Translations under genes and position numbers: made by a program
Shown: in pieces, positions 1 to 64,000 of the stretch
How the letters are laid out: each line of letters starts with the position of its first letter
How positions within the stretch are numbered: position 1 is the stretch's first letter
Notes under the pieces: model-generated
The model's database searches: none
Seen by the model: only the letters and a program-made list of their open reading frames with translations
Told to the model about the DNA's origin: nothing
DNA from: Akkermansiaceae bacterium
GTDB taxonomy: Bacteria; Verrucomicrobiota; Verrucomicrobiia; Verrucomicrobiales; Akkermansiaceae
Assembly: GCA_013041925.1 (NCBI GenBank)
Contig: JABDRB010000001.1
Coordinates: forward strand, 71,750-135,749
Reading direction: 5' to 3'
DNA: 64,000 nucleotides

Positions 1-130
1 GGGAGAATTCCGCGTGCCGTGTCATGCTGAATTTCCGGGGTAAGCGCATGATAGGGGGGGTGGGTGGCTAGATAGGAACGGCAAACTGGCAATCTCTCTG
101 CCATCTCACGCAGAATGGTTAAACGCAGAA

Positions 131-153
131 ACGGCCACCGAGTGGGTGGCCGT
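131..153 (-). terminator. Hairpin downstream of rpmH
   Basis: Nine-base-pair perfect inverted repeat (ACGGCCACC / GGTGGCCGT) with a five-base loop, about 80 bp beyond the rpmH stop on the minus strand. There is no T-run on either side, so termination is inferred only from position and stem strength. Confidence 0.4.
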
Positions 154-209
154 GTGACATGATGGGGTTAGCGCAGCCATGATCGATGTCATGCTTGTCA
201 TGCGGCACA

Positions 210-229
210 TACGTAGGAAAACCTACGTA
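210..229 (-). terminator. Short hairpin just after rpmH stop
   Basis: Perfect 8-bp inverted repeat (TACGTAGG / CCTACGTA) with an AAAA loop, ending 5 bp past the rpmH stop codon on the minus strand. It lacks a U-tract. It may be a terminator or an mRNA 3'-end stabiliser. Confidence 0.4.
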
Positions 230-233
230 GGGA

Positions 234-422
234 CTATGCCGCTTTGGTGTGTTGCTTGATGTGGCGCTTGAAGTGGATTTCTGCACCTTTGGGCAGAAGG
301 CGCTTGCGGCCTTTTTGACGACGACGGCGAAGGCAATCGCGGCCAGCTTTAGTGCTCATGCGTGCGCGGAAGCCGTGTTGGCGTTTGCGGGTGCGCTTGG
401 ATGGTTGGAAAGTGCGTTTCAT
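234..422 (-). CDS. rpmH: 50S ribosomal protein L34, C-terminally extended
   Basis: Small, very basic protein of the large ribosomal subunit. The start is set at the ATG beginning [18 protein letters not shown], the hallmark L34 N-terminus; the reading frame continues upstream but that part is not L34-like. The core through KGRKRL matches the roughly 44-46-residue family. About 16-18 residues follow ([20 protein letters not shown], also basic), giving 62 residues, longer than the usual protein. rpmH is normally followed by rnpA (RNase P protein); here only hairpins and no basic ORF follow in the 233 bp before the window edge. Identification is secure; the role of the extension is unknown. Confidence 0.95.
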
Positions 423-581
423 GGTGAAAGAAGTGGGTGGGTGATTAAGAATTTCGCGGTGGGCGGGCGGGCAAACTAGGGATTTTTCGCGTCTTGTCAA
501 CCCGCCATTCATAGGGAATCGCAATTTTCTTAAAAAAAAATTTCCTCGGGCGGGTAAAATTATGGTAGAAAGTCGTCACAA

Positions 582-1076
582 ATGTCTATTTCTAGTTCAA
601 CTCCAGCTGCTGGCGCCCGTGACGTGAATGTCCGGGTGGAGCCGGCAACGATTGAGGATTTACCGGATCTTGTCCAATTGGTGGAAGAATTGATGGGGTT
701 ACAACACGATTTTATCCCCGATCGAGAGGCGCATACCCGCGGCATCGCTCTCATTCTCGAGCAGCCGAGCCGTGGCAGAATCTTTGTGTTGCGCAATGAC
801 GACCGGATATTTGGCATGGTGAACCTCCTGTTTACTATTTCTACGGCGGTGGGTGGCCTCGTCATCCTTTTGGAGGACTTTGTGATTCATCCAAATCATC
901 GGGGGCTCGGGTATGGCACGATGCTGGTCGATTACGTCGCCGATTTTGCAAATAAGAAAAACTTTAAACGGATTACGCTCTTAGCCGACAAGGCAGGGTC
1001 CCATTCTCAGCATTTCTTTAAAAAAGTAGGTTTTGAAGACTCCCACATGATTCCGATGAGGAGGGTCATCGATTGA
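582..1076 (+). CDS. GNAT-family N-acetyltransferase
   Basis: 164-residue protein with a single acetyltransferase (GNAT) domain. The acetyl-CoA-binding motif A is visible as VIHPNHRGLGYGTMLVDYV (Q/R-x-x-G-x-G/A type), preceded by the beta-4 strand LVILLEDF and followed by an alpha/beta region ending in HFFKKVGFE, the typical C-terminal GNAT signature. No signal peptide is seen, so it is probably cytoplasmic. The acceptor substrate cannot be predicted. It is monocistronic and divergent from rpmH, with a 159-bp intergenic region that probably carries both promoters. Family call is firm, specificity unknown. Confidence 0.85.
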   Translation: MSISSSTPAAGARDVNVRVEPATIEDLPDLVQLVEELMGLQHDFIPDREAHTRGIALILEQPSRGRIFVLRNDDRIFGMVNLLFTISTAVGGLVILLEDFVIHPNHRGLGYGTMLVDYVADFANKKNFKRITLLADKAGSHSQHFFKKVGFEDSHMIPMRRVID

Positions 1077-1122
1077 TGATGGACCGCATTTTCCTCAGTC
1101 CGATGAGGTGACCGATGGGCGA

Positions 1123-1956
1123 TTAGAAGAGGGAATCCTGTTCGAGGGAGATCGGAGATTTCTGAACGGAACTCGAGGTGATCTCGATCCAATCACTCGG
1201 TTGGTGTTGATGAGCACAACGGATGTCCACGTTGGGTAAACCCGATTGCGTGAGAGATTTTCCGATCGCTTGGGTCGCTATGTCTGGGCAATTGCAATCG
1301 GAACTCAGGTGGCATAACATCACGCATTTGAGTTTTTCGCAGGCAATTTCACCGAGGAGCTCGGCAGTTTGCTCGTTGGACAGGTGGCCATGGCGCGAGC
1401 AGATACGTTGTTTGGTCGACCAAGGACGCCGGGTATCCTGATCAAGCAGGGTTTGATCGTAGTTGGCTTCGATATAAATCGCGTCGCTGCCTCTGAGGTG
1501 CTCGCGCATGAGGTGGGTGACATGACCGACATCACTGACCATGCCGAGTTGCGTTTCTTGCCCAGTGACGACAAAGCCGACGGGTTCTGCGGCATCGTGT
1601 GGGATTTTGAAGGCCTGAATACTGAGGTCGCCGAGGTCAAATTGTTGACCACTCTGGAAAATCCGCCAAGAGATCGAACTTTTCATTTTATGGCTGAGGG
1701 CTTCACGGGTGCGGGCATTGGCATAGACCGAGAGGTCGCGCTTCCGCAGTAGAACGTCAACACCACGTGCGTGATCGCTGTGTTCGTGAGTCAGTAAGAT
1801 GGCGTCGAGTTGATCTGGCACTACGCCGAGCATCTCCATGCGCAGGGTGAGTTGTTTGGCACTGAGTCCAGCATCGACGAGGATATGGGTATCGCCACAG
1901 CTCACCAAGGTGGCATTTCCTCCACTACCACTACCCAGAACTGCCATGCGTATCAT
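1123..1956 (-). CDS. MBL-fold metallo-hydrolase, YycJ/WalJ-like
   Basis: Metallo-beta-lactamase fold protein of about 277 residues. The N-terminus MIRMAVLGSGSGGNATLV and the metal-binding motif LTHEHSDHARG (HxHxDH) are typical of the YycJ/WalJ subgroup of single-domain phosphodiesterase-like hydrolases, some of which are implicated in DNA end processing. Further ligand-type histidines occur in FKIPHDAAEP, SDVGHV and CHLSSDCN. The ATG at 1956 is preferred because an in-frame ATG at 1992 adds twelve residues that do not resemble the family; the ATG at 1947 is also possible. Transcribed alone, convergent with the GNAT gene. The substrate is not inferable. Confidence 0.85.
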   Translation of the reverse strand: MIRMAVLGSGSGGNATLVSCGDTHILVDAGLSAKQLTLRMEMLGVVPDQLDAILLTHEHSDHARGVDVLLRKRDLSVYANARTREALSHKMKSSISWRIFQSGQQFDLGDLSIQAFKIPHDAAEPVGFVVTGQETQLGMVSDVGHVTHLMREHLRGSDAIYIEANYDQTLLDQDTRRPWSTKQRICSRHGHLSNEQTAELLGEIACEKLKCVMLCHLSSDCNCPDIATQAIGKSLTQSGLPNVDIRCAHQHQPSDWIEITSSSVQKSPISLEQDSLF

Positions 1957-2302
1957 CGGCGGTGATATAATGCATCCCACGTCGCATTTCAAGTATCGAG
2001 TCAGAATGTGAAGAGTCAGCCATCCTGATGTGACGCTTCAGGTGGCGGTTTTTTTGTCACGATATTGGGGAGGGTCATTGTGGCAAGCCGTGCGCGATCT
2101 GCATCACAATGGGGACGAAAAGCCGTCGAAATAGGTGAGACGAGAATGGATCGTGGCGCAACATTTGCGATCGATTACGCTCCTGCAACCCACCAATCAT
2201 CTCATGCTGCGATAATGGCATCACGTCACGCTCGCCGAAATATTGGTCAGACATGGTGGATTTGACCTTGTTAAGCGGGACAACTTATACCAAATTCCGC
2301 CC
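1957..2302. other. 346-bp intergenic region
   Basis: No convincing gene is seen between the divergent metallo-hydrolase and coiled-coil genes. The only clear structure is a terminator-like hairpin at 2019-2055 on the + strand (listed separately). A short open frame at 2065-2265 has no recognisable features and an Arg/Ser/Ala-rich composition like antisense or random frames. Promoters for both flanking genes should lie here but no strong -10/-35 pair was found. Confidence 0.5.
2019..2055 (+). terminator. Terminator-like hairpin with T-run, orphan orientation
   Basis: The arms GCCATCCTGA and TCAGGTGGC pair with one bulge around a nine-base loop and are followed by GG and seven T residues on the + strand. 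No + strand gene ends nearby; the closest + gene stops at 1076. It may end read-through from the GNAT gene or a small RNA, or act in the leader of the downstream + operon. Confidence 0.45.
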
Positions 2303-2950
2303 ATGAACATCACACAGATACTCCTTGGCTCGACGGCAGCCATGCTTCTGGTGGCCTTGATTCTTTCCTACAGTGCGATGAAGGGCGGCGAGGCCGAAGA
2401 CGGTCGGAAACACACGGCCGTCGAGTTGATGCAAGAAAATGCACGCCTGCAGGCGGAGATTGACCGGTTACGCCGGGGTCTCCCTGTTGCGGGTTCCGTG
2501 AATGAGATTGATCCACCTGAGAGCATGTCCCAATCGAAGCTCAAGGAGATCGAAGAGCAAAACGCATTACTCCGTGAGCAGCTTGCTGAAGCGGATAAAA
2601 AGCGGAAGCAGGCGGAGGCTGAGACCCTTGCGATGAACGAGCGCCAGTCAGGAAAGTTGAACAAGGAGCAGCGGCGTGCGCGCCTCATTTCTCAAGCGAT
2701 GCTGATGGCTCAGGTGAAGGAAGTTGCTGAGCAAGAGGGGATTTATGTCATCGTGCTGGATGTCAAGGTGCCTCAGGCCGTCCGCATGAACACCGAGCTC
2801 GCAGTCCGCCGTGGCACCGGCATTGTGGGTCGGCTTACCGTTTCTAACATCGATCAGGAGAATGTTTTTGCCGATCCACTTCCCGGGACATTCCCGAGTG
2901 GTAAGATTGATGTAAAAGTGGGTGACGAGCTGATTATCCCGCCGCTCTAG
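2303..2950 (+). CDS. Coiled-coil membrane-anchored protein, unrecognised
   Basis: 215-residue protein from ATG 2303. An upstream in-frame start at 2243 adds 20 residues without signal-like character. Residues 1-25 form one hydrophobic segment (TQILLGSTAAMLLVALILSYSAM), consistent with an inner-membrane anchor. Residues 35-135 are Glu/Lys/Gln/Arg-rich and contain heptad-like leucines (QENARLQAEIDRLR, ALLREQLAEADKKRKQAEAE), so a coiled coil is likely. The last 70 residues look globular (GIYVIVLDVKVPQAVR, GTGIVGRLTVSNID, KVGDELIIPPL). MreC has a comparable plan of TM, coiled coil and beta domain, but no MreC signature is clear and this protein is shorter. First gene of an envelope cluster. Confidence 0.7.
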   Translation: MNITQILLGSTAAMLLVALILSYSAMKGGEAEDGRKHTAVELMQENARLQAEIDRLRRGLPVAGSVNEIDPPESMSQSKLKEIEEQNALLREQLAEADKKRKQAEAETLAMNERQSGKLNKEQRRARLISQAMLMAQVKEVAEQEGIYVIVLDVKVPQAVRMNTELAVRRGTGIVGRLTVSNIDQENVFADPLPGTFPSGKIDVKVGDELIIPPL

Positions 2951-2958
2951 GCGCGTGA

Positions 2959-4119
2959 ATGAAATCGGTAATACGTGATCGGAAATATAATCCTATGATG
3001 AGTCAGGGTGGACATTGGTTAGGATCGGTGCTTATCGGCTTGCCGCTCGTTATCGCGCCCCAGCGTGGACTAACAGGAGGAAAAGAAGCCGAGGCACCTG
3101 TGGGTGTGGTTCGTGGTGACGCGGTGGCAAACGACGCTGGCTACCTAACATTTTTCCTTGATAACGACCTCTTTGTCGGAACGGATGCCAATTACACCAA
3201 TGGCGCTCGCATTTCTTATATCACCGAAGGGAAACCCGTTATCGATATCCCCCTGATCCAGAAATACCTGCACAGTCTGAGTGGTGACGGAGGAAGCGCA
3301 TCATGGCTGCAAAAGATAGGAGACTTGGGGAAGGCGCAGGATGTCGAGTATAGTTATGGTTTTGCGCTGACACAGATGATGTTTACTCCCACGACGCGGA
3401 CGAGCCTCACGCCGCCAGCCGGTGAGCGTCCTTATGCGGGATGGTTGGGGCTTGGCCTCTCCTTGCATGCGCGCAATGCCCATGCATTAAATTCCGTGGA
3501 GATTTCATTGGGCATGGTGGGTCCGCACGCCTATGCGAAGGAAGCGCAGGACTTGATCCATGATATTCGTGGTTTCGACAAATTCCAAGGGTGGGGCAGT
3601 CAGATCCCCGATGAATTCACCCTCAATGTCAATTTTAACCACCGCCGCCGCTGGTCGGCACTTTCCGATATTGAGTTGCCCATGCATCTTGAAATCGATG
3701 GATTTCATGAAACGGGTTATGCCCTTGGCAACTATCTCACTGCGGCCCATGCAGGATTGATGATACGTGTCGGGTGGAACCTGCCGGTTGAGTTTTCAGA
3801 CCCACGCCTAAGCACCAGTGCGCATACCCAGAAACTCTACAGTGACGCGAGTGTGAACTCTACAAGGTGGTCGATTTATGCGCTCGCCGGGATACGTGTC
3901 GGCGGCATTCTCCATGACGTTACCTTGGACGGACCCGTTTTTAGAAATTTTGATACCGGAGTGGAAAAAGAACCCTGGGTCGGTGAAATCTATGCTGGCT
4001 TCGGCGTGCGTTACCAAAACTGGGAGTTTGGATACGTCCACACCTACCGGAGTAAACGCTTCGAGACCCAGGAAAAGGAGCACTCGTTTGGATCGATCGC
4101 TATCAGGACGCGATTTTAA
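2959..4119 (+). CDS. LpxR-like lipid A deacylase family protein (DUF2219)
   Basis: 386 residues, or about 373 if the ATGs at 2995/2998 are used, which put a hydrophobic stretch (WLGSVLIGLPLVIA) near the N-terminus as an export signal. The mature region opens with YLTFFLDNDLFVGTDANYTN and continues with GERPYAGWLGLGLSL, VGPHAYAKEAQDLIHDI and DKFQGWGSQIPDE, the conserved blocks of LpxR, an outer-membrane beta-barrel that removes the 3'-acyloxyacyl group of lipid A. The protein ends in a barrel-type strand terminating in F. It starts 8 bp after the preceding gene and 12 bp before the NlpC/P60 gene, so co-transcription is likely. The activity is inferred from the family. Confidence 0.8.
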   Translation: MKSVIRDRKYNPMMSQGGHWLGSVLIGLPLVIAPQRGLTGGKEAEAPVGVVRGDAVANDAGYLTFFLDNDLFVGTDANYTNGARISYITEGKPVIDIPLIQKYLHSLSGDGGSASWLQKIGDLGKAQDVEYSYGFALTQMMFTPTTRTSLTPPAGERPYAGWLGLGLSLHARNAHALNSVEISLGMVGPHAYAKEAQDLIHDIRGFDKFQGWGSQIPDEFTLNVNFNHRRRWSALSDIELPMHLEIDGFHETGYALGNYLTAAHAGLMIRVGWNLPVEFSDPRLSTSAHTQKLYSDASVNSTRWSIYALAGIRVGGILHDVTLDGPVFRNFDTGVEKEPWVGEIYAGFGVRYQNWEFGYVHTYRSKRFETQEKEHSFGSIAIRTRF

Positions 4120-4131
4120 CTCATTGAAGCG

Positions 4132-4794
4132 ATGAAAAAAATCACGCTGGTATCGTGCGTTTTGCTTTGGGCTCATGCTGGCACCCTACCGGTGATGGCG
4201 GCAAAAACGAGTTATACCAGCAATGGGGTGACCTACCACCGGCCCGCCACTCTAGCAGCCAAAGACATCACGGGATTCAGAAAGCTATCCAAGGTCCGGC
4301 AAGAGGTCATCGCCGCAGCCTTGACGACCGCTAGGAAACATCGCTGGCTCAAGTATCGATTTGGTGCTGCGAATCCGTCGGCAGGTGGGTTTGACTGCTC
4401 GGGTGCGATGTATTATGTGCTGCGCAACTCTGGCTACCGGCCACCACGTACATCTGCCCAGCAATACATCTGGGTGCGTGACTCACGTCAAATCACCCAC
4501 GTCGCGGGCCGTCCGCAGTCGCTGGATGACAAAGCCTTCAACAAACTCACGTCGGGGGATCTCATTTTTTGGAGTGGCACCTACGCCCCGACCGATGGGC
4601 GCATGGTTAAAATCACCCATGTTTCACTTTACCTAGGACAGGAGAAGGACGGGCGGCATGTCATGATCGGCGCATCCAAGGGACGAAGTTATCGGGGGAA
4701 AAAGGGTGACGGCTATGGCGTTTACGATTTCAACCTGCCCCGTAAGGGTAGCAAATCACGCTTGGTCGGTTATGGACCACCACCAAGGCTGTGA
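4132..4794 (+). CDS. Secreted NlpC/P60 cell-wall hydrolase
   Basis: 220-residue protein with a signal peptide (residues 1-24, LVSCVLLWAHAGTLPVMAA). The NlpC/P60 papain-like domain covers the C-terminal two thirds. The catalytic Cys is C89 in GGFDCSGAMYYVL, and H163 in KITHVSLYLG is the likely catalytic His. The family cleaves peptide stems of peptidoglycan, usually at D-Glu-gamma-diaminopimelate bonds; the exact bond is not inferable. The gene lies 12 bp after the LpxR-like gene, giving a small envelope-remodelling operon. No SH3 or LysM binding domain is visible. Confidence 0.85.
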   Translation: MKKITLVSCVLLWAHAGTLPVMAAKTSYTSNGVTYHRPATLAAKDITGFRKLSKVRQEVIAAALTTARKHRWLKYRFGAANPSAGGFDCSGAMYYVLRNSGYRPPRTSAQQYIWVRDSRQITHVAGRPQSLDDKAFNKLTSGDLIFWSGTYAPTDGRMVKITHVSLYLGQEKDGRHVMIGASKGRSYRGKKGDGYGVYDFNLPRKGSKSRLVGYGPPPRL

Positions 4795-4836
4795 CAGACG
4801 GAAATTCGTGTTGCAAGAAAATCAGGTCGACCCAGG

Positions 4837-6435
4837 ATGATAGCAATACTTATGAAAAACACGATTTCACGATGCCTCGCCAGCTTATGCCTGATGACCA
4901 CTGCCGGTGTGCAGGTAGCTACAGCGAGCGAACTTAAAGGAGCGCAAGCATCATCCACCCCGAATGTTGTTATCATCTACAGCGATGACGTCGGCTTTGG
5001 TGATCTTGGCGCCTACGGGTCGAAACTCATCCCAACCCCCCATCTCGACGAACTTGCGGCCGAGGGTCTGAAGTTTACCGACGGTCATTGCTCGGCAGCC
5101 ACCTGCACGCCATCACGCTTTTCGATGCTGACAGGTATTCATGGATTCCGCCACGGCGTCAGAATCCTCGCGCCGAATGCACCGATGGCGATTAAGCCCG
5201 AAATGTTTACCCTTCCGCGGATGTTTAAAAAGGCGGGATACGAGACGGCCGTCATCGGCAAGTGGCACCTTGGCATCGGAGATGGTAAGACCGCCGTCGA
5301 TTGGAATGCGGACGTCAAACCTGGCCCGCTGGAGATCGGGTTTGATTACTCCTTTCTTTTGCCCTCCACCAACGACCGCGTTCCGTGTGTCTATCTGGAA
5401 AACTACCGTGTGCGTAACCTCGACCCGAAGGACCCGCTCTATGTGTCCCCAAAAGCCCCCAAGGGATTTCAAGGCACCGTTTACCCCGACGGAACCAAAG
5501 ACCGCTCCGCAATGACATACTACCCAAGCACCCATGGGCATAATAACTCTGTGATCAATGGCATTGGGCGCATCGGCTATATGTGGGGTGGTAAATCAGC
5601 CCTTTGGAATGACGAGACGATGGCGGATGAGTTTGTCAATCAGGCAAAAAAATACCTCTCCACCCGTAAAAAAAATCAACCGTTTTTCCTCTACTGGGCC
5701 GCCGCTGACATTCACGTGCCACGTGCACCCAACCCACGCTTTAAAGGAAAATCTAAACTCTCCTTCCGAGGTGATGCCATGGTCCAGCTTGACTGGTGTG
5801 CTGGCGAGATTCTCAAGTCCCTTGAGGATAATGGTCTTGCAGAAAATACCATCGTCATTTTCTCAAGCGACAACGGCCCGGTTTACGATGACGGCTACGA
5901 GGATGGCACGACGGTGCATACATCCACCAAGGAGACCGACCGTGGCCATGATGGTTCTGGTGTTTACCGTGGCGGAAAATACCAGATCTATGAGGGCGGC
6001 ACCCGGGTCCCATTCATCATCCGCTGGCCTGGAAAAATCCAACCAGGCACCACCAGGGCACTTTTCAGTCAGATCGATTTATTGGCCACGTTTGCCGACC
6101 TCCTTGGCGTCAAACTTACCGACGACCAAGGGATTGATAGTCGCAACATGTTGCCGGCACTGCTCGGAACCGATCCAACGGGCCTCCCATTTATGATCCA
6201 GGAAGCCCGGGGTGTCGCCTTGCGTCAAGGCCCATGGAAATACATTAAGCCGAATCAAAAGAAGAAAAACGGTCGCGCAAAGGCTCAACTCTACAACCTC
6301 GACTCCGATGTCGGTGAGAGGAATAACATCATCGCACAACACGCCGAGCGTGCCCAATCCATGAGCCAGCTCTTGGATCACATGGTCAAAGATTCCAAAG
6401 GTGTTCGTCAGGCAGTGGGTAAACAAGCGCCCTGA
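4837..6435 (+). CDS. Secreted formylglycine-dependent sulfatase
   Basis: 532 residues; hydrolyses sulfate esters, probably of polysaccharides, in the periplasm or outside the cell. The signal peptide is in KNTISRCLASLCLMTTAGVQ, and the ATG at 4852 would start directly at it. Sulfatase landmarks: metal-binding NVVIIYSDDVGFGDLGAYG; C90-T-P-S-R94, the Cys-type site that is oxidised to formylglycine; GKWHLG; IFSSDNGP; and YEGGTRVPFIIRWPG. The C-terminal region includes LRQGPWKYIKP and LYNLDSDVGERNNI, typical of the arylsulfatase A group (S1 family). No formylglycine-generating enzyme or anSME is encoded in this window. Substrate unknown. Confidence 0.93.
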   Translation: MIAILMKNTISRCLASLCLMTTAGVQVATASELKGAQASSTPNVVIIYSDDVGFGDLGAYGSKLIPTPHLDELAAEGLKFTDGHCSAATCTPSRFSMLTGIHGFRHGVRILAPNAPMAIKPEMFTLPRMFKKAGYETAVIGKWHLGIGDGKTAVDWNADVKPGPLEIGFDYSFLLPSTNDRVPCVYLENYRVRNLDPKDPLYVSPKAPKGFQGTVYPDGTKDRSAMTYYPSTHGHNNSVINGIGRIGYMWGGKSALWNDETMADEFVNQAKKYLSTRKKNQPFFLYWAAADIHVPRAPNPRFKGKSKLSFRGDAMVQLDWCAGEILKSLEDNGLAENTIVIFSSDNGPVYDDGYEDGTTVHTSTKETDRGHDGSGVYRGGKYQIYEGGTRVPFIIRWPGKIQPGTTRALFSQIDLLATFADLLGVKLTDDQGIDSRNMLPALLGTDPTGLPFMIQEARGVALRQGPWKYIKPNQKKKNGRAKAQLYNLDSDVGERNNIIAQHAERAQSMSQLLDHMVKDSKGVRQAVGKQAP

Positions 6436-6503
6436 AATGATTGCCTCGTGACCTTTTCTGATCAAAAATAGTCTGAGTAGGTTTCGTGCTTTCCGCAGCG
6501 CTG

Positions 6504-7454
6504 TTACCTATGGCACTGGCTACCTTGGATCACGCTGCGTGCTGTGAGTTCGCGGTCGAGATGGTTTTGCACAGCCGCTTTGGGCAAGTTCCAGTCGGGT
6601 GCAATGAGGAGTTCTTTGTCCGCCACGCCGAAGAGTCGTTGGACGACAATATCGGGTCGCAGCCGAGGGAGAAAATCCGCGAGAAAATCTGTGTAGCGGT
6701 CGAGGTCAAAAACGGGGAAGGGATTTTTTTGGTATTGGGCGCCAAGGATGGATCCTTTGACGATGTGAAGGTGGTGTAATTTGATAAATCCGATCGCCGA
6801 GTGGCGGTTGATCTCGTCGGCATAGGCGAGCATTTGGTCGCGCGATTCCCAAGGAAATCCCAAGATGACGTGCACACAGAGATGCAGCGGTGAGTCGCTC
6901 AGAGAGTCAAGCAGTCGGACAAGCTCGGCGTGACTACAGCCACGGTTGATTTTTCTCAGAGTATCTTCGTGGATCGACTCCATACCAAGTTCGAGGTCCA
7001 CATCGAGGTGGTCGGTGTAGCTCTCGAGCAGGGCGATTTTGGCGGGATTGAGGCAATCGGGTCGGGTGCCGACGGCGAGCCCAACCGTGTCGTCGGGGCA
7101 GGTGGCGAGCGCGTCATCATAGAGTGATTGAAGTTGTTCGACTGGGGCGTAGGTATTTGTGTTAGGCTGGAAATAGACGATGAATTTTTCAGCGCCGAAG
7201 CGTCCCCGTGCTCTGGCCATACTGGCGAGGAGTTGTTGTGGGATGGTATCGAGTGAGCGCGTGAGTGTGGGGGTAAACGAATCGACATTGCAGTAGGTGC
7301 AGCCGCCATATCCCTTGGTGCCATCGCGGTTTGGGCAGGTGAAGCCGGCATCGGCGATGACCTTATACACTTTTTGTCCATCGAACTTTTTACGTAGCCA
7401 TGGGCCGTAGGCGTTGTAATAGGGTAACGGGTTTTGGTTGTTAGGCGTGGGCAC
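6504..7454 (-). CDS. TIGR01212-family radical SAM protein
   Basis: About 316 residues from a GTG at 7454, chosen because the family begins shortly before PYYNAYGPWLRKKFDGQKVY; longer in-frame starts would overlap the YwaF-type gene. The cluster-binding region is FTCPNRDGTKGYGGCTYCNV, a CxnCxxC arrangement characteristic of this group (YhcC-like), whose spacing differs from the classic CxxxCxxC. Later conserved blocks include VYFQPNTNTYAPVEQLQ, GTRPDCL, ELGMESIHEDTLRKINRG and HVILGFPWE. The family is a radical SAM enzyme related to tRNA-modifying and Elp3-like proteins; the reaction is uncertain. 52 bp downstream of the YwaF-type gene on the same strand. Confidence 0.88.
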   Translation of the reverse strand: MPTPNNQNPLPYYNAYGPWLRKKFDGQKVYKVIADAGFTCPNRDGTKGYGGCTYCNVDSFTPTLTRSLDTIPQQLLASMARARGRFGAEKFIVYFQPNTNTYAPVEQLQSLYDDALATCPDDTVGLAVGTRPDCLNPAKIALLESYTDHLDVDLELGMESIHEDTLRKINRGCSHAELVRLLDSLSDSPLHLCVHVILGFPWESRDQMLAYADEINRHSAIGFIKLHHLHIVKGSILGAQYQKNPFPVFDLDRYTDFLADFLPRLRPDIVVQRLFGVADKELLIAPDWNLPKAAVQNHLDRELTARSVIQGSQCHR

Positions 7455-7506
7455 GGATTGGCAGGGGGTCAATGTGGTTATGGATAGCAGAAAGCCTGAT
7501 GGATGA

Positions 7507-8241
7507 CTACCTCTTCCATGCAAAAGGGCGATGGAAAAAGGGCAGAAGCAAGAGGCCGAAGAGGAGGTAAGCGATGAGATGGACCGTGACGAGATACCAT
7601 GGATGGGGCCCCATGTAGTCGAAAAGAGTGGGCACGCCTGGCTTGCTATTGAGGAAACCATAGTTGGTCGAGAGCAGGGCGTTGAGGACGATGACAATAG
7701 CCATATAGGACCAGCTCCAGATGAGAATCCGTTTGAAGGCACCCTTTTCGGGTCGTAGCTTAAGGCCAAAGACGAGGAGCAGCCCCGCCACGGGCACCCC
7801 ACCATGCTGGAGGAAAAAGGCGTAGTATTCGGGTGCATCCCAGCTAAAATAGAGGGTTGGTGTGATCAGCCCTTGGAAGGTGCCAGCGACCCCCCAGAGG
7901 TAGCCGACCTCGGCCAGCCTTTGGCTCCGTTTAAACAAGGCGACGGCCAGCACGATGGCCACCACGTCACAGAGGTAAAACGGGTAGGAGTTTTGGTGCA
8001 TGATCTCAAGTGCCTGCGCCGTCGATCCACCTGGCTCATAGGCATAACGCAGCCAGTTGGTGAGTGGGTCCGCCAGCACACTGAGGAGCAACAGCACGCC
8101 GAGGCTCACCTCCGCCCGCCGTTTTATTTTTTCAGAGGCGCTGGATCGAGCCAGCATGACGAGACCTATCGCAGCGCCGGCTGTGACCGCCAGCGCGGTG
8201 CAATGCGCTACGCCGAAAGCTGTGAATACTCTGCTGTCCAT
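7507..8241 (-). CDS. TIGR02206/YwaF-type integral membrane protein
   Basis: 244-residue protein with about six to seven predicted membrane segments. Recognisable blocks are LPFYLCD-like SYPFYLCDVVAIVLAVAL, LITPTLYF, and NYGFLNSKPGVPTLFDYMG followed by HPWY, which match the YwaF/TIGR02206 family of uncharacterised membrane proteins. No enzymatic motif is visible. It is the first gene of a minus-strand pair with the radical SAM protein. The family assignment is by motif recall; no function is known. Confidence 0.75.
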   Translation of the reverse strand: MDSRVFTAFGVAHCTALAVTAGAAIGLVMLARSSASEKIKRRAEVSLGVLLLLSVLADPLTNWLRYAYEPGGSTAQALEIMHQNSYPFYLCDVVAIVLAVALFKRSQRLAEVGYLWGVAGTFQGLITPTLYFSWDAPEYYAFFLQHGGVPVAGLLLVFGLKLRPEKGAFKRILIWSWSYMAIVIVLNALLSTNYGFLNSKPGVPTLFDYMGPHPWYLVTVHLIAYLLFGLLLLPFFHRPFAWKR

Positions 8242-8292
8242 GAGGAAAAGATGGGTGATAGCTTAGCTGACGCATGGGGGTCTGCACACCCC

Positions 8293-8324
8293 AAAAAAAC
8301 GCCCGTTATCCGAAGATAACGGGC
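8293..8324 (-). terminator. Rho-independent terminator of the porin gene
   Basis: Perfect 10-bp stem (GCCCGTTATC / GATAACGGGC) with a four-base loop, followed on the minus strand by seven T residues. It lies about 30 bp past the porin stop codon. This is the clearest one-directional intrinsic terminator in the window. Confidence 0.9.
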
Positions 8325-8352
8325 GCTGATGAATCGATCGATTGATGGGGGA

Positions 8353-9585
8353 TTAGAACGACAGGCTGATCTCGGCAGATGCGCGAGTGATGTCAACCTG
8401 TGATCCATCGCCTTCGAGGTGCGCGGCCTTGAGCAGGAGCGTGGCATTGTCACAGATCTTACGGGTGGCAACGTAGTCAACTTCCCATCCGAGTTCGGTG
8501 CCACCGCTTTCGGTGCTGAAGTTGTGCACGGTCAGGGTGTGGTTGAAGCCAAGTGCCTTGGTGCCGACCCATGCAAAGTAATCGACGAGGCCGGCGGCTG
8601 GGGTGGTCAGGTAGGCATCGGCGAAGCCGTTGAACTTATGGTTGGTGCCGAGGGGCATCCGGAAGCTGTTGGATCCATCGCTGGTCATGACCTCGAAGCC
8701 TGCGCCGTAGTGGCAGACGTCTTGTTTGACCCCGATCTGGCCGCGGTAGTAATACTCCTGGTAGTCAGCCATGTTGTTTCCTGCGTCATTTTGGACGGCG
8801 GCGGTGAGCAGGTAGTTCAGGCTTCCCTTTTCCCCCTGAAGCTCGAGGCCGTAGGTGTCGGTGGAGTTGGCTGACGAGTTATCAAACTCGAGCAGGTAAG
8901 CAAATGCGCGCACGGTGTGGTCGTCAATCCCCGTGTATTCAGTGTGGATGAGGTGGCTTTCCCCAGACCAGTAGTCGAGCCCCTGTGCTGGCGTCTGGTC
9001 GCCGAAGATGCGGTTGACCTGATCGACGTAGGCGTAGGTAAACTTCAGGTGATCGATGGTGTTGTTTTCGACCACGACGGCATCGAATGTTTGGTCGTTT
9101 TGGCGCCAGCCGACAGCTCCGATGAAGCGTTGGTCAGCGAAGTTGATGTATTGGCGACCAACAGTGATGGTGGTATCGATGGCATCGATCTCGTAGGAGA
9201 GTTGGAGGCGATTGAGTTCCAAGTTATCGGGATCAGCGATGACGGCTCTGCCGTTGTTGGTAAACCCGGGGAAAGGGGTGTATTTGTCTTTGTCAGTCAG
9301 AATGACCGTGGTTTCACCCTCCGCGAGAAATTTGAAGCCGCTAATGGAGTCGGTTTTGATCCCGAAGCGAGCCCTGAGAGAGCCGACGTTGGCATCATCG
9401 TAGCCGTCGATGTCGGCAAACTCGTAGCGTAGGCGCGCCGTTCCAAAGAGATGGATGCTATCGAGAATGGAGCGACTGGCATCCGGTGCGGAGCAGCTTG
9501 GTGTGGTTGCGGGTCCTGCCACGCCTGAGAGGGTGGAGGCTGTGATCATGGCGAGAGCCAATGCGGTTTTATGTGGTGTGTTCAT
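8353..9585 (-). CDS. Outer-membrane porin-like beta-barrel protein
   Basis: 410 residues from ATG 9585, which gives a good signal peptide (MNTPHKTALALAMITASTLS then GVAGPA). An upstream in-frame ATG at 9639 lies inside the promoter and is rejected. After the signal, alternating-polarity strands run to a C-terminal aromatic (AEISLSF), the typical barrel ending. The blocks LFGTARLRYEFADIDGYDD and NRLQLSYEIDAIDTTITVGRQ resemble alginate-export/porin-type barrels. The gene has its own promoter and strong terminator, so it is monocistronic. It is divergent from an Fe-S Rrf2 regulator, which might control it. The solute is unknown. Confidence 0.8.
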   Translation of the reverse strand: MNTPHKTALALAMITASTLSGVAGPATTPSCSAPDASRSILDSIHLFGTARLRYEFADIDGYDDANVGSLRARFGIKTDSISGFKFLAEGETTVILTDKDKYTPFPGFTNNGRAVIADPDNLELNRLQLSYEIDAIDTTITVGRQYINFADQRFIGAVGWRQNDQTFDAVVVENNTIDHLKFTYAYVDQVNRIFGDQTPAQGLDYWSGESHLIHTEYTGIDDHTVRAFAYLLEFDNSSANSTDTYGLELQGEKGSLNYLLTAAVQNDAGNNMADYQEYYYRGQIGVKQDVCHYGAGFEVMTSDGSNSFRMPLGTNHKFNGFADAYLTTPAAGLVDYFAWVGTKALGFNHTLTVHNFSTESGGTELGWEVDYVATRKICDNATLLLKAAHLEGDGSQVDITRASAEISLSF

Positions 9586-9638
9586 GGTTGGTTGATGGAT
9601 GTGATAGCATGCAGAATGAAGCTGAAAAGAATGAAACA

Positions 9639-9667
9639 ATAATATTTCTTTATTTAGTTATTGCCAA
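9639..9667 (-). promoter_or_regulatory. Sigma-70-type promoter of the porin gene
   Basis: On the minus strand TTGGCA (9667-9662) is followed after exactly 17 bases by TATTAT (9644-9639), each close to the -35 and -10 consensus. The predicted start is around 9632, leaving a leader of about 47 bases before the ATG at 9585. The spacer is AT-rich. Confidence 0.7.
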
Positions 9668-9756
9668 TAAGAATGGACGTTGAATAGTTGGGCTATCGGG
9701 ATGTCCTACAACGATTTGTAGGGTCAGGCTCGTGCAAGACAAGAAAGGAAGGGACA

Positions 9757-10200
9757 GTGCAGATAGGAAAAACAGCGCAGAATGCGATCGCGGCGATGAG
9801 TTATCTGGCCGAGTGTTATCGAGATGAATTGGGACCCGTGAGTTCGCAGTCGGTCGCGGACGCTCGGGGTTTATCCAAGCCGCTGGCAGCGAAAATACTG
9901 ACCAAGTTATCGCAAATAGACATTGTCCGCGGGTCGACGGGCCCTGGTGGCGGCTATGAGTTGGCGAAGGATCCGGCTAACATCAGCTTACTGGAAGTCG
10001 TTTCCTGCTTTGAGTTACAAAACAAGGTGCTGACGTGTCCGTTTGGTGAAGACTGGTGTGGTAATCAGGCGCCGTGTCCATTACACGATGAGATTGTAAC
10101 CTTGATGGATGACCTTGAGCGGTTTTTGGTAGAGAATAATTTTGGTGGGTTTGCATCACCCAGTTGCTCGTCCAAGTGGGTGGATCAGGAAGACAAATAA
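9757..10200 (+). CDS. Rrf2-family transcriptional regulator with Fe-S ligands
   Basis: 147 residues from a GTG at 9757 preceded by AAAGGAAGGG, a strong ribosome-binding site; in-frame codons upstream encode no Rrf2 sequence. An N-terminal winged helix (VSSQSVADARGLSKPLAAKI, then TGPGGGYELA as the wing) identifies Rrf2. The effector region has C94, C101 and C107 plus H110 (LTCPFGEDWCGNQAPCPLH), matching the three-Cys-one-His pattern used by IscR to bind a [2Fe-2S] cluster, although the first spacing is one residue longer (six rather than five). It probably senses iron-sulfur status, NO or redox. Divergent from the porin gene. Confidence 0.87.
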   Translation: MQIGKTAQNAIAAMSYLAECYRDELGPVSSQSVADARGLSKPLAAKILTKLSQIDIVRGSTGPGGGYELAKDPANISLLEVVSCFELQNKVLTCPFGEDWCGNQAPCPLHDEIVTLMDDLERFLVENNFGGFASPSCSSKWVDQEDK

Positions 10201-10285
10201 ACATTTGTCTTGTCATGCGGGGTTGTCGGCCTTGAATACGGCAGTTGGACGTTAAATCACGTCCTATTCTAAACCTAAAAATACA

Positions 10286-10696
10286 ATGATAAAAGAATTC
10301 AGAGAATTCCTAATTAAAGGAAACGCGTTTGATATGGCAGTGGGCATCATCCTCGGTGGTGCCTTTGGTCTGGTCGTTAAATCCCTTGTCTCCAACATCA
10401 TGATGCCATTGATCGGTGGCCTCCTGAACCTTCCTGACTTTAGTCAGATGTATCATGCCATGGACGGTAAGGTTTATGAGACATTGGAAGCCGCGCAAAA
10501 AGCTGGCCCGACCGTGGCTCACGGTGTCTTTATCAACAATACCATCAACCTCGTGATTGTTGGTTTGGCTCTCTTTGTGATGGTCAAGTATATGGAAAAA
10601 GCCGCCAAGAAAAAGGAGGAGGAAGAAAAAGCACCCGCTGCTCCACCGAAACAGGAGGTATTACTGGAGGAAATCCGAGATTTACTGAAGAAGTAG
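10286..10696 (+). CDS. mscL: Large-conductance mechanosensitive channel
   Basis: 136 residues, the usual MscL length. The N-terminus MIKEFREFLIKGNAFDMAVG, followed by IILGGAFGLVVKSLVSNIMMPLIG, is the first membrane segment and pore constriction. The periplasmic loop is followed by TM2 (NLVIVGLALFVMVKYM) and a charged cytoplasmic helix (KKKEEEEKAPAAPP..LLEEIRDLLKK). It forms a homopentamer that releases osmolytes on hypo-osmotic shock. Monocistronic, ended by a hairpin at 10726-10750. Confidence 0.97.
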   Translation: MIKEFREFLIKGNAFDMAVGIILGGAFGLVVKSLVSNIMMPLIGGLLNLPDFSQMYHAMDGKVYETLEAAQKAGPTVAHGVFINNTINLVIVGLALFVMVKYMEKAAKKKEEEEKAPAAPPKQEVLLEEIRDLLKK

Positions 10697-10725
10697 TCTC
10701 AAATCCCATCCAAAATTTCGAGAGG

Positions 10726-10750
10726 CGGCCTGTTTGATCCAAACAGGCCG
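10726..10750. terminator. Hairpin between convergent mscL and membrane protein genes
   Basis: Arms CGGCCTGTTT and AAACAGGCCG form a perfect 10-bp stem around a five-base loop. It sits 30 bp past mscL and about 48 bp past the end of the opposite-strand gene. T-runs are weak on both sides, so bidirectional termination is likely but not certain. Confidence 0.65.
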
Positions 10751-10797
10751 TCTTGCATGATGGGTCCACGTCATCGAGCGTGAGTGAGATGCGGGTG

Positions 10798-11424
10798 TCA
10801 TGCTTGCGGGATATGCTGCGATGGGAGCTGTTGCCTGTTCCTTCTGAAGTTCAGAATGATCAAGGTGATGAAGGCGATCACGACCAGTGAGATCGAGATG
10901 AGAACGCCCTCTAACATCGTTGTGGCATAGGGGGTAAAAAAATCCTGGCCGAAGGAATCCTCCGAGAAGGTGCCGTTTGTGCCAAATCTTGAGATTGCGT
11001 TGATGCCGAGGAAAACGAGGACGATGGCGGCATAACCAAACCAAAAATCGGGGACAAAAAATAGACTGGATGGAGGATTACCAAGTGATGCAGCATCCTG
11101 CCCCACGAGTGGGATGAGTAGGGGAAGTGAGGCGAGTGAGATGATCATGCGGATTCGGGTGCCGAGCTTGATGGAGCGGCCGATCAGGCCGGTGTGGACT
11201 TTGCCATAAATCGAGGTGGAAGTCAGAAAGGCGTAGCCAAAAACAAAGGTGGCTATCCCACAAAGCATCGCGAGCACCGCTTGCGGGCTGTTGAACTGGA
11301 TGAGCGCGATACAAAAACTCGGCAGAGCGGTGAGTCCGCAGTGAAGTGACCAAAAGCGTAGCTGGCTGACAAAGGTGTTTGTCCTGCTGAGGGTTGGAGG
11401 GTGACCAATGGTCTGAGCTTGCAT
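10798..11424 (-). CDS. Unrecognised multi-pass membrane protein
   Basis: 208 residues with about five hydrophobic segments (including PSFCIALIQF, AVLAMLCGIATFVFGYAFL, MIISLASLPLLIPLV, GYAAIVLVFLGINAI and GVLISISLVVIAFITLIILNF) and a short basic C-terminal tail. No catalytic motif was recognised. It begins 3 bp after the stop of the octaheme cytochrome gene, so it is almost certainly co-transcribed with it and could be a membrane partner, but nothing in the sequence shows heme or quinone binding. Confidence 0.7.
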   Translation of the reverse strand: MQAQTIGHPPTLSRTNTFVSQLRFWSLHCGLTALPSFCIALIQFNSPQAVLAMLCGIATFVFGYAFLTSTSIYGKVHTGLIGRSIKLGTRIRMIISLASLPLLIPLVGQDAASLGNPPSSLFFVPDFWFGYAAIVLVFLGINAISRFGTNGTFSEDSFGQDFFTPYATTMLEGVLISISLVVIAFITLIILNFRRNRQQLPSQHIPQA

Positions 11425-11427
11425 GGA

Positions 11428-13722
11428 TTACGGGGTGTTCGGGTTCCCGATCTGGCGGAGAAGATTCAGTGCTGGTTGATAATTGCGGTCGATGCCGAGC
11501 ACGGTCCGGCAGGCCTCGAAGGCTGCCATCTTCTGCCCTTGGCGCAGGTGGAGTGTGGCGCGCGCATACGGGTAGTCAGGGGATTGCGGGTTAATTTCTT
11601 CGGCCCTGCGGAGAGCATCGATAGCGTTGATGACCTTATTTTGGCCCGCGAGCAGGAGACCGAGGTTATACCATGCGCGGTGGTGGCGTGGGTCGAGTTT
11701 GATGGCCTTGCGAAGCAGTAGCTCGGTTTGATCCTTTTGATCGAGTTCAGCATAGGTGAGCGCCATAAGATACGGGTAGCGCGCGTTATCGGGATCGAGG
11801 CTGACCGCTATCTTGAGCTGATCGAGTGCTTCCTTTGGTTTTTTAAGTTGCCCTAACAGTATGGCGTAATACTCGTGAGTGCCAGCGGATGTTTGATCGA
11901 GCGCGACGGCTTTTTTCATCCATTGTTCTGCTTCAAGGTAGTTGCCTGCCTCGGATTCAAGTTGGACCATGCGCATGGCGCCGGACGGTTGGTCGGAAGT
12001 GAATGCGATGCTGGTTTTAAGCTCGTCGAGGATCGCGGATTGTTCAGAGAGGTGGGTGCGCCATGTCCATGCTGCGGCCATACGGACCTCTTTGACGGGG
12101 TCTTGGAGCAGCGGTTCGATCCACGGGCCGTTGCCTTGGCTGAACTCGAGGATCATGCAGGCGGCGGAACGAACGATCGACTCCTTGTGGCTGACGCCAA
12201 CGCGGCCGAGGTACTGGACGCGTGGATCGGTGGCCCATGGTTGTAGAATTTGGATCAGCGAGGCTTGCCAGTAGGGGTTGGGTTCCTGGGCGTGGGCGGC
12301 GAGCAGGGCATCGACGCTGCCGGGTTGCCCATTGTAGGCGGAGGAAATGGCACGGGTGCGTGCGCGTTGACGCTGGCGCTCGGGGGTGTGCATTTTTTCA
12401 CCATACCATTCTTGAGTCCACTTGACCGCCCAGTCGGCATCTTGATCTGTATGGCATTTATTACAGGCATTGGGGATGCCGTGCTCCTTGGTCATCTGTG
12501 GGTCGGGAACATGGAACCCGTGGTCGCGGCGTGGGTCACGGCCCATGTAGGTGGTATTGGTCATGTGGCATTCGACACATGCGTTTCCTGTGCTATCGGC
12601 CTTGTGGTGGGTGTGGGTGGCGGGGTCGATGATGCTGGCACCATCGATCCGACCATTGGTGCCGCCGGCGTGGCAAGACATACACAGGGTGTTGTTTTCG
12701 AGTGGCAGCTTGAGTTGGGTGGTGTGTGGGTCATGGCAATCGGTGCAGCGCACGCCCTTGTGTCCCATGTTACTGATGCGCAGGGAGGTCCAGACGTAGT
12801 CCTCGTCGCGGATCTGCCCATCAGCGTAATACAGGTGGGGCAGGGTGGGAAGTTGGAGCTGATAGTGGTCGCCATACGTATCGCCGATATGAAAGTGGTC
12901 GTCAAACTCACCGCGTCGGCTGTGGCAGGTGGCGCAGTTATCGAAAATGCGGTCGGGGTGGTTTTTTTTGAGTGATTTGTGTTTGGCGACGTCGATGAGG
13001 CAGCCTGTTTTGGTATCGGCGTGTTCGGTGATATGTCCGTGGCACTGGGTGCAGCCAACGCCCATTTCGTTCCAGTGGGAGTCATAGGTATCGGATTTGA
13101 GATCATAATTTTTTCGATAGTCGGTCATGTGGCACCACGCGCACTGGGTGTTCCATGTCATGCCGCGGCCGGTCCAGTGGCCCCAGTCGAGCTCGGTGCG
13201 TCGGTCGCCGCTAAAGACATCGAACCATTCTTTTTTGGCGGGGTCCCATGCGGCGCTGGGTGTTTGCCATCGTCCACCGTTGGCAGAAACGAGGTACTGA
13301 ATGAGCGGTTTGATGCCGATGACCATGCCGGCGTGGTGTGATTTTTCGTTGGCGGTGACGGTCAGTGTATCTGCATCACGGGTGAACGACCAATTTTCGG
13401 ATGGGGTGGTGAATTTTTGGCCTGAGAATGGTTCGCTATCGAGTGCGAGATCAAGCCGTCGGTTCGCCTGCCCGTGGTCGGACGCTTGCCAGTGGTGGTG
13501 GATCTCCTTGTGGCATTCCTGACATCGTTGGGAAAGGGCATTTTGGCCGGGGAGTCGGGCGAGGCTCGCGTGAAGTTCGGGATGTGACCCGCCAGATGTC
13601 TGCTCTGTCGGCAGTGCGTCGGTCGAGCTATTGCCACCGCCATCGGGGCTCGGTTTTTGCTCATTGCAGCTGCAGATGGCGACGGCCAAAACGAGTGAAA
13701 GGATGCGTTGGATGGGAGGCAT
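11428..13722 (-). CDS. Octaheme c-type cytochrome lipoprotein with HEAT-like and TPR domains
   Basis: 764 residues. The N-terminus is a lipoprotein signal (SLVLAVAICSC). Eight CxxCH heme-binding motifs follow in order: CQECH, CAWCH, CTQCH, CATCH, CTDCH, CMSCH, CVECH, CNKCH, within roughly residues 65-430. The spacing of motifs 5-8, with DPH and HHK/HGF histidines between, is typical of NapC/cytochrome c554-like multiheme proteins and provides distal ligands. Residues 450-580 are helical, HEAT-like (QASLIQILQP, IVRSAACMILEF, VRMAAAWTW), and residues 600-760 are at least four TPR units (AWYNLGLLLAGQNKVINAI). It is exported and likely carries electrons in a larger complex. Flanked by a CPBP protease gene (10 bp) and a membrane protein gene (3 bp). 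Confidence 0.9.
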   Translation of the reverse strand: MPPIQRILSLVLAVAICSCNEQKPSPDGGGNSSTDALPTEQTSGGSHPELHASLARLPGQNALSQRCQECHKEIHHHWQASDHGQANRRLDLALDSEPFSGQKFTTPSENWSFTRDADTLTVTANEKSHHAGMVIGIKPLIQYLVSANGGRWQTPSAAWDPAKKEWFDVFSGDRRTELDWGHWTGRGMTWNTQCAWCHMTDYRKNYDLKSDTYDSHWNEMGVGCTQCHGHITEHADTKTGCLIDVAKHKSLKKNHPDRIFDNCATCHSRRGEFDDHFHIGDTYGDHYQLQLPTLPHLYYADGQIRDEDYVWTSLRISNMGHKGVRCTDCHDPHTTQLKLPLENNTLCMSCHAGGTNGRIDGASIIDPATHTHHKADSTGNACVECHMTNTTYMGRDPRRDHGFHVPDPQMTKEHGIPNACNKCHTDQDADWAVKWTQEWYGEKMHTPERQRQRARTRAISSAYNGQPGSVDALLAAHAQEPNPYWQASLIQILQPWATDPRVQYLGRVGVSHKESIVRSAACMILEFSQGNGPWIEPLLQDPVKEVRMAAAWTWRTHLSEQSAILDELKTSIAFTSDQPSGAMRMVQLESEAGNYLEAEQWMKKAVALDQTSAGTHEYYAILLGQLKKPKEALDQLKIAVSLDPDNARYPYLMALTYAELDQKDQTELLLRKAIKLDPRHHRAWYNLGLLLAGQNKVINAIDALRRAEEINPQSPDYPYARATLHLRQGQKMAAFEACRTVLGIDRNYQPALNLLRQIGNPNTP

Positions 13723-13732
13723 AGGTATCGAG

Positions 13733-14590
13733 TTACTGGTTTGGGATACGCATCTCGAGCATGACGAGGTTGGAGGCGTTGAAGAGGGCGTGGATGGAAA
13801 TAGGTGCCCATAGCGAGCCTGTCAGTTCGTAGGCTAGGGTGAGGATAAGCGCGAGCAGGAAAAGGGGAAGCAGCGCGTTGATGTTAAAATGCACCACGGC
13901 GAAGAGGAGCGACGAGAAAGCAGCGGCGAAAAAGCGGTCGGTGAATCGTTTGGTGGCCGCGTAGATGTAGCCACGGAAGACAATCTCCTCAACGAGTGGG
14001 GCGACGACGCACACACTCAAACCGATTAAAAGCCGAATGGTGCCGGCGCTGGTTTCTTTATAGATACGCACGGTTTCTTGTTCCTTGGAATCATCTCCGA
14101 AAATCTCTTTCAGGAAATCCATGTATCCGGAGTCTTCCACGATGAAGAAGAAGAGGTAGGTGAGGATCACCCCCATCGGGGCGATAACGATGAGGTAGCG
14201 GGCATTTTTCCATCGTAAGCCGAAGAACTCGACGATGTTCATGTTGCGGAACATGAGCAGAGCCATGACGATGATGCCGGGCACGATCTGTGAGATAATC
14301 TGTGCCGCAAGGATTGGTGGTGTGATTTTAATCTCCCTGACGGTGCCATCCGGGTTGAGCTCGGGCGGGGATTGGGCAGCGATCAGATAGGTGCCGTAGA
14401 TGGAGAGGAACAGTGCAATGCCTAGGAGGTCGGCGCGATTAAGAAATTCGGTCCGTATCTTTCCGTGCCGGTGCCCACTGAGGTGGGGTGCCTTTTTACG
14501 TATTTGCGCGTAGGCGGGGACGGCACATACCATGGCGACGACACATAGGATGAAGGTCGAGGTAAAAACGGCGTCTGAGGTCATAGGCAT
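13733..14590 (-). CDS. CPBP-family intramembrane metalloprotease
   Basis: 285 residues with about eight hydrophobic segments. The active-site signature PLVEEIVFRGYIYA (EExxxR) lies in a transmembrane helix, followed by SSLLFAVVHFNIN (FxxxH) and later HALFNASNL (HxxxN/B), the three motifs of CPBP/Abi glutamic-type or metallo-intramembrane proteases (Rce1-related). The family processes membrane proteins or confers bacteriocin self-immunity. It is the first gene of the operon with the octaheme cytochrome. The substrate is unknown. Confidence 0.88.
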   Translation of the reverse strand: MPMTSDAVFTSTFILCVVAMVCAVPAYAQIRKKAPHLSGHRHGKIRTEFLNRADLLGIALFLSIYGTYLIAAQSPPELNPDGTVREIKITPPILAAQIISQIVPGIIVMALLMFRNMNIVEFFGLRWKNARYLIVIAPMGVILTYLFFFIVEDSGYMDFLKEIFGDDSKEQETVRIYKETSAGTIRLLIGLSVCVVAPLVEEIVFRGYIYAATKRFTDRFFAAAFSSLLFAVVHFNINALLPLFLLALILTLAYELTGSLWAPISIHALFNASNLVMLEMRIPNQ

Positions 14591-14667
14591 CGGGTCGGCC
14601 AGCAGTGTAGGGAAATTGAGAAAAGTTTGAAGTTTGAAGTTTGGCAGTTTCTGTGTGTGATCGGGGC

Positions 14668-15426
14668 ATGTCAGAAACGATTAGCCACCGCTTGATTGAT
14701 GCGGCTCAGGAATTGATCGCAGAGCTTAAACCGCTGCGTTTTAAAGCTCCTGTCAGCCATGTCTATCTGCCCACGGAGTATGCCTGGGATAGGCACCGTG
14801 AGTATCTGGAGAGATTCGGGGGTGGCGCGGCTGCGGCAGGAGGCAAAAAACGTGTCTTGATGCTCGGCATGAACCCAGGGCCGTGGGGCATGGCTCAGAC
14901 GGGAGTGCCCTTTGGGGAAATTCCGGCCGTACGCGATTGGATGGGGATATCGGGTCCTGTGGATCGACCTGAAAACGAGCATCCGAAGCGTCCGATTGAG
15001 GGTTTTGATTGCACCCGCTCCGAGGTGAGTGGTCGGCGTCTCTGGGGGTTGTTTTCCAGCAAATTTCCGATGCCGGAAGCCTTTTTTGAGCGTCATTTTG
15101 TGGCTAATTATTGTCCCTTGGTCTGGATGGGAGAGACGGGGAAAAACATCACACCCGATAAGCTGCCAAAATCTGAGATGGAGCCCGTGGAGCGCGCATG
15201 CCGCAAGCATCTCGCCGCCGTGATTGCGGCAACCGAGCCAGAGTGGCTTATCGGTGTAGGTGCCTATGCGGAGAAAAAACTCATCGAGACGGTGCGTGAG
15301 TTCTTTCCCAATCAAGTAATTCGCACCGGTAAAATCCTCCATCCATCGCCCGCGTCACCTCTCGCTAATCGTGGTTGGGAACCCCAAGCCGAGAGGCAGC
15401 TGGTGGAGATGGGGGTGTGGCGATAA
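14668..15426 (+). CDS. SMUG1-type (family 3) uracil-DNA glycosylase
   Basis: 252 residues from ATG 14668; an in-frame ATG at 14641 adds nine residues. The catalytic water-binding motif MLGMNPGPWGMAQTGVPFGE is the SMUG1 signature (GMNPGPxGMAQTG), and the helix-penetrating loop motif is HPSPASPLANRGW. The enzyme excises uracil and 5-hydroxymethyluracil from DNA in base-excision repair. Bacterial SMUG1 proteins are known but scattered. Monocistronic and convergent with accC. Family call is strong because both motifs match. Confidence 0.92.
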   Translation: MSETISHRLIDAAQELIAELKPLRFKAPVSHVYLPTEYAWDRHREYLERFGGGAAAAGGKKRVLMLGMNPGPWGMAQTGVPFGEIPAVRDWMGISGPVDRPENEHPKRPIEGFDCTRSEVSGRRLWGLFSSKFPMPEAFFERHFVANYCPLVWMGETGKNITPDKLPKSEMEPVERACRKHLAAVIAATEPEWLIGVGAYAEKKLIETVREFFPNQVIRTGKILHPSPASPLANRGWEPQAERQLVEMGVWR

Positions 15427-15475
15427 GCCAGCGGCCGCCGTCCGCCCGGTGGGGCCGATCGGCCAGTGTGAGTTT

Positions 15476-16831
15476 TTAATACCCTTTTTCCTCGATGAAA
15501 TCGGCAACCCACTCGATGCCATACTCGCCGTTGATGAAGTCGGGGTGGTCGATGATTTCCTGTTGGAATGGGATGGTGGTTTTGACGCCTTCGATCTTAA
15601 ATTCGGAGAGGGCACGCTTCATCCGGTGGATGGCAATCTCGCGCGTGGCCGCGGTGACGATGAGCTTCGCGATCATCGAGTCGTAGTGCGGTGGCACGCT
15701 GTAACCCGAGTAAACGTGGGTATCCACCCGCACGCCTTTGCCGCCAGGTGTGTACCAGAGATTGATGGTTCCGGGGCTTGGGCAGAAATTATTGTAGGGG
15801 TCCTCGGCATTGATGCGGCACTCGATGGAATGGCCACGGGGCATGGCATTGAGGACGTGGTGCGACAGCGGCTCGCCGGCGGCGACACGGATTTGCTCCT
15901 TGATGAGTTCGCAGCCCATGACCTCTTCCGTCACGGGATGTTCCACCTGGATGCGCGTGTTCATCTCCATGAAGTAGAAATTTTCTGCCTTTTCATCGAC
16001 GAGGTATTCGATGGTGCCTGCATTTTCGTATCCGATGGAGGAGATCAGGCTGACTGACGCCTCGGCCATACGTTGGCGGAGGTCGACGGAAATGAGAGGA
16101 GACGGGCACTCCTCGATGATTTTCTGGTTGCGACGCTGCATCGAGCAGTCGCGCTCACCGAGCTGGACGAAGTTTCCGTGGGTATCACCGATGACCTGAA
16201 TCTCGATGTGGTGCGGCTTCAGCACGAGCTTCTCCAGATAGCAGTCGCCATTGCTAAAACAGGCGATTGCCTCTTGGCTCGCCTGGTTATACATCTCAAT
16301 GAATTCGTCCTCGCTAGCGCATGGGCGCATGCCGCGGCCACCCCCACCGGCGGTGGCTTTGATCATGACGGGGAAACCGATTTCTTTGGCGAGTTCCAGC
16401 CCGTGTTCGGCGGATTTGAGCATGCCATCGGACCCTGGGGTGACGGGGACGCCATTGGCCACGGCGGTGGCGCGGGCGGTGTTTTTGTCACCCATTTTAC
16501 GGATCACGTCGGCGGACGGTCCAATAAACTTGATGTTGCAGCTGTCGCAGATTTCGACGAAGCGTGCATTTTCTGAAAGGAACCCATACCCTGGATGGAT
16601 GGCGTCGGCTCCTGTGATTTCAGCCGCGGCTATGATGCGGTCGGGCTTCAGATAGCTATCTTTACTCGGACCCGGGCCGATGCAGACGGCTTCGTCAGCA
16701 AGCTGGACGTGCATGGAATCGACGTCAGCCTCTGAGTAGACGGCGACGGATTCGACACCGAGTTCACGGCAGGCGCGGATGATACGGAGGGCAATTTCGC
16801 CCCGGTTGGCGACAAGAACTTTGTTAAACAT
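15476..16831 (-). CDS. accC: Acetyl-CoA carboxylase, biotin carboxylase subunit
   Basis: 451 residues, the normal length. The N-terminus MFNKVLVANRGEIALRIIRA and HPGYGFLSENARF are diagnostic. The ATP-grasp glycine loop is KATAGGGGRGMR, and the catalytic region includes ERDCSMQRRNQKIIEE and MNTRIQVEHPVTE. It carboxylates biotin on BCCP with bicarbonate and ATP, the first step of malonyl-CoA synthesis. The C-terminal end (GIEWVADFIEEKGY) is complete. Second gene of the accB-accC pair, 50 bp after accB. Confidence 0.97.
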   Translation of the reverse strand: MFNKVLVANRGEIALRIIRACRELGVESVAVYSEADVDSMHVQLADEAVCIGPGPSKDSYLKPDRIIAAAEITGADAIHPGYGFLSENARFVEICDSCNIKFIGPSADVIRKMGDKNTARATAVANGVPVTPGSDGMLKSAEHGLELAKEIGFPVMIKATAGGGGRGMRPCASEDEFIEMYNQASQEAIACFSNGDCYLEKLVLKPHHIEIQVIGDTHGNFVQLGERDCSMQRRNQKIIEECPSPLISVDLRQRMAEASVSLISSIGYENAGTIEYLVDEKAENFYFMEMNTRIQVEHPVTEEVMGCELIKEQIRVAAGEPLSHHVLNAMPRGHSIECRINAEDPYNNFCPSPGTINLWYTPGGKGVRVDTHVYSGYSVPPHYDSMIAKLIVTAATREIAIHRMKRALSEFKIEGVKTTIPFQQEIIDHPDFINGEYGIEWVADFIEEKGY

Positions 16832-16881
16832 GAATCAAAGGGAAATGGGCTAAGCGACAAGAAATCGGGCCTAAAAAGCCG

Positions 16882-17322
16882 CTATTGGAGGCGGAAGAGG
16901 GTGTCGCCAAACTGAACGGGCTCGCCGTCTTTGGCCACGATGGCACTGACAGTGCCGGAGGTTTCCGCCTTGATCTCGTTCATGACCTTCATGGCCTCGA
17001 TGATACAGAGTGTCTGGCCCTCGCTGACGGTGTCACCCACGGAGATAAAGGCAGGAGTCTCGGGGGAGGATGCGGAATAGAAGGTGCCTACCATGGGAGC
17101 GGTGATCTCATCACCTGCAGGGGCATCAGGGGCGGCGGCGGGCGCAGCACCTCCGGCAGCTGGCGCGGCGGCAGGGGCGGCGACCTGAGCTGGCTGGGCA
17201 ACTTGCACGAGTTCAGCTCCTTTTTTGAGCTTCAGATTCACCCCCTCTTCTTCGAGGTGAAAATAAGTGAGCTCGTGCTCGTTCATGAGTTCGACGATTT
17301 TACGAATTTCCTTATGATCCAC
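16882..17322 (-). CDS. accB: Acetyl-CoA carboxylase, biotin carboxyl carrier protein
   Basis: 146 residues with an N-terminal MDHKEIRKIVELMNEHELTY domain, an Ala/Pro-rich flexible linker (residues 40-70) and a C-terminal biotinyl domain whose motif EAMKVMNEI places the biotin on K112. It carries biotin between biotin carboxylase and carboxyltransferase. It precedes accC, as in most bacteria. The CRISPR array lies 180 bp upstream on the same strand, so array transcription could run towards it. Confidence 0.96.
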   Translation of the reverse strand: MDHKEIRKIVELMNEHELTYFHLEEEGVNLKLKKGAELVQVAQPAQVAAPAAAPAAGGAAPAAAPDAPAGDEITAPMVGTFYSASSPETPAFISVGDTVSEGQTLCIIEAMKVMNEIKAETSGTVSAIVAKDGEPVQFGDTLFRLQ

Positions 17323-17502
17323 GGTATTGATAGTTAGTTGTGATCAGGCTCGCCGGGTGACTTCCCGCACGCCTGTGATGGGGTGAATACTACGCGCCAC
17401 GGGTATGACGCGTCAAGCCATTGGTTTCCAACAGGGATTTCGTCGCATTGCGCCAAATACAATGACACCAGTATGTCTTCATGATGATTGAAGCTGAACG
17501 GA

Positions 17503-17937
17503 GTTTCAATCCGCGCCCCCCGTGCGGGGGGCGATATATGCTTTCGATCTTGCTGCCGCTGTTGGATTTGTTTCAATCCGCGCCCCCCGTGCGGGGGGCG
17601 ATGGGCAAATCATCACTGTTCTTGTCGATTATACACGTTTCAATCCGCGCCCCCCGTGCGGGGGGCGATCATGCCGCCGCCGCGATCTACGCCGTAACCG
17701 TCGGTTTCAATCCGCGCCCCCCGTGCGGGGGGCGATTGGAGTGCCGAGTCCCCTCAGACATACGCTCTATGTTTCAATCCGCGCCCCCCGTGCGGGGGGC
17801 GATGGGACGAGAGCGACCCGACCAAGGACATCGACGGGTTTCAATCCGCGCCCCCCGTGCGGGGGGCGATCGTGGCCTACATCCTGTCACAAGGCGGCGA
17901 GGTGGTTTCAATCCGCGCCCCCCGTGCGGGGGGCGAT
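17503..17937 (-). CRISPR. Type I-C CRISPR array, 7 repeats and 6 spacers
   Basis: Seven identical 33-bp repeats at 17503, 17570, 17637, 17704, 17771, 17838 and 17905, separated by six spacers of exactly 34 bp. On the + strand the repeat begins GTTTCAATCC and ends GGGGGGCGAT with an internal palindrome (CGCCCCCC / GGGGGGCG). Read on the minus strand it ends ATTGAAAC, the expected 5' handle of I-C crRNAs, so transcription is on the minus strand like the cas operon. The leader-proximal repeat is 17905-17937 and the distal one, still perfect, is 17503-17535. All repeats being identical and spacers equal in length suggests a young or recently active array. The short frames that translate across it are not genes. 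Confidence 0.99.
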
Positions 17938-18064
17938 GGCGCAAGGATTTATACAAGGATTTATAAAGGTTGCGAGCGGTAATTCCGCGAACCTAGTTTT
18001 TAGAAGTGACAAAGAGCTGATGACTTGTTGAAAAAGACCGCGACCGCTTTGGGTTCGCGCGGGG
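17938..18064 (-). promoter_or_regulatory. CRISPR leader
   Basis: 127 bp between the cas2 stop and the first repeat, comparatively AT-rich near the array. A perfect tandem 12-bp direct repeat (CAAGGATTTATA twice, 17942-17965) begins five bases from the repeat. It is followed by an imperfect hairpin at 17968-17993 (arms GCGG / CCGC flanked by GGTT / AACC). The leader should contain the array promoter and the Cas1-Cas2 integration signals, but no -10/-35 pair was assigned. Confidence 0.75.
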
Positions 18065-18355
18065 CTAGAGGATAAGTGGTTTATTGATGTTGTAGTCATC
18101 ATTTTTTCCATAGTGCTCAACCTTTCGCTCCCAATTTTTTCCGAGGTGATAGATTCTGACACTGTCGTATTCAGAGTCCATAATAGAAAGAAGTTTCCCT
18201 TTAAATTCTACAAACTGAGATGGATCACATAGGCATTCAAAAACAGAATTTTGCACACGTTGCCCATAGTCAAGGCAGGTTTTTGCGATACGTCGTAGTC
18301 GGCGGCGCCCTGCTTGATCGATTGTGGAAACATCGTAGGCAATAAGGAGATACAT
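18065..18355 (-). CDS. cas2: CRISPR-associated endoribonuclease Cas2
   Basis: 96 residues beginning MYLLIAYDVSTIDQAGRRRL, the ferredoxin-fold first strand with the conserved Asp (D8) and the RRRLRRIAK helix. It includes QNSVFECLCDPSQF, the second beta region of Cas2, and ends with a tail typical of I-C. Cas2 dimers bridge Cas1 dimers during spacer acquisition. Last gene of the operon, 21 bp after cas1; the leader and array follow directly. Confidence 0.97.
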   Translation of the reverse strand: MYLLIAYDVSTIDQAGRRRLRRIAKTCLDYGQRVQNSVFECLCDPSQFVEFKGKLLSIMDSEYDSVRIYHLGKNWERKVEHYGKNDDYNINKPLIL

Positions 18356-18376
18356 TATGGGGATTGGTTATGAAGT

Positions 18377-19411
18377 TTATTTCCAAATGAAGGCTGGATA
18401 GGTATCGTGATCGCCGCGTAGATGCCGAGCAAGCAGCCTTGCTTGGATGTGGGGGACTAGGCCCATTGTCATTTTTTCCTGTAAGAAGGGGTGAACGATT
18501 TCATCTTGTTTTCGTTCCTGCCAGGCGGTGAGGACTTTTTTTAGGGAATCATCCTTGAGTTGAGTAGCACCGTTTTCTTTTTGATCAAAATCTTGGATAC
18601 CTAGTTGTTGGCGGTTGATGAGTGAGAGGGCTAGTCTATCTGCAAGCACAGGCCGGAATTCTTCCATGAGGTCGTGGGCTAGGGATGCACGGCCTGGTCG
18701 GACTCGGTGTAGAAATCCGCATTGTGGATCTAGCCCTACGGATTCGCATGCTGACCGGATATCGTGTGCGAGGAGGACGTAGAGGAAGGAGAGCAGTGCG
18801 TTGACGGGATCGAGCGGTGGACGTTTTGACCGGCCGTTAAATTGGAAAACTGGTTTTGTGATGAGATGGTTGAAATTGGCGAAGTAGGTAGCGGCGCAGT
18901 CACCTTCTATCCCACGTAGGGAGTCGAGGCTGGTGCAGCGTGAAATCATGGTGATACGTTGGGCAATGGTGTCTGAGCATTGTCTAAGTTTATCAGCGCG
19001 TATAGGGTCTTTGTCACCATGGTCGCGTGAGGCTCGGAGGAGCACGGTGCGGGTGTTCGCGAGTTTAGCGGTGATGCAGTTAGCGGCGATGGCAAGAGCG
19101 GCGGGCTCGTGATCAGCGCGGTGGTATTGTTCACGACGCAGGAGTATACTACCTGATTGTGGACCATGAGAGCTGGCGAGGAATTTACCGTAGGGATTAT
19201 GAAAAGAGAGTGCGACGTTAGCCTGAGCGCATGCGTGCATGAGTTGGGCAGAGGCAGAGATGTCCCAGCCGTAGCAGGCAATACCTTCTAGGTTGTGCAG
19301 GGGGACGCGCAGTTTGGTCTCTTTTTCGTGGCGGATCGCAATGGCTGCGCCGTCTTTTTTGAGGTAAGCTCCTTCGAGGGTTACGAAGAGGGTGTTTAAA
19401 TGCTGGCGCAT
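18377..19411 (-). CDS. cas1: CRISPR-associated integrase Cas1
   Basis: 344 residues, standard I-C length. The N-terminal beta domain (LNTLFVTLEGAYLKKDGAAI) is followed by the helical catalytic domain. Metal ligands are E169 (RGIEGDCA), H235 (GFLHRVRPGR) and E250/E251 (DLMEEFRP). All expected catalytic residues are present, so integration activity is plausible. It sits between cas4 (10 bp) and cas2 (21 bp). Confidence 0.98.
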   Translation of the reverse strand: MRQHLNTLFVTLEGAYLKKDGAAIAIRHEKETKLRVPLHNLEGIACYGWDISASAQLMHACAQANVALSFHNPYGKFLASSHGPQSGSILLRREQYHRADHEPAALAIAANCITAKLANTRTVLLRASRDHGDKDPIRADKLRQCSDTIAQRITMISRCTSLDSLRGIEGDCAATYFANFNHLITKPVFQFNGRSKRPPLDPVNALLSFLYVLLAHDIRSACESVGLDPQCGFLHRVRPGRASLAHDLMEEFRPVLADRLALSLINRQQLGIQDFDQKENGATQLKDDSLKKVLTAWQERKQDEIVHPFLQEKMTMGLVPHIQARLLARHLRGDHDTYPAFIWK

Positions 19412-19421
19412 TAATTTGTGA

Positions 19422-20078
19422 TTAGAGATTGGGGATTTGTGACTGAAACCATGCTTCTGCGCCTCGTTTTAGGCGCAGTGATTTAGGTTGGCATATTTCG
19501 ATCAACGAGCAGGCATCACATTGTTGGGCGGCGTATGTAGACTGCGGCGTGATACCCTCAGAAATAAGTGAATGGAGTCGCTTGGCTGTGGATATGGTTA
19601 GATCGCGCAATGCGGTATCGATGGCGATAGGTGTCCGGCGCCTTCTTTTGCCATAAAAGAGAAAGGCTTCTGGGATTGGAATACCTGACATTTCCTCCAG
19701 ACAGATGGCTTGAGCACAGAGCTGGACTTCATCTGCGGAGTGTGCCTTGGGTTTCCCTCGTTTGTATTCGATTGGGATAATGGTTCCGTTTTGGTGGAAT
19801 TCGACCACATCACACTGCCCAGAGATGCCGAGGGTTTGTGAACTTACAGGCAGAGAGTGGGTAATGCGGATGCCAGGGCGTGATTCGTCAGGTGCATCGT
19901 GGGCACGGGCGTGCATCAGGTTGCCTTCAGCGGTGAATCGATTTTCCGCCCATGCTTGCTCTAGATGGATGAGGGCACACTGGCGCGGGCAATAGAGGTA
20001 ATGCTGGAGGGCGGAGAGGGGGAGCAAGGCGTCTTCGGAGAAGACGCCTTGCCGAGGGTTTGACGCAGGTTTGAGCAT
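19422..20078 (-). CDS. cas4: CRISPR-associated Cas4 exonuclease
   Basis: 218 residues from ATG 20078 (MLKPASNPRQGVFSEDALLP). An in-frame start at 20165 would overlap cas7 and is rejected. It has the Cas4/RecB features: LYCPRQCALIHLE near the N-terminus, the nuclease motifs GQCDVVEF and IPIEYKRGKPK, and the C-terminal cluster cysteines CDACSLIEIC that with the N-terminal Cys hold an Fe-S cluster. Cas4 trims prespacers and selects PAM-bearing fragments. The stop of cas7 lies 7 bp upstream. Confidence 0.96.
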   Translation of the reverse strand: MLKPASNPRQGVFSEDALLPLSALQHYLYCPRQCALIHLEQAWAENRFTAEGNLMHARAHDAPDESRPGIRITHSLPVSSQTLGISGQCDVVEFHQNGTIIPIEYKRGKPKAHSADEVQLCAQAICLEEMSGIPIPEAFLFYGKRRRRTPIAIDTALRDLTISTAKRLHSLISEGITPQSTYAAQQCDACSLIEICQPKSLRLKRGAEAWFQSQIPNL

Positions 20079-20085
20079 TACTTGG

Positions 20086-20940
20086 TTATATCCGTTCGAT
20101 GATCTCGATGCCCTTGTCGACGCAGAACTTCTTGAGCTCGTCGGGGACGTTGACGGTGTAATCATTGAAGGAGCGCGGGACTTCGATGCCTTCCTTTTTT
20201 TGGATGGTTACACCCTCGAGGAGCTTGGCACTTGGGGCTTTACCGAGTTGGTTTTTGTGTTTGAAAACGATGAGGGCACGTGGGTTCATGCTGCCAGCAG
20301 GGCGGGCCGCTGACTGGTCGAACTGGAAAGCATTTTCGAGGGCTGTGAAGAGAAGCGCCAGGTCGTCTTCGGAGAAACCTGTTTGTTCTGCGAGGAATGG
20401 ATTGATGAATCCTTGGGCTTTGTAGAGACCGTAGGGGATGGTAAATTTTCGGCCCATGGTGCGTTCTTTTTCAATGTCTTTTTCATCGGTGACAGAAGTG
20501 CGTGTAATCGCGTGTTCAGCAGCGACGATGGGATCGATTGAACTGGCGAAAGATAGCTGTGCTGGCCCGCGAACTTGTCCGCAGTTGACCTTGGTTGACA
20601 TGACGGCTCCAAAGGTGCGAACGTCGTAGAAATTCTGACACATCCATTCACGAGCTTTGTCTTTTTCCGCACGTTTGGCCTTTTTGGGATCGCCGAGATC
20701 AAGGGCTTTGTAGGCTTCCTCATGTTGAAGGTTATGCACTGCAAATTCTTTGAAATAGATACGCTTTTCGGGCTGAGTGGTTTCGACAAAATTGCGTACT
20801 TTGCGTTTCAGACAAACGTCGGTGACGAGGCCGTGGCCAGTTTCTGCGTCAATACGCGGTAGGTTTCCTGCATCGGGGTCGCCGTTTGGGTTGGCGTTGG
20901 TGCAGTCGAATATATAGAGGAAATCGTATCGGTTATTCAT
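20086..20940 (-). CDS. cas7c: Type I-C Cascade backbone protein Cas7 (Csd2)
   Basis: 284 residues beginning [20 protein letters not shown], the diagnostic Csd2/Cas7 N-terminus (DCxxANPNGDP). It then has [10 protein letters not shown] and [12 protein letters not shown], conserved in the family. It polymerises along the crRNA to form the Cascade spine. It lies between cas8c (37 bp) and cas4. Confidence 0.97.
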
Positions 20941-20977
20941 GGTCTTATTTTTATTAGTTGTTAATGTTTGCTTGGGA

Positions 20978-22906
20978 TTAGGATTCGGTTGTTGTTTCTT
21001 TTTTAGTGTAGAAGTCTTTGTTTTGGTGGTAGTAGCCGATGGCGAAGAGGCCTTGGGCTTTGAGATTGAGGCGTGTGGGAAAATCTTGGAGATCGCTCAT
21101 GATATTTTGCAGTAGGCGTTCACGGTTAACTTTGTGACCACCTTCCAGCTTGGCGAGATGGTGTTGATAGGTGCGGAGGATACGCGGGAAGACACTGGCG
21201 GGAGTGGCTGACGCGCTGCTGTAAAACTTGTCACGTAGTCCTGAATTGAGATCGCCGAGAGCGTCTTTCTGTGTTTTTTCAAGAGTGGCGAAGAGCCTGC
21301 CGAGCAGGTAGGCGGGGTTGGTGTTTTTGGTATCTAGCATGATGGGTATGGTTTGGTTGTGGTTTCTTGTGAGTGTTCCTTTGATGATGGCGGCGCGGAC
21401 GTAATTGATGGTGCGATCTGCTCTGATCCGGCGGATGACGGCGGAGTAGATGCCTTCGGGATATTTGGTGTTTTCCAAAATGGAGCGCATGAGTGCTCCG
21501 CCGAGAAGCGGGGGGATTTCATCAGAAACGCGCGCCGTTTCGCGGAGGAGCTGCCAGCTGGCGGGATATTCCGGATCGGGCAGGCGTTTGCCTTTTGCCG
21601 TTTCCCACTCACGGACAATAGAGATGTCCTGAAGGTGGGCGTGTAGGTTTTCTATGAGTTCCCCGATTGTTGATCGGTGGAAGAATCGGACTGAGAGGCG
21701 GGCAGCATTCGGCGCGAGCCCGAGGAGAAAAAAGTTGGTCTCGGTCGAAATGTCTTTATTGTCTGCGTTGATTCCCAAGCGAATTTGTTTGAGCAGAATT
21801 TCGATTTGGGAGCGCAAGTTTTCATCCTGAGTTTTTTCCAGAGCATTGGAGCCTTCACTGGCAAAAATGCCGAAGGTTTCCTCGATGATTGAGGGTTTAT
21901 CTGTCCAGAAGACGCAGGTGCTGTCGCCGATGCGGATACGGTGTTTGGAGGATTTAGGGCCGTTGAGAATTGAGTTGAGTGCTGTGCCGTATTGAAAGGC
22001 TGCTTTTTCTGAGACAGGGGCGTTAAAAGATTGATCCTTTCCGTAGGATTCATAGGCAGGTGCGTTGAATGAGACTAATGAGGCTCCAGAAGATTGAGCA
22101 CCAGCTACGGATTTGATTTTCGGGTGAAGTCGGGCGATGGGAACTAAGTTTTCCCCAGTAATTAGGCACTGGCCAGAGGTGGAATCTAATTCTGATTCTT
22201 GATTGTCCCACCAACTAATAATATCAGGATGCTCATGTACGGCTTTGGCTTCTCCTTGAATCGAGAAGATACCGAAGCCGCCTGATGTTTCTTCTAGAAG
22301 ATCGAAAAGCTGGATGCATTCATCTGGAACGTGTAACTTCATCTCAGTCATTGATGATTGGTAATCTTCGAGTTCTTGTTTTAACGTCTCATTGTCTGGT
22401 TCTTTTTTAAGTTTGTTTTCTGCATCGGATAATTTGATTCGTGTCTCGTTGATCTTATTGATTTGTTCTATAATTTTAAGATCCCAGTTTTCTAGAAATC
22501 TGCAAATGGCAGAAAATGAAGAATGCTTAATTTGAGCTTCGAGAGACAGGTATTCTTCACGGAGCTTTTCAAAGCACATTAGAGCTCGTTTAGAATCCTT
22601 TTGAAATTTTGCTAAGTTTTTTTCAGGCGTTTTGTAAGCCAAAAGGTAGGAGGCGTTATCCCAGAGAAAGCCAGGATTGATACCAGCACCTGAAGGCTTC
22701 GCTTCGCCCATTACGAGTTGTTTGACGGCACGGAGTTTGCCTTTCTCGTCCTTGATCCGAGCGTCTTGAATAGCGAAGAGTGTGCCATCAGGTTTTAGCA
22801 CGACGCGGAATGAGATGTTCTGTGGTGAGTAGCCAGGCTTAGCAATCTCGTATTCGGGATCGTCAGCTAGGCGAGTGTAGAGTTCGTTGAGTGAATTGAG
22901 AATCAT
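20978..22906 (-). CDS. cas8c: Type I-C Cascade large subunit Cas8c (Csd1)
   Basis: 642 residues, typical of Csd1. The N-terminus [20 protein letters not shown] and [19 protein letters not shown] are conserved, as is the region around [29 protein letters not shown] and [19 protein letters not shown] near the C-terminus. The large subunit recognises the PAM and recruits Cas3. In I-C systems an internal translation product of cas8c (Cas11-like small subunit) is known; a start for such a product was not resolved here. Middle gene of the interference set. Confidence 0.95.
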
Positions 22907-22921
22907 GATTCGATTTGAGTA

Positions 22922-23632
22922 TTAGATTTCGAATGGGAGTGAGGGAACGGTGATGTTGCCGTTGGTCATCTCTGCGCGGAAGAAGTGCGGGGTTGTGGAT
23001 TTCACGGCTTTGGTTTTCGGGTTTTGGTCGAATTCGATGTCGTGTAGCATAAAGCCGAGATCCTTTTCTCCTTGGAGGGATTCGTGGGGGGTGGGTAGTC
23101 CGCTGTCGTTTTCGTGGAGCTTGAAGTTGACGGGGAATTCCCGGCAGCCGAAGTAAGGTTGGTGGAAAGCTTGACCTGTGCGTGCGCGACGCTTGAACAT
23201 TTCGAGGTGCTTTCCAGCGGCTTCGTTGGCTGGGATTTTTTCGCCACCGCGTTCGATGCGGGTGTCGAGAATGTGGACGCTGGCGTGGATGAGATAGCGG
23301 ACATCACGGAGGAGGAGTGCGGCGCGTTGCTGGCGTTCTTGATCTACGTAAATTCCGAGGGTGTCATTTCCACCTTCAGCAACCATGGCGGCGGTGGGGT
23401 TGCTGGCTTTTTTGCTGATTTCGTTGCGGCGGATGTTGGTGAAACGGACGGGGTTGATGACGCTGATACTGTCGATGATCCAACGAATCTGCGGTTTCCA
23501 ATAGATAGCTTCAAGGATGCCGCGAGCAGCAGAGGGGGTGATGACATCGTAAGAGACGCGTTCGACTTTCATTTCTGGTCGGGAAAAAAGGGCGTAGTCG
23601 CCAGATACTTCGAGGGTGATGGGTGATTTCAT
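22922..23632 (-). CDS. cas5c: Cas5c, crRNA-processing Cascade subunit
   Basis: 236 residues beginning [20 protein letters not shown] and followed by [20 protein letters not shown] and [10 protein letters not shown], diagnostic of Cas5d/c. The conserved [20 protein letters not shown] region and a C-terminal FFRAEMTNG are present. In type I-C this protein replaces Cas6: it cuts the repeat and stays on the crRNA 5' handle, which fits the absence of a cas6 here. Its start overlaps the cas3 stop by four bases (ATGA), indicating translational coupling. Confidence 0.97.
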
Positions 23633-26019
23633 GATGAGCAGATTAGTGTGTTAGAGTTTGGTGCTTCGTCGGTGAGGTTGAGGCCGAATTGATCGGAGTA
23701 ATGGGTTTCTGGACAGATGAGAATATGAAACTCACCGTCACGGACCGATTGGAATTGGTGTTGGTTTTTGTAGTAGTCGTTATCGTAGATTTGAACGGTG
23801 TAGCGTTGGAGTCCCCGGAGAAGATCGCGGTGGAGTGAGATGGTTTCGTTGCATAATTTATTTTTAATGAGGTCTTTTGAGACGTCATCCCAAGGAATAA
23901 TGATGGGTATTTGTTTGTTCTCGATGAGGTTGAATTTTTCAGCAGCAGTGCGGTAGTTGAAGATGAAGGGTAGATCGGGTGAACCACCGAACTCAAAATC
24001 GTCTAGAATGTGTTTGGCATCCCAGTGGTTTCTGTTCTGGTGGTAGTATTTGTTGAAGTATCCTTGGACGGCTTCGGTGCCGAGTGGGTCATCGGTGTGA
24101 AGGTCTAGAAATTCGTGTCCAACGCAGGCGGTGTCAGCGAAGTAGCGTTCTGATTTAATATGTTCTGAGTGGAAGACGTGGGCTTGACCGATTACAATTT
24201 TTCCTTCGCGGTTGCAACGGCCAGCGGCCTGAGCGATGGAGTCAAGTCCAGCCATGGAGCGATATACGATCGGGAAATCGACATCGACACCAGCCTCGAT
24301 CAGTTGGGTGGAAATGAGGCGAACGGGAAGTTTTTCATTCAGTCGTTTGCGGGCATTAGCGAGTACTTGCAGACGATGCTGCGGGCACATGAGGGTGGAG
24401 AGGTGGAAGTTCTCTTTGGTATTTCCGGGCAAGAGCTTGAAGAGCCTGTGTGCGTGCTTGCGTGTGTTGACGATGCAGAGGGCTTGAGTGGCTTGTGCTA
24501 TTTCGCTGGAGATGGTTTCATCTGAGAGCTGGCCGCGGTAGGTGACGTTGACTCGGTTGAGGTCGGCGTAGAGCTTTTGTGGGTCTTTGATTATTTCATT
24601 GGAGCCGGGGAATCCGATGGGGAAGTCTGAGGATTTAGCAACTGCGGGCTGAGTGGCGGTGCAGAGGACTGTGGTGGTGTGGTAATTTTCCGAGAGTTCG
24701 CGGAGGACGCGTAGGCAGGGTTCAAGGTATTGGGTGGGGAGGCACTGAGCTTCGTCGAGAATAACTACGGAGTTGGCAATGTTGTGGAGTTTGCGAGATT
24801 TGGTAGTTTTAGCAGCGTAGAGGGATTCGTAGAATTGAACGGCGGTGGTGACGATGATGGGGGCGTCCCAGTTCTCGGCGGCTAAGCGGGATGTGATGGT
24901 TTGATTTTGTTCTGCATCGGGAGAGAGGTTAGAGTGGTGTTCGATGATGACTTCCTCACCAAGCGTGGCGAGCAGGTCGCGGAAGACGCTGGCATTTTGC
25001 TCGATAATGGAGGTGAAGGGAATGACGTAGATAATGCGCTTTTTTTGATGTTTGATCGCGTGGCGCAGGGCGAAGTTCAGCGAGGAGAGAGTTTTGCCTC
25101 CGCCAGTTGGGACAGTGAGGGTGAAAATGCCTGAAGGTGAGTCGGCGGCGGCGGTACAGTCGGCGACGACATTTGCACGGGCGTTGGCGACTTTGTCATC
25201 GGGGGGAGGTGAGCCAAAGGATGTGATTTTATTTTGGAGGAGCTTGAGGGCTTGCGAGAAGATGTCGGATTGATGCGAGGCGCGTGAGCTGGAGAGCTTG
25301 GGGCTCATGAACGACTCGGTGGCTAGGAAGTCGGCATCAACCAAGCAGGAGAAAATCATGCGTTGGAAGAAGGCGAGGGCGAAATTTGAATCCTTTCCTC
25401 TGGGTAGGTTGGTGAGAAATGATGAGAGTGGAGGGAGGGAATTGTTGGTGATTTCGTCAGGGGCTACAATGTTGGGTATTTCGTTTCCGAATGATTTTTG
25501 AAGACGCTTTTCTAGACAAGCGTGGGATTCGTGGCGAGCATCGAGCAGACCTGCGTGGTGTCCGGCTATCGCTGTAGCAATCATGTGTCCGAGCGCTGAA
25601 ATTGAGACCGCGTGTTTAGCTCCAGCTGTAGTATGGTCTTCTTTCTTCAGCGGGGCTCCAGAGGCCTCAGGTTGATGGATATCGGCTTTGGATTTTAAAT
25701 ATTCCTGCCATTCAGGTGAGTATTTACCAAGGTCGTGCCAGAGGCCGGTGAGGTAGCCCCATTGTCGTGCGGATTCCCGATCGGGGCCTTCTGGGAACAT
25801 ATTTGCTGCGAAGTTTGCTGAAAGGTAGGCTACTTTATTGAGATGGCCGTGTTGGGGTTCCAGATTGATGCAGTGGAGACAGGGTGCGCCGTTATTTCCT
25901 GAGCATGCCGATTTGGGATCATCAGGGTCGGTAGTGGAAAAACGAGTAAACAAAGGCTCCCAAGGAGAGCTATCCTTCGTTGTATGAGCGTAAAATTGAT
26001 CTAGATGAAAACAGGTCAT
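23629..26019 (-). CDS. cas3: Cas3 nuclease-helicase
   Basis: 796 residues with HD nuclease at the N-terminus ([33 protein letters not shown] and [13 protein letters not shown]) and a superfamily 2 helicase at the C-terminus. Walker A is [14 protein letters not shown], Walker [10 protein letters not shown] (DEAQ where DEAH is more usual, seen in other Cas3), motif III ATQPA, and the later blocks [13 protein letters not shown] and [11 protein letters not shown]. It unwinds and degrades target DNA. First gene of the operon; fused HD and helicase is normal for type I-C. Residues 57-74 carry [18 protein letters not shown] with paired cysteines, a minor variant. Confidence 0.97.
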
Positions 26020-26346
26020 AATTTGACTGCCAGATAGATGTTAGTGTGTTTTTATGCGGAGGGAAGTCAAATTGTTTCTTATCTTCCGAGTTAATTCATA
26101 GGTGTCAGTATGGTACAAAATAAGTCCCACGCTTATATATAATACAAAAGGTGCTGTGATAATCGTGCGTTATGGTATGTTGTGTTTCGACCCTGAGAGT
26201 CCGAGCAATCAGGTTAAACAAGCAACATCGGGGTGTCACCAATTGTGACGCAGAGCTTCACCTCACGGGCGTGATCCTTCATTGGCACAATACGGGAGTC
26301 TGCTGGCGGAGGTATCGCGCCGTCATATGGTGGAGATTCGAGTTTG
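26020..26346. promoter_or_regulatory. 327-bp divergent intergenic region upstream of cas3
   Basis: Holds the start regions of cas3 (minus) and of the kinase-like gene (+). It is AT-rich around 26130-26150 (TATATATAAT); TATAAT at 26138-26143 on the + strand lacks a good -35. For cas3, TTGTAT and TATTTT separated by 17 bases on the minus strand are a weak candidate. A 91-residue open frame at 26172-26447 overlaps the next gene and has no features, so is not called. No repeats or RNA structures stood out. Confidence 0.4.
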
Positions 26347-27435
26347 ATGTTTCGGGGGATGTCTGGCAGGTTGCTGCTGATGATTTCCCGCAAAAAAATT
26401 CATTATCCTGCAACACAGTGGCTGGGCCAGTATCTATATCACTTTAAAAGGTATTCCCAAATTCCTTTGGTCTATGATGACTTGTTGAGATTTACGGGAG
26501 CAGTTCCCTATGAAGACCCGCACGGCAAGGAAACGCTTTGGCTGACGGTGATGTATCCCCAGGAGGTGATGCAGGAACTGAGGCCGCAGCTGACCAAAAT
26601 TTATACCGAGCTTAAGGTGGGTGGCGACACCGCCCATCATGAACATCTGACGGTTGATCGTATCGACTTTGGTGAGTTTGGGAACTCACGGCCATTTCGC
26701 ATCCGCATTACCAATCAATATAATGACAACTCGGATTACTATTATGTCAAACATGCCGATGCTTCACGGATTTATGGTTTGGAGCTGGAGCATATCCTTT
26801 CGCCGAACAGGATTAACTATTTGGCGCGGGGAAACACGTTGATTGAAGAACATATCGCAGGGGTTCCTGGAAATGTGTTTATAGAGAAATATCTATCCCG
26901 GACCGACTTGAACCGCGTGCGGGTGGCCAAGGAATTTGTTAAATTTAATGAGCGTTGTTTTATTCGATTGTTAGGTGATATGCGATCGGTGAATTATGTG
27001 TTGGATATCACCCCAGATTTTGAGTCGACGCAGTATCGGGTGCGACCGATTGATTTTGACCAGCAGTCGTATCAGGGACGGGCGAAAACTTACATGGCGT
27101 ATCACTTTGATAGTAACAAGCAAGTGACGCGTATGAGTTTTCGCCAGATGAACCGCAAGACGATTGCGCAGTATGCTGAGGAGGAGCGCACGCAGATGTC
27201 ACGCCGTGCGTCCGTGGAAAAAAAGAGGTTCCAGTCGTTGTTAGCATCGATGGCTCGTGAAGAGCTGGCGCCGGCAGAGCATGTGGATCGGTTAAAAAAA
27301 GGCTTGGGTCGTATCCACGGCAGTGATGTTTTTAAAGACTGTGAATCAGTGGGTGAGCTCACCAAGCTTCACATTGAATACATGCTCTACGATCCAGATT
27401 TTTCTTATAACAGGAAGAAGAGGATGTTTGGGTAG
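26347..27435 (+). CDS. Unrecognised protein with kinase-like motifs
   Basis: 362 residues from ATG 26347, which has GGTGGAG 11 bp upstream; ATGs at 26359 and 26380 are alternatives. I do not recognise a named family with certainty. Visible motifs fit an atypical protein kinase or aminoglycoside-phosphotransferase fold: K135 in YYYVKHADASRIYGLELEHI, a hinge-like LIEEHIAGVPGNVF, a catalytic-loop-like GDMRSVN (D211, N216, the D-x4-N spacing of kinases) and IDFD (D236, 20 residues on, like DFG). I recall similar uncharacterised proteins in Bacteroidota. The cytoplasm is likely as no signal peptide is seen. It is divergent from cas3 by 327 bp; any link to CRISPR is only positional. Confidence 0.7.
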   Translation: MFRGMSGRLLLMISRKKIHYPATQWLGQYLYHFKRYSQIPLVYDDLLRFTGAVPYEDPHGKETLWLTVMYPQEVMQELRPQLTKIYTELKVGGDTAHHEHLTVDRIDFGEFGNSRPFRIRITNQYNDNSDYYYVKHADASRIYGLELEHILSPNRINYLARGNTLIEEHIAGVPGNVFIEKYLSRTDLNRVRVAKEFVKFNERCFIRLLGDMRSVNYVLDITPDFESTQYRVRPIDFDQQSYQGRAKTYMAYHFDSNKQVTRMSFRQMNRKTIAQYAEEERTQMSRRASVEKKRFQSLLASMAREELAPAEHVDRLKKGLGRIHGSDVFKDCESVGELTKLHIEYMLYDPDFSYNRKKRMFG

Positions 27436-27438
27436 CGA

Positions 27439-28551
27439 TTATTGACAGCGAGAAAGGATGGTAAGCATGTAGCCGGTGCCGTAGGCGTAGTGGTAGTCGT
27501 AGAGCGGGAAGTCCCACCATGAGCCATTTTTCTCCTGTTTGGGGATGAGCAGGGTGGCAAGTTTCTGTTTCCATGCGCCGCGTTCGTTTTCCGGCAGCAT
27601 GAGGATGCATTCACTCGCGTAGTAGTGGCCGTAGTAGTAGAAGTAGCCGGCGACCTGGGCAGGCGCTTCGTGTGGGATTGGTCGTTTGCGGCCGTGATCG
27701 AGCCAACCGTTGCGGTCGAAGAGACGCTGCAACCAGGTGCGAAGGACGTCGTTTGTGATGGCATCGTCGCCGAAGGCGCGCAGAGCGGCATTACAAACTT
27801 GAGAGCGGCCGAGCGATCCGGCAGGGCGATTGATGAGGGAGCGTGGTCGGTAGCGGAAGCCACGTGAGTAGACGTAGGAGAAGTCGGGTGTGCGCTGCTC
27901 TTGAAGGCATCGGACGGCGCGGTTGGTGAGGGATTGGGGCAGGGTGATGCCCATGGTGTGGGCAGCGTCATACATGGCGAGCATCACGGTGCCGGTGGTG
28001 AAGCTGGTAATGGTGCCGCTGGGTTTCTGGGTGACGCCATCAAAATCATAATACCCCCAGCCACGGTTGATGTCTTCGTCGTGCTCGAGGTAATGAATTT
28101 GGATGAGTGCCTGACGTTTGTATTCGGCGCGTTGCGCCGGGTCACGGTGGTGACGATAGAGTGAGGCGAGTGCACGTAGGCCGTAGGCGTGCCCCCAGAT
28201 GTTGTAGTTGGCGCGGCGGGTGATATTGCGCGTTTTGGGTAGGATGTTGAGCAGCCAGGCTTCGCCTTTGCGGATGGCGTCGAGGGTCGCAGGGCGTTGG
28301 TCTCGGCATTCTAACAACCCTTGCAGGGCGATGCTGCTGCTGGCGATGAGATAACCTTGGTGGGCGTCTGGGAGGGGAGCGTAGATATTGAGGCCTTTGG
28401 TCCGTGTGGGGCCGCCCCACGAGCCGTTAATATTTTGGTGTCCGATGAGGAAATCGACACCGCGGGTGATTGCGGCATCGATATCCGGTGCCGCCCCCGA
28501 GGTGGGGGTGGTGGCCACGGCAAGTGCCGTGAGGATGACGATGAGCTTCAT
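27439..28551 (-). CDS. Secreted squalene-cyclase/prenyltransferase-repeat protein
   Basis: 370 residues from ATG 28551, giving a signal peptide (LIVILTALAVATTPTSGAA). The rest is an alpha/alpha-toroid type protein with QW-like repeats (INGSWGGP at the start, NGSWWDFPLYDYHYAYGTGY at the end) and repeated aromatic helices (NYNIWGHAYGLRALASLY, NRGWGYYDFDG). The DxDD motif of squalene-hopene cyclases is not seen, so it is more likely a non-cyclising relative. Such exported relatives occur in Planctomycetota and Verrucomicrobiota without known function. It begins 46 bp after the adaptor stop on the same strand. Confidence 0.75.
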   Translation of the reverse strand: MKLIVILTALAVATTPTSGAAPDIDAAITRGVDFLIGHQNINGSWGGPTRTKGLNIYAPLPDAHQGYLIASSSIALQGLLECRDQRPATLDAIRKGEAWLLNILPKTRNITRRANYNIWGHAYGLRALASLYRHHRDPAQRAEYKRQALIQIHYLEHDEDINRGWGYYDFDGVTQKPSGTITSFTTGTVMLAMYDAAHTMGITLPQSLTNRAVRCLQEQRTPDFSYVYSRGFRYRPRSLINRPAGSLGRSQVCNAALRAFGDDAITNDVLRTWLQRLFDRNGWLDHGRKRPIPHEAPAQVAGYFYYYGHYYASECILMLPENERGAWKQKLATLLIPKQEKNGSWWDFPLYDYHYAYGTGYMLTILSRCQ

Positions 28552-28597
28552 GGCGGAATCTGAGCTTGGTTTGTTGCTGGGGAAGTAGATGGATTTT

Positions 28598-29998
28598 TTA
28601 TTCAACAATCACCTGATCTTTTACGAGACCTTGGGTGATGACCACCCAATCGTTGTTGGATCGTCCTATTTCCACCTTGCGGCTGGTGGTTTTTCCATCG
28701 GCGAGCTTCACGTTGACGGTATACGTGCCGTCGTCAGTGTGGGTGAGGTATTCTGTGGGGATTTTCAGAGCGTCCTTGATGGCGTGTGAAATGATCTTGG
28801 CGGTCGCTTTCATCCCAGGAACGACGTGGAGGGAGGCGGATGTGTTAGGTTTGAGGGTGGCACGGAATGAGCCGTCTGTCTCGGGGTAGGTGTTGATGTG
28901 GGTGAGGCTGACGGGGAAACTCTGGTAACGATTGAGCTCGGTGGTGGCGGATCCGTTAGCGCCACGGGTGAGGGCGGAGAGGTTGGGTGCCTCGGTGAAT
29001 GCGCTGAGAACGAGAGGGGTTTTATGCGGGATGAACGTCATCAGGGTGGTATGGGCGGGGATTTTCCCACCGACCTTGAGGGATTTGACGGCGGTGGTTG
29101 GGGTCCATTTCCCCTGCTTCATCTTGCCGTAATAGATGACGCCGTCGGCGGGGGCCGTGATCTGCATCATGGCGCGATCGGCTTTCATCTGTAAGAGGTT
29201 CTTGGCGGTCTCCTTGTCGTCGTGGATGGCTTTTGCGACGGCGATACGTTTTTGGGCGAGTTCGCGCGGGAGGGTTTTTTGTGCCGAGGCGTGCGAGATA
29301 CGTGAGTCCTCAGCGGCACGTTGGTGGGATTTGAGTTTGCGGGGAATGGTTGTTTTCAGGGTGTGGGCGGCTTCGATTTGGGTGGTTTTGAGGGTAAACC
29401 GCGCATGGTCGACGGCGTTGCGTGTGCGGGTAAGGATGATCTCTTCGGTTTCCTCGGTTTTGTTGTCCTCACCGTACATTTTCTTGAGTTGTTTGAGTTC
29501 TTCGATTTGATACGCGAGTCGACGCTCGGCGCTTTGGATCGAGCGTTGGCTGGTTTCGATTTCGATGGCGTGGCCGATTTGGGTGTACCACGTGAGGGAT
29601 TCTTGATCTTCGCTGGCCTTGCGGGCGGATGTGGCGAGGCTGCGTGGTGTGGTGATTTCGAGTTGGGCTAGGTCGTGCTTGGCTTGGTCGAGCGTTAGGG
29701 CGTCGGCCTTGCGGGCTTTTTCGGCTGCGGCGATCTGTTGGTCGAGCTGGCGGGAATCGATGCCGATGAGTGGGTCCCCTTTTTTGACATGGGTGCCATG
29801 GGGGACGAGCTGGGTGACGATGAAGTCCGTCCACTTTTCAGGTTGGATGGCAATGGCTTGTGAGTGTGCTGGGAGGAACACCGCGTCGAGGGTGGTCACG
29901 ATCTTGAAGGGTTTGGGCTCGACGGTGTATTCGCCGGCTTGGGCAAGGGACGTGAGACTGAGAAGCGGCGTCAGGCAGATGATCAGGGAGTGGCGCAT
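28598..29998 (-). CDS. HlyD/RND-type periplasmic adaptor protein
   Basis: 466 residues with a signal peptide (IICLTPLLSLTSLAQAG). A split biotin-lipoyl domain is visible as LVPHGTHVKKGDPLIGIDSR near residue 65 and ITAPADGVIYYGKMKQGKW near residue 290, with a long helical hairpin between. A beta-barrel/membrane-proximal domain ends at LVKDQVIVE. Adaptors of this kind bridge an inner-membrane pump and an outer-membrane channel. No permease or TolC-like gene lies in the window, so the partner is elsewhere. It lies between a spermidine-synthase-like gene and a secreted cyclase-like gene. Confidence 0.85.
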   Translation of the reverse strand: MRHSLIICLTPLLSLTSLAQAGEYTVEPKPFKIVTTLDAVFLPAHSQAIAIQPEKWTDFIVTQLVPHGTHVKKGDPLIGIDSRQLDQQIAAAEKARKADALTLDQAKHDLAQLEITTPRSLATSARKASEDQESLTWYTQIGHAIEIETSQRSIQSAERRLAYQIEELKQLKKMYGEDNKTEETEEIILTRTRNAVDHARFTLKTTQIEAAHTLKTTIPRKLKSHQRAAEDSRISHASAQKTLPRELAQKRIAVAKAIHDDKETAKNLLQMKADRAMMQITAPADGVIYYGKMKQGKWTPTTAVKSLKVGGKIPAHTTLMTFIPHKTPLVLSAFTEAPNLSALTRGANGSATTELNRYQSFPVSLTHINTYPETDGSFRATLKPNTSASLHVVPGMKATAKIISHAIKDALKIPTEYLTHTDDGTYTVNVKLADGKTTSRKVEIGRSNNDWVVITQGLVKDQVIVE

Positions 29999-30052
29999 GG
30001 TGGTGATGGGAAAATTGAGAGTGGAGCGGCTCTGTGCGAGTTGGCGGGTGGA

Positions 30053-30736
30053 TTAGAAGGATTTTTTGCGGGCGAGCCAGATGGTGTGGGTCCGGCGTTT
30101 GCTGCCTTTGTGGGCCGCCGCGACGGCGTTTTCGCTGACATCGAAGCCGGCTTTACGCAGGGTTTTGGTGAATGTTTTGTCGGAGCGGGCCGACCACACC
30201 GCAAGCAGGCCGCCGCCTTTGAGGGCAGATTGAATCTCACGCAGGCCTTTAAGTGTGTAAAGGCTGTTGTTGTTGTTGCCGTGGAAGGCAGACGGGCCGT
30301 TGTCGACATCGAGGATGATGGCATGGTAATCGCCTTGGGATTGACGGATGAGCTTTTGGACAGGTTGAATCTTGATGGTGATCCGCGGGTCATCGAGCAG
30401 ACCTGGGTTAAGGTGGGCAAGGTGGGTCCGGTTCCAATCGACGATCGTTGAGGTCAGCTCGGCCACGGTGAACTGGACGCGTTTCCCTGGCAGGGCTTGG
30501 GCGGCAGCGGCGAGGGTGTATCCCATACCGAGCCCGCCGATGAGGATTTTCGGTTGGTTGACGGGGGCAAAGGGCTGGCATGCGAGCTGGGCGAGGGTTT
30601 CCTCTGACCCGTGGGAGAAGCTGGTCATGAGCTGTTGGCCTTGGGAGCAGATCATGTAGGTGCCATCGTGTTCAATGAGCTCGAGGGATTCGCCTTCGGG
30701 GGTGGTCGCCTCGGCAATTTTTTGGTTGGGTTTCAT
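30053..30736 (-). CDS. Spermidine-synthase-like (PABS fold) protein
   Basis: 227 residues from ATG 30736; an upstream in-frame ATG at 30832 would overlap the divergent TM2 gene. It has a Rossmann methyltransferase fold: ILIGGLGMGYTLAAAA is the nucleotide-binding glycine loop, followed by VAELTSTIVDWN and AIILDVDNGPSAF. It resembles the spermidine-synthase-like subgroup lacking the N-terminal domain and probably not making spermidine itself. It may use S-adenosylmethionine; substrate unknown. Upstream of the adaptor on the same strand with a 54-bp gap. Confidence 0.8.
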   Translation of the reverse strand: MKPNQKIAEATTPEGESLELIEHDGTYMICSQGQQLMTSFSHGSEETLAQLACQPFAPVNQPKILIGGLGMGYTLAAAAQALPGKRVQFTVAELTSTIVDWNRTHLAHLNPGLLDDPRITIKIQPVQKLIRQSQGDYHAIILDVDNGPSAFHGNNNNSLYTLKGLREIQSALKGGGLLAVWSARSDKTFTKTLRKAGFDVSENAVAAAHKGSKRRTHTIWLARKKSF

Positions 30737-30811
30737 AGGGTGATATGGGCCGGAAGAAAGTGTTGGGATTGTGGCTTGTGGTGTGTGTGAATGATGTGCT
30801 ATAAGCGAGTT

Positions 30812-31138
30812 ATGTCTGACGATCAACAACAACCCGAAACACCTGTGCCGCCCGTAGCTCAGGAAACGCCACCCGCAGCCGCACCCAGTAGCGGAGGAGC
30901 GGATAAGAAGTTACTGGCAGGAATCCTTGGTATTCTCATTGGGTCCTTAGGGATTCATAAGTTTGTGCTGGGATATCAGAAAGAGGGGCTGATCATGCTC
31001 TTGGTGACGGTTCTGACCTGTGGATTCGGCGCAATGGTGATGGGAGTGATTGGCCTCATTGAAGGCATCATGTATCTCACCAAATCGGATGAGGAATTTG
31101 TGCGTCTTTACGTCACCAATCAAAAACCTTGGTTCTAG
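30812..31138 (+). CDS. TM2-domain membrane protein
   Basis: 108 residues from ATG 30812 (a longer in-frame start at 30791/30794 lacks support). The N-terminus is a Pro/Ala/Gln-rich disordered region (residues 1-30). Two hydrophobic segments follow in TM2 arrangement: LLAGILGILIGSLGIHKFVL, then YQKEGLIMLLVTVLTCGFGA and MVMGVIGLIEGIMYLTKSD. The GxHKFYLG-like motif (GIHKFVLG) is the TM2 signature. Function is unknown in bacteria. Divergent from the spermidine-synthase-like gene; followed by a strong terminator. Confidence 0.9.
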   Translation: MSDDQQQPETPVPPVAQETPPAAAPSSGGADKKLLAGILGILIGSLGIHKFVLGYQKEGLIMLLVTVLTCGFGAMVMGVIGLIEGIMYLTKSDEEFVRLYVTNQKPWF

Positions 31139-31171
31139 GCTTTTAAGATAACGTTGCTTTAATTTAACCAT

Positions 31172-31207
31172 AAAAACCCCACCGAGCAGAATCGGTGGGG
31201 TTTTTTT
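31172..31207. terminator. Bidirectional intrinsic terminator
   Basis: Stem AAAAACCCCACCGA / TCGGTGGGGTTTTT with a six-base loop, with the T-run extending to seven residues on the + strand and a matching A-run giving a T-run on the minus strand. It lies between convergent TM2 and dapL genes (34 and 31 bp from their stops), so it probably serves both. Confidence 0.92.
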
Positions 31208-31237
31208 GTGATGGGATGGCGCGTTGTTGGGGTTATA

Positions 31238-32461
31238 TTACAACGCTGCGATGCGGCGGCAGACCTCCTCAACATTTTCGCGGGTATTGAATGAGGAAAT
31301 GCGGAAGTAGCCTTCGCCGGCGGCACCGAACCCTGCGCCAGGCGTGATCACCACTTGGGCGTCCTCGAGCATTTTATCGAACATGCCCCAGGAGTCGGTT
31401 CCTTCTGGGCACTGGACCCAGACGTAGGGCGCATTTTCACCGCCGAAGACGGTGAGGCCGGCGCTCGTGCAGGCATTTCTAAGCAGGGTGGCATTGCCCA
31501 TGTAGTGGGTGATCAGGGCGGCGACTTGGGTTTTACCCTCGGGTGAGAAAATGGCGGCGGCACCGCGCTGAACCGGATAGGATGCACCATTGAATTTGGT
31601 GGATTGGCGACGGTTCCAGAGGGCGTGCAGTGCGACTTCCTCGCCGGTGGTGGCGGTGACGGTCAGTGATTTGGGTATCACAGTGTAGGCGCAGCGGACG
31701 CCGGTGAATCCCCCATTTTTAGAAAACGATCGGAACTCGATGGCGCAGGTGTGAGCGCCGTCGATCTCGAAGATGGAGCGTGGCACGGACGGGTCCTGAA
31801 CAAATGCCTCGTAGGCGGCATCGTAGAGGATGATGGCGTCGTTGGCCTTGGCGTAAGCGACCCATGCCTCGAGCTGTGCGCGGCTGGCGGTGGTGCCGGT
31901 CGGGTTGTTCGGGTAGCAGAGGTAGATGAGGTCGACTTTTTCCTCTGGGATGGCGGGCATGAAATCATTGTCGGCGGTGCACGGAAGGTAAACGAGCCCC
32001 TCGTAGGCGCCATTGTCATCGGCCTCGCCAGTATTGCCTGCCATGACGTTGGTATCAACATACACTGGGTAGACGGGGTCGGTGATGGCAATTTTGTTCC
32101 CTTTGCCAAAGATCTCGAGGATGTTGCCGGTATCGCATTTCGAGCCGTCTGACACAAAGACCTCATCGGCGGAGATGTTGAGCCCGGTGAATTGGTTTTC
32201 GACGATGGCATCGCGCAGGAAGCTGTATCCTTGCTCGGGGCCGTAGCCGTGGAAGGTCTCGGCTACGCCTTGTTCATCGATGGCGTCGTGCATGGCATCA
32301 CGGACGGCTTGCGGGAGTGGTTCCGTGACGTCGCCAATACCGCAACGGATCAGACGATCTGTTTTCTCGGGGTTGGCATCGGTCCATGCGGTGACACGGC
32401 GGCCAATTTCTGGAAAGAGGTAACCGGCTTTGAGTTTGAGGAAGTTTTCGTTGATGTGCAT
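31238..32461 (-). CDS. dapL: LL-diaminopimelate aminotransferase
   Basis: 407 residues beginning [20 protein letters not shown], the DapL signature, then [15 protein letters not shown] and [12 protein letters not shown]. It is a fold-type I PLP enzyme; the Schiff-base lysine is in [10 protein letters not shown] (about residue 245), with [15 protein letters not shown] and CYPNNPTGT typical of the family. It converts tetrahydrodipicolinate directly to LL-diaminopimelate, the lysine/peptidoglycan shortcut used by Chlamydiae, Verrucomicrobiota and plants. Monocistronic, ended by the 31172-31207 terminator. Confidence 0.96.
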
Positions 32462-32524
32462 TGTGGTAGAACTTGAGAAGTGATTGAGAAGTTGGGAGGT
32501 GGCTCGTTGGGGTGAGCGGGTGAG

Positions 32525-33343
32525 TTAATGAATTTGGCGATTTTTGCGGCGGGAGAGGATGATGATGGCGGTAACGATAGAGAGGAAAATGACGGCGATG
32601 ATGGCGAAGCCGGTCATGAGTCGCTCGAACATCGGCTCTTTGTCCTCGGGGGGAGCTCCAGGTGCGGTGTAGTCGGGATGGGTGTGGAGAACAAGGGCGT
32701 TATTTTTGATTTCGACGGCGGAGAGGCGTTTGAAAATAGGCCCGAGCTCCTTGTCTTCATGCAGTGGGCGCAGCAGCGTTTCGGAGATGAATTTTTTAAA
32801 CTCATCGGGGATGTCGCCTGGTTGATCCGCACGGATTTCGGTAACGCGGGGGAATGCGGCGCCCTCGACGAGTTCGGGGACCACGGTGATGGAGCCATTG
32901 AGGTAGCGCATCTCGTCGCTGCCCATCCGTGCTTTCACGGGGTAGGAGATATCGGCGGCGATGTGGCCGTCCTTGATGGCGGAGATCGAGAGGTTATGGC
33001 GGTGGGGTTTGAGCATCACAAACGTGGCGATGGCGAGGTTCATCTCATCGGCATTGAGCGTGATCTCGGCTTCCTCATGGGTTTCGATGTGCTGCCTAAA
33101 TCCGACAAGTTTAGCTTCCAGCGCGGACTGGGCAGCCTCCCTGCCTTGGGTGTCGGCCAACTCAATGGCCTTGGGTTCCACCTCGGTAAAGGCTGCGATG
33201 GTGTCCTTGACCTTGAAATACGTCCAGATGGTGAATGCGAGCATGCAGGCGGCTAGGGTGCCGGCGATGATAAAAATCGAGCATCCCGCAAAGGGGGAAA
33301 ATTTCCCTGTGCCTTTTTCGGGGTCTGAATGTGCGTCAGCCAT
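32525..33343 (-). CDS. Unrecognised protein with two membrane segments
   Basis: 272 residues. An N-terminal hydrophobic segment (CSIFIIAGTLAACMLAFTIW) and a C-terminal one (MTGFAIIAVIFLSIVTAIIIL, then a basic RRKNRQ tail) flank a roughly 200-residue domain, so the protein probably spans the membrane twice with the domain outside the cytoplasm. No known family was recognised. It lies 63 bp upstream of dapL on the same strand and could be co-transcribed with it. Confidence 0.7.
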   Translation of the reverse strand: MADAHSDPEKGTGKFSPFAGCSIFIIAGTLAACMLAFTIWTYFKVKDTIAAFTEVEPKAIELADTQGREAAQSALEAKLVGFRQHIETHEEAEITLNADEMNLAIATFVMLKPHRHNLSISAIKDGHIAADISYPVKARMGSDEMRYLNGSITVVPELVEGAAFPRVTEIRADQPGDIPDEFKKFISETLLRPLHEDKELGPIFKRLSAVEIKNNALVLHTHPDYTAPGAPPEDKEPMFERLMTGFAIIAVIFLSIVTAIIILSRRKNRQIH

Positions 33344-33447
33344 GGCAGGGGGGTAGGTGTTTTTGGGTAGAATTGACAGGATTTTTCAGAATTTCTTAGG
33401 GGCCTGGGTTATTTTACGTTTGGAGTTTGGGGCAGAGGGTTTAGAAC

Positions 33448-34548
33448 ATGGGCGTGTCAAAGATTCTTGTAGGCCTTTCTGGAGGTGTTGATTCCGCTGT
33501 CGCTGCTGCTCTCTTGCTTGAGCAGGGGCATGAGGTGGCGGGTGGCTATATGAAAAACTGGATCAATGACGACGGCATTGCTGGCGACTGTCCGTGGGAG
33601 CAGGATGTCGATGACGCCCATGCGGTAGCCAAGACGCTGGGTATCGAGTTTCGCGTGGTGGATTTGATGAATCAATACCGTGATCGTATCGTGGATTATT
33701 TGTTGGCAGGCTACCGTGATGGTATTACGCCCAACCCCGATGTGTATTGCAACCGTGAGATGAAATTTGGTGTGTTTCTGGACTATGCGCTGCAGCAGGG
33801 GTTTGAAGCGGTTGGCACCGGTCATTATGCGCGCCGGCGGGAGAGGTCAGATGGCACGGCTGATATCTTACGAGGAGCTGACCCGAATAAGGATCAAAGT
33901 TATTTTTTGGCCTTGATGGAGCAGAAGCAGGCGATGCGTGCACGTTTCCCGTGTGGCGAGATGTTAAAGCCGCAGGTGCGCGAGGTTGCGCAACGATTCA
34001 ATCTTCCTGTGGCGGGTAAAAAAGACAGTCAGGGGATTTGTTTTATCGGAAATATCAAGATGGCCGATTTTTTGAGCCATTACGTCCCCGATCATCCAGG
34101 TGATATTGTGGATTGTGATGGTAATGTGTTAGGTGGGCACCGTGGGCTGCATCTTTATACCCTGGGGCAGAGAAAAGGCCACGGCGTGGCGTCACCACGT
34201 GAAGGCATGGCCTACGTTGTTGTCGGCAAAGATCCCGAAAAGAATCATTTGGTCGTGGGATGGGATCAATCGGATACACCTGGTCTCTACGTTCAAAGAT
34301 GCACGGTCGGATCGGTATCGTGGGTGAATCGAGCGATCACATCCGTGTGTAAGGTAGAAGCCCAACCGCGATATCGATCGAAAAGTGAGCCGGTGACGGT
34401 GACTCCGCTGGATGAGGGGAAACTTGCGCTGGAATTTGTCCGACCTCAGCGTGCGATCACGCCAGGTCAGATCTGCGCGTTTTACGAAGGTGGCACCTTG
34501 TTAGGGGGTGGGGTGTTTGAATCCGTGAATGATGAGCCTGCGAGATAA
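33448..34548 (+). CDS. mnmA: tRNA-specific 2-thiouridylase MnmA
   Basis: 366 residues. The N-terminal PP-loop motif GLSGGVDSAVAAALL binds ATP. The catalytic cysteines are in DVYCNREMKF (about residue 100) and GICFIGNIKM (about residue 197), the Cys pair used in sulfur transfer. QGFEAVGTGHYARR is also conserved. It thiolates U34 of tRNA-Lys, -Glu and -Gln wobble positions. Likely co-transcribed with the xerC/D-type gene 30 bp downstream. Confidence 0.97.
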   Translation: MGVSKILVGLSGGVDSAVAAALLLEQGHEVAGGYMKNWINDDGIAGDCPWEQDVDDAHAVAKTLGIEFRVVDLMNQYRDRIVDYLLAGYRDGITPNPDVYCNREMKFGVFLDYALQQGFEAVGTGHYARRRERSDGTADILRGADPNKDQSYFLALMEQKQAMRARFPCGEMLKPQVREVAQRFNLPVAGKKDSQGICFIGNIKMADFLSHYVPDHPGDIVDCDGNVLGGHRGLHLYTLGQRKGHGVASPREGMAYVVVGKDPEKNHLVVGWDQSDTPGLYVQRCTVGSVSWVNRAITSVCKVEAQPRYRSKSEPVTVTPLDEGKLALEFVRPQRAITPGQICAFYEGGTLLGGGVFESVNDEPAR

Positions 34549-34578
34549 CATGCGCATGAGCAGAGGAGACCTGATGGA

Positions 34579-35496
34579 ATGAGCGTGGCAAGTGACGATG
34601 TGGAAGCGTTTTTGGAGTTTCTGAGAGTGGAACGGAATGCCTCGGTGCGCACATTGAGAAATTACAGCCATGCCTTGAATGTTTTTCTGGAGTGGAGAGC
34701 GGATGGGTTTACCACTTGGAGAGATTGTTCGGCGGATGATTTCCGGGCGTATCTTTTTGAGCTGATGAAACGTGAGCTGGCGCGGACGACGATCCGTTTG
34801 CGGTTTGCGGCGATGAGGTCATTTTACAAATTTCTCGTGCATCGTCGTGGCTTGGGGGCCAGTCCGTTGGTGGATGTGCAGTTGCCGAAGCTGGAGCGGA
34901 ACTTGCCAGTGGTATTGACGCAAGCGCAGATTGAGCAACTCTTAAACATGCCGATGGTGATGGTGCCGGACGCCCGGGCGCAGCCGTGGCAAGCGGCGCG
35001 TGACGTCGCGATCCTCGAGCTTTTCTACTCCAGCGGTCTGCGTGTTTCCGAGCTCGTTGAGTTGGATGTGTGTGATGCGGATTTTCTCTCAGAAACGTTG
35101 CGTGTGATGGGTAAGGGGAACAAGGAAAGGATGGTTCCGATTGGAACCTACGCGATGGCGGCCATCCAGAAATACCGTCAACAAGCGAGCGTCCACAATG
35201 GCCCTCTGTTTATTAATAAAAATAAGAACCCTGAAAAGAGAAGACTGTCGGCACGCTCGGTCCAGATGCTACTCAAAAAATACCTCGCGGCCACGGATAT
35301 CGGTTTTGATGTAACACCTCACAAATTACGGCATACTTTCGCTACGCATATGCTGGATCATGGTGCCGATCTGCGTAGCGTGCAGACATTGTTAGGTCAT
35401 GCGTCGCTTTCAACCACGCAGATCTATACACACGTCACTAAGGAGCGTATGCGCGAAGCCTACGATGACGCGCATCCGAGGGCGGGTGACGAGTAG
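34579..35496 (+). CDS. XerC/XerD-type tyrosine recombinase
   Basis: 305 residues, normal XerC/D length. The N-terminal SAM-like core-binding domain (LEFLRVERNASVRTLRNYS) is followed by the catalytic domain. Active-site residues are R in GLRVSELVEL (about residue 153), HKLRHTFATH (about 248), LGHAS (about 271) and the nucleophile Y in IYTHVTKE (about 281), all in order. It probably resolves chromosome dimers at dif or acts as an integrase; no att or dif sequence was identified here. Which of XerC or XerD it is cannot be told without alignment. Confidence 0.93.
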   Translation: MSVASDDVEAFLEFLRVERNASVRTLRNYSHALNVFLEWRADGFTTWRDCSADDFRAYLFELMKRELARTTIRLRFAAMRSFYKFLVHRRGLGASPLVDVQLPKLERNLPVVLTQAQIEQLLNMPMVMVPDARAQPWQAARDVAILELFYSSGLRVSELVELDVCDADFLSETLRVMGKGNKERMVPIGTYAMAAIQKYRQQASVHNGPLFINKNKNPEKRRLSARSVQMLLKKYLAATDIGFDVTPHKLRHTFATHMLDHGADLRSVQTLLGHASLSTTQIYTHVTKERMREAYDDAHPRAGDE

Positions 35497-35516
35497 GGCT
35501 GACGGTGGCGGCATGT

Positions 35517-36140
35517 TTAGACCATCGGGACAAACTGCACGGCCATGTGTTCGGTTATTTCGATGTCACCGCGGGGTGTTTTTTGGTAGCATGTCAGTAT
35601 TTGGCGTGGGCTATCGTGTGAGATAGGAAGGACTAGGCGGCCGTTGGGTTTGAGCTGTTTGAGGAGATTCTCCGGAACATGACGAGGGGCGCAGGAAACG
35701 AGGATGGCGTCGAATAACTTGTCGTCTGGCCAGCCAAGGTAGCCATCGCCACGGCGAGCGTCGATGTTGTCGATTCCCAGCGATTCAAAATGCCTCGCCG
35801 CCATTTCCGCCAATTCGGGGATACACTCCAGCGTGCAGACTTGTTTAGCGATCGAGGCGATGACTGCGGCCATATAGCCACAGCCGGTTCCCACATCGAG
35901 CACGATCGATTCCCGCGTGATCTGGGCCAGCTCGATCATGGTCGCCACGATATACGGCTGTGAGATGGTTTGCCCACGGCCGATGGGAAGCGGCCGGTCG
36001 TCGTAGGCATATTGCTTAAACTCGGGCGGAACGAATTGTTCACGCGGAACATGAGCCATGGCATCAAGTAGGTGACGGTCACAGACACCTCGCGCCATTA
36101 AATGCTGATGCAGCATGGTTTCGACCGATGATTTCATCAT
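35517..36140 (-). CDS. pcm: Protein-L-isoaspartate O-methyltransferase
   Basis: 207 residues. MARGVCDRHLLDAMAHVPRE, the substrate-loop GRGQTISQPYIVATM and VLDVGTGCGYMAAVIA (SAM-binding motif I) are diagnostic, followed by RRGDGYLGWPDDKLFDAILV. The enzyme methylates L-isoaspartyl residues to repair aged proteins. Full length. Convergent with the Xer gene, 20 bp apart. Confidence 0.96.
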   Translation of the reverse strand: MMKSSVETMLHQHLMARGVCDRHLLDAMAHVPREQFVPPEFKQYAYDDRPLPIGRGQTISQPYIVATMIELAQITRESIVLDVGTGCGYMAAVIASIAKQVCTLECIPELAEMAARHFESLGIDNIDARRGDGYLGWPDDKLFDAILVSCAPRHVPENLLKQLKPNGRLVLPISHDSPRQILTCYQKTPRGDIEITEHMAVQFVPMV

Positions 36141-36356
36141 GCTAGGATAGCACGGGGAGCCTCACTTGTCCCCGAGATTTAAATCCGAGGAGAAACGCCA
36201 GAGCGGTTTAGCGGGGAAACCGTTAATGAGAGCGACTTTTTAAATATAGGCTTCACCTCGAGCAATGATCGATTAGCTTCACATCAAGCCGCACCTACCC
36301 TTCACCGCCGCTCAGAAATTTCTCTGATCATTATAAATGGACACCCACTCAACACG
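36141..36356. other. 216-bp intergenic region with two hairpins
   Basis: Contains a hairpin at 36153-36174 (CGGGGA / TCCCCG, ten-base loop) and one at 36204-36222 (CGGTTT / AAACCG) with a TTTTT run about 15 bp later. No coding frame is seen. The region separates the divergent pcm and 802-residue protein genes, so should hold both promoters. No riboswitch family was recognised. Confidence 0.4.
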
Positions 36357-38765
36357 TTGAATTTCATGAAAAAGTTCCTGACCCTTTCTCTTGCGCTACT
36401 CATAGTAGGCAAATCTGTCGCTGAGCCTAGCCACATCTCTGGCATCTACCCACATCTCGCCATGTTTAATGATGAGGGGGAGTGCGGCACGGGTGCCATG
36501 GTGCCGTGGGCAGATCGTCTTTGGGTCATCACATATGCCCCTCACATGCCCAAGGGGTCATCCGATCAACTCTATGAGATCACACCAGATTTAAAACAAA
36601 TCGTCAGGCCCGAGTCGATCGGCGGCACTCCTGCCAACCGTATGATTCACAAGGAGTCAGGTCAGCTATTCATCGGGCCCTACGCCATTGATGCCCAGCG
36701 CAAGGTGCAAGCAATCCCCTACGATCAAATGTTTGGCCGCCACACTGGACTGGCGCGTCACCTCACCAACCCAACAGGAAAAGTAGTCTTCGCTACCATG
36801 GAGGAGGGCATTTACGAAGTGGATGTGGAAACCCTGACACCCACTGAACTGTGGGGTGACGAACAGGTAAAAAAATCACCACGTAAGGCGGATCTCCCCG
36901 GCTATCACGGCAAAGGTTTTTACTCCGGACAGGGGGTTTATGTATACTCGAACAATGGCGAACATGGTGAGCTGGCAAGGACCCGACCTGAGACCCCGTC
37001 CGGCGTGCTCGCCGAGTGGAATGGCAAGGCAGATAAGTGGACTGTCGTTCGCCGCAACCAGTTTACCGAGGTCACAGGGCCGGGTGGAATCAATGGAGGT
37101 TCTCACCCCGCCACCGACCCCATCTGGGCGGTCGGTTGGGACTATAAATCCCTGATCCTCGGCGTAAGAATGCCGAAAGACGGCTGGACGTTTTACCGCC
37201 TCCCGAAAGGCTCACACTCCTACGATGGCGCTCATGGCTGGAACACCGAGTGGCCGCGCATCCGCGAGATCGGCGAGGATGGCTACCTCATGACCATGCA
37301 CGGCACGTTCTGGAAATTCCCCCAAACATTCACCCCGCAGAACTCCGCAGGCATTACCCCGCGTAGCAACTACCTCAAAGTCATCGGAGACTTCTGTCGT
37401 TGGAACGACCACATCGTTATGGGCTGCGATGACACCGCCAAAAACGAATTTCTCAACAAACGCAAAGCCAAGGGGCATATTGCTGCCCCCCAGTCGCAGT
37501 CCAACCTCTGGTTTGTCAAACCCGAGCAGCTTGATAACTTTGGGCCTCTTGTTGGGCGTGGTGCCGTCTGGGAAAATGAAACGGTCCAAGCCAACCAGCC
37601 GTCCGACCCGTATCTCTTTTCTGGCTACGATTTACGTGCTTTGCACCTCAGTCACCAAGCGCAGATAGGCATCACCTTCACCCTCGAAGTGGACCAATTG
37701 GGCGATGGCAACTGGACTCCGCTTAAAAAAATCAAAGTGCCCGCTAAGGGGTACACGTTCACCGCATTCAGCGCAGAGGAAACCGGCACATGGATCCGCA
37801 TTTCCAGCGGTCATGATCTTCCCCAAGTCACTGCCGCCTTCACCTACCGGAACAACGATGGCCGCAGCGAAATGGCCGACTCACTTTTCAGTGGGCTCGC
37901 CACCACCAACCGGCTCACTGGCGGCCTCGTCCGTGCACGTGATAACAACAAACGCACACTCGCCTTCGCTGCCGTCGATGCTGCGGGTAACGACATTGGC
38001 TACTACGAGATGGGAGCCGACCTCACCCTCAAACGCACCACCGACCCCGACGCCCACGAGTTCACCAAGGAAAAAACCGCCATTCCCACAGCCGCACTGA
38101 CCGTCGACAACGCTTCCGTCATCTACACCGATGAACAAGGCAAGCGCTGGCGACTCCCCAAGGGCGAACTACCCGCCAAGCATCCTCTCGGGGCCTCACG
38201 TATTGCTCGGGAAGTCGCCACCGAGCGTGATCTCCTCAATGCCCACGGAACGTTCTACGAGCTGCCCGCACGCAACGCCGGTGGCATTGGCAAGCTCCGC
38301 GCGATCGCCACCCATAACCGCTACATCCACGACTTCTGTTCCTACCGTGGCCTGTTCATCATGTCCGGCATCGCGACGGATACAAACGGTGAACACATCA
38401 TTAGGTCAGACGATGGCAAAACAGCTCTCTGGGCTGGCACCATCGATGACATCTGGAAAATGGGCAAACCCCGCGGAAAAGGGGGGCCATGGCTCGATAC
38501 ACCCGTCAAGGCCGGAGAACCATCCGACCCGTATCTCATGACCGGCTACGATCAGAAAGTCATCCAACTCCGCTCCAGCGAAAACTCGAAGATCACCGCC
38601 CAGGTGGACCTCACAGGATCGGGCAACTGGGTCGACTACCCATCTTTCGAGTTAGAAAAAAACCAGACCATCGTGCACGAGTTCCCCGCAGCATTCCAAG
38701 CCTACTGGATCCGTTTTGTTTCCGATACGGATGCCCGGGTCAGCACCCAACTGCTCTACCGTTGA
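36357..38765 (+). CDS. Secreted 802-residue protein with two related halves
   Basis: Signal peptide at the N-terminus (KFLTLSLALLIVGKSVAEP; the ATG at 36366 starts directly at it). I do not recognise a named family. The text blocks HGTFWKFP..DFCRW..SNLWF..VWENETVQANQPSDPYLFSGYD (about residues 312-500) and HGTFYELP..DFCSY..TALWA..PWLDTPVKAGEPSDPYLMTGYD (about 627-802) are clearly related, 315 residues apart, so the protein contains a duplicated module; the N-terminal 310 residues lead into the first copy. Beta-rich, propeller-like in appearance. First gene of a cluster with an SGNH esterase, a sulfatase and another esterase, so a role in polysaccharide binding or cleavage is plausible but unproven. 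Confidence 0.85.
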   Translation: MNFMKKFLTLSLALLIVGKSVAEPSHISGIYPHLAMFNDEGECGTGAMVPWADRLWVITYAPHMPKGSSDQLYEITPDLKQIVRPESIGGTPANRMIHKESGQLFIGPYAIDAQRKVQAIPYDQMFGRHTGLARHLTNPTGKVVFATMEEGIYEVDVETLTPTELWGDEQVKKSPRKADLPGYHGKGFYSGQGVYVYSNNGEHGELARTRPETPSGVLAEWNGKADKWTVVRRNQFTEVTGPGGINGGSHPATDPIWAVGWDYKSLILGVRMPKDGWTFYRLPKGSHSYDGAHGWNTEWPRIREIGEDGYLMTMHGTFWKFPQTFTPQNSAGITPRSNYLKVIGDFCRWNDHIVMGCDDTAKNEFLNKRKAKGHIAAPQSQSNLWFVKPEQLDNFGPLVGRGAVWENETVQANQPSDPYLFSGYDLRALHLSHQAQIGITFTLEVDQLGDGNWTPLKKIKVPAKGYTFTAFSAEETGTWIRISSGHDLPQVTAAFTYRNNDGRSEMADSLFSGLATTNRLTGGLVRARDNNKRTLAFAAVDAAGNDIGYYEMGADLTLKRTTDPDAHEFTKEKTAIPTAALTVDNASVIYTDEQGKRWRLPKGELPAKHPLGASRIAREVATERDLLNAHGTFYELPARNAGGIGKLRAIATHNRYIHDFCSYRGLFIMSGIATDTNGEHIIRSDDGKTALWAGTIDDIWKMGKPRGKGGPWLDTPVKAGEPSDPYLMTGYDQKVIQLRSSENSKITAQVDLTGSGNWVDYPSFELEKNQTIVHEFPAAFQAYWIRFVSDTDARVSTQLLYR

Positions 38766-38859
38766 GCGACGTCCCCAGTTTCATCGTATCAGATGCTGAG
38801 TAGGATTTTTCGTGAAAGATTCGCACCTATCGCGCCTTATACATAACACCAGATAATCT

Positions 38860-40401
38860 ATGAACCACATCAATTCATCACTCATCGGAACAAGTTTTCT
38901 CATCGCTCTGACATCCGTCGCCACAGCAGAAATTCAGATGCCCGCATTCTTTTCAGACAAAATGGTCCTGCAACAAGAAACTGCGGCCAAAGTCTGGGGC
39001 AGCGCCGACGCGAATCAAAAAGTAAAAGTCAGCTTCGCCGGTCAGTCCCTCACCACCTCAAGCAACGCGGAGGGAAAATGGAGGATTGAGTTCACAGGAC
39101 TGAAAGCTTCTAAAAATGGAAGCTCGCTTACGATCGAAGCCGGAAAAGATACCCACGCCATCCATGATGTGCTCGTCGGAGAAGTCTGGCTCGCAAGTGG
39201 ACAGTCGAACATGGAATGGAAGGTGTCAGGCACAGCCAGCAAGCCATCAATCGCCACAGACAACGACGACCTACTCCGTGTCTACGTTTCAGGTAACACC
39301 ACATCCGCCAAGCCATCCACAGACTTTCCCGGCACATGGAAAGCAACCAAACCGGAAAATACGGGCAGTTTCACTGCAGTCGGTTATGAGTTCGCCAAGT
39401 CACTTCGTGAAAAACTCGATGTCCCCGTCGGTGTGATCGAGTGCTCATGGGGAGGAAAGCCCGTGCAATCATTTATCAGCGATGAAGCGCTGAAGGCCTG
39501 CCCTGAAGCCAAACCAATGCTCGACCATAAGTCAGCCGCAGTCAGCAACTACGACCCCGCAAAAGCCAAAGAAAATTATGAGGCGCGAATGAAAAAATGG
39601 AAGGTGGCCGATGCCCAATGGAAGACGGAGAAAAAAGGAAAACGTCCGAGGGAGCCAAGAAAGCCACGGCATCCAGCCTTAGCCGCTAACATGCCCTCTG
39701 CCATCTACAATGGCATGATTGCACCCCTCGTCGGTTACGGGTCACGGGGTGCCATCTGGTACCAGGGAGAATCCAATGCCAGAGGGTCACAAGCCATGGC
39801 ATACGGTGAACTCCTCGAATGCCTAATCCAAGATTGGCGCAAGCGCTGGGGCACCAATCTCTCCTTCTACTACGTGCAGCTTGCCAACTTCGAGAAATGG
39901 GGTGACAAGCAGGCATGGGTGAACGTGCAGGATGAAATGCGCCGCTTGCTCGACGACAGTAACTCAAAAACGGGACACATTGGCATGGCGACCATCAACG
40001 ACATCGGCGCACCGATGAACATTCACCCAAAGAATAAAAAAGACGTCGGTCAGCGGCTCGCCCGATGGGCGCTGAACCAAGATTACGGCATGAAAGACGT
40101 TGTTGTTTCCGGCCCACTTTACAAGTCACATGGAACTAAAGGCAATGCGGTCATTGTCGAGTTCGACCACGCCAATGGACTCAAGTCTCGTGACGGCAAA
40201 GCGCTTGGCTCATTTGAAATCGCCGGCGCGGATAACCAGTGGAAGCCAGCTCAAGCAATGATCGCCGGGAACACTGTGGTCGTGAGGAACAAGGACATCA
40301 GCAAGCCTACCCAAGCTCGCTACGCTTGGAAAATCAACCCAACGGCCGCCAACCTGGTCAACGGCGAAGGCCTTCCAACCAGCTGCTTCACCACACCCTA
40401 A
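38860..40401 (+). CDS. Secreted SGNH esterase, sialate O-acetylesterase-like
   Basis: 513 residues with a signal peptide (SSLIGTSFLIALTSVATAE). The SGNH block I is LASGQSNMEWK, with catalytic S116, followed by VGVIECSWGGKPVQSF, YNGMIAPLVGYGSRGAIWYQGESN and a His region around NIHPKNKKDVGQRLARWALN. The architecture matches 9-O-acetylesterase/acetylxylan-esterase-like proteins of Verrucomicrobiota and Bacteroidota that deacetylate glycans. A Lys/Arg-rich helical insert (residues 225-270) is unusual. It lies 94 bp after the 802-residue protein gene and 9 bp before the sulfatase. Confidence 0.88.
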   Translation: MNHINSSLIGTSFLIALTSVATAEIQMPAFFSDKMVLQQETAAKVWGSADANQKVKVSFAGQSLTTSSNAEGKWRIEFTGLKASKNGSSLTIEAGKDTHAIHDVLVGEVWLASGQSNMEWKVSGTASKPSIATDNDDLLRVYVSGNTTSAKPSTDFPGTWKATKPENTGSFTAVGYEFAKSLREKLDVPVGVIECSWGGKPVQSFISDEALKACPEAKPMLDHKSAAVSNYDPAKAKENYEARMKKWKVADAQWKTEKKGKRPREPRKPRHPALAANMPSAIYNGMIAPLVGYGSRGAIWYQGESNARGSQAMAYGELLECLIQDWRKRWGTNLSFYYVQLANFEKWGDKQAWVNVQDEMRRLLDDSNSKTGHIGMATINDIGAPMNIHPKNKKDVGQRLARWALNQDYGMKDVVVSGPLYKSHGTKGNAVIVEFDHANGLKSRDGKALGSFEIAGADNQWKPAQAMIAGNTVVVRNKDISKPTQARYAWKINPTAANLVNGEGLPTSCFTTP

Positions 40402-40410
40402 AACAAATTC

Positions 40411-41769
40411 ATGCCATCATCCTTCCTCGCCATTCTTATCTGGTGTTTTGTAGCCGCCACGGCGGACGGCGATGCCCCAGTAAAGCGGCAGGGGGGACAA
40501 GCAGAAGCATCTAAAAAGCCCAACGTTATCTTCATCATGGCCGATGACCTCGGCTATGGTGATATCTCTTGCTACGGCAGCAAAGCCATCAACACCCCGC
40601 ATATTGACGCGCTTGCTAGCACAGGAGTGAAATGCACCGACTATCATTCCAACGGTGCGGTTTGCTCCCCCACCCGAGCCGCTCTGATGACGGGTCGCTA
40701 TCAGCAGCGCGCTGGCGTCCCCGGTGTGATCACTGCCAAAAGCCACCGCCACACAGGCCTACCACTCAAGGAGTGGACCATGGGTGAAGCCATGAAAGAA
40801 CGCGGCTACCAGACCGCCATGTTTGGTAAATGGCACCTCGGATATGACCCCAAGTTCAACCCCGTCAAACAAGGTTTTGATGAGTTTAAGGGTTTTGTTT
40901 CGGGCAACGTCGATTACCATCGGCATATTGATCAGGAAGGATACTTCGATTGGTGGCAGCAGGATAAGCTCAAGGATGACCCCGGCTATATCACTGATCT
41001 TATCACCGACTATGCGGTCGATTTTATTCGTCGAAAAAAAGACAAGCCGTTCTGCCTGATCATCAATCACGGTGCACCTCATTACCCGATTCAGGGCAGA
41101 AAAACTCCCGGCTTTCGCGTGACAGGCAAATCCAAAAAACAACAATCCAGACTCAAATTGGACGCCCCCAAAGCGATCTACAAGGAAATGATCGAGGTGA
41201 TGGACGAGGGAGTTGGGGAAATTGTCAGAGAATTGGATCAACTGGGCATACGCGAAAACACCCTGATCATATTCACCTCTGATAACGGCCCCGCCAGTAT
41301 GGGATCCGCTGGTGTTTTCCGTGGCAAAAAAGGCCAAGTTTATGAAGGCGGCCACCGCGTGGCTGGTGTCTTCAACTGGCCCGCTCAGCTTCCTTCGGGC
41401 ACGGAATGCCACGCCCCCATCCTTTGCATGGATATGCTCCCTACCTTCGTGACTATCGCGGGAGGAATGCTCGACCCGAAACGAAAACTCGACGGGATCA
41501 ACATCATCGACGCACTTAAAGGAAAAGCCATCAAACGTAAGCCACTCTTTTGGCAGCACGGCAAAGGGACCGCCGTTCGTGACGGTCAATGGAAACTCGT
41601 CCATGTAGGTGAAAAATGGGAACTCTACAATCTGGCCAACGACATTTCTGAAAAACACAATCTTGCCGTAAAGCACCCTGAGAAGGTCGCGCGGCTCAAT
41701 GAGTTGATTGCTGCTTGGCAAACTTCCGTCAGCCAGTCATACCACATGCATCAATCGTTTAAAAATTGA
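40411..41769 (+). CDS. Secreted formylglycine-dependent sulfatase
   Basis: 452 residues with a signal peptide (SSFLAILIWCFVAATADG). Sulfatase landmarks: NVIFIMADDLGYGDISCYG, C85-S-P-T-R89 (Cys-type formylglycine site), TGRYQQRAGVPGV, MFGKWHLG, IFTSDNGPAS and YEGGHRVAGVFNWP. C-terminal VRDGQWKLVHVGEKWELYNL is typical of arylsulfatase-like S1 enzymes. It cleaves sulfate from a glycan. Shares an operon with the SGNH esterases at 38860 and 41839. Confidence 0.93.
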   Translation: MPSSFLAILIWCFVAATADGDAPVKRQGGQAEASKKPNVIFIMADDLGYGDISCYGSKAINTPHIDALASTGVKCTDYHSNGAVCSPTRAALMTGRYQQRAGVPGVITAKSHRHTGLPLKEWTMGEAMKERGYQTAMFGKWHLGYDPKFNPVKQGFDEFKGFVSGNVDYHRHIDQEGYFDWWQQDKLKDDPGYITDLITDYAVDFIRRKKDKPFCLIINHGAPHYPIQGRKTPGFRVTGKSKKQQSRLKLDAPKAIYKEMIEVMDEGVGEIVRELDQLGIRENTLIIFTSDNGPASMGSAGVFRGKKGQVYEGGHRVAGVFNWPAQLPSGTECHAPILCMDMLPTFVTIAGGMLDPKRKLDGINIIDALKGKAIKRKPLFWQHGKGTAVRDGQWKLVHVGEKWELYNLANDISEKHNLAVKHPEKVARLNELIAAWQTSVSQSYHMHQSFKN

Positions 41770-41838
41770 TCGGCTCCCGACTCGGTCGCCTGACCTTTTT
41801 TATCCTCAAACACACCCTAACCATTACCATCGAAACCT

Positions 41839-42819
41839 ATGAAAACCACAACACTTCTGCTCACCTTCGCCTTGATGTTTACCTCCGTGCTGTCTGCGGC
41901 ACCCGCCACGCAGAAGGCGAACGGCAAACTCAAAGTCTTCATTCTTGCCGGTCAGTCGAATATGGTAGGTTTCGGCCAAGTCGAAGGCGATAAGCCCGGC
42001 ACGATGGAAACTTGCCTGAAGGAAAACCCAGATGCTTACGGAAAACTCGTCGACAAAAAAGGCGCTCCCGTGACGCGCGACGACGTATGGTTGGTTAATC
42101 TCTCCTACGCGGACAAAGCCAAGCAAGGTTGGTTGACGACGGGCTTCGGTGCCACGGATGGACACATCGGACCCGAATACGCATTTGGATTTGCCGTTGG
42201 TGATTACTATGAGGATCCGGTTTTACTGATCAAATGCGCCTGGGGTGGCCGCTCGCTCAATCACAATTTTCTACCTCCCAGTGCGGCGGATTACCCGAAA
42301 CCGCAAAAGGATGGAGACAAAGGGTATCAATACGCTGAGACCATCCGGATCACCCAAGAGATCATCAACAACATCAAGACCTACTTTCCGAAATACAAGG
42401 GCAAGGGTTATGAGGTTGTCGGTTTCGGTTGGCATCAGGGATGGAATGACCGGATCGATCAAAAGGCCGTCGATGCCTACGAAGAAAATCTCGTGCACCT
42501 CATCAAAGACCTCCGCAAAGATATCGGCGTCAAGGACCTGCCATTCGTGATTGCCAACTCGGGTTTCGACGGCTGGGACATCAACAAGCGCTATCGCGCT
42601 AAAGTTGAAAAACACCTCAATGCCCAGCTTGCTGTGGCCAATGTGAAAAAATATCCCAGCTTCAATGGCAATGTGGCGGCGGTCGAAACCCGCGACTTCT
42701 GGCGCCCGAGCTCGAAGTCACCCTCAAAGCAAGGCTTCCACTGGTCACGCAACTGGGAGACCTACTACCTCATCGGCAAACATATGGGCCAAGCGATCAC
42801 TGGGCTGGCTGGCCAGTAG
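41839..42819 (+). CDS. Secreted SASA-domain esterase
   Basis: 326 residues with a signal peptide (LLLTFALMFTSVLSAAPA). The SGNH/SASA block FILAGQSNMVGFGQ has catalytic S40. Further conserved regions are LIKCAWGGRSLNHN, VGFGWHQGWNDRID and NVAAVETRDFW, typical of the carbohydrate-esterase (CE6-like, sialate O-acetylesterase-like) group. It removes acetyl groups from polysaccharide. Last gene of the sulfatase cluster; it has a second esterase upstream, which suggests an acetylated, sulfated glycan as the target. Confidence 0.88.
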   Translation: MKTTTLLLTFALMFTSVLSAAPATQKANGKLKVFILAGQSNMVGFGQVEGDKPGTMETCLKENPDAYGKLVDKKGAPVTRDDVWLVNLSYADKAKQGWLTTGFGATDGHIGPEYAFGFAVGDYYEDPVLLIKCAWGGRSLNHNFLPPSAADYPKPQKDGDKGYQYAETIRITQEIINNIKTYFPKYKGKGYEVVGFGWHQGWNDRIDQKAVDAYEENLVHLIKDLRKDIGVKDLPFVIANSGFDGWDINKRYRAKVEKHLNAQLAVANVKKYPSFNGNVAAVETRDFWRPSSKSPSKQGFHWSRNWETYYLIGKHMGQAITGLAGQ

Positions 42820-42854
42820 TCGCGGAATGCGCTGGCGTGATTTCCGCTGCAGCT

Positions 42855-44459
42855 CTACGCCGTGACCGACCCGCGGCTGTCGTCGAGGCCGGATTTTTCC
42901 AGGTAGTAATCGTAACCGCCGGCGTAGCGGGTGAGTTTGCCGTTATCGACGTGGAGCGTTGTCTCTGCGAGGTTCTTGATGAAGTGAACGTCGTGGGAGA
43001 TGAAGACGAGCGTCCCCTCGTAGTGTTTCAGTGCCTGCAGCAGGGCCTCGATGGAAATGATATCGAGGTGGGTTGTCGGCTCGTCCATGAGCAGGAGGTT
43101 GGGTGGGTTAACCAAGAACTTAACCAGATTGAGTCGGGATTTTTCACCTCCGGAGAGGACACGGATTTTTTTATGCACGTCCGCGCGGCGGAAAAGGAAC
43201 GAGCCGAGGATGGAGCGGGCTTCATCTTCGCGCATATCACCGCCGCTGGCCATGACCTCCTCAAGCACGGTGTTGGCTTCGTTCATCGACTCTGTCCGGT
43301 GCTGCGAGTAGTAACCGAGCTGCGTATTGAACCCAGCCTTGCGCGTGCCACTCTGAAATTCGAGCTGACCGGCGAGAATTTTGAGCAGGGTTGATTTACC
43401 GGCACCATTCGGGCCGACGAGCACCATGCGGTCGCCACGCTCGATGGTGAGATCAAGGCTTTCGTAGATCACCTTTTCACCATAGGCCATGTGGACTTTT
43501 TCCAGTTCGATGACTTTTTGATTCGACCGTTTAGGCTGGGGGAAATTGAATTTGAACACCTTGCGCGGAGCAATCGGCTTCGGCAGCCGATTCATTTTCT
43601 CGAGTTGCTTGACCCGGCTCTGCACCTGCGCGGCTTTCGAGGTGACCGAACGGAATCGGTCGATAAACTCCTGGACGCGTTCGATTTCTTTGTTTTGGTT
43701 CCGGTAAGCCTGCACCTTCTGGGTGTAGCGTTTATTGCGCTGCTCAAGGTAGGAGGTGTAGTTGCCGGTGTAGGAAATCAGCTGCTCCTCATCGATTTCG
43801 TAAACGGTTTCGATCAAGGCATCCATGAAATCGCGATCGTGCGAGATCATCAGCATCGCGCCTGGGTAGTTCAGCAGGTAACGTTGAAGCCAGACAAGGG
43901 CGGTGAGGTCAAGGTGGTTCGTGGGCTCATCCAGCATCAGGAGATCAGGCTCCATGACAAGGAGTTGCGCAAGGTGGGCGCGCATGATCCAGCCGCCTGA
44001 AAATTCGGGGGCAGGCGAGTCAAAGGCATCCGACGCGAAGCCGAGACCGGCGAGGATTTTTTTGGCCTTGGGTTCGAGTTGGTAGCCGTTGGCGGCATCA
44101 AAAACGTCTTGCGCCTTGTGGTAGTCACCGCTGTCGGTGGTGCCAGCGGCTTCATGTTCGCGCATGGTTCGGATGGCCTGGGTAAGCTCGGGCGTGATAC
44201 TGATGGCGATTTCGAGAATTGTCTCGTCACCAGGGTCGCCAGCTTCTTGGGCGAGGTATCCGGTGATGGCGTAATCGTCGACTTCGACGCTGCCTGTATC
44301 TGCATCCACTTCCTTGAGGATCATTTTAAACAGGGTGGACTTGCCAGCGCCATTAGGGCCGACGAGTGCGACACGTTCGCCCCAGTTGATGGTCATATCC
44401 GCGTTCTCAAAGAGAGTGCGGCCGCCGATGGTTTTGGTGAGTTTTCGAATGATGAGCAC
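42855..44459 (-). CDS. ABC-F family ATPase
   Basis: 534 residues with two ABC ATPase domains and no membrane segment. Walker A GPNGAGKSTL occurs twice (about residues 35 and 350), the signatures are EFSGGWIMRAHLAQ and VLSGGEKSRLNLVKF, and both Walker B motifs LLMLDEPTNHLDL and LLMDEPTTHLDI end in the ABC-F linker style. The inter-domain region is charged and helical (YRNQNKEIERVQEFIDRFR). The family acts on ribosomes in translation or antibiotic protection; which member is unclear (Uup/EttA-like). Confidence 0.9.
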   Translation of the reverse strand: MLIIRKLTKTIGGRTLFENADMTINWGERVALVGPNGAGKSTLFKMILKEVDADTGSVEVDDYAITGYLAQEAGDPGDETILEIAISITPELTQAIRTMREHEAAGTTDSGDYHKAQDVFDAANGYQLEPKAKKILAGLGFASDAFDSPAPEFSGGWIMRAHLAQLLVMEPDLLMLDEPTNHLDLTALVWLQRYLLNYPGAMLMISHDRDFMDALIETVYEIDEEQLISYTGNYTSYLEQRNKRYTQKVQAYRNQNKEIERVQEFIDRFRSVTSKAAQVQSRVKQLEKMNRLPKPIAPRKVFKFNFPQPKRSNQKVIELEKVHMAYGEKVIYESLDLTIERGDRMVLVGPNGAGKSTLLKILAGQLEFQSGTRKAGFNTQLGYYSQHRTESMNEANTVLEEVMASGGDMREDEARSILGSFLFRRADVHKKIRVLSGGEKSRLNLVKFLVNPPNLLLMDEPTTHLDIISIEALLQALKHYEGTLVFISHDVHFIKNLAETTLHVDNGKLTRYAGGYDYYLEKSGLDDSRGSVTA

Positions 44460-44523
44460 GCGGGGTGATTACCTTAAAATAGGTATTTGTCACCCCTAAA
44501 GCAGGAAGATTTGAGACATAAGT

Positions 44524-44568
44524 CTCTAGGTATCAGGTGAAAAGCTGTCAGGTTTTCAGGACCTAGAG
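44524..44568. terminator. Long-loop hairpin after the DUF1080 gene
   Basis: CTCTAGGT (44524-44531) pairs with ACCTAGAG (44561-44568) around a 29-base loop that is itself partly self-complementary (AGGTGAAAAGC / CTGTCAGG). It lies 25 bp beyond the DUF1080 stop on the minus strand and has no U-tract. A terminator or transcript-end structure is possible. Confidence 0.35.
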
Positions 44569-44593
44569 GCATCGGTTGTGCCACGGAGGTGAG

Positions 44594-45262
44594 TTACTTA
44601 AGCTCCTTGATTTTGATGTTTTTCCAAGCCACTGAAAATGGCCCGCGGAGCCCGACGCTGTGGACTTGGAGGCCAAAAAATCCTTTCGGGTGGGATTTGA
44701 AGCCGACAGGGTCGTTGAGGTCGATGATCGCGTTGCCGTTGATCCATACTTGGATGCGAGGGCCTTGGGCAACCACGCGGTAGTGGTTCCAAGCGCCGTC
44801 TTTGAAGTGCTTGTGTGGCTTGCGCTGAGCGTTGGGGACGAGCCAATCGCGACTTGTCGCCTCGCCATAGATGTAACCGGCTTCGCCGCCGCCTTTGATC
44901 TCAGTGGCTTCGATCTCGACCTGCGGGCCGTTGACACGACCATTGGGTTTGTCGCCATGGGTGCGCGACCGGATTTGAACGCCAGAGTTGAGTGCGTTGT
45001 CGACCTTGACATCGAACTCGAGTTCAAAGTCACCATAAATTTGATCGGAGCAGAGAAAGGAGTTCGGGCTGACCTTGGCGGTGGTGCCGACAATGGTGCC
45101 GTCTTTGACCACATAGCTCGCCCTGCCGTTTTTCTGAGTCCAGCCATGAAGTGTCTTGCCATCAAAGAGGCTGGTCCACTCCGTCGCTTGATCGTTATGG
45201 TGGCCAGCTTGAACAGCCGATGTGAGCAGGGCAGCACTGAGCAGGGTGAAAAGAGTTTTCAT
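44594..45262 (-). CDS. Secreted DUF1080 (3-keto-disaccharide hydrolase) protein
   Basis: 222 residues from ATG 45262 (MKTLFTLLSAALLTSAVQAG, a signal peptide); upstream in-frame codons are rejected because the signal is here. The DUF1080 jelly-roll shows WTSLFDGKTLHGWTQKNG, DFELEFDVKVDNALNSGVQI and NHYRVVAQGPRIQVWINGN. The family includes 3-keto-glucoside hydrolases and polysaccharide-binding proteins. Likely periplasmic. Adjacent to the GH-like protein gene in opposite orientation. Substrate unknown. Confidence 0.9.
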   Translation of the reverse strand: MKTLFTLLSAALLTSAVQAGHHNDQATEWTSLFDGKTLHGWTQKNGRASYVVKDGTIVGTTAKVSPNSFLCSDQIYGDFELEFDVKVDNALNSGVQIRSRTHGDKPNGRVNGPQVEIEATEIKGGGEAGYIYGEATSRDWLVPNAQRKPHKHFKDGAWNHYRVVAQGPRIQVWINGNAIIDLNDPVGFKSHPKGFFGLQVHSVGLRGPFSVAWKNIKIKELK

Positions 45263-45500
45263 GTGGATGGGAATACGGCCCCGCATCACGTGATCTTTCA
45301 CCGCCCCTCCCAGTGCGCCGGGCATTCTTTTATTTTTGTTTGTGGCCTTGATTTGGGGAAGCGCAGGCATGAATGAAACCCAAATTACCCTTGATAAGCA
45401 GAGATCTAAGGATTTAATCGGAGTGCGATCAGGTAACCGTCTTAGCGGTTTTGAAATGCGGCTGAAACGATTTGCTGAGAAAACATAAAGTAATAAAAAT

Positions 45501-47258
45501 ATGATGACAAACGACGGATCAATAACGACCTTTTCCCAAAGTTCTGGCTCTAGCCAAGCTTCATCCTGCAAACCCGATAAGCAAGGGTATTTCAACCGAT
45601 GGATGTATAACACGCAAAGAGGGCTGCTGACACTAGCCCTTGTAGGGTCGGTCATTCAATGTGGCAATCTACAGGCTGCTGAAAAATCTGGTGTCACTGC
45701 GATGAGCATCCCAGATTATGAGATCAAGTCCTACTGTGTTGATTTTAACTGGACGGCTGGTGGCAGAAAAGGTCAGAACAATTTTGCGAAACCCGGAGAA
45801 TATGCGGCGGCTGATCCTAAAGGGCTTGTTGAGTGGCACAAGGCGATAGGGTCCAATGTGATTCAAACCTTCTGCGTTTCACACAACGGCTATGCTTGGT
45901 ATAAGAGTGATGTCACTCCACCTCAGCCGGGCTTAAAGCACGACTTCTTGCGTGAAGTCGTGAAGCTAGGGCACGCCGAGGATATGCTGGTAATGGGGTA
46001 TTTAAGCATAGCGGCTAACACGCGTTGGGGTGATGAGAACCCTAGTTTGAGCTATGGTTCACCATCTACCTATCATTTGCCATACACTGATGAGTATCTT
46101 GCTTATTTAGATAAAGCGATCCGCGATGCGGTTACAACTGGGATTGACGGGTTTATGCTGGATTGGATTTGGCAACCGAAACGATCATCAACAAATGGAA
46201 AATGGATAGATTCAGAAAAGAAACTATACGAACAACTCATGGGTGAAAAATTTCCAGGTGAGGATAAACTGAGTGAGAAAAAAGACACGGAATACAGCCG
46301 AAAAGCGATCGACCGTTGTTGGAAAACGATCCGTAAGGCGGCTAAGCAAGTGAACCCAGATTGTGCTATTTGGCTAACGTGTAACAAACTCCAGCATCCA
46401 CATATTGATGATTCAGATATGCTTAAGGAGATTGATTGGTTGCTCGCAGAATCGGGGAATGTAAAAAATCTTGAGAAAATCAAATCGTTTGTTGGAAAGC
46501 ATACTAAGCTGATTGTTTGTTTGGCTGCTTGGAACAACAAAGACCCAGCATTTGTTATCCCGAGTGCCAAAGAAAATAAGTTAGGGTTATACGGATTTTG
46601 CAAGCCACGTACAAAAGATGGACGCATCCCTATGGATAAATTTCTTTCTAAACAGCTTACAGAATTAGTCGGTGACGATCGTAATATCGCCGCGTTGGCT
46701 CGTGCTTATCAGGGGTTATCACTTGAGTCTGAACTAGTTGATGGCAAGTTTGTTGAACCCAAAGTGGCACCCGCATATAGGTTGCAAATACTTGCCGGCG
46801 GACGAGGTTCTGCGAATAGAGGCACTAATAGATTTTCTAATGGCTCAGGTGAGGTGAAGGTGAATACGCCTCACCGTAGAGGCGCACTCCTGTTGACTCG
46901 ACTCGGAGACACATGGCCAGAAACAGTGAACCTTCATTATTGGACGATCAAACGTGAAAAAAATGAAAAGGATATGTCAGCGGTTCAAACAGTGACCTTT
47001 TTTAATGGTAAGCTGGGCTGTGAAGTGGCTATTGATGAAAAAGGAAAGACTCGCTTTGGAGCTCCAAAAAAATTCACGATTAATGTGAATTGGGCAAGGA
47101 GCTTTAAGGTTGGAGGTGGTGACTCTGAAACAAAGCCCATTACGGTGCCGTTCACATCCGATAAGAATAATCTAAAGCTAGTTATCCCTAAAGAGATCCT
47201 CACTGGAAACCCCGAAACGATTGCTGTTGCTTGGGGTAAGCGATTCGTCGCTAAGTAG
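45501..47258 (+). CDS. Secreted glycoside-hydrolase-like TIM-barrel protein
   Basis: 585 residues; a signal-like segment (QRGLLTLALVGSVIQCG) is near residue 39, so ATG 45603 may be the true start. The barrel is suggested by SYCVDFNWTAGG, SNVIQTFCVSHNGYAWY, DMLVMGYLSIAANTRWG, GIDGFMLDWIWQP and CAIWLTCNKLQ. The acidic D in GFMLDWIW lies where GH29-type alpha-L-fucosidases and GHL6-type hydrolases have the nucleophile. The C-terminal 150 residues are a beta-sandwich. The gene is visibly AT-richer than its neighbours (Ala/Gly codons ending in A/T, AAA/TTT rich), which hints at recent acquisition. Family call by motif resemblance only. Confidence 0.65.
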   Translation: MMTNDGSITTFSQSSGSSQASSCKPDKQGYFNRWMYNTQRGLLTLALVGSVIQCGNLQAAEKSGVTAMSIPDYEIKSYCVDFNWTAGGRKGQNNFAKPGEYAAADPKGLVEWHKAIGSNVIQTFCVSHNGYAWYKSDVTPPQPGLKHDFLREVVKLGHAEDMLVMGYLSIAANTRWGDENPSLSYGSPSTYHLPYTDEYLAYLDKAIRDAVTTGIDGFMLDWIWQPKRSSTNGKWIDSEKKLYEQLMGEKFPGEDKLSEKKDTEYSRKAIDRCWKTIRKAAKQVNPDCAIWLTCNKLQHPHIDDSDMLKEIDWLLAESGNVKNLEKIKSFVGKHTKLIVCLAAWNNKDPAFVIPSAKENKLGLYGFCKPRTKDGRIPMDKFLSKQLTELVGDDRNIAALARAYQGLSLESELVDGKFVEPKVAPAYRLQILAGGRGSANRGTNRFSNGSGEVKVNTPHRRGALLLTRLGDTWPETVNLHYWTIKREKNEKDMSAVQTVTFFNGKLGCEVAIDEKGKTRFGAPKKFTINVNWARSFKVGGGDSETKPITVPFTSDKNNLKLVIPKEILTGNPETIAVAWGKRFVAK

Positions 47259-47534
47259 TAAGATTGGTAATGTCAATGAACTAAAGGCTCCACCCGAGTG
47301 CTTTCATGCGCTCCCCATAAGGTGGATCCGTCCATTACCAGCAACGCTTGAGACTTCAAGTGGAAGTTCTGGTGATATTGATGCCGTTAGTGTGCCATGC
47401 CCTGCTAGCGTCCCAGTTTCGGGTGGTGGTGATGACCGGGCGCCTTTGTTCTTTCGTGTCGAGGTGAGCAGCGATTAAAACCTAACGGCAATGGTCATGC
47501 AGGGTTGCCCACGCTATCGATGTGGGATGACTGG
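47259..47534. pseudogene. Possible gene remnant between GH-like and SulP genes
   Basis: 276 bp with no intact gene. A + strand frame ending at 47478 reads DIDAVSVPCPASVPVSGGGD and ends APLFFRVEVSSD, a C-terminal ending reminiscent of large secreted Verrucomicrobiota proteins (FFRVxVS endings). It has no start region and follows the 45501 gene. It may be the degraded tail of such a protein; the alternative is chance. Confidence 0.3.
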
Positions 47535-49115
47535 CTAGGATTTGATGATCTTGCTGTCCTCGCTTCGGAGGCGGGCGACCGAGTAGTGGGGGTCGTCAGG
47601 AAGGACCTCGATGTTGACGAGCCTCCCAGCCCTTTCGAGCATCTGGCGGCAGTCGGCTGACAGGTGACGAATGTGGAGTGTTTTACCGGCATTGCGATAA
47701 CGCTCGCCGAGTGCGTTGATGGCTTCGAGTCCGGAGAGGTCGCAGACGCGGGCTTCCTCGAAGTCGATGACGATGTTGGGAACGTCGGACTTGGCTTGAA
47801 ACTTATCGGAGAACTCACGTACGGAGCCGAAGTAAAGCATTCCCTCGACGCCGTAGATGCGCTCTTCTGGTGTGTCTTTGTGCATGGTCACGGTGATGTG
47901 CCTTGAGCTTTCCCAGGCGAAGACCAGAGCGGAGAGAATGACACCTACAAACACCGCCAGCGCAAGGTCGTGCATGATGGCTGTCACCATTGTTACAGTG
48001 ATGATGATCAACATCTCGGACTTGGCAATTTTGCCGAAGCTCTTAAAGGTCGACCACTCGAAGGTGCCGATCACGACCATAAACATCACACCGACGAGGG
48101 CGGCGATAGGGATCTGAATGATGACTGGGCCACCTAGCATGATGAAGAGGGCTAAAGCTAGAGCAGCGACAACGCCTGATGTACGGCCACGACCACCTGA
48201 CTTGATGTTGATCAGTGACTGTCCAATCATCGCGCAACCACCCATACCATGGAACAGTCCAGAAAGGATGTTAGCGGCTCCCTGAGCAAGGCTCTCGCGG
48301 TTACCCTGACCACGTGTTTCGGTGATTTCATCGATCAGCTGAAGGGTCATTAGAGACTCAATGATGCCGACCATGGCCACCACAAAGGCGGTTTTCAAAA
48401 TGAATTGCCAGTGTTCCAACCAGTTAAATCCTGATGGCCATGCGAACGGGGGGAAATCAGGGCTTAGCGTGCCGCTACCACCGCCGTCTTTCAGCACGTT
48501 TTCAATCGTTCTGGCATCTGGTAAGAAATAGGCAATAACACCAACGATAATGATCGCAACCAACGTTGATGGCACCGCTTTGGTGATTTTTGGGAAAAAC
48601 TGAATGATCGCCATGGTCAGAACCACGAGGCCAATCATAAGCCAGAGTGCGCCGCCCTGCATCCACTCGCCACCGGCCTTGAAAAAGCCGAACTGGCCCA
48701 TGCAGATAACGATCGCAAGTCCGTTGACAAAACCGATCATGACCGGATGAGGGACAAGCCGGATGAAACGGGCGAGTTTCAAGAGGCCAAAGAGGATTTG
48801 GATGACGCCGGCAACGATGATGACGGCAAAGAGGAATTGGAGTCCGAGTCCATCTCCGAGCTCGTTTCCGTATTTTACGGCTGAGCCGGCGACCACGGCG
48901 ATGGCACCGGTGGCGCCTGAGATCATCCCTGGACGCCCCCCGAGGGTGGAGGTGATGAAGCCCATAAAGACGGCGGCCCAGAGGCCAACAAGAGGATCGA
49001 CCCCCGCGATGAACGAGAAGGCGATGGCTTCAGGAACGAGGGCAAGGGCAACGGTCAGACCGGAGAGGGAATCGTCCTTGAGGTTGCCATTTTTTTTGGT
49101 AAAGAGATGAAACAT
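47535..49115 (-). CDS. SulP-family anion transporter with STAS domain
   Basis: About 526 residues from ATG 49115, preferred over 49142, whose extra residues are outside the family. The transmembrane domain shows SGLTVALALVPEAIAFSFIA and GLWAAVFMGFITSTLGGRPG, the SulP signature, and GGCAMIGQSLINIKSGGRGR. A C-terminal STAS domain starts near residue 430 (FSDKFQAKSDVPNIVIDFEE, then ARVCDLSGLEAINAL). SulP members move sulfate, bicarbonate or other anions. Divergent from a beta-carbonic anhydrase 111 bp away, which favours bicarbonate uptake. Confidence 0.93.
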   Translation of the reverse strand: MFHLFTKKNGNLKDDSLSGLTVALALVPEAIAFSFIAGVDPLVGLWAAVFMGFITSTLGGRPGMISGATGAIAVVAGSAVKYGNELGDGLGLQFLFAVIIVAGVIQILFGLLKLARFIRLVPHPVMIGFVNGLAIVICMGQFGFFKAGGEWMQGGALWLMIGLVVLTMAIIQFFPKITKAVPSTLVAIIIVGVIAYFLPDARTIENVLKDGGGSGTLSPDFPPFAWPSGFNWLEHWQFILKTAFVVAMVGIIESLMTLQLIDEITETRGQGNRESLAQGAANILSGLFHGMGGCAMIGQSLINIKSGGRGRTSGVVAALALALFIMLGGPVIIQIPIAALVGVMFMVVIGTFEWSTFKSFGKIAKSEMLIIITVTMVTAIMHDLALAVFVGVILSALVFAWESSRHITVTMHKDTPEERIYGVEGMLYFGSVREFSDKFQAKSDVPNIVIDFEEARVCDLSGLEAINALGERYRNAGKTLHIRHLSADCRQMLERAGRLVNIEVLPDDPHYSVARLRSEDSKIIKS

Positions 49116-49226
49116 AAGCAGATAGGTGAGTGTGAGCGCCACGCACTAGAGCTATGTGTGGACAATAGCAACCCTGATCCCGTGAAATTTTTCTTGTGAT
49201 ATCTGGGGTTGGAGAGAATCTGAACC

Positions 49227-49856
49227 ATGCCGATTGATGAGCTTTTTCAGAGAAACAAGGACTGGGCGGCAGCGTTGACACGTGAGGATCCGGAGTATTT
49301 CTCCCGCATGAGCAAGGACCAACGCCCAGAGTATCTCTGGATTGGATGCTCGGATAGTCGGGTGCCTGCCACTCAGATTGTGGACCTGCCACCAGGGAAA
49401 ATCTTTGTGCATTACAATATTGCCAATGTGGTGGTCCACTCCGATCTCAATTGCCTGTCGGTGATTCAATACGCGATCGAAACCCTGAAGGTGAAACACA
49501 TCATCGTGGCAGGCCACTATGGCTGCGGCGGCATCAGGGCGGCGGTCGAAAACAAAGAAAATCGGATGATCGACAACTGGCTGCGGCACATCGCAGACAT
49601 CGAGCGCATTCATCGAGCGAAACTTGACGCGCTCGAGACAGAGGAGCAGCGGCTCAACCTCCTCGCAGAGCTAAATGTGCAGGAGCAGGTGGCGAATGTT
49701 TGCCGCACCTCGGTGATTCGGCGTGCCTGGGAATCAGGGCAAGAGGTCACGGTTTACGGCCTGATTTACGAGATGGCGAATGGCCAACTCAAGGACCTCG
49801 GCTTACGGGTCAACGGTATTGGTCAGATGACGGAGATCCAGCAGCAGGAGGGTTAA
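49227..49856 (+). CDS. can: Beta-class carbonic anhydrase
   Basis: 209 residues. Zinc ligands C41, H97 and C100 with the D43/R45 pair appear as GCSDSRVPATQIVDL and AGHYGCGGIRAA, the canonical beta-CA motifs. VRNIANVV is replaced by HYNIANVVVHSD. It interconverts CO2 and bicarbonate. Divergent from the SulP gene and probably supplies or uses its bicarbonate. Its stop overlaps the P-type ATPase stop by four bases (TTAA). Confidence 0.97.
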   Translation: MPIDELFQRNKDWAAALTREDPEYFSRMSKDQRPEYLWIGCSDSRVPATQIVDLPPGKIFVHYNIANVVVHSDLNCLSVIQYAIETLKVKHIIVAGHYGCGGIRAAVENKENRMIDNWLRHIADIERIHRAKLDALETEEQRLNLLAELNVQEQVANVCRTSVIRRAWESGQEVTVYGLIYEMANGQLKDLGLRVNGIGQMTEIQQQEG

Positions 49857-51766
49857 TTTACTACCGCGTTTGAGGCAAAAAGGATTCTCATGCTATTGAG
49901 CACGACGATGATGGTCGAGCCTTCGTGACCGAGCACGCCGAGCGTGAGCGGGATCCAGCTTCCCATGGCGGCAATGCCGAGAAGGACCAGGACGCCGAGC
50001 GAGATCGTCAGATTTTGTTTGATGACGCGCCGGCATCGTCGGCTCAACGTGAACGCCTCGAGGAGGCTGCCGAGGTTATCGTGGGTGAGCACGATGTCGG
50101 CTTGTTCTAACACGGCGTCACTGCCGCGCAGACCCATCCCGATGGAGACATCTGCGGCGGCGAGGCTGGGGGCATCATTGATGCCGTCGCCTGCCATCGC
50201 GACCTTCTCGCCATGATTTTGCCATGATTGGATGGCGGCGACTTTATCCTCGGGGTGGAGGCCGTGTTGGAAGTCGGTGAGTCCTACTTCATCGGCAATG
50301 CGTTGGGCCGACTCTGCACGGTCACCTGTGAGCATGGTGGTGGTGACAGCTTGTTGATTGAGTTGGCGGATGAGTTGGGCGGCTTCGGAGCGTGGCGTGT
50401 CACGCAGGAGGAGTCGGCCCGTTAGGTCGCCGCAGTGGATGATCACCTCGGATAATCCTGCCTCAGGTTGCGCCAGCACCTCGAGCCACGCGTTGTTCGT
50501 GTTTGTTTCAAAAATCAGGGATCGACGTCCTAAGGTGACTTTTTGACCTTTGATGGTGCCGTGTAGTCCCTTGCCTGAGAGCGATTGAAAACCTGTTACC
50601 TCAAGGCGTGTGCCGGAGCGTCTGCTGTGTTCGATGGAGATGGCTCTCGACAGCGGATGGGTCGAGTTGAGTGAGAGTGATGCGGCGAGATCGAGTAGAT
50701 GCAGATCGGTATCGGGTAAATTGGTTTCTATGGTGATGAGCTCGAGTTCACCTCGGGTCAGGGTGCCAGTTTTATCCATGGCCATGCGGTTGATTTGCGC
50801 GAGGTTCTCGACGGCGATACCGCCGCGAAAGAGGATGCCACGGCGGGCACCGCTGGCGATGCCGGCGAGGATGGCGCTTGGGATGGAAATCACGAGGGCG
50901 CACGGGGAGCAGACGACCAGCAGGGTCATGGCGCGATAGAAGGCAGATTTTTCACCATCAGCTGAGATGAAGGCGGGCAGGTGCATGCCGAAGTGCCAGA
51001 TGAGGAACATACCGAGTGAGAGCAGTAGGATGCCGATCGTGTAGGCGGTGCCAAATCGATCCGTGAAACGCTGCGACGGGGCCTTGGATTGTTGCGCATC
51101 GGTGATGAGCCGGATGATCCGCGCGTGTGCACTGTCGCCGGCTACTTTCTCGACCTCGGCATCGAGTCGACCCCAGGTATTGAGGGTGCCGCTGAAGACT
51201 GGGTCGCCGGGGCGTTTTTCGACAGGCAGGGATTCTCCTGTTAGGGATGATTCGTCGGCTGAGCTTTCGCCCGTGATGACGCGGCTATCGGTTGGGAACT
51301 GATCACCTGGGAGGATACGTATTTTTTCCCCGATACGGAGTGAGGAAACGGGGACCTCCTTGGTGCTGCCGTCATTGAAAATCGTGAGGGCTTTTTTGGG
51401 GGCATCATGAAACAGGGAGCGGATTTCTCGTTCGGTGCGAGCCATGGCCATGGCTTCGAGCGCGCCGCTGAGCGAAAATAAAAACAGCAAGGCGGCACCT
51501 TCCCACCACGCGCCGATAAAGGCGGCTCCCACGGCCACGGCGATCATTAGAAAATGGATGTCGAGACGGAGTTTACGTAATTTTTCCAAGGTATCGAGCG
51601 CGGCATCCCAGCCACCGGTCATGTAGGCGATGAGGTAGATGCCGAGCGCAAGGTCTTCGGTGTCGGGGAAGCGTTGGGTGATGATCCCAGCAAGGGTAGC
51701 AATCCCACAGAGGATGGCACTGCCAAGGAGAAGTGGCCATGAGCCTTCGTCGTTATCTGGAGTCAT
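49853..51766 (-). CDS. P1B-type heavy-metal ATPase with SPC motif
   Basis: 637 residues. Phosphorylation motif DKTGTLTRGELEL (about residue 330), HP motif NSTHPLSRAIS, hinge MLTGDRAESAQ and VAMAGDGINDAPSLAAADVS are clear. The metal-site transmembrane motif is VVCSPCALVISIP (SPC, about residue 285), which places it in the P1B-4 group associated with Co, Fe or Zn export rather than Cu (CPC). There is no N-terminal HMA domain and the protein starts almost at the first membrane segment. Convergent with can. Confidence 0.92.
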   Translation of the reverse strand: MTPDNDEGSWPLLLGSAILCGIATLAGIITQRFPDTEDLALGIYLIAYMTGGWDAALDTLEKLRKLRLDIHFLMIAVAVGAAFIGAWWEGAALLFLFSLSGALEAMAMARTEREIRSLFHDAPKKALTIFNDGSTKEVPVSSLRIGEKIRILPGDQFPTDSRVITGESSADESSLTGESLPVEKRPGDPVFSGTLNTWGRLDAEVEKVAGDSAHARIIRLITDAQQSKAPSQRFTDRFGTAYTIGILLLSLGMFLIWHFGMHLPAFISADGEKSAFYRAMTLLVVCSPCALVISIPSAILAGIASGARRGILFRGGIAVENLAQINRMAMDKTGTLTRGELELITIETNLPDTDLHLLDLAASLSLNSTHPLSRAISIEHSRRSGTRLEVTGFQSLSGKGLHGTIKGQKVTLGRRSLIFETNTNNAWLEVLAQPEAGLSEVIIHCGDLTGRLLLRDTPRSEAAQLIRQLNQQAVTTTMLTGDRAESAQRIADEVGLTDFQHGLHPEDKVAAIQSWQNHGEKVAMAGDGINDAPSLAAADVSIGMGLRGSDAVLEQADIVLTHDNLGSLLEAFTLSRRCRRVIKQNLTISLGVLVLLGIAAMGSWIPLTLGVLGHEGSTIIVVLNSMRILFASNAVVN

Positions 51767-51831
51767 TAGAATGACTCATAATCTAGCGCGGAGATCACAA
51801 ATAGGAACCGAAAAAACCATGAGACTCTATC

Positions 51832-52608
51832 TCAATAGTCGACAGATTCCTCGTCGTTAGCACGGGCCATCAGCGTGATGATTTGGCTGTTTTCGTCACA
51901 GGCCGAATCGGGATCGAAGTCGCCGAGCGTCTGTTCAATGGTAAAGCCCGCCTCACCGAGGAGCTTGTCCATTTCTCGTGGCCAATACCAGTGCAGATGA
52001 TGGCTGCTTGTGCTGGATTGAATGAGCTTACCGTCGTCGGTTCGTATCTCGTATCGATGTTCGCGGATGAGCTCTTGGGATAGGCGTTTGATCTGAAAGC
52101 GTGTGTGACATCGGGCAGCATGGCCGTTGGGCAATCGGGTTTCCTGATCAAGAAACCATTCCCCTTCATTGAGCTCGCCGGTGATCTCTGCCCACGGGAT
52201 GAATGTGGTGATATAGAGCCCGCCTCCGGGGTGGAGGTGATGTTGGATGTTGGTGAGTAAGTCAGGGATCGTTTGAGGTGGGAGAAACTGGAGAGTAAAT
52301 GCGGGGATGGTGATCGCTCCGTAGGTTGTTCCTGTTTGGAAATCGACCATGCTTGCGTGATGGAGCACGGGGTCCATGTCGCCAAGCTGGGCACGGCAGA
52401 GCCTGAGCATATCGGCGGAGTTATCCAGCCCCTCCATGAAGAACCCCTCGCCAAGGAGCGGGAGAAGTAAGCGGCCCGACCCGCAGCCGAGCTCGAGGGA
52501 TGTGCCTGGGTATTGACCGAGGAATTTTTCGATCAGTGGGAGTTCGGCGCTGGCACCTTCGGCCGCCCAGAAGGTGTCGTGGAGATCGGCCTCAAGTTGG
52601 TCATACAT
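51832..52608 (-). CDS. Class I SAM-dependent methyltransferase
   Basis: 258 residues. Motif I is PGTSLELGCGSGRLLLPLLG, followed by GLDNSADMLRLCRAQL and ADxV-like SMVDFQTGTTYGAITI. The last third has HLHWYWPREMDKLLGEAGF, seen in methyltransferases that include ubiquinone- or lipid-type groups. No unique substrate signature. It lies 26 bp downstream of the antiporter gene (same strand) and may be co-transcribed. Confidence 0.85.
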   Translation of the reverse strand: MYDQLEADLHDTFWAAEGASAELPLIEKFLGQYPGTSLELGCGSGRLLLPLLGEGFFMEGLDNSADMLRLCRAQLGDMDPVLHHASMVDFQTGTTYGAITIPAFTLQFLPPQTIPDLLTNIQHHLHPGGGLYITTFIPWAEITGELNEGEWFLDQETRLPNGHAARCHTRFQIKRLSQELIREHRYEIRTDDGKLIQSSTSSHHLHWYWPREMDKLLGEAGFTIEQTLGDFDPDSACDENSQIITLMARANDEESVDY

Positions 52609-52634
52609 AGCGTGATGGGGGGAGTGATTTGAAA

Positions 52635-54455
52635 TTAGGCATCCTGAGCACGGATCATCGCATAAAGGGTGGTGCCAGGTGTGGGGTTCCGCATTTCGTC
52701 ATAGGCAACCTGGAGGCCTTTATCCTCGGTGACACGGAAAAGAAGGATGTGATCCTCCCCATACATCTCCTGGAAATCCTCCAGCGTAAATTGATCCGTG
52801 AGGGTGGTTTTTTTGATCACCGCACCGCTGGCGGCAAAACTTTCCAATCTCTTAAATTGAGGTCGAGTCGGGAAAGATATCCGCCCGCGCATGTGCGTTG
52901 CCACCGCCGTCTGGTGGTGAGCATTATCGTCGATGGGTGCCACCTGCCAGACGTTTTCCCGGCCAAAGACGTGCACGAAATGGTGGGAAGCGAGTGAGTT
53001 TACCTCATCGTTCGGGGTGGTGGAAACCAGTTGACCGAGCCCGGTGAGCTCAAGCTCATCCTCGACGTATTCGGAGAGGATATTGGCTCGGTGGGCGGGC
53101 AATCCATGGAGTTTGGCCCGGGCGACGTTGTCATAGTTGGTGTCGAGCAAGAGGACGTCATGGCCGTCCTCTTTGAGTGCCTTGGCAGCAAGGCGCACCC
53201 ACTTGCCGGCTCCAGCAAACAGGATGCCACGTGGGTTTTTCGAGGCAAGACCAAGACGACGCGCGAGTGGCGCAGAGAGCAGTCCATAGATGGCTACCGT
53301 GCCAACGATGACAATAAAAACAATAGGCACCATCTCGTGGGTGACATCACCCACGGCTTGGCTTAACCGGCCCGCGGCGGCGGCGTGCTCAAATTCGAGT
53401 GCGAAGATGGCGGTGACGGCTGCGGCGACGATTCCGCGCGGTGCCATGGCTGAGAGGAAGATTTGCTCTTTGATGGTGACCTGTTTGGAAAAAGCATTGG
53501 CTATAAAAACCGAGAGTGGGCGGATCACGATGACGAGCAGGGCAAGCAGTGCCAAACCATGAGGGAGGGCATCGCGCAATGCGTCGAGTTTGACTCGGCC
53601 AGAAAGGACGATAAACAGGACAGAGATAATCAGCACCCGCAGGTTTTCTTTAAACTCGAGGATGTGTTTCACGGAAACGGATTTCTGGTTTGCCAGCGCG
53701 ATGCCGAGCACCGTGCAGGTGAGCAACCCCGCCTCAGCTTGAATCGCATTCGAGGCGGCAAATGCGGTGGCGGTCACCGCCAGTAAAAACACAGAGTGAA
53801 GGTAATCCGGAATGAGGTGATGCTTGAGGAGGAGTTCGATGATTTTTGCCAAGATGAAAGCAAGCACCACCCCGACCAGCAGCGTCAGCCCGAGCGCGCG
53901 TAAAATTTCGTCCCGCGCAGCATCCACATTCCCAGCAATGGCAACCTGATAAACGAGCACGGCGAGGATGGCACCAATCGGGTCGATGACGATTCCCTCC
54001 CACTTAACCACATTGCCGATTTTTCGTGAGGGTTTGATGTGCCGCAGCAAGGGAGCGATGACCGTGGGGCCAGTGACAACCAAGATGGAGCCGAGAAGCG
54101 ATGCGATCCTCCAGTCGAATCCAAGGACATAGTGTGATGCGGCTGTGGTGAGTAAAAAACCCACCACCACACCCAGTGTGCAGAGTCGGAGCACGGGCGT
54201 GCCGCTCTCCTTCAGGTCAGAGAATTTCAGTGTGAGGCCACCTTCAAAGAGGATCACGGCGACACACAGGCCGACGGCGGAGAGTAAGACATCGTTGGCC
54301 ACTAGGAATTGATCGATGGTCGCACCCGTGAAGTTGCCAAGGCCAAAGCCAAACGCGAGTAGAATCAGGATCGACGGGAGCTTGCATCGCCACGCCAGCC
54401 ACTGAGCTGCAATGCCAAGCGCGAGAACGAGTGTGAAGTAGGTGAGAGGTGTCAT
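52635..54455 (-). CDS. CPA1-type cation:proton antiporter with TrkA-N domain
   Basis: 606 residues. The N-terminal half has about 12 membrane segments with VILFEGGLTLKFSDLK and ILVVTGPTVIAPLLRHIK, and KWEGIVIDPIGAILAVLVY, NhaP-type motifs. From about residue 405 a TrkA-N/RCK domain (RGILFAGAGKWVRLAAKALK, VLLLDTNYDNVARAKLHG, STTPNDEVNSLASHHF) binds NAD and regulates the channel. It exchanges Na+ or K+ for H+. The substrate ion is not settled by sequence. A 26-bp gap leads to the methyltransferase gene. Confidence 0.93.
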   Translation of the reverse strand: MTPLTYFTLVLALGIAAQWLAWRCKLPSILILLAFGFGLGNFTGATIDQFLVANDVLLSAVGLCVAVILFEGGLTLKFSDLKESGTPVLRLCTLGVVVGFLLTTAASHYVLGFDWRIASLLGSILVVTGPTVIAPLLRHIKPSRKIGNVVKWEGIVIDPIGAILAVLVYQVAIAGNVDAARDEILRALGLTLLVGVVLAFILAKIIELLLKHHLIPDYLHSVFLLAVTATAFAASNAIQAEAGLLTCTVLGIALANQKSVSVKHILEFKENLRVLIISVLFIVLSGRVKLDALRDALPHGLALLALLVIVIRPLSVFIANAFSKQVTIKEQIFLSAMAPRGIVAAAVTAIFALEFEHAAAAGRLSQAVGDVTHEMVPIVFIVIVGTVAIYGLLSAPLARRLGLASKNPRGILFAGAGKWVRLAAKALKEDGHDVLLLDTNYDNVARAKLHGLPAHRANILSEYVEDELELTGLGQLVSTTPNDEVNSLASHHFVHVFGRENVWQVAPIDDNAHHQTAVATHMRGRISFPTRPQFKRLESFAASGAVIKKTTLTDQFTLEDFQEMYGEDHILLFRVTEDKGLQVAYDEMRNPTPGTTLYAMIRAQDA

Positions 54456-54638
54456 GGATACGTGGGCCTATTGAATCGCGAATGATCGGCAATGACCATT
54501 GTAATTACATTGAATTTTATCATGGAAACTAATATGTCGAATTCGCACATGACGGCTTGACGGAGGATGGCAGGTTGACCAGTCTGTCATGGATGGTTTC
54601 CGCATTATCACGGTGGAAGCTGTTTTTTTCACGACGTA

Positions 54639-56351
54639 TTGCCATCATCATCACCTTTTAGCGAAGAATTTACAGTGTATTCTAACGAAGATTATCTCCT
54701 TGAACTCCTGACAGAAGCCGGACTCGTCGCTGTGGAGGAGATCGAGGCCGTCCGTAGCCAGTTAAAAGGCAGAGAAACGGTGGTTGAACGCCTGATTGGA
54801 GGAGGCCGAATCAGCGAAGAGCAGGTGGCGCAAGTATCGGCTCAGAGCTCAAGTATGGACTTTATCGATCTGGCCCACACCGCCATTTCACCGGACCTGT
54901 TCGCAAAAATCCCAGATGATGTCGCAAAGCGCTTTCGTGCGGTGCCTATCGCCGATGACGGCACCTACCTGACGGTGGCGATTCCCGACCCGTTGGATTT
55001 TGAGGTTCTGGACAGCCTACCGCATATTTTGGGGCGCGAGATTAATCCTGTTTGTGCTACGGCCACGGCAATTGCCCAAGTCATCCATCAGAATTACGGC
55101 GAGGAGGTTACGGAGGATGCCGCAACAGAGCAATTCACCGTGGTGAGTGCTGAGGGGAATGAAGAGGCGACGGAAGATGACGCGCCGATCATTAAAATGG
55201 TGTCCACCATGTTGCTTGATGCCTTTAAGACAAAGGCAAGTGACATCCACATCGAGCCACTTGAAACCAGTTTGCGTATCCGTTTTCGGATGGATGGTAA
55301 GCTCGTTGAGGTCGATAATCATCCTAAAAAACTTCACCCCGCCATCATTGCCCGTATCAAGGTGATGAGCGGCACCATGAGCATCGCGGAGAAGCGCCTC
55401 CCCCAAGACGGGCGCATCCAAATCAGGGTGGCAGGAAAAGAGGTGGACCTCCGGGTCTCATCCGTGCCCAGCAACCATGGCGAGAGCATCGTCATGCGTA
55501 TCCTTGATAAAACCTCATTGATGCTCGGCCTGCCTGAGCTCGGGTTCCTCTCCGATGACCAAGAGACGGTTGATAACATGATCCGTCTCCCCGATGGGAT
55601 CATCCTCGTCACCGGTCCCACGGGTTCCGGTAAGACGACGACGCTCTACGGTTGCCTCAATACGATCAACACATCCGATCGTAAAATCATCACCGTGGAG
55701 GACCCAGTGGAATACGAGCTTCCTGGGATCAACCAGGTGATGGTCAAAACGGATATCGGAATGACCTTCGCTGCGGCTCTCCGCGCCATGATGCGCCAGG
55801 CGCCAAACATCATCATGCTCGGTGAGATTCGTGACGCTGAAACCGCCTCCATCGCGATTCAAGCGGCACTCACAGGTCACCTCGTCTTTTCCACCTTGCA
55901 CACCAATGACGCTCCGGGAGCTGTTGCGCGCTTAGCCGATATCGGCGTTAAGCGTTTCCTCATTGCCTCATCGGTCAGAGCGATCATCGCGCAGCGACTT
56001 GTCCGGATGCTTTGCCCGCATTGCAAGGCACCTGCCATGCTCACCGACCGCCAGATGCGCACATTGAATCTGGATGCCAAACAAGTTGCGGAAAGCGACA
56101 TCATGGGTCCTGCTGGCTGTGATATGTGCCGCCAGATGGGCTACAGGGGACGTATGGGCATCTTTGAAATATTTAAGGTGGACGACGAAGTCCGCCACCT
56201 CATCAATGAGGAGCTGACCTCCCCGCAGTTACGCCGGCGTGCACGGGAGTTAGGGATGCGCACACTGCGCGAAGACGGCATCCGTAAGGTGCTCGCTGGC
56301 AGCACCTCTGCCGAGGAAGTTCTGCGCGTCACCATGTCCGATAGCGACTAA
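54639..56351 (+). CDS. GspE/PilB-type secretion ATPase (first copy)
   Basis: 570 residues from a TTG at 54639, or 559 from a GTG at 54672; neither has a strong ribosome-binding site. The N-terminal GspE_N/MshEN domain (residues 15-155) precedes the ATPase core. Walker A GPTGSGKTTTLYGCL (about residue 326), Asp box ITVEDPVEYELPG, Walker B region IIMLGEIRDAETASIAIQA, His box STLHTNDAPGA, and a tetra-Cys zinc site (LCPHC / CDMC) are all present. The catalytic glutamate region reads RQAPNIIMLGEIRD where many copies have RQDPDI. It powers T2SS or type IV pilus assembly. Followed 72 bp later by a second ATPase. Confidence 0.93.
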   Translation: MPSSSPFSEEFTVYSNEDYLLELLTEAGLVAVEEIEAVRSQLKGRETVVERLIGGGRISEEQVAQVSAQSSSMDFIDLAHTAISPDLFAKIPDDVAKRFRAVPIADDGTYLTVAIPDPLDFEVLDSLPHILGREINPVCATATAIAQVIHQNYGEEVTEDAATEQFTVVSAEGNEEATEDDAPIIKMVSTMLLDAFKTKASDIHIEPLETSLRIRFRMDGKLVEVDNHPKKLHPAIIARIKVMSGTMSIAEKRLPQDGRIQIRVAGKEVDLRVSSVPSNHGESIVMRILDKTSLMLGLPELGFLSDDQETVDNMIRLPDGIILVTGPTGSGKTTTLYGCLNTINTSDRKIITVEDPVEYELPGINQVMVKTDIGMTFAAALRAMMRQAPNIIMLGEIRDAETASIAIQAALTGHLVFSTLHTNDAPGAVARLADIGVKRFLIASSVRAIIAQRLVRMLCPHCKAPAMLTDRQMRTLNLDAKQVAESDIMGPAGCDMCRQMGYRGRMGIFEIFKVDDEVRHLINEELTSPQLRRRARELGMRTLREDGIRKVLAGSTSAEEVLRVTMSDSD

Positions 56352-56423
56352 TCACAACCCGTGAACCCGATGCACGACCAGAACGATTCATCATAGGTTC
56401 ACATAACGGCTTACACACTTTTC

Positions 56424-58103
56424 ATGGATAATTCACAACTCATCGACATCTTTGTCAACCGCGGTTTGATCGATCAGTATCTCGCCGCGGACATCGTTCA
56501 AGAGGTCCATAACAGCGGTAAGGAAATCTCTGAAATTCTGGCCGACTACGAGGTAATCCAGGAAAAAGACGATATTTGGCCGATTATTGCCAACGAGTTA
56601 GATGTCGTCATGGTGGATCTTGCCCAATTTGATCCTCCGGCGGAGTTGTTGGCCATGCTCCCCTCAGGGATGGCCCGCTTGCATGGGGCCCTCCCCGTGA
56701 ATATGGACAGTGAAGGCCTGACCGTTTGTTTGGTCGACCCTCTCAATCCTCAGGTCGTCGAGGATCTTCGTTTTGCCCTGGGAAAAGAAATTATTCTCGC
56801 CATTGCCCCGGATCACCTCGTTGAGAAAAAACTCAACGACGCCTATGGTGGCGATGGTCTGGTGATGGATGATCTTTTGAGCCAGCTGGAGGACGGGCTG
56901 GTCAATAACCAGCAGGCGAATGCGCAGGACGTCGAGGCGGAGGCCAATTCCGCCCCGATCATTCGCTACGTCGATCTGGTGCTCTACCAAGCCATTAACG
57001 AGGGGGCGTCCGACATTCACTTTGAGCCATTCGAAACGGACTTCAAGATCCGCTATCGTGTCGATGGAGCACTCTACGAAATGGCCCCCCCACCGGTGCA
57101 TCTTGCCTTGCCGATCCTTTCTCGACTCAAGGTGATGTCGAACATGAATATTGCGGAGAAACGCATCCCTCAGGATGGTCGGATCGTTAAACACATCGGT
57201 GAAAACCAGGTCGACATGCGTGTCTCCACGCTGCCCACCCAGCATGGCGAAAGCATCGTGCTTCGTGTGCTCGACCGCAGTAACATCAATCTCAGTCTCG
57301 ACGTTCTCGGGATGCCGCCTGCCGTTTTTGATTACATCAATGAAACCGTGCGTAAGCCGAATGGCATCTTCATCTGCACCGGCCCTACTGGTGCGGGAAA
57401 AACGACGACCCTTTACGCCGCATTAAGAGAAATCAACACGATCGACTCCAAGCTCCTCACCGCAGAGGACCCCGTGGAATATGATGTTGATGGAATCATT
57501 CAGGTGCCCGTCCAAGAAGCTATCGGGCTTACTTTTTCCCGTATTTTGCGCGCCTTTTTACGTCAGGATCCAGACCGCATTCTCGTTGGGGAAATCCGTG
57601 ATATCGATACCGCCCAGATTGCCATTCAGGCGTCCCTGACCGGTCACTTGGTGTTATCGACGTTACACACCAATGACGCTCCAGGTGCCGTTACCCGTCT
57701 CATTGATATGGGGACTGAGCCATTTCTTGTGGCCGCCTCGCTCGAGGGGGTGCTCGCTCAGCGTCTGCTGCGGACGATCTGTAGTGATTGCCGCGCCGCC
57801 TACGAACCTAACGAAGTCCTGCTTAACCAGCTCGGCGTGTCGTCCCATGAACTGGGCGATAAAGAATTTTATACTGGGCGCGGCTGCGACGTCTGTGATC
57901 AGTCTGGCTACAAGGGGCGCCGCGGGCTCTTTGAGTTGCTCGATATCACCGACCCGATCCGCGATCTTATCACCGATCGCGCACCAACCGTCGTCATCAA
58001 GCAAAAGGCGATCGAGCTCGGGATGCAAACCCTACGTGAAGACGGCCTACGCAATATTTACGATGGTAACACGACCATCGAGGAGGTGCTCAAGTACACG
58101 TAA
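56424..58103 (+). CDS. GspE/PilB-type secretion ATPase (second copy)
   Basis: 559 residues, paralogous with the preceding gene. The MshEN-like N-terminus spans residues 1-150, Walker A GPTGAGKTTTLYAAL (about 320), Asp box LLTAEDPVEYDVDG, Walker B RQDPDRILVGEIRDIDTAQI, STLHTNDAPGAVTRL and a tetra-Cys site (ICSDC / CDVCDQSGYKGRRG). All active residues look intact. Two ATPases may act as separate motors for T2SS and a pilus, or one may power retraction, although no PilT-like features are seen. Adjacent to pilC/gspF 78 bp downstream. Confidence 0.94.
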   Translation: MDNSQLIDIFVNRGLIDQYLAADIVQEVHNSGKEISEILADYEVIQEKDDIWPIIANELDVVMVDLAQFDPPAELLAMLPSGMARLHGALPVNMDSEGLTVCLVDPLNPQVVEDLRFALGKEIILAIAPDHLVEKKLNDAYGGDGLVMDDLLSQLEDGLVNNQQANAQDVEAEANSAPIIRYVDLVLYQAINEGASDIHFEPFETDFKIRYRVDGALYEMAPPPVHLALPILSRLKVMSNMNIAEKRIPQDGRIVKHIGENQVDMRVSTLPTQHGESIVLRVLDRSNINLSLDVLGMPPAVFDYINETVRKPNGIFICTGPTGAGKTTTLYAALREINTIDSKLLTAEDPVEYDVDGIIQVPVQEAIGLTFSRILRAFLRQDPDRILVGEIRDIDTAQIAIQASLTGHLVLSTLHTNDAPGAVTRLIDMGTEPFLVAASLEGVLAQRLLRTICSDCRAAYEPNEVLLNQLGVSSHELGDKEFYTGRGCDVCDQSGYKGRRGLFELLDITDPIRDLITDRAPTVVIKQKAIELGMQTLREDGLRNIYDGNTTIEEVLKYT

Positions 58104-58181
58104 TCTGAGGAAGCCTCAACGCTCAGCTCGAAATCCAACGCACTCTTCACCACTTCAAATTTTAATACTCAATCAATTATC

Positions 58182-59459
58182 ATGGCAAACTTCCAATATA
58201 TCGCACTCGATGCCAAAGGGGAACAGACGACTGGATCTGTCCAAGCTGGCAGCGAATCAGAGGCCATTCAGCAACTTCGCGCCCAAGGACTCTATCCGAC
58301 CCAAGTGGTCGAGGAGGGGAAGGGGACTCTGACTGAGGGAAAGACAAAATCCAAACAACGCGGGAAAAAACGTGTTAAAAAGGTAACGGGCGGCGGCAAA
58401 ATTAAACCCAAGGTGCTGATGATCTTTACCCGTCAGCTGGCAACACTGATCGACTCCGGATTGCCACTGCTGCGTGGCTTGACCGTGCTCGGAAAGCAAG
58501 AGCCGAACCCCGTGTTGCGCAGCACCGTTAACTCGCTTGCGGACTCCGTGCAGACAGGTGCCACCTTCTCCGAGAGCCTCTCCCAACACCCGCGGATTTT
58601 TAATAAACTCTTTGTCAACATGGTCAAAGCGGGTGAGCTGGGTGGTGTGCTGGAAGTCGTTTTGACACGTCTGGCCGAATACATGGAGAAGGCCAACAAG
58701 CTGAAGAACAAGATCGTTTCAGCGATGGTGTATCCGATTATCGTGCTCTTTATTGCCGTTGCGATTCTCGTTTTCCTCATGCTTTTTATTGTTCCTAAGT
58801 TTAAGGAGATGTTTGCCGAGCAAGGGGGGCAACTTCCGCTGATTTCTCGAATCGTGTTTGGTGCCTCTGAAAATATGCTGGCGCGTCCGTATCTGCTGCC
58901 TAACATTGTATGGATTTTCCTCGTTATAGGTGGATTCTCTGTTCTCGTTAAAGTTTGGGGGAGCACCGCAGGCGGCCGAGCCCTCATGGATGCCATCAAA
59001 TTAAGAATCCCTATCTTTGGCGACCTGAACCGGAAAAGTTCCATTTCACGTTTCGCAAGAACCTTGGGAACGTTGGTGACGTCCGGTGTGCCTATCCTGC
59101 AGGCGCTAACCATTACCCGCGACACCGCTGGTAACGTCGTCATCTCCAAGGCCATCGATATGGTGCACGAGTCCGTGAAGGAAGGTGAGTCCATCGTCGT
59201 ACCCCTTCAGGCGAGTAAAATCTTCCCAGCCATGGTCATCAGTATGGTCGACGTGGGGGAGGAAACAGGTCAGCTCCCCGAGATGCTTCTGAAAATTGCC
59301 GACGTCTATGATGATGAGGTGGATAATGCCGTGACCGCCCTTACATCCGTGCTTGAGCCGATTATGATCGTATTCTTGGCATTGGTTGTAGGCACGATTG
59401 TATTTGCATTGTTCCTACCTCTGATTAATATGATTAAGAACGTCGATACACCGAGCTAA
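58182..59459 (+). CDS. Type II secretion/type IV pilus inner-membrane protein GspF/PilC
   Basis: 425 residues. It begins MANFQYIALDAKGEQTTGSV, the GspF N-terminus, followed by two homologous T2SSF domains (LIFTRQLATLIDSGLPLLRG at about residue 80 and RFARTLGTLVTSGVPILQAL at about 285), each ending in membrane segments (PIIVLFIAVAILVFLMLFIV; PIMIVFLALVVGTIVFALFL). It is the platform that binds the ATPases and pilins. A Lys-rich insertion after residue 45 (KSKQRGKKRVKK) is unusual. Confidence 0.95.
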   Translation: MANFQYIALDAKGEQTTGSVQAGSESEAIQQLRAQGLYPTQVVEEGKGTLTEGKTKSKQRGKKRVKKVTGGGKIKPKVLMIFTRQLATLIDSGLPLLRGLTVLGKQEPNPVLRSTVNSLADSVQTGATFSESLSQHPRIFNKLFVNMVKAGELGGVLEVVLTRLAEYMEKANKLKNKIVSAMVYPIIVLFIAVAILVFLMLFIVPKFKEMFAEQGGQLPLISRIVFGASENMLARPYLLPNIVWIFLVIGGFSVLVKVWGSTAGGRALMDAIKLRIPIFGDLNRKSSISRFARTLGTLVTSGVPILQALTITRDTAGNVVISKAIDMVHESVKEGESIVVPLQASKIFPAMVISMVDVGEETGQLPEMLLKIADVYDDEVDNAVTALTSVLEPIMIVFLALVVGTIVFALFLPLINMIKNVDTPS

Positions 59460-59533
59460 TTTCGTTGATCGCGTGTTGGATGCCGCCGAAGGGCGGCGGA
59501 CACCTCGTTTCTCAGCCCCCCCCAAATCAGATT

Positions 59534-60127
59534 ATGAAAGTTGACCATCGCTCCCAAGGAATTTTTGCCCCGGCCTTTACGTTGATCGAGGTCTTGGTTG
59601 TTATCGCGATCATTGCCGTGCTGGCGACGATTGTTGCCGGGGGGCTTGGCTGGTCGAAGCGTAAGGTGGCTGAGAGTAGCACCAGGGTGCTGGTGCAATC
59701 ACTCTCGCGTGGGCTTGAGGAGTTCTCCTTGGACAATGGCGTTTACCCTGAGGGTGACGGCAGTGAGGATAGCTCGGAATTGCTTTATATGGCGTTGTTT
59801 TCTGACGGGGGAGAGATCAATGATGCATCAGGTGAGTTTGATGATACACCTGAACCTGATGGCCAAGCGGATTCCGGCCGCACCGTTTACCTTCCGGAAT
59901 TAGACCCAAACAAGGCAAAGCCGAATACCATCGAGGATAACGGAAGTTATCGGATCATCGACGCTTGGAAGGCCCCCATTTTTTACCGGCATGACCCAGA
60001 GGGAAACGATCTAGAGATGATGAACCCAGATTCAGATTTTGATCTCTGGTCGCTCGGGCCCGATGGTGAGGGTGGGCCTGGCGTCCAATCCAAAGAGACA
60101 CGGGACGATATCACGAATTACAAGTAA
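59534..60127 (+). CDS. Type II secretion pseudopilin (GspG-like)
   Basis: 197 residues from ATG 59534; an upstream start at 59465 is unlikely because prepilin leaders are short. The leader ends PAFTLIEVLVVIAIIAVLAT: the class III cleavage site with Ala at -1 instead of Gly, then F+1 and E5. After the N-terminal helix (residues 17-45) is an acidic, Asp/Glu-rich domain (FDDTPEPDGQADSG) rather than a typical GspG fold. The prepilin peptidase gene is not in the window. Fourth gene of the secretion set. Confidence 0.88.
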   Translation: MKVDHRSQGIFAPAFTLIEVLVVIAIIAVLATIVAGGLGWSKRKVAESSTRVLVQSLSRGLEEFSLDNGVYPEGDGSEDSSELLYMALFSDGGEINDASGEFDDTPEPDGQADSGRTVYLPELDPNKAKPNTIEDNGSYRIIDAWKAPIFYRHDPEGNDLEMMNPDSDFDLWSLGPDGEGGPGVQSKETRDDITNYK

Positions 60128-60241
60128 GTTGCTCGAAGGGGGAGAGATCGAAGCGGCCTTTGTTACGGCTCGCGGCATATGGCGGCGTTATCTAATCGAT
60201 GATTGTGTGGCATACACACATCAGCATTTCAGTTCATTCAC

Positions 60242-60268
60242 CTTTACATCGTTCGTTCTGATGTAAAG
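60242..60268. promoter_or_regulatory. Perfect 9-bp inverted repeat upstream of the Lys-rich protein gene
   Basis: CTTTACATC and GATGTAAAG flank a nine-base loop, ending 23 bp before ATG 60292. It has no T-run. It could be an operator or a weak terminator after the pseudopilin gene, whose stop is 115 bp upstream. Confidence 0.4.
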
Positions 60269-60291
60269 CTGCGGCATCAACCAACGATTTC

Positions 60292-60978
60292 ATGTCAGAA
60301 GAATTACCCTTACCAGAACCTCAGCCAGCCGCGGATCAAGAGACGCCAAGTAAAAAAAAGGCCGCCAAAACGGCCAAGGCATCAAGTAAAACAAAACCGA
60401 CCGCTAAAGTCGCCGCCAAAAGAGCCAGAAAATCTCCCAGCAAGGATGTAAGTCAGGAGGCATCCGCGCCGGCAAACGATGATGCACCAGCGCCATCAGA
60501 AGCCCGAGAGGATCGACCTGCCATCAAACGCGGCGTAAGGACCGCCAAAAAGGCGGCAGCTAAAGAGACGCCAAGTCAAAATACTCCAGCGAACAAGGAG
60601 GAACCATCCGCTGAATCAAAACCAACCCATCCGGCACCCGCCAGTCAGGGGGATACGACCAGTGAAACATCACCTGGCAGAGAGGACAACCCGCCACGCA
60701 AGCAGGCCCGCCGTGGCCGTAACCGCAATCGCCAAGATCCTCCGCAACAGGACGCACCCAAGGTGAAGCTCGACGCCAAAAAAGTCGCTAAACGCGCTTG
60801 GAAAATCTTTCTCGGTGAGGTCAACGAAGAGGGTCTCGCCCTGATCGCCGACAAGGATGCCCGCGAGCTCGCACGCCGGAGCCTTCGTGTGGCAGAAATT
60901 TATTCCCTCGAGGAGGCGATCTCGATCAAGAAAAAAGGTAGCCCGAAAAAGGAAGGCAGCCCGAAAAAAGATCAATAA
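60292..60978 (+). CDS. Lys/Ala/Pro-rich protein with conserved C-terminal segment
   Basis: 228 residues. The first 145 residues are low-complexity, with KKKAAKTAKASSKTKPTAK and RQARRGRNRNRQDPP, similar in composition to AlgP or histone H1-like proteins and probably disordered and nucleic-acid binding. Residues 155-205 look folded (LDAKKVAKRAWKIFLGEVNE, then EGLALIADKDARELARRSLR and VAEIYSLEEAIS). It ends in a repeated GSPKKEGSPKK tail. No named family was recognised. Separate from the secretion cluster by composition; RBS is unremarkable. Confidence 0.7.
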   Translation: MSEELPLPEPQPAADQETPSKKKAAKTAKASSKTKPTAKVAAKRARKSPSKDVSQEASAPANDDAPAPSEAREDRPAIKRGVRTAKKAAAKETPSQNTPANKEEPSAESKPTHPAPASQGDTTSETSPGREDNPPRKQARRGRNRNRQDPPQQDAPKVKLDAKKVAKRAWKIFLGEVNEEGLALIADKDARELARRSLRVAEIYSLEEAISIKKKGSPKKEGSPKKDQ

Positions 60979-61036
60979 GCCCAGCGCCTCGCGAGGCCAA
61001 TCATGGCATCGCGAGCGCATGGAGCGGCGCACGCAC

Positions 61037-61063
61037 CTCGTAGCGGTGGGCGATCGCTACGAG
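61037..61063. terminator. Hairpin between Lys-rich protein gene and frr
   Basis: Perfect 9-bp inverted repeat (CTCGTAGCG / CGCTACGAG) around a nine-base loop, in the convergent gap between the stops at 60978 and 61100. No T-run either side; a transcription end for one or both genes is likely. Confidence 0.5.
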
Positions 61064-61099
61064 ACCCAATCGGCTTTTCGGCCTCATCAAACGGCCCCA

Positions 61100-61666
61100 T
61101 CAAACGGTCATTAGCTCGGTCTCCTTGGAGGCGAGATGGTCGTCGATTTCCTTGATGAAATTGTTGGTTAGATCTTGGATTTGGGATTCGTAGTCGTGTT
61201 GACCGTCCTCGGTGATTTCGTTAGCCGCCTTCATTTTTTTAGCGGCATCCATGCCGTCTTTGCGACATGACCGGACCCGCACGCGTGCTTCCTCGGCCTG
61301 CATTTTCACCATCTTGACCATATCTTTTCGGCGTTCTTCTGACAGCTCAGGCACGGGGACTCGAAGGTGTTTACCTTCGTTAGCCGGGTTAAGTCCTGTG
61401 TTGCTTTCGATGATGGCCTTTTCGATGTCCTTGGTGGTGGATGGGTCAAAGGGTTGAACCATGATCATACGTGGCTCGGGGATGGTGATCACGGCGAGGG
61501 CCTTGACCTTCATCGAGCTGCCATAGCTGGCAACGTGCACATCAATGTTTTCAATCAGTGCGGGGCTGGCTTTTCCGGTGCGGACGGCGGCAAATTCATG
61601 CACGGCGTATTCCACGGCTTTGGACATGCTTTCTTCTGTATTTTTGAGTGCTTCGCTAGGTTCCAT
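61100..61666 (-). CDS. frr: Ribosome recycling factor
   Basis: 188 residues, normal length. AVRTGKASPALIENIDVHVA, the helix signature, and ALAVITIPEPRMIMVQPFDP and ESNTGLNPANEGKHLRVPVP are diagnostic. With EF-G it splits post-termination ribosomes. Downstream of pyrH by 38 bp, as in most bacteria. Confidence 0.98.
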   Translation of the reverse strand: MEPSEALKNTEESMSKAVEYAVHEFAAVRTGKASPALIENIDVHVASYGSSMKVKALAVITIPEPRMIMVQPFDPSTTKDIEKAIIESNTGLNPANEGKHLRVPVPELSEERRKDMVKMVKMQAEEARVRVRSCRKDGMDAAKKMKAANEITEDGQHDYESQIQDLTNNFIKEIDDHLASKETELMTV

Positions 61667-61704
61667 GATTATTCGGGTTGGGTGGTTAAATTGTTTCCTT
61701 GTTA

Positions 61705-62439
61705 TTATCCTCGGTGAACGATGGTGCCGATGTCACCGCCGGTGATGGCTTTGGTGATGTTGCCCTCGCCTCCAATATCAAAAACGATAATAGGGATGTT
61801 GTTGTCCATGCAAAGGCTAAAGGCGGTGGAATCCATCACCCGAAGATTCTGGCTGAGGCACTCCTGGAATGTCACCGTTTCATAGCGCACGGCATCGGAG
61901 TTTTTCTTGGGGTCTGAGCAGTAGACGCCATCCACCATAGTCGCCTTCATCACGGCGTCCGCTCCCATCTCACTGGCACGTAGCGCTGAGGTGGTGTCGG
62001 TTGAGAAAAAGGGGCTACCGGTGCCAGCGGCAAAAATAACCACCATGTTACTGGAGAGATGGCGTGTCGCTTTCCGTCGGATGAACGGCTCAGCAACGTT
62101 TTTCATCTCAATGGCAGATTGGACAATACACTGGACACCCTCGGCTTCGAGCGCACTTTGCAATGCCAGTGCATTCATCACCGTGGCCAGCATGCCTACG
62201 TAGTCGGCCGTAGCCCGATCCATCCCCCGTGCGCTCGCACTGGCACCACGCCAGAAATTTCCACCCCCACAGACGACTCCAATTTCGACCCCCGTATCGG
62301 CAGCCAATTTAATCTCCTTGGCGACACGTTCAACGATTTCTGGTGAGATGTTGTCGTGACTCCCTGGCTCTCTCAGCGCTTCGCCACTGAGTTTTAATAT
62401 GACACGCTTGAAGGAACGGCTATCTTGGGTGTTACTCAT
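61705..62439 (-). CDS. pyrH: UMP kinase
   Basis: 244 residues from ATG 62439 (an in-frame start at 62457 adds six residues). KRVILKLSGEALREPG, IGVVCGGGNFWRGASA, FAAGTGSPFFSTDTTSALRA and KATMVDGVYCSDPKKN are diagnostic of the bacterial amino-acid-kinase-fold UMP kinase. It phosphorylates UMP to UDP. Second of the frr pair. Confidence 0.98.
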   Translation of the reverse strand: MSNTQDSRSFKRVILKLSGEALREPGSHDNISPEIVERVAKEIKLAADTGVEIGVVCGGGNFWRGASASARGMDRATADYVGMLATVMNALALQSALEAEGVQCIVQSAIEMKNVAEPFIRRKATRHLSSNMVVIFAAGTGSPFFSTDTTSALRASEMGADAVMKATMVDGVYCSDPKKNSDAVRYETVTFQECLSQNLRVMDSTAFSLCMDNNIPIIVFDIGGEGNITKAITGGDIGTIVHRG

Positions 62440-62501
62440 GACGCGTTGGAGAATCAAGAATCAACCCATAAGAGTCAAGCCGCAAGTAACGTGCCATGCC
62501 A

Positions 62502-63761
62502 CTATAACAGACCATCTTTACGCGCTTGTTTCCAGTAAGCATACTCGGAGCGGTTGAAATCGATGTATTCGGGCGAGAGGTCACTGGTGTAGACTTCGTA
62601 GTCGGCCTTTCCAAGGTGCAGATTGATGGTGATGGTAAAGCTGTCTTTGGCCACGATGTTGCGTAGGGTATCCATCGGAGTTTTTGCCTGCAGTCCGCCG
62701 AGGCAGGCGGCCTTGCCATTGATATGGATATCGACGAGTTCCTCTCGGACCATGGCGCGGGAGTAACCGATGGCATGGATGATACGGCCCCAGTTCGGGT
62801 CGTTGCCATTCCACGAGCTTTTGACCAAGGCAGAGTTGGCGACCGCTTCGGCGGCTTTTTGGGCATCGAGGTAGGTGCGTGCCCCTTTGACCTCGACGGT
62901 GACAAACTTTGTGACCCGCTCGCCGTCGCGGACGAGCGATTGGGCCATTTCTAACATGACGTGCTGAAGGGCCTTGCGGAACTGTCGGCACTCCCTCGTG
63001 TTGCGCTTGATCGAGCCCGTGTTGCTCTGGCCATTGGCGAGGGCAATGACGGTGTCGTTCGTGCTCATGTCGCCATCGATGGTGATCCGGTTAAACGAGT
63101 TATCCACCGCTTCGTGCACGGCCTTCTGGAGGCATACGGGAGTGATTTTGGCATCGGTGGTGATGAAGCAAAGCATGGTGGCCATACTCGGGCAGATCAT
63201 GCCGGCGCCCTTTGCGCAGGCACCGATCCGCACGCGGTGGCCACCGATTTTGACAGAGATGGCGATTTCCTTTTTACAGGTGTCGCTGGTCATGATCGCG
63301 CGTGCTACGTCGTCGCCCTTTTGGGAGTCGAGTCCGGTAACAAGCTCTGAGATTTTGGGTTCGATGCGGACCATGGGCATCGGGAGACCGATGACACCTG
63401 TCGAGCAGACGGCGACCTGCCGTTGGCGTAGGCCGAGCTCTTTGGCGACGAGTTTGGCAGTTTGGCGTGCATCACCAACCCCTTTTACGCCGGTGCAGGC
63501 GTTGGCGTTGCCGCTGTTGGCGACGATGGCTTGGACGGCATCCGCTTTCAGGTAAGCCTGGGAAACTTTGACCGGTGCCGCCTTGATACGGTTGGTGGTA
63601 AAGGTGCCTGCCGCATTACACGGGTGCTGGGAATAAATCAGGGCGAGGTCGAGCCGTGGGTCGTCTGGGTTCTTGATCCCAGCGCTCACCGCATTGGCGT
63701 GAAAGCCACGCGGTGCGCATACTCCCCCCTTGATTTTCTTGATGACCAGTTGATCAGGCAT
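62502..63761 (-). CDS. argJ: Bifunctional glutamate N-acetyltransferase/amino-acid acetyltransferase
   Basis: 419 residues from ATG 63761 (MPDQLVIKKIKGGVCAPRGF); an in-frame ATG at 63809 lies over the argC end. The autoproteolysis site with nucleophile Thr is GAGMICPSMATMLCF (about residue 195). DNSFNRITIDGDMSTNDT and SALVKSSWNGNDPNWGR are diagnostic. It transfers acetyl from N-acetylornithine to glutamate in the cyclic arginine pathway. 25 bp after argC. Confidence 0.97.
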   Translation of the reverse strand: MPDQLVIKKIKGGVCAPRGFHANAVSAGIKNPDDPRLDLALIYSQHPCNAAGTFTTNRIKAAPVKVSQAYLKADAVQAIVANSGNANACTGVKGVGDARQTAKLVAKELGLRQRQVAVCSTGVIGLPMPMVRIEPKISELVTGLDSQKGDDVARAIMTSDTCKKEIAISVKIGGHRVRIGACAKGAGMICPSMATMLCFITTDAKITPVCLQKAVHEAVDNSFNRITIDGDMSTNDTVIALANGQSNTGSIKRNTRECRQFRKALQHVMLEMAQSLVRDGERVTKFVTVEVKGARTYLDAQKAAEAVANSALVKSSWNGNDPNWGRIIHAIGYSRAMVREELVDIHINGKAACLGGLQAKTPMDTLRNIVAKDSFTITINLHLGKADYEVYTSDLSPEYIDFNRSEYAYWKQARKDGLL

Positions 63762-63786
63762 AATGAGTCGCAACCATGACGGAGTC

Positions 63787-64000
63787 CTAAAAATTTTGCA
63801 ACCCGGCAATTTCAGGAAATTGACAGATCAGGTTGAAATTTTGCACCGCTTGGCTGGCGGCCCCTTTGCCAAGGTTGTCCTCGGCACTGAGGAGGAGCAC
63901 CCGCCCGGTGCGTGGGTCGTGGCTCCATCCGATGTCGATGAAATTCGTGCCCGTGACGTTTTTGGTGTCAGCACATCCCCCCATTCCTAGGAGGCGGACA
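63787..64000 (-). CDS. argC: N-acetyl-gamma-glutamyl-phosphate reductase, C-terminal part
   Basis: Only the last 70 residues are in the window; the gene continues past the right edge. The segment reads VRLLGMGGCADTKNVTGTN, then FIDIGWSHDP and NLGKGAASQAVQNFN, ending LICQFPEIAGLQNF, the typical ArgC C-terminus. It reduces N-acetylglutamyl phosphate in arginine synthesis. It precedes argJ, as in many arg operons. Confidence 0.93.
   Translation of the reverse strand, partial: VRLLGMGGCADTKNVTGTNFIDIGWSHDPRTGRVLLLSAEDNLGKGAASQAVQNFNLICQFPEIAGLQNF

Follow-up and report, generated by a model that had tools for sequence, protein, structure and literature searches.

Four genes in the 64,000-nucleotide stretch of Akkermansiaceae DNA that we analysed (the window) are best explained, taken as a whole, as a glycan-processing cluster whose lead protein is an enzyme of an undescribed propeller family, a reading that we hold with moderate confidence. 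An initial annotation had proposed an operon for an acetylated, sulfated polysaccharide; the observation behind it is real, and its interpretation is in part supported.

A compact cluster with two esterases and a sulfatase

The four same-strand ORFs (36357-38765, 38860-40401, 40411-41769 and 41839-42819) lie head to tail with gaps of 94, 9 and 69 bp, as first described, and encode a 799-residue lead protein followed by an S1 sulfatase between two SASA esterases, each with a hydrophobic N-terminus in its translation (Table 1). A promoter and terminator scan was uninformative (2 promoter-like sites vs 3.8 expected; 13 terminator-like sites vs 8.8 expected) and gave no clear promoter or terminator marking the four genes as a single transcript. 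Pfam recognised none of the four as a glycoside hydrolase or lyase, and no SusC/SusD pair was present among the 18 window proteins scanned, which include the cluster and its direct neighbours.

Table 1. Features of the cluster, its lead protein and its flanks, in window positions.
Feature	Position	Strand	Basis
Flanking gene PCMT, unrelated to cluster	35517-36140	opposite strand	ORF list and Pfam
Lead protein, 799 aa, unnamed family	36366..38762	+	ORF; N-terminal hydrophobic stretch, by eye
Predicted seven-bladed beta-propeller, putative active site, residues about 20-394	36423..37547	+	predicted model, pLDDT blocks 81-97
Predicted beta-sandwich, first copy, residues about 395-500	37548..37865	+	model; best fold match Z 10.6, rmsd 2.9, 98 aligned
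Predicted blade-like middle part, residues about 505-700	37878..38465	+	predicted secondary structure; missing from short forms
Predicted beta-sandwich, second copy, residues about 703-799	38472..38762	+	model and duplication; short forms' end aligns here
First SASA PF03629 carbohydrate esterase	38860..40401	+	Pfam, hydrophobic N-terminus, GQSN and IHP motifs
S1-type sulfatase	40411..41769	+	Pfam, hydrophobic N-terminus, CSPTR at residue 85
Second SASA PF03629 esterase	41839..42819	+	Pfam, hydrophobic N-terminus, GQSN motif
Flanking gene ABC-F ATPase, unrelated to cluster	42855-44459	opposite strand	ORF list and Pfam

The initial annotation had assigned the esterases to distinct SGNH and SASA families. 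Because both match the single Pfam family SASA (PF03629; 5.1e-16 and 1.6e-22, both over the cut-off), they do not represent two separate families here. Both contain GQSN, with IHP in the first and FHW in the second, which we take to be SASA esterase motifs. The first aligns over both halves with PDB 9ega, 'Sialate O-acetylesterase' (6.5e-90), and its solved relatives (9ega, 7kmm and 9h4u), presumably family CE20, are named sialate or sialic-acid-specific O-acetylesterases; at 636-644 aa these are longer than the 513-aa window protein, whose middle part is much shorter.

The product of the third gene is assigned to Sulfatase (PF00884, 5.4e-58) and carries the formylglycine motif C-x-P-x-R. Its nearest solved relatives are the carrageenan S1 sulfatases 6prm (7.6e-76), 9fo1 and 6b0k, which share the motif in the alignment but are distant, and no subfamily or substrate can be deduced from them. 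As distant relatives they were set aside as evidence for carrageenan; the lead, moreover, is present in rumen, other animal-gut and groundwater bacteria according to record titles.

The lead protein has a predicted propeller fold and no recognised family

The lead gene is confirmed, with a shorter product than the 802 residues originally given: the better start is the ATG at 36366 (MKKFLTLSLALL...), 9 bp past the TTG, which yields 799 residues and an N-terminus that looks signal-peptide-like by eye. The view that this protein belongs to no recognised family holds. Nothing in Pfam was significant (a sub-threshold Dpy-30 match reached 0.24), NCBIfam gave 0 matches up to 0.1, and long and short forms of the family found nothing better than 0.45 among PDB sequences, by phmmer or by profile search; short forms likewise had no significant Pfam or NCBIfam match (3 + 5 short forms scanned). 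The named lyase families PL24, PL25 and PL42 did not match the lead in Pfam or PDB sequences, phage records contained no match, and word searches, which are able to overlook a paper, found no publication describing the family. A weak CBM_35_2 match (0.0044) occurs in 1 of 46 lead homologues, and a weak BslB match (0.019) in a homologue from Spirosoma.

An AlphaFold2 model (pLDDT 93.3, pTM 0.91) predicts a seven-bladed beta-propeller followed by a beta-sandwich, with the last part duplicated. The duplication relates residues 277-495 to 595-799 (blastp 28%, 7e-20; profile comparison 1.7e-34), in agreement with the two modules first proposed, and the later half of the middle part (residues about 505-700) repeats the propeller end in diverged form. 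In a fold search with the whole model, the 50 matches listed (Z 17.7-19.5, rmsd mostly 3.7-4.6, 263-295 aligned) are generic propellers, which we take to be seven-bladed; the best, tied near Z 19, are eukaryotic WD-type proteins, the BT3049 sensor domain and virginiamycin B lyase. The C-terminal part gave weak beta-sandwich matches, mostly with Z under 8, carbohydrate-binding modules among them. PL24, PL25 and PL42 are not among the 50 matches listed in each fold search, although lower-ranked ones are possible, and beyond the generic propeller fold no known glycan enzyme matched the lead in structure or sequence.

A comparison of 13 forms, long and short, whose identity to the window protein is 35-63%, shows 26 invariant polar residues in the propeller: E39, Y57, H60, T88, N91, R92, H95, D109, R125, H132, E146, H181, K183, N196, N197, D259, S262, R278, K281, H290, T294, E295, R298, R300, D342 and D355 (lead numbering). 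These residues may meet in one propeller pocket. Among them are R92, R125, H60, H95, H132, H181, H290 and Y57, candidates for lyase-type Arg, His and Tyr roles. Passages of PMC8377490 and PMC12915356 describe the propeller lyases PL24, PL25 and PL42, of seven-bladed fold, as relying on Arg for neutralisation and on His/Tyr for the roles of base and acid. The lead, likewise predicted to be seven-bladed, would share conserved Arg, His and Tyr with PL24 and PL25 (ulvan), PL42 (rhamnose-glucuronate) and the propeller GH145; in contrast to these families, to which it has no sequence relation in Pfam or PDB, it adds a duplicated beta-sandwich.

A widespread family with probably secreted and short forms

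Lead homologues occur in 100 of the 192 relatives sampled and span six phyla (NCBI names), with one copy on a Bacteroidota plasmid; the strains Luteolibacter marinus NBU1238 and Haloferula sp. BvORR071 are among the carriers. In a tree of 46 lead proteins the phyla are intermixed (11 label changes vs a least possible 4), as either transfer or paralogy could produce. Some paralogues are longer, with additional terminal parts. The plasmid copy, from Spirosoma and 54% identical over the whole length, lies 44 bp after a SusC-SusD pair, with no sulfatase annotated nearby. The short form, of about 460 residues and mostly without an evident signal peptide, lacks the middle part of the lead, and its end aligns by profile to the second beta-sandwich copy. 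In 10 of the 18 short-form loci that were read, a divergent LacI-type gene lies within about 165 bp; other matches, such as the fragments in G233 and G487, fall outside this count.

These observations bear on whether the lead might be a non-catalytic glycan-binding or surface protein, similar to SusE/SusF, that holds chains for the sulfatase and esterases. The Spirosoma copy directly behind SusC-SusD, the carbohydrate-binding modules among the weak beta-sandwich fold matches, the single CBM_35_2 match, the LamG-containing regulators near some lead loci and the extra terminal parts of the longer paralogues would all suit a binder. However, a short form that mostly lacks a signal peptide and often lies by a LacI-type regulator better fits an intracellular enzyme, charged residues are invariant at 35% identity, and identities of 50-77% to the window protein, over 46 matches drawn from several phyla, are higher than one would expect of a binder. 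We therefore favor an enzyme, on account of the cytosol-type short form and the invariant charged residues, and regard a purely binding role as unlikely.

Sulfatases are enriched next to lead homologues

Neighbouring genes were counted in 117 dereplicated loci with 121 homologues, which remained of 141 loci after 14 were merged as duplicates (by the last 150 residues) and 10 were lost where a simple ORF picker masked the lead (L079, L103, L105, L111, L126, L127, L130, L146, L153 and L160); the shorter loci L001-L030 were left out of these counts, and 41 of the 117 loci have a flank of fewer than three genes. Sulfatases were called with an HMM grown from the window's own, and distant ones may have escaped it. 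Of the 28 genes called as sulfatases, the 26 that were scanned all match PF00884, the other two (window and fusion) having been matched separately; the gene called in L048 matches PF01663 better.

Sulfatases make up 28 of 641 genes within three of the lead and 15 of 236 lead-adjacent genes, vs 4 of 554 at a distance of at least four genes (p 1e-5 for adjacent genes). Without the genus and one near relative the adjacent and outer counts are 11/219 and 3/487 (p 3e-4). A genome-density test, which uses first-look sulfatase counts and assumes 1150 bp per gene, gave 10 adjacent sulfatases vs 2.28 expected for 63 homologues, and 7 vs 1.94 without the genus (p 0.003). Among 94 of the 220 operon-like neighbours, hand-picked mostly by size and closeness and scanned with Pfam, the most frequent family is PF00884, counted together with its partner PF16347 (12/94). 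In one genome a sulfatase and a lead are fused in a single reading frame of 1278 aa, with a CSPSR motif and a short linker. The sulfatase link exists in genomes beyond the window's own, and the outcome by which the initial annotation would have been refuted did not arise.

FecR-LamG genes also appeared enriched (15/641 near vs 3/554 outer, p 0.008), in a post hoc, uncorrected comparison with seeds taken from lead loci; the FAD seeds were likewise chosen from lead loci (p 0.03, post hoc, uncorrected). ECF sigma genes, promising in some near loci, were not enriched overall (9/641 vs 6/554) and were set aside.

The lead-sulfatase link is real but partial. A sulfatase lies within three genes in 20 of the 117 loci and none was found in the other 97, the fusion locus being counted among the latter; 39 of 121 homologues lack a close neighbour on the same strand (contig ends included), and G064 has four lead matches but few sulfatases (14 first-look candidates). 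We considered whether the neighbourhood is simply loose, the lead having an unrelated function, such as that of a peptide or lactone lyase, in genomes full of sulfatases. The 97 loci fit this account, as do the 69 sulfatase-matching stretches, from 50 candidates, in the window's own genome and the virginiamycin B lyase among the fold matches. Since the enrichment persists after genome-density correction and genus removal, and given the gene fusion and the SusCD and LacI contexts of lead homologues, we think it improbable.

The four-gene set within the genus

Searches of 14 genomes of the genus, its own included, with the lead and each enzyme did not find the four-gene set elsewhere, so the grouping first proposed does not appear as a conserved set. 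The closest relatives of both esterases lie on contigs other than the lead's. Only in G007 does a close sulfatase relative follow the lead directly (87% identical to the window's over the 172 residues present on the contig), with no esterase; in G002 the equivalent slot holds that sulfatase without a lead, and no sulfatase lies near the leads of G010 and G006. Lead loci in G001 and G005 fall outside this reading.

The lead and sulfatase could be an older pair to which the esterases came separately, perhaps to act on other substrates. Besides the G007 pair, this would account for the nearest relative of the first esterase (74%, G002), found on another contig where it shares a run with four sulfatase genes, and for that of the second (67%, G010), apart from G010's lead. 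Yet motifs are intact, gaps small and N-termini hydrophobic throughout the cluster, and module mixing is usual for glycan clusters; we judge such a recent assembly rather unlikely, if worth bearing in mind. As the set was not found conserved and no sulfatase was found near most lead loci, the proposal of a single glycan that carries sulfate as well as O-acetyl groups is drawn from this one cluster.

A model for the cluster and its lead protein

We suggest that the cluster is a small glycan-processing unit, probably transcribed as one, whose products would act outside the cytoplasm. From a polysaccharide or pieces of it, the sulfatase would remove sulfate esters and the two SASA esterases acyl groups, most likely O-acetyl. 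The lead most likely cleaves or modifies the sugar chain in its putative charged His/Arg/Glu/Lys pocket on the propeller, and the beta-sandwich copies would serve for binding or support. By analogy with the seven-bladed PL24, PL25 and PL42, its most likely chemistry would be beta-elimination at a uronic-acid unit, glycosidase activity being the chief alternative. We infer that the lead acts on glycans. A cluster of the glycan-degradation type, as initially proposed, is supported, and so are the ties of the lead to sulfatases, by enrichment and fusion, and those of its homologues elsewhere to other carbohydrate contexts (SusCD in Spirosoma, LacI-type regulators for the short form). The substrate polysaccharide cannot be named specifically.

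Sulfatase and carbohydrate esterases stand side by side here as in the sulfatase-rich PULs of Verrucomicrobiota, in whose genomes PULs with several sulfatases are reported in a passage of PMC8857213, and ulvan loci, in passages of PMC12915356 and PMC8377490, also contain S1 sulfatases. In contrast to SusCD-type PULs, which SusC/SusD define, the cluster has no such pair, one being seen only at the Spirosoma homologue.

More tentatively, and with slightly less than even confidence, we propose that the lead is the secreted, duplicated branch of an undescribed CAZyme family with a core of about 460 residues in six phyla, its secreted form tied to sulfatases or SusCD or standing alone and its cytosol-type form often lying by a LacI-type regulator, and that the family cleaves a common acidic sugar linkage by a novel version of propeller lyase or hydrolase chemistry.

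Glycans with sulfate and acetyl groups hold a large stock of carbon that is used slowly, and the enzymes that Verrucomicrobiota and Planctomycetota employ to open these glycans are, to our knowledge, little characterised. A family that has no name, occurs in 100 of the 192 sampled relatives and includes a small form likely to be easy to express offers a direct target, and a single activity screen could give many 'hypothetical proteins' a reaction.

Cluster architecture and surroundings

The initial annotation described an operon-like cluster here, and the four genes do form one, lying on the same strand with intergenic gaps of 94, 9 and 69 bp and encoding products that all have a hydrophobic, signal-peptide-like N-terminus as judged by eye. 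The flanking genes, for PCMT upstream and an ABC-F ATPase downstream, are on the opposite strand and unrelated to what is an ordinary sulfatase-esterase glycan cluster. The four-gene set as a whole was not met in the other genomes examined. Past the ABC-F gene, at some 2-3 kb from the cluster's downstream end, lie genes for a 3-keto-disaccharide hydrolase and a putative glycosyl hydrolase. The window also holds a sulfate permease gene, another sulfatase gene some 30 kb away on the cluster's upstream side, and a CRISPR-like array (7 repeats sharing a core of ~33 nt, at a spacing of 67) adjoined by Cas_Csd1 and Cas3-like genes, which we take to be a type I-C-like system.

Features of the cluster and its surroundings (window coordinates)
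Feature	Position	Strand	Assignment
Lead	from 36366	+	799 aa from ATG, the best start; unnamed family
First esterase	38860-40401	+	SASA family
Sulfatase	40411-41769	+	S1 sulfatase with CSPTR
Second esterase	41839-42819	+	SASA family
3-keto-disaccharide hydrolase	44594-45370		PF06439
GHL6	45501-47258		PF14871
Sulfate permease	47538-49142	-	PF00916 + STAS
Another sulfatase	4837-6435		PF00884
CRISPR-like region	17502-26019		

The lead protein and its family

Searches with the lead gave nothing significant in Pfam or NCBIfam and no match among PDB sequences. Homologues were found in 100 of 192 relatives and 53 of 288 genomes sampled across the phylum; sequence records name the carriers as Verrucomicrobia, Planctomycetes, Lentisphaerae, Kiritimatiellae and Acidobacteria (Bryobacterales), and 45 homologues from these groups are 50-77% identical to the window lead. 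One of 72,556 plasmid records was positive (Spirosoma oryzicola, Bacteroidota; 54% identity, full length), and none of 50,697 phage records. A long subfamily (L031-L038; ORFs of 1150-1458 aa, starts untrimmed, with extra terminal parts) occurs in G103 and in six genomes belonging to the same family as the window, and at L031 and L035 its copy immediately precedes one of normal length.

The AlphaFold2 model (mean pLDDT 93.3, pTM 0.91) places a propeller of seven strand groups at residues ~20-394. Its fold-search matches, which are seven-bladed proteins, are tied at Z 17.7-19.5, so no single relative can be selected. The C-terminal 409 residues, modelled separately (pLDDT 95.2), form two beta-sandwiches, with a top fold match at Z 10.6 (rmsd 2.9, 98 residues). 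The protein contains an internal duplication, residues 277-495 resembling 595-799 (blastp 7e-20; profile comparison 1.7e-34).

Phylum and class searches also found relatives of ~460 residues that align only to the propeller and last beta-sandwich, the five aligned being 35-38% identical to the window lead. Most, by eye, have no signal peptide; the N-terminus at L288 is hydrophobic and a few starts are uncertain. A divergent LacI-type gene lies within ~165 bp at 10 of 18 short-form loci (L239-L244, L279, L280, L285, L286) and ~2.4 kb away at two (L282, L287), and was unseen at six (L245, L246, L281, L283, L288 and L284, which a contig end cuts); Pfam confirmed LacI in all four regulators scanned. 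Two intermediate forms of ~620 aa (L247, L248), with the second module partly present, may record steps in the internal duplication or its decay. An alignment of 13 forms (long, short and intermediate) has 71 invariant columns, of which 26 are polar positions within the propeller.

Association with sulfatases

Around 121 dereplicated long-form homologues (117 loci), sulfatases account for 15 of 236 genes adjacent to the lead and 28 of 641 within three genes, versus 4 of 554 farther away. Pfam confirmed all 26 sulfatase calls scanned, one of which, at L048, is a better phosphodiesterase fit. When the sulfatase density of each genome is taken into account, 2.28 adjacent sulfatases would be expected at 63 homologues and 10 were observed; with the window's genus removed, the expectation is 1.94 and the observed number 7 (p 0.003). 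In genome G152 a single frame of 1278 aa encodes sulfatase and lead as a fusion, which has CSPSR and a short linker. The earlier suggestion that the lead may be an undescribed binding or cleavage component is supported in part by this enrichment, the fusion and the lack of a recognised family, but a sulfatase lies within three genes at 20 of 117 loci and was not seen there at the other 97, and for 39 of 121 homologues no gene on the same strand lies close by. Post hoc, the vicinity of the lead is also richer in FecR-LamG genes (p 0.008) and in FAD oxidoreductases (p 0.03); ECF sigma genes show no enrichment near it.

Within the genus, G001 and G005 also have lead loci; those compared here are from G006, G007 and G010-G013. 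In G007 a gap of 69 bp separates the lead (78%) from a downstream sulfatase, which over the 172 residues present on the contig is 87% identical to that of the window cluster. Ahead of this lead come the final part of another sulfatase gene and then a 94-aa gene. G002 has a sulfatase end, the 94-aa gene and a sulfatase (78%) in that order with the lead missing, and this genome (87% complete) gave no lead match. At L091 and L231 a gene for a 94-aa membrane-like protein lies between two sulfatases, the lead following it in one genome and absent in the other. The lead precedes other, less related sulfatases in G011 and G012 and is three genes from one in G013; in G010 and G006 its surroundings showed no sulfatase. 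The closest relative of the first esterase (74%, G002) lies in a run holding four sulfatase genes, and that of the second (67%, G010) on a different contig from the lead. From these loci, the common part is the lead-sulfatase pair, which the esterases join in the window cluster.

TonB-dependent receptor and RagB/SusD genes are the hallmark pair of polysaccharide utilisation loci in Bacteroidetes. In Spirosoma oryzicola such a receptor gene precedes a RagB/SusD gene, which is followed after 44 bp by the lead homologue. Genes for a GH130, a cellulose-binding-domain protein and a parallel beta-helix protein are listed within 15 kb; no sulfatase is, in a gene table that is incomplete.

Implications for function

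Outside the cytoplasm, the sulfatase and esterases would strip the glycan of charge and of acyl decorations, and the chain itself is the most likely target of the lead. The cytosolic type of the short form and the invariant charged residues suggest that the lead is an enzyme. We consider it somewhat more probably a glycan-active enzyme than not; if it is one, the chances that it is a lyase are about even. Two reports describe PL24, PL25 and PL42 as seven-bladed propellers in which Arg, His and Tyr can cleave uronic-acid linkages by beta-elimination (PMC8377490; PMC12915356). Carriers of the lead include, by their record names, gut, groundwater, pond and lake bacteria, and a seaweed-restricted substrate is therefore unlikely for the family overall. 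The object of interest is the unnamed propeller family, rather than the cluster.
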